22,015 nt of DNA from a virus, in the IMG/VR virus record IMGVR_UViG_3300021440_000134, positions 1 to 22,015 of that record. One strand, 5' to 3'. The stretch's first letter is position 1, and each line of letters begins with the position of its first letter. The notes beneath the pieces are model-generated. The model did no database searches and was not told the origin of the DNA. It worked only from the letters and a program-made list of their open reading frames with translations. A program made the position numbers and the translations under genes. Below, one piece after another: positions 1 to 22,015 of the stretch.

Positions 1-147
1 GCCGCTGGAGGTGAGACCAAGATCTGGTGGGACGAAGCGCTGTCCTTCGACCGTTCGAGCCCCGTCATTGCTGCACTCGGCGGGGCGATCGGCCTGACTT
101 CTGCCGACATCGACGCGCTGTTCGTCACGGCGAGCAAGATCAGCTGA
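1..147 (+). CDS. C-terminal fragment of a small phage protein (5' end off window)
   Basis: The frame open from base 1 ends at TGA 145-147 and encodes the last 48 residues of a protein. The tail KIWWDEALSF...IGLTSADIDALF resembles the C-terminus of the protein at 17200-17592 (IEWEFSPTV...IGLSGSQVDELF): a tryptophan-containing strand, then a hydrophobic helix, then a short helix rich in D/E and ending in LF. I infer that both share one C-terminal domain, often seen in small phage proteins encoded near tail-fibre genes. The function is unknown. A strong terminator follows at once, so this gene ends its own transcription unit. A tail-associated domain is unexpected just upstream of head genes, where portal or terminase genes would be usual. 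Confidence 0.6.
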   Translation, partial: AAGGETKIWWDEALSFDRSSPVIAALGGAIGLTSADIDALFVTASKIS

Positions 148-172
148 GCGCATCTCGCCAATACCCCTCGAC

Positions 173-198
173 AGCCGCCTCCGGGCGGCTTTTTCTTT
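173..198 (+). terminator. Rho-independent terminator after the first partial gene
   Basis: AGCCGCC (173-179) pairs perfectly with GGCGGCT (184-190) around a 4-base loop, followed by a T-rich run (TTTTTCTTT). It lies 26 bases after the stop of the preceding gene and separates it from the head operon. Confidence 0.88.
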
Positions 199-200
199 GG

Positions 201-210
201 GGTGCGCGTG
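201..210 (+). promoter_or_regulatory. Copy 1 of intergenic motif GGTGCGCGTG
   Basis: This 10-base word occurs here just after a terminator and about 30 bases before the probable ATG of the Bbp19-like gene. Identical copies lie in two other short intergenic gaps (5894-5903 and 15646-15655), each 30-50 bases before a start codon. I read it as a candidate transcription or processing signal; no function is shown. No sigma-70 -35/-10 pair is evident beside it. Confidence 0.3.
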
Positions 211-240
211 CCGTTTTGGCGCCCCCGTATCGTGCATCGC

Positions 241-555
241 ATGACCCCGCACGATCCGCTGCACGATCTCGACCCGCTTGCCGATGCCGACGCCTCGCCG
301 CGCGCCGAGTCGGCGCGGCGGATCGAGATCGACGATCTGAAGCGGGTCATGAGCAACCGATCCGGCCGCCGTTTCATGGCCGATCTGCTGACGCGCTGCG
401 CGCTCGACGCGTCCTCGTTCGACCTCAGCCCCCACGCGATGGCCTTCAAGGAAGGCGTCAAGTGGCTGGGCCAGCGCTACCTGGACGACCTGAAGACGCA
501 CTGCCCCGACCGCTACCTCGAAATGCTCAAGGAGAGCTTCGATCATGACGACTGA
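241..555 (+). CDS. Bbp19-like small phage protein
   Basis: The protein has 104 residues from ATG 241. In-frame GTG codons at 202, 208 and 232 could extend it to 117 residues. I prefer ATG 241 because the extension overlaps the GGTGCGCGTG motif and looks unlike the rest, but no good Shine-Dalgarno supports any choice. The C-terminal half (SNRSGRRFMADLLTRC, then FKEGVKWLGQRYLDDL and PDRYLEMLKE) has the helical pattern of the Bbp19-like domain named from Bordetella phage BPP-1, found in head gene clusters. Its exact role is unknown. The stop overlaps the start of the scaffold gene by 11 bases, so the two are probably translationally coupled. Confidence 0.72.
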   Translation: MTPHDPLHDLDPLADADASPRAESARRIEIDDLKRVMSNRSGRRFMADLLTRCALDASSFDLSPHAMAFKEGVKWLGQRYLDDLKTHCPDRYLEMLKESFDHDD

Positions 556-1159
556 CATTGCCGCCGATCCCCCCGGCGACACGCTGCTGACCGAGCCGCC
601 CGCCGCGGCCGATCCCCCCGGCGACACGCTGCTGACCGAGCCGCCCGCCGCGGCCGATCCCCCCGGCGACACGCTCCTGACCGAGCCGCCCGCCGCGGAA
701 GGTGCGCCGGAAAGCTACGACTTTGCGCAGCCCGAGGGACACGTGGTCGATGCCGGCGTGATCGGCAAGTTCTCCGAAGTCGCCAAAGAACTGAACCTCA
801 GTCAGGCCAACGCGCAGAAGGTGCTCGACGTGATGGCTCCGGCGATTGCCGAGCGCCAGGCCGCCGCGCTGCAGACCATGACCGCCGAGTGGGCTGAAAC
901 TTCCCGCGCAGACAAGGAGTTCGGCGGCGACCAGCTGGCCGAAAACCTCGCCACCGCCAAGACCGCGCTCGAAGCCTTGGCCACGCCCGAGTTTCGCACC
1001 CTGCTCAACCAAACCGGCCTGGGCAATCACCCGGAAGTGCTGCGGGTGTTCTACCGCGCCGGCAAGGCCATCAGCCCCGATCGCATCGTCACCGGCAAGG
1101 CAGGCCCCGCCGACGCCCGCGATGCGCGTTCCCTGTACCCGAACAGCAATCTGCAATAA
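545..1159 (+). CDS. Capsid assembly scaffolding protein
   Basis: This 204-residue acidic protein lies directly before the major capsid gene, the usual place for a scaffold that guides procapsid assembly inside the cell. Residues about 7-51 are three tandem copies of a 15-residue Pro/Ala/Asp-rich unit and are probably disordered. The rest is mostly helical, with a segment around residues 75-130 (VIGKFSEVAKELNLSQ, then AEWAETSRADKEFGG) typical of phage scaffold or head-protease-like proteins. The C-terminal tail ends in LYPNSN. I see no protease catalytic triad, so scaffold is the better call. The start ATG overlaps the preceding gene. The stop is followed by the AAGGAG of the capsid gene. Confidence 0.75.
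   Translation: MTTDIAADPPGDTLLTEPPAAADPPGDTLLTEPPAAADPPGDTLLTEPPAAEGAPESYDFAQPEGHVVDAGVIGKFSEVAKELNLSQANAQKVLDVMAPAIAERQAAALQTMTAEWAETSRADKEFGGDQLAENLATAKTALEALATPEFRTLLNQTGLGNHPEVLRVFYRAGKAISPDRIVTGKAGPADARDARSLYPNSNLQ
563..697 (+). repeat. Three tandem 45-bp repeats inside the scaffold gene
   Basis: Copies lie at 563-607, 608-652 and 653-697. Copies 1 and 2 are identical and copy 3 differs at one base (CTC for CTG). Each is an exact multiple of three and adds the unit ADPPGDTLLTEPPAA, so copy-number changes keep the frame. Confidence 0.95.
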
Positions 1160-1171
1160 GGAGCCCCAAAC

Positions 1172-2176
1172 ATGGCTACTCTCGCCAGCGGTCAATTGAC
1201 CCTCGCCGACTGGACCAAGCGCCTCGATCCCGACGGCAAGGTCGAATACAAGATTGCCGAAATCCTCGGCCAGACCAATGAAATCCTTGACGATGCGGTC
1301 TTCGTCGAAGGCAACCTGCCGACCGGCCACCGTGTCACCATCCGTACCGGCCTGCCCTCCGTGTATTGGCGTTCGCTCAACCAGGGTGTGCCGCGCTCCA
1401 AGAGCACCACGGCGCAGGTCGATGAATCCTGCGGCATGCTCGAAGCCTACTGCGGGGTGGACAAGGATCTGGCCGAGCTCAACGGCAATACCGCCGCGTT
1501 CCGCCTGTCTGAGGACGTCGCCTTCCTCGAGGCGATGAACCAGAGCCAGGCGCAGACGATGTTCTACGGCAACCCGGCCACCGATCCGCGCCAGTATCTG
1601 GGCCTGTCCACCCGTTACGGCTCGCTCAGCTCCGGCAACGCGCAGAGCCTCATCGATGCCGGCGGCGTGGCGTCCAACAACGCCTCGATCTGGCTCGTGG
1701 TGTGGGGCGAGAACACCGTATTCTGCCCGTTCCCCAAGGGCTCGAAGGCCGGGCTGGTGTCGGAAGACGACGGCATCCTGACCATCTACGACGCCAACGG
1801 CAACCCGTACAAGGCCTACCAGACTCACTACCAGTGGAAGAACGGCCTGGTGGTCAAGGATTGGCGTTACGTGGTGCGCATCTGCAACATCAACACCGCC
1901 AACCTGGTGGCCGAATCCAGCGCGGCCGATCTGATCAAGCTGATGAGCCGCGCGCTTGATCGCGTGCCGAACCTGAGCATGGGCCGCGCCGCGTTCTACA
2001 TGAACCGTACGCTGTTCTCGATGCTGCGCATTCAGGCCCTCAACAAGAGCCAGAACGCGATCAGCGTGCAGGACGGCCTGACCCAGTTCGGCCACCCGAC
2101 CAAGTATCTGGACTTCCTCGGCGTGCCGCTGCGCAAGGTCGACCAGCTGCTCAACACCGAGGCCCGCGTGGTCTAA
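1172..2176 (+). CDS. Major capsid protein (BPP-1-like)
   Basis: This 334-residue protein sits between the scaffold and the cement protein, and its size is typical of a podovirus coat protein. The N-terminus (LTLADWTKRLDPDGKVEYKI), the GNLPTGHRVTIRTGLPSVYW segment and the C-terminal LDFLGVPLRKVDQLL match the style of the BPP-1-like major capsid family. BPP-1 is known to have an HK97-type coat fold, so assembly into the icosahedral shell is inferred by family. The C-terminal region around residues 250-330 (RVPNLSMGRAAFYMNRTLFS) is the most recognisable part. AAGGAG lies 8 bases before the ATG. No signs of truncation. Confidence 0.85.
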   Translation: MATLASGQLTLADWTKRLDPDGKVEYKIAEILGQTNEILDDAVFVEGNLPTGHRVTIRTGLPSVYWRSLNQGVPRSKSTTAQVDESCGMLEAYCGVDKDLAELNGNTAAFRLSEDVAFLEAMNQSQAQTMFYGNPATDPRQYLGLSTRYGSLSSGNAQSLIDAGGVASNNASIWLVVWGENTVFCPFPKGSKAGLVSEDDGILTIYDANGNPYKAYQTHYQWKNGLVVKDWRYVVRICNINTANLVAESSAADLIKLMSRALDRVPNLSMGRAAFYMNRTLFSMLRIQALNKSQNAISVQDGLTQFGHPTKYLDFLGVPLRKVDQLLNTEARVV

Positions 2177-2195
2177 CCCGGAAAGGACTCCCATC

Positions 2196-2663
2196 ATGTA
2201 TGTCGACAACAACCTGCTGCTGTCCGGCGCGATTTCCGGCAGCACCATCACCGGGCAGACCGTCACCGGCACTAACACCTCGGTGCTGTCCACCAACACC
2301 GTCGATCTGTTGCAGGCCCGCGACATGGGCGAAGGCCAGGATCTGTATCTGCGCGCGCAAGTCGTCACCGCAGTGGCCGGTGCCACCTCGATTGAGGTGC
2401 AGGCGATTGCCGCCGACGATGCCGCGCTCACGTCCAACGTGACGGTGATCGGCACCACCGGCGCCATTCCGCTGGCCTCTCTGACCGCCGGGGCGCGGCT
2501 CGCCTCGGCGATCAACGTGCGCCTGGCCAGCAAGGGCCAGCGCTATCTGGGCGCGCGCTACGTGATCGTCGGCACCGGCTCGGCCGGCGCCTTCGTGTGC
2601 GACCTCGGCATCGATATTCAGGACGGCCAGAAGTTCTATCCGTCCGGCTTCGCCGTGCTGTAA
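2196..2663 (+). CDS. Bbp16-family capsid cement protein
   Basis: This 155-residue protein is rich in small and beta-branched residues and predicted to be almost all beta strands. It opens with MYVDNNLLLSGAI and continues with DLLQARDMGEGQDLYLRAQV, a pattern I recognise from Bbp16-like cement proteins, which decorate and stabilise the BPP-1 capsid. The position immediately after the capsid gene supports this. A GGAAAGGA ribosome site precedes the ATG. The sequence has no cysteine-rich or enzymatic motif apart from a single Cys near the end. Expected to act on the outer capsid surface; stoichiometry cannot be judged. Confidence 0.82.
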   Translation: MYVDNNLLLSGAISGSTITGQTVTGTNTSVLSTNTVDLLQARDMGEGQDLYLRAQVVTAVAGATSIEVQAIAADDAALTSNVTVIGTTGAIPLASLTAGARLASAINVRLASKGQRYLGARYVIVGTGSAGAFVCDLGIDIQDGQKFYPSGFAVL

Positions 2664-2676
2664 GGAGGGCTGAGCG

Positions 2677-2844
2677 ATGCCGCAATTCCGCGTGCTGCAG
2701 AAGTCCTTCATCGGCGGGCGCATCGTCGAAGAGGGTGAGCTCGTCGACTACGACGGCGAAACCTCCGACAACCTCGAGCCGGTCAAGCCCCGCAAGAAAG
2801 GCGCCGAGCCGCCCGCCGAGCAGGCGGCCGCCAATCTGGTGTGA
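2677..2844 (+). CDS. Small conserved phage protein (55 aa)
   Basis: This short frame starts at ATG 2677 with a perfect AAGGAGG (2662-2668) and ends at TGA 2842-2844. It encodes MPQFRVLQKSFIGGRI..., followed by an acidic stretch and a Lys/Arg/Ala/Pro-rich tail (VKPRKKGAEPPAEQAAANLV). The strong ribosome site, the typical codon use and the place just before the head-block terminator make it a real gene. Small proteins opening with RVLxxSFIGG are common after phage coat/cement genes, but their job is unknown. The N-terminal part looks like a short beta unit and the tail looks disordered. Confidence 0.75.
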   Translation: MPQFRVLQKSFIGGRIVEEGELVDYDGETSDNLEPVKPRKKGAEPPAEQAAANLV

Positions 2845-2876
2845 CCTGATTCTCCTCCTGCCCTGGCGGCAGTTCG

Positions 2877-2910
2877 CGGGGCGCGTCGCAAGGTGCGCCC
2901 CGTTTTTGTT
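2877..2910 (+). terminator. Rho-independent terminator at the end of the head block
   Basis: CGGGGCGC (2877-2884) pairs with GCGCCCCG (2895-2902), followed by TTTTTGTT. It lies between the 55-residue gene and tail tubular protein A, giving partial separation of head and tail transcripts. Confidence 0.82.
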
Positions 2911-2921
2911 GAGGTGCCGAC

Positions 2922-3569
2922 ATGGCGAGCGAAACCGACATCTGCAATCTGGCCCTGGGCCACCTCGGCGACACCGCCAGCGTGACCAGCCTCAACCCGC
3001 CCGAGGGCAGCGCGCAGGCCGAGCACTGCGCGCGCTTCTACCCCCTCGCCCGTGACGCGCTGCTCGAGCTGCACCCGTGGGGCTTCGCCACCCGCCGCGT
3101 GGCGCTGGCGCTGCTTGGCAACGGCTGGCCGGAGTGGGATTACAGCTACGCGCAGCCGGCCGACGCGCTGAACCTCATTGCCGTGCTGCCGCCCGACGCG
3201 ACCAACGACTACAGTCAGGGCCTGGCCAGCGTGGCGCTGGCGGCCGGCGGCTACGTGCCGCAGGATTTCTCGTGCGAGACCGACCCCGGCGGCGCCGACG
3301 TGATCTATACCGACCAGCCCGACGCGGTGCTGCGCTACACCGCCATCATCACCGACACCAGCCGCTTCTCGCCGCTGTTCGTGGTGGCCTTGTCGTGGCA
3401 GCTGGCGGCCTTTCTGGCCGGCCCGATCCTCAAGGGCGAGGCGGGCGCGGCCGAGGCCAAGCGCTGCTCGGCGATGATGCGCGCCTACCTGGCCGAAGCC
3501 GCCGAATCGGACGCGCAGCAGCGGCGCATCAACCCGGTGCATAACGTCAGCTGGATCAACGGGAGGTAA
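2922..3569 (+). CDS. Tail tubular protein A-like (head-tail adaptor)
   Basis: The protein has 215 residues. The opening SETDICNLALGHLGD, then CARFYPLARDALLELHPWGFA (residues about 38-58), is the hallmark of the T7 gp11-like tail tubular protein A family, which forms the ring joining the portal to the nozzle. The rest is helical and ends with NPVHNVSWINGR. The neighbour downstream is a gp12-like nozzle protein, the standard pairing. The start ATG has GAGG about 10 bases upstream, just after the terminator. The stop is followed by the nozzle gene after 5 bases, so the two are co-translated. Confidence 0.87.
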   Translation: MASETDICNLALGHLGDTASVTSLNPPEGSAQAEHCARFYPLARDALLELHPWGFATRRVALALLGNGWPEWDYSYAQPADALNLIAVLPPDATNDYSQGLASVALAAGGYVPQDFSCETDPGGADVIYTDQPDAVLRYTAIITDTSRFSPLFVVALSWQLAAFLAGPILKGEAGAAEAKRCSAMMRAYLAEAAESDAQQRRINPVHNVSWINGR

Positions 3570-3574
3570 GCACT

Positions 3575-5890
3575 GTGGCCAACCTCCGCACCCTGCAGCG
3601 CTCCTTCGCCGGTGGCGAGGTGTCGCCCGAGATGGCCGGGCGCATCGATGACGCCAAGTACCAGACCGGGCTGGCCACCTGCCGCAACTTCCTCATCAAG
3701 CCGCAGGGCCCGGCCGAGAACCGCGCCGGCTTCCAGTTCGTGCGCGAGGTGAAGGACTCTACCAAGCGGGTGCGGCTGATCCCCTTCACCTACTCGACTA
3801 CGCAGACCATGGTGGTCGAGCTCGGCGCGGGCTACTTCCGCTTTCACACCCAGGGCGCCACGCTGCTCAGTGCCGGCGTGCCCTACGAGATCGCCAACCC
3901 CTACGCTGAAGCGGATCTGTTCGACCTGCATTATGTGCAGTCGGCCGACGTGCTGACCCTGGCGCATCCCGGCTATGCCCCGCGCGAGCTGCGCCGGCTG
4001 GGGGCCACCAGCTGGCAGCTGACGACCATTGCCTTCACCCCTGCCGTGTCGCCCCCGGCCACGGTCAACCTGTCCGCGCAGGGCTTCACCACGGCCAAAT
4101 ACCGCTATCAGTACGCGGTAACGGCCATCGGCCCGGACGGCGTGCAGGAATCGGCGCCCAGCAGCATGGCCTTCGGCACGGCCGGCTCGGCGATCACCGG
4201 CATTACCGCGGCCAATCCAGGCGTTATCACCACATCAGGGGCGCACGGCCTGCAGGTCGGCGACCCGGTGCGCCTCTCGACCATCGTCGGCACCGGCGCG
4301 ATTGCTGCGCTGAACAACACCAACTTCTTTGTATCGACAGTACCCACCACCACCACGCTGACCGTGCAGGATGCGGCCGGCGTGCCGGTGAATACCTCCG
4401 GCGGCGGCTACACCTCCGGCGGCGCGGTGACGCCGCTGTTCATGCGCAGCAACCTGTTCGAGACCGGGTGCACCAACACCATTGCCTGGAGCGCAGTGAC
4501 CGGCGCCACCCGCTACAACATTTATAAGCAGCAGGGCGGCCTGTACGGCTACATCGGGCAGACGTCGGGCCTGTCGATCGTCGATGACAACATTTCCGCC
4601 GACCTCGCCAAGACCCCACCCACTTACGACGCGGTGTTTCAGGCCGCCGGCGACTACCCCGGCGCAGTCAGCTACTACGAGCAGCGCCGCTGCTTCGCCG
4701 GCACCACCAACGCGCCACAAAACATGTGGATGACCAAGAGCGGCACCGAGTCGGCGATGAGCTATTCCCTGCCGATCCGCGACGACGACCGCATTGCCTT
4801 CCGGGTGGCGGCGCGCGAGGCCAACACCATCCGCCACATCGTGCCGCTCACCCAGTTGCTGCTGCTCACCTCGTCGGCCGAGTGGCGGGTCACCTCGGTG
4901 AACAGCGACGCGATCACCCCGGCCAGCATCAGCGTGCGCCCACAATCCTACGTCGGCGCCTCCAACGTGCAGCCGGTGATCATCAACAACACGCTGATCT
5001 ACGGCGCGGCACGCGGCGGACATGTGCGCGAACTGGCGTACAACTGGCAGGCCAGCGGCTTCGTTACCGGCGATCTGTCGCTGCGCGCGGCGCACCTCTT
5101 CGACACCTACGACGTGGTGGACATGGCCTACGCCAAAGCCCCGCAGCCGCTGGTGTGGTGCGTCAGCAGCAGCGGCAAACTGCTCGGCCTCACCTACGTG
5201 CCGGAGCAGCAGGTCGGCGCCTGGCACCGCCACGACACCGACGGCGTGTTCGAATCGGTCGCAGTGGTCGCCGAGGGCGGCGAGGACGTGCCGTACTGCG
5301 TGATCCGTCGCACCATCAACGGGCAGAGCAAGCGCTACGTGGAGCGCCTGCACTCGCGCCAGTTCGTCAATGCGGCCGACGCCTTCTTCGTCGATTGCGG
5401 GCTCACCTACAGCGGTGCGGCGGCGACGACGATCAGCGGGCTTGGCCACCTCGAGGGCAAGACGGTCAGCATCCTCGCCGATGGAGCGGTGCATCCGCGC
5501 CGGGTGGTCAGCGGCGGCAGCATCACCCTGGACAGCGCGGCCAGCACCGTGCAGGTGGGCCTGCCGATCACCGCCGATCTGCACACCCTGCCGATGGCGG
5601 CGCAGATCGACAACGGCTTCGGGCAAGGGCGCTACAAGGCGGTAAACAAAGTGTGGCTGCGCGTCTATCGCTCCAGCGGCATCTTCGTCGGGCCCGACGC
5701 CAGCCACCTCACCGAAGCCAAGCAGCGCAGCACCGAACCCTACGGCGCCCCGCCGGCGCTCAAGAGCGAGGAAATTCAGATCCTGCTCACGCCCGCGTGG
5801 GGCGACAGCGGACAGGTGTTCGTTCGCCAGTCCGACCCGCTGCCGCTGACCATCGTGGCGATGACCGCCGAGGTAGCGCTGGGCGGCTGA
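3575..5890 (+). CDS. Tail tubular protein B-like nozzle protein
   Basis: The protein has 771 residues from GTG 3575, with GGGAGG 9 bases upstream overlapping the end of the adaptor gene. The N-terminus (LQRSFAGGEVSPEMAGRIDD, then CRNFLIKPQGPAENRAGFQF and RLIPFTYSTTQTMVVELGAG) is characteristic of the T7 gp12-like nozzle family of short-tailed phages. Around residues 165-195 there is a fibronectin-III-like stretch (YAVTAIGPDGVQESAPSS). Residues about 203-284 resemble a small FCCH-type beta domain (ITAANPGVITTSGAHGLQVG). Residues about 305-345 return to a fibronectin-like pattern (TNTIAWSAVTGATRYNIYKQ). The remainder is beta-rich, consistent with a propeller. It should form the distal tube of the tail. 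Confidence 0.85.
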   Translation: MANLRTLQRSFAGGEVSPEMAGRIDDAKYQTGLATCRNFLIKPQGPAENRAGFQFVREVKDSTKRVRLIPFTYSTTQTMVVELGAGYFRFHTQGATLLSAGVPYEIANPYAEADLFDLHYVQSADVLTLAHPGYAPRELRRLGATSWQLTTIAFTPAVSPPATVNLSAQGFTTAKYRYQYAVTAIGPDGVQESAPSSMAFGTAGSAITGITAANPGVITTSGAHGLQVGDPVRLSTIVGTGAIAALNNTNFFVSTVPTTTTLTVQDAAGVPVNTSGGGYTSGGAVTPLFMRSNLFETGCTNTIAWSAVTGATRYNIYKQQGGLYGYIGQTSGLSIVDDNISADLAKTPPTYDAVFQAAGDYPGAVSYYEQRRCFAGTTNAPQNMWMTKSGTESAMSYSLPIRDDDRIAFRVAAREANTIRHIVPLTQLLLLTSSAEWRVTSVNSDAITPASISVRPQSYVGASNVQPVIINNTLIYGAARGGHVRELAYNWQASGFVTGDLSLRAAHLFDTYDVVDMAYAKAPQPLVWCVSSSGKLLGLTYVPEQQVGAWHRHDTDGVFESVAVVAEGGEDVPYCVIRRTINGQSKRYVERLHSRQFVNAADAFFVDCGLTYSGAAATTISGLGHLEGKTVSILADGAVHPRRVVSGGSITLDSAASTVQVGLPITADLHTLPMAAQIDNGFGQGRYKAVNKVWLRVYRSSGIFVGPDASHLTEAKQRSTEPYGAPPALKSEEIQILLTPAWGDSGQVFVRQSDPLPLTIVAMTAEVALGG

Positions 5891-5893
5891 CCC

Positions 5894-5903
5894 GGTGCGC
5901 GTG
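5894..5903 (+). promoter_or_regulatory. Copy 2 of intergenic motif GGTGCGCGTG
   Basis: It is located 4 bases after the stop of the nozzle gene and 46 bases before the ATG of the next gene. It is identical to the copies at 201-210 and 15646-15655. A short GC-rich inverted stretch follows. The function is unproven; it could mark transcription start or RNA processing ahead of the internal virion genes. Confidence 0.3.
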
Positions 5904-5949
5904 CCCGCCGCGGCGCGCGCCATCCTGACGGCAATTAACGGAGGTCGTC

Positions 5950-6603
5950 ATGACTACAACTCCAAATGCCGGGCTCGGCGGCGCGTCCCTCGCCCTGATG
6001 GGGATCGGCGCCGTCGGCTCGGCGATCGGCACCTACCAGCAAGCCAAGTCCGCCAAGTCGCAACTGCGCTACCAGGCCGCAATCGCCGAGATCAACCGGC
6101 GGATGTCGGAGAGCAGCGCCCAGCAGGCCATGCAGCAAGGCCAACAGCAGGTTGCGGCTACGACCATGAAGTACGGCGCCGTGAAGAGCAGTCAGCGCGC
6201 GGCGATGGCGGCCAATGGCGTGGATCTTGGCACGGGCAATGCTGCCGAAGTGCAAGCCTCAACGGACATTCTGAAGGACATCGACAAGCAGACCATCGAG
6301 GCCAACGCGATCCGCGCAGCCTTTGGCTACCGCACGCAAGGAGCCAACTACGGTGCACAGGCCGGCATGGCCAATGCGTCGGCGTCAGGTATCTCGCCGG
6401 TCAGCGCAGGATTCTCGACCCTGCTGGGGAGCGCCTCAAAGGTGGCCGGCAGTTGGTACGGGCTCAGCAAAGTGGGCGCCCTGGATAACGGCGGGACCAC
6501 CGGGCAGATCGGGGGATCAGGAATGTCGATGAATGCAGCCGGGGAAACCGGCCTGAGCATTGGAGCCGGGAGCCAAGGTCTAAAATTTAATGGGTGGACC
6601 TGA
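5950..6603 (+). CDS. Internal virion protein, T7 gp14-like
   Basis: This 217-residue protein has one hydrophobic Gly/Ala helix near the N-terminus (residues about 9-28, GGASLALMGIGAVGSAIGTY). A long Gln/Ala-rich helical segment follows (QQAKSAKSQLRYQAAIAEIN and onward), and the tail is Gly/Ser-rich. This layout and its place right after the nozzle gene fit the small core protein of T7-like phages (gp14), which is ejected into the outer membrane at infection. The N-terminal membrane segment agrees with that role, which is inferred. CGGAGG lies 9 bases before the ATG. The stop overlaps the following start (TGATG). Confidence 0.72.
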   Translation: MTTTPNAGLGGASLALMGIGAVGSAIGTYQQAKSAKSQLRYQAAIAEINRRMSESSAQQAMQQGQQQVAATTMKYGAVKSSQRAAMAANGVDLGTGNAAEVQASTDILKDIDKQTIEANAIRAAFGYRTQGANYGAQAGMANASASGISPVSAGFSTLLGSASKVAGSWYGLSKVGALDNGGTTGQIGGSGMSMNAAGETGLSIGAGSQGLKFNGWT

Positions 6604-8786
6604 TGCCGATCGTACCCCGCATTGACGCGCCGCAGGTTGCGCCGGCCGGGCCGTCTTCAGCCCGCTTCGATGCCCCGCAAGCGCAGAACTACGCCGCCCA
6701 GCAGGGCGTGCAGATGGGCCGCAGCATGGAGGCGGCCGGCGGCGAGATCGCACGACTCGAAGCCGAGGCGCAGGCGCAGGCCAACCAGCTACGGGTTACC
6801 GACGCGCTGAACAAGGTCAAGGAAGCGCAACTGCGCATGACCTACGACAAGGATCAAGGCTACTCGGCGCTCAAGGGTATCCAGGCGCTCGAACGGCCAG
6901 ACGGCAAGCCATTGCACATGGAGTACGGCGATGCGCTGAACAAGCACATCGGCGAGGTGGGCGCATCGCTCGGCAACGATGCACAGCGCCAGCTTTTCGA
7001 TGCGCACGCCAAGGATATGCTGACCTCGTTTGTCGGCCAGGTGCAGGGCCACGAGCAGCAGGAGTTCAAGAATTATGGGCTGTCTGTCTCAGAAGGCGTG
7101 CAGGCCACGGCGCGGCGTGACATTGCGCTCAACTGGAACAACCCCGATGCCACCGATCAAGCGATCCTGCGCATCAAGTCCGAGGCCTACCGGCAAGGCC
7201 AGCTACTCGGCAAGTCGGCCGAGTGGCAGGACGCCGCGGCGCGCAAGCTCACCAGCGACGGGCACAAGATTGCCATGCTGACCGCGCTGGAAAACAACAA
7301 CCCGGCCTACGCCGACACCTACCTGAAAAAGTACGCCGGCCAGATGGAGGCCGACGACATCATGGCGGTACGCGGTCACATCACCAAACAGATGGACGCG
7401 CAGATCGCCAGCGGTGCGGCATCCGACGTTGTGCGGGAGTTTGTGCCCAAGCTGGCGCCGACCGACTTCGATCGCCTTATCAACATCACGATGGCCACCG
7501 AATCGAACGGCCAGCGCTACGGCAAGGGCGGCGGCCTGCTGACCTCCCCGAAGGGCGCCCGCGGTGAGATGCAGGTCATGCCGGCGACGGCGAAGAATCC
7601 GGGTTTTGGCGTAAAGCCCATCCAAGATGACAGCCCAGATGAGTTTGCGCGCGTAGGGCGGGATTTGCTGGGCGCGCTCCTCAAGCACTACGACGGCGAC
7701 CCGGCCAAAGCATGGGCAGCCTACAACGCCGGCTCCGGTCGCCTCGATGCGGCCCTGAAAGCAGCCGGCCGGCCGGTTCTCACCGAGGCCAACGACCCAA
7801 ACGCTCCGAACCCGAACAATGTTCCGATTTCGAAACGCATCGACTGGCTGTCGTTGATGCCCAAGGAAACGCAGGCTTACGTCGCCAAGAACATGGCCGC
7901 GCTCAGTGGCGGCCAGGGTACGCCGCAGCGCCCGACGCTGGCCGATGCGGAGGCGCAGCTCGCCGGCAATCCCGAGATCGCCAGCAACCCGGCCCGGCTC
8001 AAGCTGGCCCGCGAAGAACTGGCCCGGCAATGGAAGGTTCAGGAGGACGCCATCAAGCAGCGCGGGGAGGATGCGACGGCCGAGGCCATGCGCCAGTTGA
8101 TCGGCAACGGCGGGCACTTCAACGACCTGACGGCCAGCGTGAGAGGGGCCATCCCACCGAAGGAAGTCGACAACGTGCTCAACTTCGCCGCCCGGGTGGC
8201 AAAGGGCGAGGACATCACGAACCCGCTGCTTTACGCACGCTTGGCAGCCCACCCTGAAGAACTGGCGCGCATGAGTGATGCGCAGTTCTTCATGCTGCGC
8301 CGCGAGCTTTCCGAGTCCGACTCCAAGCACTTTGCCAACGAGCGCGCCAAGCAGCTGGGCAACGCGCCGGGAGCCAACGGACCGGGCGACCTCAACAGCG
8401 GCGCCATCAAGCAGACCCTCGACGCCCGCATGCGCGTGCTTGGCATGGACCCGACGCCCAAGGACGACGGCGGCGCGGACGCTGCGCGCATCGGTGCCGT
8501 TCGCCAGTTCGTCGATCAGTATTTCGTGGCCGCCCAGCGCGAGGCCGGAAAGAAGTTCACCGATGCCGAGGTGGCTCAGCACATCGACGCGCTGTTTGCA
8601 AAGAACGCGACTTTCCGCGGCTGGATCTATGACAAGTCCGGCCCGGTGCTCGGGATGAAGATCGGTGATATTGACGGCGCCGCCAAGGACAACATCAAGG
8701 CCGCATTCAAGCGCCGCGGGGTGGATAGCCCGACTGACGCCCAGATCATGAACGCTTACTGGAACATGAAATTCGCCCGCAAATGA
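6603..8786 (+). CDS. Internal virion lytic transglycosylase
   Basis: The protein has 727 residues from ATG 6603, which overlaps the previous stop as TGATG and has GGGTGG just upstream; GTG 6594 is an alternative start. Residues about 20-290 are helical and Ala/Gln-rich. Residues about 290-385 form an SLT-type lytic transglycosylase: ATESNGQRYG with likely catalytic Glu300, GARGEMQVMPATAKNPGFG (about 318-336) and AAYNAGSGRL with Tyr374. These residues cleave peptidoglycan glycan strands. The C-terminal half is helical without recognised catalysis. By position it replaces the T7 gp15/gp16 core genes, with which local wall digestion during DNA entry is associated. The gene overlaps the next start (ATGA). 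Confidence 0.85.
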   Translation: MPIVPRIDAPQVAPAGPSSARFDAPQAQNYAAQQGVQMGRSMEAAGGEIARLEAEAQAQANQLRVTDALNKVKEAQLRMTYDKDQGYSALKGIQALERPDGKPLHMEYGDALNKHIGEVGASLGNDAQRQLFDAHAKDMLTSFVGQVQGHEQQEFKNYGLSVSEGVQATARRDIALNWNNPDATDQAILRIKSEAYRQGQLLGKSAEWQDAAARKLTSDGHKIAMLTALENNNPAYADTYLKKYAGQMEADDIMAVRGHITKQMDAQIASGAASDVVREFVPKLAPTDFDRLINITMATESNGQRYGKGGGLLTSPKGARGEMQVMPATAKNPGFGVKPIQDDSPDEFARVGRDLLGALLKHYDGDPAKAWAAYNAGSGRLDAALKAAGRPVLTEANDPNAPNPNNVPISKRIDWLSLMPKETQAYVAKNMAALSGGQGTPQRPTLADAEAQLAGNPEIASNPARLKLAREELARQWKVQEDAIKQRGEDATAEAMRQLIGNGGHFNDLTASVRGAIPPKEVDNVLNFAARVAKGEDITNPLLYARLAAHPEELARMSDAQFFMLRRELSESDSKHFANERAKQLGNAPGANGPGDLNSGAIKQTLDARMRVLGMDPTPKDDGGADAARIGAVRQFVDQYFVAAQREAGKKFTDAEVAQHIDALFAKNATFRGWIYDKSGPVLGMKIGDIDGAAKDNIKAAFKRRGVDSPTDAQIMNAYWNMKFARK

Positions 8787-11700
8787 GTGACGATTTTGAT
8801 GCGGCCGTTGCCGCCACGCTACAGCCCAATCCCGGCCAGGCTGCCCGCGTGGGCTTTGCCACCGCCTACGGGATCGCCCCAGACGCTTACGCCGAGGCCA
8901 AGCGCATCGAGCGGCGCACCGGCATTCCGGCCGATTCTGTGCTTGCCAATCCTGCCGATGCCAAGCTGGAGGCGGCCGTTGGCAGCATCAACTTCGACAT
9001 GCTGGCCAAGACCGCGCCAGCGACTGCCGCGCTATTGGCCGACGTGGAGCGGGCCAAGGTATCTTACGACGACCTCGACAACCTGCAGGGCGCAGAGAAC
9101 GCGCTGAAAGCATGGAAGGGGCCGGCGCCGTCGTTCTCATCGGTGGCCGGCGGGTTTGCCGAGGCGCTGAAGTTCAAGCCGCTGGTGGCGAGCATGCGGC
9201 TCGCCATGAACGATCTGCTGTTCGGCGCCGGCAGCACGCCCGAGGATCAGGTGCGCCGCGCTGACCTGGTGCGCAAAGCCGGGCAGGCTCAGGTCCAGCA
9301 GGACGCGGCCACGCCGGCCTTTGAGTCCTCGACCGCAGCGGCGGCTTATTCTGGCGGCGTGTCGATCCTGCAGAACCTGCCGGGCTTTGCCGCGTCGATC
9401 ATGACCGGCAATCCGGCTCCTGGCCTCGCCCTGGCTGGCATCAATTCAGCGGCCCCGGCTTACGGCAAGTACGCCTCCCGTGGCGCGACCCTTGGCGAAG
9501 CGGCCGGCGGCGCGCTGGCCGAAGGCGCGGTGGAAATCGCCACCGAGGCGCTGCCGATGGGCTTCCTGGTGTCGAAGTTCGGCAAGGTTGGCGCGGGCGA
9601 GCTCATCGCCGGCATGCTCGGCCGCGAAATCCCGAGCGAGCAGGTCGCAACGCTGGTGCAGGATCTGGTTGATTCCGCCGTCGCCAATCCCGACAAGACG
9701 TTCGGCGACTATCTGGCCGAGCGCCCGGACGCAGCCTATCGAACCCTGATCGCCACGCTGGTGCAGGGCGGCGTGATGGGCGGCGCGTCCAAGATCGCCC
9801 AGGTTGCCAGCGGTCGGGCCGAACAGGCTCAGATGGCCGAAGAGCAGGCCGCCCGCATCGAGCAGTTCAACCAGTTCGCCGCCGCCTCCAAAGTGCTTCA
9901 ACGCGACCCGGAGGCATTCGCGCAGTTTGTCACCCAGGCCGCGCAGGATGGCCCGGTGCAGGCCGTGTTCATCGACGCGCAAGCCCTGCTGCAATCGGGC
10001 GTGGCCGATCAGGTGGCCGCGGTGTCGCCGGCCGTGGCTGACCAACTTGAGACAGCCGCAGCAACGGGTGGCCAGATCGCTATCCCGGTTGAAGAGTACG
10101 CCGCGGCCATCGCCCCGACCGAAGCGGCCGGCGCGCTGCTGGATCACCTCAAGACCGACCCCGAGGGATTCAGCCGCGCCGAGGCGCAGGCCTACATGCA
10201 GGAGCAGGGCACAGAGCTGCAGGCCGAGGTTCAGCGCCTGCTGGCCAACCGTGAGACCGCCGACACGTTCAAGGCTCAGGCCGACGTGGTGCGTAGCACG
10301 ATCCTCGACCAGCTCAACACCGCCGGCCGCTTCACTGGCCCGGTGAACGAGCCCTACGCCTCACTGGTCGGTAACTTCTACGCGGTACAAGCGGCGAAGC
10401 TGGGCACGACGCCAGAAGAGCTGTATCAGCGGTATCCGCTGACGGTGGGGGCGGAGGGCTTTGGCGGGCAGCAGTTGGAGCAGGGGGGCGCCATCGATGA
10501 CGTGCGCAAGGCCTGGAGCGAGGCCGGCATCAAGCACGCGATCAGCGAGAAGAACGGCATCATCACTTTGTCGCAGATCGTCGTGCCTGAAAACGAGCGC
10601 GGCGCCGGCAAGGGCACGGCCGCCATGCAGGCGCTGATCGATTACGCCGACCGCACAGGCCAGCACGTCGCCCTCTCGCCCTCGGCCGACTTCGGCGGCA
10701 ACAAGAAGCGCCTGACCGAGTTCTACAAGCGCTTCGGCTTCGTCGAGAACAAGGGTAAGAACCGGGCATTCACGACCGGCGAGAGCATGTACCGGCAGGC
10801 TGCGGGGAAGGTGCTGCATCAGTCTGCTGTCGATGCAAAAGTTGTGTTGCGAGACTTTCTCAACGGTCCAGCGATCGCAGAATTACGCGGGGATGAGGCG
10901 CCAACGACGGGGTTCAGGGCGCTCCGTGAGTGGGCAACATCAATATTCATGGCTGCCCCCTATAACGGGAAGGCGGAAAACCCCGAGCTAGGCGAAGTGC
11001 TGATGGACGCGCGATCCGTGAAGGATTCTATCGGGCACGGCATGAACCCCTACAAGGCTGCCGCGTTCGCGGCAGTGCCGAATGTCATTGCGCGCGGCAG
11101 AGTGGTGTTCGTCGAGCCGAAGAATGATCGGACGGACAGCATTTATGTGTCTGCTCCAGTCCGGATCGGCAACGTGGATGCCATCGTGACGGTGTTGATC
11201 CGCAAAGACTACAACACCCAGCGGATGTATCTGCACAGCGTCACCACAAAGGAAAACCTCCTTGATGCCCGAGTGTCCGGTGTTGATACCAAGATATCCG
11301 AACGGTCCGGCTCGTCGCTTCAAGGAGGCATTTCCAATGTACTCCGGGGGCTGATGAATTTCAAGTCAGATGACGCCTACGAGCAAGGCCCCCGCGGCGC
11401 CTTTTCCCCGGCAAGCTGGAACATCGCGATCCTGAAGGATGCAGACCTATCCACCTTCCTGCACGAAACCGGGCATGCCTTCCTCGAGATGCAACTCGAC
11501 ATGGCCGCCCAGCTCGGCGCGGCCGGCGACCTGTCGCCCGGCGAGCAGGAGATTGCCGCCGACGCCGAAGCGCTGATGCGCTGGTTCGGGCTGCGCGACC
11601 TGGCCGAATGGCAATCGCTCGACTTCGAAGAGCGCCGGCACCATCACGAGCAGTTCGCCCGCGGCTTTGAGGCTTACTTGTTTGAGGGCCGGGCACCGAG

Positions 11701-14700
11701 CATCGAACTGGCCGGGCTGTTTCAGCGCTTCCGCGCGTGGCTGCTGAACGTCTACCGCGACATCAAGGCGCTCAACGTCGAACTGACCGACGAGGTGCGC
11801 GGCGTGTTCGACCGCATGCTGGCGACGAACGAGCAGATCCAGCTCGCCGAGATGGGGCGCTCGATGATGCCGCTGTTCAGCAGCGCGGAGCAGGCCGGCA
11901 TGACGCCCGCCGAGTTTGCCGCGTATCAGGCTCTCGGCACGCAGGCCACGGCCGACGCCATCGAGGATCTGCAGGCGCGCGGTCTGCGCGATCTGAAGTG
12001 GATGCGCAACGCCAGAAGCCGTGAAATGTCACGATTGCAGAAAGAGGCCGACGCCCAGCGCGCGCAGATTCGCATGGTGGCGCGCCGCGAAGTCATGAGC
12101 CAGCCCGTCTATCGCGCGTGGCAGTTCCTCACCGGCAAGATGGGTGCCGACAACAAGATCGGCGAGCCGGAGTCCGTTCAGTCAGACCCGGACATCGTTG
12201 ATCCAGGCCTTGACTCCCTGTTCGTCGCCATCGCCAAACTCGGCGGCATCGAGCGGGCCAGCGCGGCGAACCTGTGGGGCACCAAGCCCGAGGACAAACC
12301 GCAGTCGGGGCTCTTCGGCAAGCCCGTGCTGCGCGCCGAGGGCAAGGGTTACACCGTCGACCAGATGGCCGAGAAGCTGGCCGAGCTGGGTTACCTTGAG
12401 CACGACGAAGACGGCAACGGCGCGCTGCGGGCCTTCGAGGAAGCCTTCCAGGCCGAGCTGGGCGGCTCGCCGGCCTATTCCAGTCAGGCCGACTACGACC
12501 TTCTGCGGGCAAACGACGTGCGGCCCGGCGACCAGGTGCCCAACCCCGGCGCACTCACCGCCGGCCGACTCGACGCCGCGGGGCTGTCGGACATCGGCCC
12601 GCCGCCGGAGGTGGTCGCAATCCTCAAGGCGCGGCGCATGACTTCGGCAAACGGTCTGCACCCTGACATTGTGGCCGAGCTGTTCGGCTTCGCGTCCGGC
12701 GATGAGATGGTCCGCACCCTGGCCGCAGCCACCGCTCCGAAGGAAGAAATCGATGCGCTTACCGATCAGCGGATGCTGGAGAGGTTCGGCGAGCTGGCCA
12801 CGCCCGACGCCATTGCGCGCGCAGCCGATGCGGCAATTCACAACGCGGCCCGCGGCCGGATGCTGGCGACCGAAGCCAACGCCCTGGCGAAGGCCACCGG
12901 GCAGCGCAAGATCCTGACCGAGGCCGCCCAGGATTTTGCTGCGAAGATGATCGCCCGCCTCAAGGTGCGCGACATCCGGCCGGCCATGTACGCCAGCGCC
13001 GAGGCTCGAGCCGCCCGGGCCGCCAAGAAGGCCCGCGACGCGGGCGACCTGGCGACCGCCGCCGCCGAGAAGCGCAACGAGCTGGTGAATCACTACGCGA
13101 CCCGCGCCGCCTACGACGCGCAGGCCGAGGTGCGCGCCATCCTGCGCAACTTCGCCGAGTTCGCCAACCGGCCCGACAAGCGGCTGGGCAAAGCCTACGA
13201 CCTCGACATAGCCAACGCGGCCCGGGCGATCCTGGGCGAGTACGGCATCGCCGAGAAGCGCGCGAAGAAGGCCGGCGACTACCTGAAGGCGGTTGAATCC
13301 TACGACCCCGAGCTCTACGGCGTGCTCAAGGCGAGCCTTGACGCCGCCGAAGCCAATGCCAAGCCCGTGCAGCAAATGACCGTCGAAGAGGTGCGCGGCT
13401 TGCGTGACGAGATCGACGCCATGCTGCACCTGGCTCGGCGCTCCCGGCAGATGGAGATCGACGGCGACTTGATGGACCGCGAGGACGTGGAGAACGCACT
13501 GTTCGCCCGCCTCGAAGAAATCGGCATCCCTGACACCATCCCCGGCGAAGAGCAGGCGGTGACGCCGGCCGATTCCCGCCTGGCCAAGCTGCGCGCCTTC
13601 ATTGCGTCGGCTCGCCGGGTCGAGAGCTGGGTCGGCGCGATGGATGGGGGGCAGGGCGTGGGGCCGTTCCGGCGCTTCGTGTTTTCCCGCATCAAGGACG
13701 CAGCCGACGCCTACCGGGCCGACAAGGCGCAGTACCTGCGCCGCTTTCGTGGCCTGTTCGACGGCATCGCGCCAACCCTCAAGCCGCAGCTGATCGCGGC
13801 GCCGGAGCTTGGCTATACCTTCGGCAAGGACTCGGGCGGCTCGGGCATGAACGAGATCCTGCACGCCCTGCTGCACACCGGCAACAGCAGCAACAAGAGG
13901 AAGCTCCTCCTTGGCCGCAAATGGGCGCAGGAGCTGCCTGACGGCACGCTCGACACCTCGAGGTGGGACGCCTTCGTTTCGCGCATGGTCCGTGAAGGCA
14001 AGATCACCAAGGCGCATATGGACTTCGTGCAGGGCGTTTGGGACTTGCTGGAAGAGACCAAGGCCGGCGCCCAGCGCACCCACCGTGACGTGTTCGGGCG
14101 CTACTTCGACGAGGTGACGGCCGAGCCGGTCACGACGCCCTGGGGCGAGTACCGCGGCGGCTACGTGCCGGCGATGGCCGACGCCCGGGTAGTGCAGGAT
14201 GCCAACCTGCGCGCGCTGGCCGAAGAGGATAACGCCGCGATGGCCTACGCCTTCCCGACCACGCCGAAGGGCTTCACGAAGGCCCGCGTCGAGTACAACC
14301 GGCCGCTTATGCTGGACCTGCGCACGCTCGCCCAGCATATCGACAAGGTGCTGCTGTTCAGCCATATGGAGATGCCGGTGCGCGACGTGCAGCGCGTGCT
14401 TTCCAGGAAAGTCGGGCAGGCGCTCGGCCGCGTCGAGCCGGCGGCGATCCCGGCCATGCTCCAGCCCTGGCTGGCCCGCGCGGCCCGGCAACAGGTCGAA
14501 ACGCCCGTCGCGGGGTCGGCCGGCCTCATGCGCTTCTTCTCCGTGATGCGCGCCCGCGCCGGCGCGGCGGCCATGTTCGCCAACGTCAGCAACGCCGCCC
14601 AGCAGATCACCGGCTTTGCGCTGGCTGGCGTCAAGGTGCGGCCCGGCTTGTTGCTGTCGGCCGCTGGCGACTACCTGAAGGCGCCGCGCGACGTGGCCCG

Positions 14701-15643
14701 CACTGTGGCCGAGTCGTCGCCCTACATGGCCAGCCGCATGGATAACGAGGTGGCGGTGATGAACGGCGAGATCAGCGACATCCTGCTGAACCCCTCGCTG
14801 CTTGAGCAGGGCCAGAACTGGACGATGCGCCACGCCTATTTCCTGCAGTCGGCCGTCGATAACGTGATGGGGCCGATCATCTGGACCGCTGTTTACAATC
14901 AGGCGGTAGCGGCCGGCGAAACCGAGCGCGACGCCGTGCGCCTGGCTGATGCCGCGATCCGCGAGACGCAGGGCAGCAGCCTGCCCGAGGACATCAGCCG
15001 GATCGAGGGCGGCAACGCCTTCGTACGCCTTTTCACGCAGTTCGCCGGCTACTACAACATGCAGGCCAACCTGTTGGGCAGTGCGTTCGTGCAGATCGCC
15101 CGTGATGGCGGTCTGCGCCAGAACGCCGGCCGTGGGCTGTTCGTGCTGGGGCTGGGCTTCCTGGCACCGGCCATCGTGGCCGAGGGCATCGCGCAGTTGT
15201 TCCGCGGCGGGCCGGACGATTCCGACAAGGACGGTGAGTATCTGGACGACTGGATCGCGGCCCTGTTCGGCTGGGGGATGTTGCGCAACGTCACGGCAAT
15301 GGTCCCGGTTGTCGGGCAAGGCCTCAATGCGCTGGCGAATGCCACCAACGCCAAGCCCTACGACGACCGACTCGCCACCTCGCCGGCCGTGTCGATGCTC
15401 GAGAGTGCGGCCCGTGCCCCCGTGTCGGTATTCAAGGCGGTGACCGGCGAGGGCAGCACGCAGAAGGCGGTGCGCGATGTGGCGACCCTCATCAGCATGA
15501 CGGTGGGCCTGCCGGCCAATCTGGCGGCGCGGTCAGTGGGTTACGCGGCAGGCGTGGCCGAGGGCCGCATCAACCCGACCGGCCCGGCCGATGCCGCTCG
15601 CGGCATGGTGACGGGTGCCGCATCGGCGGAGTCGCGCCGGTAG
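8783..15643 (+). CDS. 2,286-residue polyvalent (injected) protein: GNAT, nuclease-like and metallopeptidase domains
   Basis: The ATG overlaps the previous stop (ATGA), so it is coupled to the transglycosylase. Residues about 180-290 are Gly/Ala-rich and hydrophobic. Residues about 575-665 look like a GNAT acetyltransferase, with the CoA-binding pattern R606-G-A-G609-K-G611 and a later YKRFGFVE. Residues about 720-830 resemble the LPD3/MuF-C type of BECR-fold nuclease: DSIGHGMN with His752, AAFAAVPNVIARGRVVF, and YLHSV with His818. Residues about 885-970 carry a zincin motif, LHETGHAF (His894, Glu895, His898), and a possible third ligand Glu963 in GFEAYLFEG. About 1030-1600 is charged and helical. 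The C-terminal 370 residues contain hydrophobic stretches, the clearest near 2116-2138. Polyvalent proteins of phages are known to combine such domains and enter with the DNA; that role here is inferred. No methylase or helicase motif was seen. Confidence 0.78.
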   Translation: MSDDFDAAVAATLQPNPGQAARVGFATAYGIAPDAYAEAKRIERRTGIPADSVLANPADAKLEAAVGSINFDMLAKTAPATAALLADVERAKVSYDDLDNLQGAENALKAWKGPAPSFSSVAGGFAEALKFKPLVASMRLAMNDLLFGAGSTPEDQVRRADLVRKAGQAQVQQDAATPAFESSTAAAAYSGGVSILQNLPGFAASIMTGNPAPGLALAGINSAAPAYGKYASRGATLGEAAGGALAEGAVEIATEALPMGFLVSKFGKVGAGELIAGMLGREIPSEQVATLVQDLVDSAVANPDKTFGDYLAERPDAAYRTLIATLVQGGVMGGASKIAQVASGRAEQAQMAEEQAARIEQFNQFAAASKVLQRDPEAFAQFVTQAAQDGPVQAVFIDAQALLQSGVADQVAAVSPAVADQLETAAATGGQIAIPVEEYAAAIAPTEAAGALLDHLKTDPEGFSRAEAQAYMQEQGTELQAEVQRLLANRETADTFKAQADVVRSTILDQLNTAGRFTGPVNEPYASLVGNFYAVQAAKLGTTPEELYQRYPLTVGAEGFGGQQLEQGGAIDDVRKAWSEAGIKHAISEKNGIITLSQIVVPENERGAGKGTAAMQALIDYADRTGQHVALSPSADFGGNKKRLTEFYKRFGFVENKGKNRAFTTGESMYRQAAGKVLHQSAVDAKVVLRDFLNGPAIAELRGDEAPTTGFRALREWATSIFMAAPYNGKAENPELGEVLMDARSVKDSIGHGMNPYKAAAFAAVPNVIARGRVVFVEPKNDRTDSIYVSAPVRIGNVDAIVTVLIRKDYNTQRMYLHSVTTKENLLDARVSGVDTKISERSGSSLQGGISNVLRGLMNFKSDDAYEQGPRGAFSPASWNIAILKDADLSTFLHETGHAFLEMQLDMAAQLGAAGDLSPGEQEIAADAEALMRWFGLRDLAEWQSLDFEERRHHHEQFARGFEAYLFEGRAPSIELAGLFQRFRAWLLNVYRDIKALNVELTDEVRGVFDRMLATNEQIQLAEMGRSMMPLFSSAEQAGMTPAEFAAYQALGTQATADAIEDLQARGLRDLKWMRNARSREMSRLQKEADAQRAQIRMVARREVMSQPVYRAWQFLTGKMGADNKIGEPESVQSDPDIVDPGLDSLFVAIAKLGGIERASAANLWGTKPEDKPQSGLFGKPVLRAEGKGYTVDQMAEKLAELGYLEHDEDGNGALRAFEEAFQAELGGSPAYSSQADYDLLRANDVRPGDQVPNPGALTAGRLDAAGLSDIGPPPEVVAILKARRMTSANGLHPDIVAELFGFASGDEMVRTLAAATAPKEEIDALTDQRMLERFGELATPDAIARAADAAIHNAARGRMLATEANALAKATGQRKILTEAAQDFAAKMIARLKVRDIRPAMYASAEARAARAAKKARDAGDLATAAAEKRNELVNHYATRAAYDAQAEVRAILRNFAEFANRPDKRLGKAYDLDIANAARAILGEYGIAEKRAKKAGDYLKAVESYDPELYGVLKASLDAAEANAKPVQQMTVEEVRGLRDEIDAMLHLARRSRQMEIDGDLMDREDVENALFARLEEIGIPDTIPGEEQAVTPADSRLAKLRAFIASARRVESWVGAMDGGQGVGPFRRFVFSRIKDAADAYRADKAQYLRRFRGLFDGIAPTLKPQLIAAPELGYTFGKDSGGSGMNEILHALLHTGNSSNKRKLLLGRKWAQELPDGTLDTSRWDAFVSRMVREGKITKAHMDFVQGVWDLLEETKAGAQRTHRDVFGRYFDEVTAEPVTTPWGEYRGGYVPAMADARVVQDANLRALAEEDNAAMAYAFPTTPKGFTKARVEYNRPLMLDLRTLAQHIDKVLLFSHMEMPVRDVQRVLSRKVGQALGRVEPAAIPAMLQPWLARAARQQVETPVAGSAGLMRFFSVMRARAGAAAMFANVSNAAQQITGFALAGVKVRPGLLLSAAGDYLKAPRDVARTVAESSPYMASRMDNEVAVMNGEISDILLNPSLLEQGQNWTMRHAYFLQSAVDNVMGPIIWTAVYNQAVAAGETERDAVRLADAAIRETQGSSLPEDISRIEGGNAFVRLFTQFAGYYNMQANLLGSAFVQIARDGGLRQNAGRGLFVLGLGFLAPAIVAEGIAQLFRGGPDDSDKDGEYLDDWIAALFGWGMLRNVTAMVPVVGQGLNALANATNAKPYDDRLATSPAVSMLESAARAPVSVFKAVTGEGSTQKAVRDVATLISMTVGLPANLAARSVGYAAGVAEGRINPTGPADAARGMVTGAASAESRR

Positions 15644-15645
15644 TG

Positions 15646-15655
15646 GGTGCGCGTG
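15646..15655 (+). promoter_or_regulatory. Copy 3 of intergenic motif GGTGCGCGTG
   Basis: It lies 2 bases after the stop of the 2,286-residue gene and 50 bases before the tail-fibre ATG, identical to the copies at 201-210 and 5894-5903. Shared placement in gene gaps argues for a signal rather than chance, but the function is not known. Confidence 0.3.
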
Positions 15656-15667
15656 GCGGTTTCCTCT

Positions 15668-15692
15668 GGGGATAGCCTTTCGGCAAATCCCC
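15668..15692 (+). promoter_or_regulatory. Hairpin just before the tail-fibre ribosome site
   Basis: GGGGAT (15668-15673) pairs with ATCCCC (15687-15692), enclosing a smaller GCC/GGC stem around TTTC. The 3' side abuts the likely Shine-Dalgarno CCGGAG (15693-15698). There is no T-run, so it is not a terminator. It could tune tail-fibre translation or be an RNA-processing site. Confidence 0.35.
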
Positions 15693-15705
15693 CGGAGCGC
15701 CGCGC

Positions 15706-17196
15706 ATGACTGTATCGAGCACCACCCGCAAAGCCGGCCCCTATACGGGCAACGGCATCACCACTGCATTTCCGTTCGCGTTCAAGGTGTTTGCCGCCTC
15801 GGAGGTGCGTGTCGTGCGTACCGACCTGGCCAGCGTCGAAACCGACTTGACGATGGGCGCCGATTACACGGTGGCCCTCAACGCCGACCAGGACGCCAAC
15901 CCAGGCGGCACCGTCACCGCCACCACGGCGCCGGCCAACGGCTTTTTGATCACCGTCACCAGCCAGCTGGCCAACCTGCAGGCGATGACCCTGACCAATC
16001 AGGGCGCGTTCTATCCCAAGGTGATCAATGACGCGCTGGACCGCGCGACGATCCAGATTCAACAGGTCGCCGAACAGTTGTCGCGTGCGGTCAAAGTGGC
16101 CATCTCCAGCAGCACCACGCCGGAACAACTGGTCGCCCAGCTCAACAACAATGCCACCGCCGCCGCCGCCTCGGCCGGCAGCGCCGCCGCCTCGGCCGCC
16201 GCCTCGGCCGCCTACCTCGCGGCCATGGCGGCCATCGCGCAATCGTTCCGCAACAAGATCGTCAATGGCAATTTCGATGTTTGGCAGCGCGGCACGAACT
16301 TTCCCGCAATGGCCAACTACGACTTCTGCGCCGACCGCTGGCAGCCGATGTTCGACGGCACGGGGGTAGTGATTGCCGCCTCGGCGCTTAACGTCGTGAT
16401 CCCGTTCAATGGCTTTCTGAAGTCGACCTATGCGCTGCGCTACAACTGCACCGCCAACGGCACGGGGGCCAGCTATCGCCGCCTGATCACCAAGCTCGAG
16501 GGCGTCGGCACGCTGCAGGGCAAGACGGTCACCTTCTCGGCGCGCCTGGCCGCCAGTACCCCGCTGAGCGTGCGCATCGGCTTCAATCAGGACTTTGGCA
16601 CCGGCGGCGCTCCATCGGTCACCGTGGGCGCATATTCAGGCTATCAGACCGTCAGCAGCACCGGCATCTATTCCTGGACCGTCACGCTGCCGTCGATCGC
16701 CGGCAAGACGCTGGGCACCAACGGCAACGACTGCCTGTGGGTGATCATCGACATGCCCGTCGGCAGCACCTACTACATGGATATGGGAGAGATCCAGCTT
16801 GAGGAGGGCAGCACCGCCACCGCCTTCGAGCAGCGCCCCGTCGCCGTGGAAACGATGCTGTGTCAGCGCTACTTCTGGCGTACCGGCGGCGTAGTCGGTG
16901 CGTTCTACGGCAGCGCCGCCAACCTGTCCACCAACACTGCGGGAGTCTATTTCCCGCACCCGGTGCGCATGCGGGCGATCCCCACCGTGACGGTGAGCGC
17001 CGCCAGCGACTGGTACGTGCGCAACTACACCAACGACACCAGCTATGCCGCCACCACGATCCCGGCGGCCGTGCCGACCGCCGAAGGCACGCTGGTCAAG
17101 ATGGCCATCGGCACGGCCAGCCTGACCGCCGGCGGCGGAGCGTCGCTGGTGCCGGCGGTGAGCAGCGCTACGATTTCGTTCTCCTCCGAGCTTTGA
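15706..17196 (+). CDS. Tail fibre protein with T7-type N-terminal anchor
   Basis: The protein has 496 residues. The N-terminus (MTVSSTTRKAGPYTGNGITT, then AFPFAFKVFAASEVRVVRTD, and YPKVINDALDRATIQIQQVA near 105-124) is the conserved T7 gp17-like virion anchor. Residues about 150-180 are an Ala/Ser-rich helical linker coded by short GC repeats. The distal part begins at KIVNGNFDVWQRGTNFP (about 183 onward). This pattern starts many phage receptor-binding jelly-roll domains and includes a carbohydrate-module-like YYMDMGEIQLEEG stretch around 363-375. The remaining C-terminus is beta-rich and should recognise the host surface. CCGGAG precedes the ATG. The next gene follows after 3 bases. Confidence 0.87.
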   Translation: MTVSSTTRKAGPYTGNGITTAFPFAFKVFAASEVRVVRTDLASVETDLTMGADYTVALNADQDANPGGTVTATTAPANGFLITVTSQLANLQAMTLTNQGAFYPKVINDALDRATIQIQQVAEQLSRAVKVAISSSTTPEQLVAQLNNNATAAAASAGSAAASAAASAAYLAAMAAIAQSFRNKIVNGNFDVWQRGTNFPAMANYDFCADRWQPMFDGTGVVIAASALNVVIPFNGFLKSTYALRYNCTANGTGASYRRLITKLEGVGTLQGKTVTFSARLAASTPLSVRIGFNQDFGTGGAPSVTVGAYSGYQTVSSTGIYSWTVTLPSIAGKTLGTNGNDCLWVIIDMPVGSTYYMDMGEIQLEEGSTATAFEQRPVAVETMLCQRYFWRTGGVVGAFYGSAANLSTNTAGVYFPHPVRMRAIPTVTVSAASDWYVRNYTNDTSYAATTIPAAVPTAEGTLVKMAIGTASLTAGGGASLVPAVSSATISFSSEL

Positions 17197-17199
17197 ACC

Positions 17200-17592
17200 A
17201 TGACCTACCAACGCACCGACACCGACGCCGTGATCCGCCTCGCGGACGGCGCCACCATCCCCGCAGCCCCCGGCAATGCCGACTGGGATGCGTATCTGGA
17301 CTGGCGCGCGGCCGGCAACTCCCCTGAGCCGGCCGCGCCGGCGCCGTCCCTCGTGCCGGTATCCGTCAGCATGCGCCAGGCCCGACTCGCGCTGCTGCAG
17401 GCCGGGCTGCTCGGCCAGGTCAGCACCGCAATCGCGGCGCTGCCGGGCATAGAAGGCGACGCCGCGCGCATCGAATGGGAGTTTTCCCCCACCGTAGCCC
17501 GCGACTGGCCGCTGGCGCTGGCCATCACTACGGCAATCGGCCTGAGCGGCAGCCAGGTTGATGAGCTGTTCCGGCTGGCGGCCACGCTGTAG
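17200..17592 (+). CDS. Tail-fibre-associated protein, possible chaperone
   Basis: The protein has 130 residues. The N-terminal part (VIRLADGATIPAAPGNADWD, then YLDWRAAGNSPEP) is the pattern of small proteins commonly encoded after phage tail fibres, some proposed to help fibre assembly. A Pro/Ala linker leads to a C-terminal domain (SMRQARLALLQAGLLGQ, then IEWEFSPTV and GLSGSQVDELFRLA). This C-terminal domain is similar to the fragment encoded at 1-147. The start lies 3 bases after the tail-fibre stop with only weak ribosome binding, so translation is probably coupled. Function is inferred from position only; I cannot tell chaperone from structural component. Confidence 0.65.
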   Translation: MTYQRTDTDAVIRLADGATIPAAPGNADWDAYLDWRAAGNSPEPAAPAPSLVPVSVSMRQARLALLQAGLLGQVSTAIAALPGIEGDAARIEWEFSPTVARDWPLALAITTAIGLSGSQVDELFRLAATL

Positions 17593-17601
17593 GAGCGCGC
17601 G

Positions 17602-17976
17602 ATGGCCGAACCCACCTCCACCACCGCCGCATCCGTCAGCCTCGCGGTGCTGCTCATCGGCGTCCTCGGCCCCACCGCCGGCCCCTGGATCGCCATCATT
17701 GCCGGCGCCTGCGGCGGTGTCCTGTGGCCGCTCTCGGGCGCCGACACGCCAACTGGATGGGCCGCGTTGATGCTCGCAACGCGCTGTGTCGGCACATCCA
17801 TCGTGCTCACCGGCATCATTGCCGGCTATATCGAGCGCACCTATCAAGTGCCGATCAACGAGTCCCTGGCCGGCGTCGCCCTGATCATCAGCGCGTTGGG
17901 TAACGGATGGCGCCCGATATTCGCGGGCGTCGGCGATCTGCTGCGCGCCACCGTCCCCGGAGGGCGCGGCAAATGA
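17602..17976 (+). CDS. Putative holin (three membrane helices)
   Basis: This 124-residue protein has hydrophobic segments at about residues 13-42, 52-75 and 88-105, a short polar N-terminus, and a basic C-terminal end (ATVPGGRGK). Size, three-helix layout and a late-operon place after the tail fibre fit a class I phage holin that would permeabilise the inner membrane at lysis. No sequence family is recognised with certainty, so another small membrane protein is possible. AGGAG overlaps the previous stop, 6 bases before the ATG. The stop overlaps the next start as ATGA. Confidence 0.55.
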   Translation: MAEPTSTTAASVSLAVLLIGVLGPTAGPWIAIIAGACGGVLWPLSGADTPTGWAALMLATRCVGTSIVLTGIIAGYIERTYQVPINESLAGVALIISALGNGWRPIFAGVGDLLRATVPGGRGK

Positions 17977-18302
17977 CCGCCGTCGCCCTGCTCGTCGCCC
18001 ACACCGCGCTCTGCCTGGTCCTCATCGCCGGGGTAATCCGGCGAGCGGTCATGATGAGCGAGGACGTGATGATCGATGTGCGCCTCGCCTTCGTCTTGCT
18101 CGGCGCCGTAGCGTTATTCGGGCTCGTGGCGCCCCTTGTCCTGTGCTGGGAGCCCGACCCCGTCAGCCTCTCGCTCGCCGGATCGATCGCGCTCATCCAG
18201 CATGTCACCGCCCGACACTGGCGCTATGGCGTGCCGGTCCACTACTACCGGCCGCACAGGCGGCCGGGCGAGAAAGTGGAGGTCGCGCCGGTCATCAAGT
18301 AG
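17973..18302 (+). CDS. Small membrane protein, possible second lysis protein
   Basis: The protein has 109 residues from ATG 17973, coupled by ATGA to the putative holin, with GGAGGG upstream. An upstream in-frame start at 17907 would overlap the holin heavily and is less likely. Two clear hydrophobic helices lie at about 3-23 (VALLVAHTALCLVLIAGVI) and 41-60 (LLGAVALFGLVAPLVLC). A weaker one lies near 66-80. The C-terminus is basic and aromatic (RHWRYGVPVHYYRPHRRPG), probably cytoplasmic. It may be an antiholin or pinholin partner, but no family is recognised. This is the last gene of the late + strand block. Confidence 0.55.
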   Translation: MTAVALLVAHTALCLVLIAGVIRRAVMMSEDVMIDVRLAFVLLGAVALFGLVAPLVLCWEPDPVSLSLAGSIALIQHVTARHWRYGVPVHYYRPHRRPGEKVEVAPVIK

Positions 18303-18323
18303 CGGCCCGCACCGGGTTAAAAA

Positions 18324-18344
18324 TGTCGACCAACTTGTCGACCA
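18324..18344 (+). repeat. Left pair of direct repeats, putative integrase arm-type sites
   Basis: TGTCGACCA occurs at 18324-18332 and 18336-18344, starts 12 bases apart. Related copies in the same orientation lie beyond the core at 18488-18496 and 18499-18507. Paired short repeats on both flanks of a core are typical of arm-type sites bound by the N-terminal domain of tyrosine integrases. Confidence 0.55.
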
Positions 18345-18362
18345 TTCGGCCCGAAACAGCCC

Positions 18363-18412
18363 AAAAAAAAGGCCTACAAATCCATTGTTAGGATATGTAA
18401 GCCTTTGTTTTT
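18363..18412. terminator. Bidirectional terminator between converging late and integrase operons
   Basis: AAAGGCCTACA (18368-18378) pairs with TGTAAGCCTTT (18396-18406) with one mismatch that becomes a G-U pair on the - strand. A-rich sequence lies on the left (18363-18370) and T-rich on the right (18404-18412), so either strand reads a stem followed by a U run. It would end the + strand late transcript. On the - strand it lies just downstream of the ssrA-like 3' end. Confidence 0.75.
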
Positions 18413-18424
18413 AAAGCTAAATAG

Positions 18425-18452
18425 TGGTGGAGCTGGGGGGAATCGAACCCCC
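18425..18452 (-). other. attP core: 3' end of tmRNA (ssrA)
   Basis: Read on the - strand, this is a T arm (GGGGG, loop TTCGATT, CCCCC), then CAGCTCC, discriminator A and CCA. The acceptor strand CAGCTCC can pair with the GGGGCUG that begins many bacterial tmRNAs. No D arm, anticodon arm or peptide-tag region precedes it, so it is only a 3' segment, as carried by phages that integrate into ssrA and restore its end. A full tRNA is excluded. The exact crossover limits cannot be set without an attB. The lack of any matching elongator tRNA acceptor makes ssrA the best reading. Confidence 0.75.
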
Positions 18453-18487
18453 GCGAATGCCGCATAAACGCTGTGTATCAGGCCAAT

Positions 18488-18507
18488 TGTTGACCATAAG
18501 TCGACCA
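18488..18507 (+). repeat. Right pair of direct repeats, putative integrase arm-type sites
   Basis: TGTTGACCA (18488-18496) and AGTCGACCA (18499-18507) match the left-hand TGTCGACCA pair with one change each and have similar spacing (11 bases). They lie between the core and the 3' end of the integrase gene. Confidence 0.5.
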
Positions 18508-18521
18508 TCCGCCTGTGCCGC

Positions 18522-19715
18522 CTACCCCGTCTTGCGGCCTTGAGTTTGATTCCCGGAGTCGCAATCGAACAGCGCTTCGGCCTTGCTGCCGGCGTCGGGT
18601 GCTGCATCGGGCATCCACTTGCCGTACCGCTGCCGGATCATGCCCCAGTCGGCGTGGCCCATCTGCCGGGCGACCCACATCGGGTGCTCGCCGGCGCTGA
18701 GCATCATCGACGCGTAGGTGTGGCGGGTCTGGTAGGGGTTGCGGTAGCGCACGCCGGCGCGGCGCAAGGCGGGCTCCCACAGCGTTTTGCGGATCGGCGC
18801 GTCGCCCTGCCACGGCGCGCCGGTGCGTGGATTGCAAAAAACATGCTGGCCTGCCAAAAATGTGTGGGCCTTTTGCGCCTCGAGGGCGGCGCGGGCCGGC
18901 GCCAACAGCTTGACGGTGCGCTTGCTGCTGCGGGTCTTGGGCGTCTCGGCTTGGCCTTTGGCGGCGAGTGTTGTTGCGCGGCGGATCGAGGCCTCGCCGC
19001 GCACGAGATCCACGTCACCCCACTGCAGGGCGACCAGCTCGGAGGTGCGCAGTCCGGTCCAGAGTGCGAGCTGTACCAGGTTGCGCCCCTGCTCGGGCAG
19101 CGCCGCGAGGATCGCCGCTTGCTCGGCGCGGGTGAACGGATCGATGTCGTCATCCTCTTTGGGCGGCGTGTTGCGGGCGAAAGTCCAGTCACGGATGCAG
19201 TTGTGGCTGATGAGCTCGTCGTCGACGGCGTCGGTGAGGGCGGCGCGCAGCACGGATAACACATTGCTGATGCGCTTGTTGCCGGCCGCCAGGCCCTCGC
19301 ACATCTTGCGCACGTCGCCGCGCTTGAGCTCGCCGAGCAGGAGGTCGCCCAGGTCGGGCACGAGCCGGCCTTTGATCGCTTTGCGGTAGCCATCGGCCGT
19401 GCTGGCCTTGATGGTCGGCGCCTTGCTGTCGATCCAGGCCTCCAGATATTTGCCAACGGTAAGGCCAGCAGACGGAGGACTCGGCGCAAAACGGGCAGCA
19501 TTTTTGCTGCCCGGAAAGGTGGTCTCGTAATCAAACTCTCCGCGCTCGATCGCGTGGAGGATGGCGGCGCGGTGCTGCGCCGCGCGCCTCAGATTAGCGG
19601 CGGTGGGCTCGAGCCTGAGCCTTTCGCGGCAGCGCTGGCCGCGGAAGCGGAAGTCGATTTCAATGGTCGAGTCCGAACCCGGCCGAACGCCTGGGTGCTG
19701 CCGGTCACTGCCCAT
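18522..19715 (-). CDS. int: Tyrosine-type site-specific integrase
   Basis: The protein has 397 residues from ATG 19715, chosen because GAGGGA (19724-19729) lies 8 bases upstream and the family motif begins here; the longer frame from 19769 lacks such support. Residues about 10-60 (STIEIDFRFRGQRCRERLRL, then LEPTAANLRRAAQHRAAILH) match the DUF3596-type arm-DNA-binding domain. Residues about 85-170 form the core-binding helical domain. The catalytic domain shows Arg223 (GLRTSEL), Lys260 (TPKTRSSK), Arg331 (YQTRHTYAS, with Tyr in place of the usual first His of HxxR), His354 (QMGHADWG) and nucleophile Tyr364 (RQRYGKW). It recombines attP with attB. It overlaps the excisionase gene by 127 bases and stops 69 bases before the ssrA-like core. 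Confidence 0.93.
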   Translation of the reverse strand: MGSDRQHPGVRPGSDSTIEIDFRFRGQRCRERLRLEPTAANLRRAAQHRAAILHAIERGEFDYETTFPGSKNAARFAPSPPSAGLTVGKYLEAWIDSKAPTIKASTADGYRKAIKGRLVPDLGDLLLGELKRGDVRKMCEGLAAGNKRISNVLSVLRAALTDAVDDELISHNCIRDWTFARNTPPKEDDDIDPFTRAEQAAILAALPEQGRNLVQLALWTGLRTSELVALQWGDVDLVRGEASIRRATTLAAKGQAETPKTRSSKRTVKLLAPARAALEAQKAHTFLAGQHVFCNPRTGAPWQGDAPIRKTLWEPALRRAGVRYRNPYQTRHTYASMMLSAGEHPMWVARQMGHADWGMIRQRYGKWMPDAAPDAGSKAEALFDCDSGNQTQGRKTG

Positions 19716-19882
19716 TGGTTGTATCCCTCGATGTCGATCAGGTTGCGGCCGTCCGGCGCCTTGACCCACACGAGGCCCTCTTGCCAGATGCCATCCCTGA
19801 TTTTGGTCCTGATAGCCTCCTCAGTGTAACCGCTCTCCGCCGAAAAACGGCGGATCGTCAGGTAGCGGATGGGGACGGTCAT
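19589..19882 (-). CDS. xis: Excisionase-like protein (DUF1233 type)
   Basis: This 97-residue protein has an N-terminal winged-helix-like segment, IRYLTIRRFSAESGYTEEAI, followed by IRDGIWQEGLVWVKAPDGRN and IDIEGYNQWAV. The RDGIW...WVKAPDGR...YNQW pattern is that of the DUF1233 putative excisionase family, small DNA-bending proteins that steer integrase toward excision. The last 35 residues are Ser/Ala/Pro-rich and lie over the integrase start in another frame. The ATG at 19882 has only a weak ribosome site, so translation probably depends on upstream genes. The int/xis overlap is similar in kind to lambda and implies co-transcription. Confidence 0.8.
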   Translation of the reverse strand: MTVPIRYLTIRRFSAESGYTEEAIRTKIRDGIWQEGLVWVKAPDGRNLIDIEGYNQWAVTGSTQAFGRVRTRPLKSTSASAASAAAKGSGSSPPPLI

Positions 19883-19902
19883 TTCAGTCAGCTTTCGGGG
19901 GT

Positions 19903-20748
19903 TTAATCGCCGCAGAAGCAGGCGATGGGGGATTCTTCGTCGTTGAACAGCCGCCGCTGCTCGGCAGCGAATTTGGCCATCTGTGCGTAGCTCGGTCGGT
20001 CAGAGCGGAATATCATGCCGCTGGCCTTGTTGCCGACGCTGGCCGCGAAAGACTCCATCTTTGCCCACCAGTCTGCCCGCTCCGGCTGCACTTGAATTAG
20101 GGTAAAAATCTGATTTGCCGGTTTGAGGAAACACAGGTCGCAATTTCCGGATAGGGTCCGGCCTTGGTATGTATCTAGTTCCAAATCAAATGGCTGACCT
20201 GCCCAAAATTTTCCGATCTGATGGACATCCACGCCAGCCGCGTACAGCGGAATGCGGGATTTGTCATCGATCTTGGCTGCCCGGCGCTCTTCGTCTGCGC
20301 GGATGCCAACCCAGCTTATCCGCTCACCTTCGGCTCGTGTCTCAGCAATGCCCACCGATAACAGGTAGTTGGCAATCGTGCGGATCTTCATTTCGATGGT
20401 GCAAAAGCGCGTCACGGGGTTGGGCAGGTACTGCTTTGCACGAATCACCGCCTCGAACGGCTCTCCGTGCCGACTGGCAGCCTCGAAATTGACGATGCGG
20501 AATCGCTGGCGGCTCTGCTCATGTGGGATGTACTCCAGCCACACGATAGGGACTGACCACTCATCCGCGCACCTTTTGACAAAGCGCAGCGTGGCCTCAT
20601 CCTCTTTGCCCGTGTTTGCAAAGCAAACGACGGACTCGGCCGGAAGTCCGCCGTTGGATTGCAGCACGCGCCATAGCATGTAGGCGCTTGTGCGCCCACC
20701 GCTGAAGCTGATGCACGTCGGCTCGGTGATTTTAAAAGGGTCGCGCAT
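19903..20748 (-). CDS. PAPS reductase-like / PP-loop ATPase family protein
   Basis: This 281-residue protein carries the PP-loop SFSGGRTSAYML (SGGRTS at residues 16-21), which binds ATP and releases pyrophosphate. VVCFANTGKEDEATL follows at about 40-54 and TRFCTIEMK (Cys116) at 113-121. Further cysteines form CDLC (203 and 206) and CFC (277 and 279), which could bind a metal or Fe-S cluster together with Cys116. The family includes PAPS reductases and related thiolation enzymes (DndC, TtcA, ThiI). Phage members have unknown substrates; sulfur metabolism or nucleic-acid thiolation are possibilities only. The start overlaps the previous gene by 17 bases, with AGGGA upstream. Confidence 0.82.
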   Translation of the reverse strand: MRDPFKITEPTCISFSGGRTSAYMLWRVLQSNGGLPAESVVCFANTGKEDEATLRFVKRCADEWSVPIVWLEYIPHEQSRQRFRIVNFEAASRHGEPFEAVIRAKQYLPNPVTRFCTIEMKIRTIANYLLSVGIAETRAEGERISWVGIRADEERRAAKIDDKSRIPLYAAGVDVHQIGKFWAGQPFDLELDTYQGRTLSGNCDLCFLKPANQIFTLIQVQPERADWWAKMESFAASVGNKASGMIFRSDRPSYAQMAKFAAEQRRLFNDEESPIACFCGD

Positions 20749-20983
20749 TTCGGTTTTCCCTGTTTTCGCGCGCCCAGTGCGACTCTACTTTCTCCGTCAG
20801 CGACGCGATGCAGTGCTGTAAATCGTCGGCGGAGTCGGCCTGTAAAAACTTGAGCTTTTTGAGACGGGCCATGCGCTGGAGCAGCTTGCACCATTCCAGC
20901 GCATCGGCCGCGGCGGCGGCCAGCGTGATCGGTTCGCCGTTGTCGTCCCATTCGTCGGCGGGAGGGTCTTCGAGCCAGGTCAT
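20732..20983 (-). CDS. Small hypothetical phage protein (83 aa)
   Basis: It begins at ATG 20983, overlapping the previous stop by 4 bases (ATGA), and its 3' end overlaps the PAPS-reductase-like gene by 17 bases. The N-terminus is acidic (MTWLEDPPADEWDDNGEPIT). The rest is predicted helical, with a basic patch (RMARLKKLKFLQ) and a charged end. No family is recognised. The continuous coupling with neighbours is the main reason to accept it as real. Confidence 0.6.
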   Translation of the reverse strand: MTWLEDPPADEWDDNGEPITLAAAAADALEWCKLLQRMARLKKLKFLQADSADDLQHCIASLTEKVESHWARENRENRNARPF

Positions 20984-21255
20984 GATTCGCCCCCCATTTT
21001 TGCAATCGCATCCCGCATCTCGTGTAGCATCGCGATTGCCTGGCGGTGCCCGTCAGACCAGATCGGGGCGCCGGCCATTGCCATCTGTGCGGCAGCGATG
21101 GTGTCGTTGAGCGTCGCAAGCTGGGCGCGGAGCGTGGCAGTTTCGACCTCAAGCTCCGCGATGCGGTCGCACAGCCACTTGCGCTCATGCGATTGCGTGC
21201 CGGGGATGTCGGCGTACTGCGGATTGATCCGCGAGCGGATTTCGGCCAGGTCCAT
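20980..21255 (-). CDS. Small hypothetical coiled-coil protein (91 aa)
   Basis: I start it at ATG 21255 because it overlaps the upstream stop as TGATG and GGAGG (21264-21268) stands 8 bases before it; a GTG 15 bases earlier is in frame but badly placed. The sequence MDLAEIRSRINPQYADIPGT is followed by a predicted coiled coil, RIAELEVETATLRAQLATLN, and a helical C-terminus. No enzyme motif is visible and no family is recognised. It is part of the tightly packed - strand early operon. Confidence 0.62.
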   Translation of the reverse strand: MDLAEIRSRINPQYADIPGTQSHERKWLCDRIAELEVETATLRAQLATLNDTIAAAQMAMAGAPIWSDGHRQAIAMLHEMRDAIAKMGGES

Positions 21256-22015
21256 CACACGGACCTCCACTCAGCGCCCTTGCGCGCCACGCCGACGGGC
21301 ACCAGCGCAAACACCTCGGCACGCTGCGCGCCGGCACGGATTGCCGCGAGGGCGGCGTCGCGCGCTTTGTCCCGATCCATCAGCGTGCGCGGTTGGCGTT
21401 TGGCTGCCCTGACGAGGTAGCCGACGGGGTCACGCATCAGGGCCTCGTTATCTGCGCGCAGGGCGTCAATCTCGGCCGCCATGCGGGCGATGTCTGCCTT
21501 GTATTGCTCGGCCTGCTCAACAGCGCGGGCGCGCAGCTCTTGGATGGTGCGCTGCAGGCCGGCGTGGCTGTTGGCGTCCTCACTATCCAGCGGGTCGCGC
21601 AGCGCCGCGCGGGCCTGCTGTGCCGTGTAAATCTCATCGCGCAGGTCTTCGACTTCGTTGCGCAGCGCGGCGATGAGTCGGTCTGCTGCGCCAAGCTTAT
21701 TGCGCAGGTCTTCGGCATCGCTTTCGGCGGCGCGGAAGACATCGATGAGGGCGCCCGGCGAGTCGGCTCCGATGATTTCGCCGGCCTTGCGCCACGCATC
21801 GAGCCGCAGCGAGTCGGCGCGCAGGCTGTCGCGGCATAGCTCGCTGCCGGCCAGCTCGGTGGTGAGGTGCTCAATGTGCGCATGCTGCGCGTCGATGAGC
21901 AGGTCCATGATCTCGACGGCGCTCGCGGTGCTGATGTCGCTCGGGTCCGGGAGGTAGTCGGCACAGACGCCGGCGATGCTCGAGAGCTCGGCGCGGTACT
22001 CATCGAGCTGATCCG
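21255..22015 (-). CDS. Coiled-coil hypothetical protein, 5' end off window
   Basis: The frame stays open to the right edge. Codons upstream of the only in-frame ATG (21908) look as coding as those after it, and that ATG lacks a good ribosome site, so I treat the gene as 5'-partial. If ATG 21908 were used the product would have 217 residues. It is almost wholly helical, with a long heptad-like region (AADRLIAALRNEVEDLRDEI, and later YKADIARMAAEIDALRADNE). A basic C-terminal part (GYLVRAAKRQPRTLMDRDKA) follows. No catalytic motif or known family is visible. The stop overlaps the start of the next gene. Confidence 0.6.
   Translation of the reverse strand, partial: DQLDEYRAELSSIAGVCADYLPDPSDISTASAVEIMDLLIDAQHAHIEHLTTELAGSELCRDSLRADSLRLDAWRKAGEIIGADSPGALIDVFRAAESDAEDLRNKLGAADRLIAALRNEVEDLRDEIYTAQQARAALRDPLDSEDANSHAGLQRTIQELRARAVEQAEQYKADIARMAAEIDALRADNEALMRDPVGYLVRAAKRQPRTLMDRDKARDAALAAIRAGAQRAEVFALVPVGVARKGAEWRSV

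Follow-up and report, generated by a model that had tools for sequence, protein, structure and literature searches.

The window analysed in this study, a linear virus record taken at its full length of 22,015 bases, raises the question of why a fragment of bacterial ssrA, the gene for the ribosome-rescue RNA, should lie between the late genes and the integrase gene of a phage. The fragment is located in 18303-18521, which is precisely a non-coding gap, with the stop of a late open reading frame at 18302 on its left and the end of the integrase gene at 18522 on its right. On the strength of the core's identity, of arm sites that match on its two sides and of an integrase clade found at ssrA, the gap is understood, with high confidence from sequence comparison, as the attP of a temperate podophage of BPP-1-like type, the tyrosine integrase of which would recombine with the 3' end of host ssrA. 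The core of the proposed attP is the following.

18425-18452, minus strand: 28-base ssrA 3' end, identical to 3' ends of ssrA in genomes of Burkholderiales

This 28-mer, GGGGGTTCGATTCCCCCCAGCTCCACCA, comprises the T arm, the 3' acceptor strand and the CCA of tmRNA, its parts being the T-stem GGGGG, the T-loop TTCGATT, CCCCC, the acceptor CAGCTCCA and CCA. The exact string is present in 9 of 399 sampled Burkholderiales genomes and, together with the preceding GGAC, in 13 of 300 genomes from one family, that of one of the nine; genome G281 was counted in both samples, and the distinct genomes with the exact 28-mer number 21. In these sampled genomes it occupies the ssrA 3' end without exception, and wherever a 28-mer genome locus was scanned, ARAGORN reads a tmRNA gene whose tag peptide is normal. 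The reversed sequence, used as control, had no match in the sampled genomes, and the core match to ssrA 3' ends is not due to chance. Exact agreement between window and host is bounded by the first G of the T-stem and, on the other side, by the end of the CCA, which is thus included in the identity. Neither Rfam nor ARAGORN detects a complete tRNA or tmRNA gene in the window, the 28-base fragment being too short for them, and this is as expected for an attP fragment. The tmRNA 3' end that the preliminary description had placed between late block and integrase gene is therefore there as an exact string, and it is ssrA in the sampled genomes. Separately, the 28-mer lies in three viral contigs (L079, L081, L082) within what ARAGORN calls as tmRNA genes of permuted, two-piece type.

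The core is flanked on either side by repeats of arm type, four copies in all and each in the same direction, as befits an attP.

18488-18496, minus strand: integrase-side arm site of GGTCAAC type, 36 bp from the core (direct repeat D1; the 36-bp gap is also found in relatives)
18499-18507, minus strand: integrase-side arm site of GGTCGAC type, 47 bp from the core (repeat; spacing in relatives)
18336-18344, minus strand: late-side arm site, GGTCGAC, 81 bp from the core (repeat; spacing in relatives)
18324-18332, minus strand: late-side arm site, GGTCGAC, 93 bp from the core (repeat; spacing in relatives)

When the gap was shuffled 300 times with dinucleotides preserved, no shuffle gave four copies of any such 9-mer. 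The geometry is preserved near base-exactly in relatives having integrases of 56-74% identity, at ssrA sites in Achromobacter, Bordetella and Chromobacterium: the gaps are 36/47 on the integrase side (attR) and 90/102 on the late side in Achromobacter, 36/47 in attR and 79/91 in attL in Bordetella trematum, and 81/93 in Chromobacterium. The viral record L198 (IMG/VR 3300043640_000023), where the attP is likewise uninterrupted, has arm gaps of 80/92 on the late side; on its integrase side one site is at 47 and the other is degenerate. The Achromobacter late-side arm (L199, 12700-12900) contains a 10-bp repeat (ggctgttttg), about one helical turn, which explains 90/102 in place of ~80/92. The cognate elements mostly use GGTCAGC or GGTCAAC as arm motif, with the spacing of the window. 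The GGTCGAC variant occurs on both arms of the window, which indicates that the two sides belong together and argues against a join at the core, be it of two prophages or a chimera. The preliminary claim of an intact ssrA attP is thus borne out by core identity, by paired arm sites and by cognate integrases that occupy ssrA in the three betaproteobacterial genera named above. The block CCGCATAAACGCTG (18458-18474), between the core and the integrase-side arms, has an orientation opposite to its counterpart CCGCATRAAYACTG in 9 of 9 related loci checked.

Directly adjoining the gap are the genes expected to act on it.

18522-19715, minus strand: tyrosine integrase with Arm-DNA-bind_2, SAM-like and catalytic domains (PF12167, PF14659, PF00589; phrog_1)
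19589-19882, minus strand: excisionase (phrog_9668), by homology a bbp49 homologue, overlapping the integrase start as it does in L198

The start of the integrase, which thus brings an arm-binding domain next to the core, is placed at the ATG at 19715, as suggested by its relatives. A phage-type phosphoadenosine-phosphosulphate-reductase-like gene (phrog_424, 19903-20748) is situated just past the excisionase. Integrases of 70-74% identity adjoin ssrA 3' ends in B. trematum, in Achromobacter sp. Root83 and in the viral records L005-L007, and the window integrase groups with this clade in a FastTree tree (support 0.99). All integrases with at least 70% identity and a resolved site are at ssrA. 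At 55-60% identity the targets are mixed, comprising ssrA (Chromobacterium, H4907) and tRNA-Ser, and the use of tRNA-Ser by some of these integrases counts against the ssrA assignment.

Comparison with individual systems suggests that the integrase and its attP form a module. The ssrA elements of Achromobacter sp. Root83 and B. trematum resemble the window in integrase (72-74% identical), core type, arm spacing and terminator form, but have the core variant GGGGGTTCAATTCCCCCCGGCTCCACCA; in related virus records of this type (G007-G011) the capsid protein of the window had no match, nor did it in the ssrA-integrase virus records as a whole, a set without positive control. In L198, as in the window, an ssrA-type attP without interruption separates the integrase from late or lysis genes of the phage, but the 22.8-kb record is without match to the window capsid protein and has the degenerate arm site noted above. 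Halomonas phage vB_HmeY_H4907 has an ssrA-type core in its record and an integrase ~55% identical to that of the window. Its capsid is 99.3% identical to that of Halomonas prophage Phm1, which is inserted in ssrA and whose excision and attP have been quantified by qPCR (PMC11131426); unlike the window phage, both belong to another phage lineage and host.

The late-side arm has a second element, positioned directly 3' of the ssrA segment and read in the direction of ssrA.

18363-18407, minus strand (ssrA direction): Rho-independent terminator, stem and eight Ts, detected by folding, its form kept in relatives
18354-18362, minus strand: GGGCTGTTT motif following the T run, common to the late-side arms of relatives on comparison by eye

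The terminator is a strong one and folds with -27.4 kcal/mol (z -6.2). A promoter/terminator scanner missed it, probably because of the scanner's rules for stem and tail. Hairpin, T run and GGGCTGTTT or GGGCTATTT are found at the same place in L198, Achromobacter, B. trematum and Chromobacterium, with stems that differ. Achromobacter and B. trematum have a second terminator past the displaced ssrA fragment, presumably the host's own. The best reading of these features, from sequence and folding, is that the phage supplies a substitute for the ssrA terminator which its insertion would displace. On balance, we consider it probable that the late-side arm is dual-purpose, combining integrase arm sites with a terminator, at fixed spacing, to replace that of the rebuilt ssrA, and that in the integrase clade, whose members ride on unrelated phages, this feature is conserved in its form and not in its sequence.

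At att sites in tRNA and tmRNA genes, strand exchange usually takes place within the T-arm. In the window phage, the T-arm stem would accordingly provide the inverted core sites and the 7-base loop the overlap. Upon insertion, the phage core would restore ssrA and the phage terminator would end its transcript; the end of the late genes would then adjoin ssrA, and the integrase would come to lie next to the displaced fragment, at the opposite end of the prophage. The arrangement predicted for the window is seen in the Achromobacter relative (L199), where ~12 kb separate an intact ssrA (12894-13283), next to which the late-side arm lies, from a displaced 3' fragment (at 817) that is adjoined by the integrase. 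With a length of only ~12 kb, that element is possibly a satellite or a prophage that has become defective. The Islander study describes attP as a ~250-bp segment in which a fragment of the tRNA/tmRNA target serves to restore the gene; among integration targets, it reports the strongest enrichment for the tmRNA gene (PMC4383910). The search of ssrA genes that the preliminary description had advised was productive as regards the 21 genomes and the integrase relatives at ssrA, and it did not reveal the integrated form of the window phage: ssrA loci with the exact 28-mer had neither an integrated copy, which counts against the ssrA attP reading, nor a GGGCTGTTT arm downstream of ssrA. A single arm-like heptamer, without partner, is found at +170 of the ssrA locus in L215.

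The gene content on the other side of the gap relates the phage to BPP-1, of all described phages the nearest to it.

545-17196, plus strand: BPP-1-like late block with scaffold, major capsid (GP7), tail tubular protein, transglycosylase, 2286-aa internal protein and tail fibre
17200-18302, plus strand: end of the late block, with small open reading frames at 17200-17592, 17602-17976 and 17907-18302

Homologues of bbp9 (N-terminal part) to bbp14, bbp17 and bbp18 follow in order at 32-77% identity, extending from the scaffold to the N-terminus of the tail fibre. For the small open reading frames, lysis functions are a guess from position. At 545-700, the start of the scaffold-like protein, AADPPGDTLLTEPP is repeated three times in tandem. 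BPP-1 also shares the circular order of late end, att and xis-int: its record starts at an att identical to the tRNA-His 3' region and ends with the xis-int genes, of which bbp49 and bbp50 are homologous to the excisionase (45%) and the integrase (only 34%) of the window. Unlike the window phage, BPP-1 has its attP in the tRNA-His 3' end. It also carries a diversity-generating cassette (brt, mtd), to which there was no match in the window, the sequenced half of the phage. We regard the window phage as related to Rauchvirus and make no claim of membership. A BPP-1-like sister phage (G418, L204; capsid 89%) has another tyrosine recombinase, named by eye from its sequence, at 6879-8090 beside a complete tRNA-Ser(TGA) gene. 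Related prophages integrated elsewhere, anticipated as contrary evidence, do therefore exist, but they have different integrases. The different integrases and att sites of BPP-1 and other late-block relatives indicate exchange of the int-attP module among these phages and leave the ssrA site unrefuted. Host genes at the flanks, the other such contrary finding, were not found: late genes are on one side, and the excisionase and the reductase-like gene on the other. A literature search found no paper on the window phage.

An uninterrupted attP implies a free genome, whether excised, circular, packaged or concatemeric, or, less likely, the junction of tandem copies. The unintegrated or circular, concatemeric and tandem states initially proposed are thus the right ones, and BPP-1 shows the same circular order. 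The free form is ordinary for a temperate phage and most likely for this record, as it is the simplest source of a viral contig. That the record instead represents a tandem-prophage junction or an intracellular concatemer, and not a free circle or virion genome, is unlikely. If a second copy entered an att site of a resident prophage, the two would likewise meet in a complete attP, and terminal repeats that would demonstrate a circle are absent from the record. Since both arms match as one module, fusion of two different prophages at the core is improbable, an argument that does not cover identical copies. Considerably less plausible is an assembly chimera of a BPP-1-like late block with an unrelated integrase module or attL. 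Consistent with a chimera, the combination of late block and integrase was found in no second record, which counts against the ssrA attP reading as well, and the nearest late-block relatives are without the window integrase (no match in 30 sister records, a set without positive control). However, the late-side arm contains the integrase's own arm sites and the terminator at conserved spacing, which in practice excludes a join at the core; the chimeric join would need to fall in the ~20 bp after the stop at 18302, and the gene order is the same in BPP-1. Least probable of all, and rejected on integrase family and attP geometry, is targeting of tRNA-Ala, for although 1 of 7 viral-contig matches to the 28-mer is the 3' end of a tRNA-Ala(GGC) in the tRNA-rich contig L085, so that the 28-mer by itself is not fully ssrA-specific and the match counts against ssrA, all matches in the sampled Burkholderiales genomes are ssrA, as are the resolved sites of the closest integrases.

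Lastly, our analysis has importance in assigning to an uncultured BPP-1-like podophage a predicted insertion point, orientation and prophage ends, all set by the ssrA attP, and in providing a clue to its host, namely betaproteobacteria whose ssrA ends in the 28-mer. The gap is suggested as a docking site of the ordinary kind for a temperate phage, in which the copy of the ssrA end would permit insertion, repair of the gene and a new signal for transcription to stop. The int-attP modules with a built-in ssrA terminator appear to move between unrelated phages.
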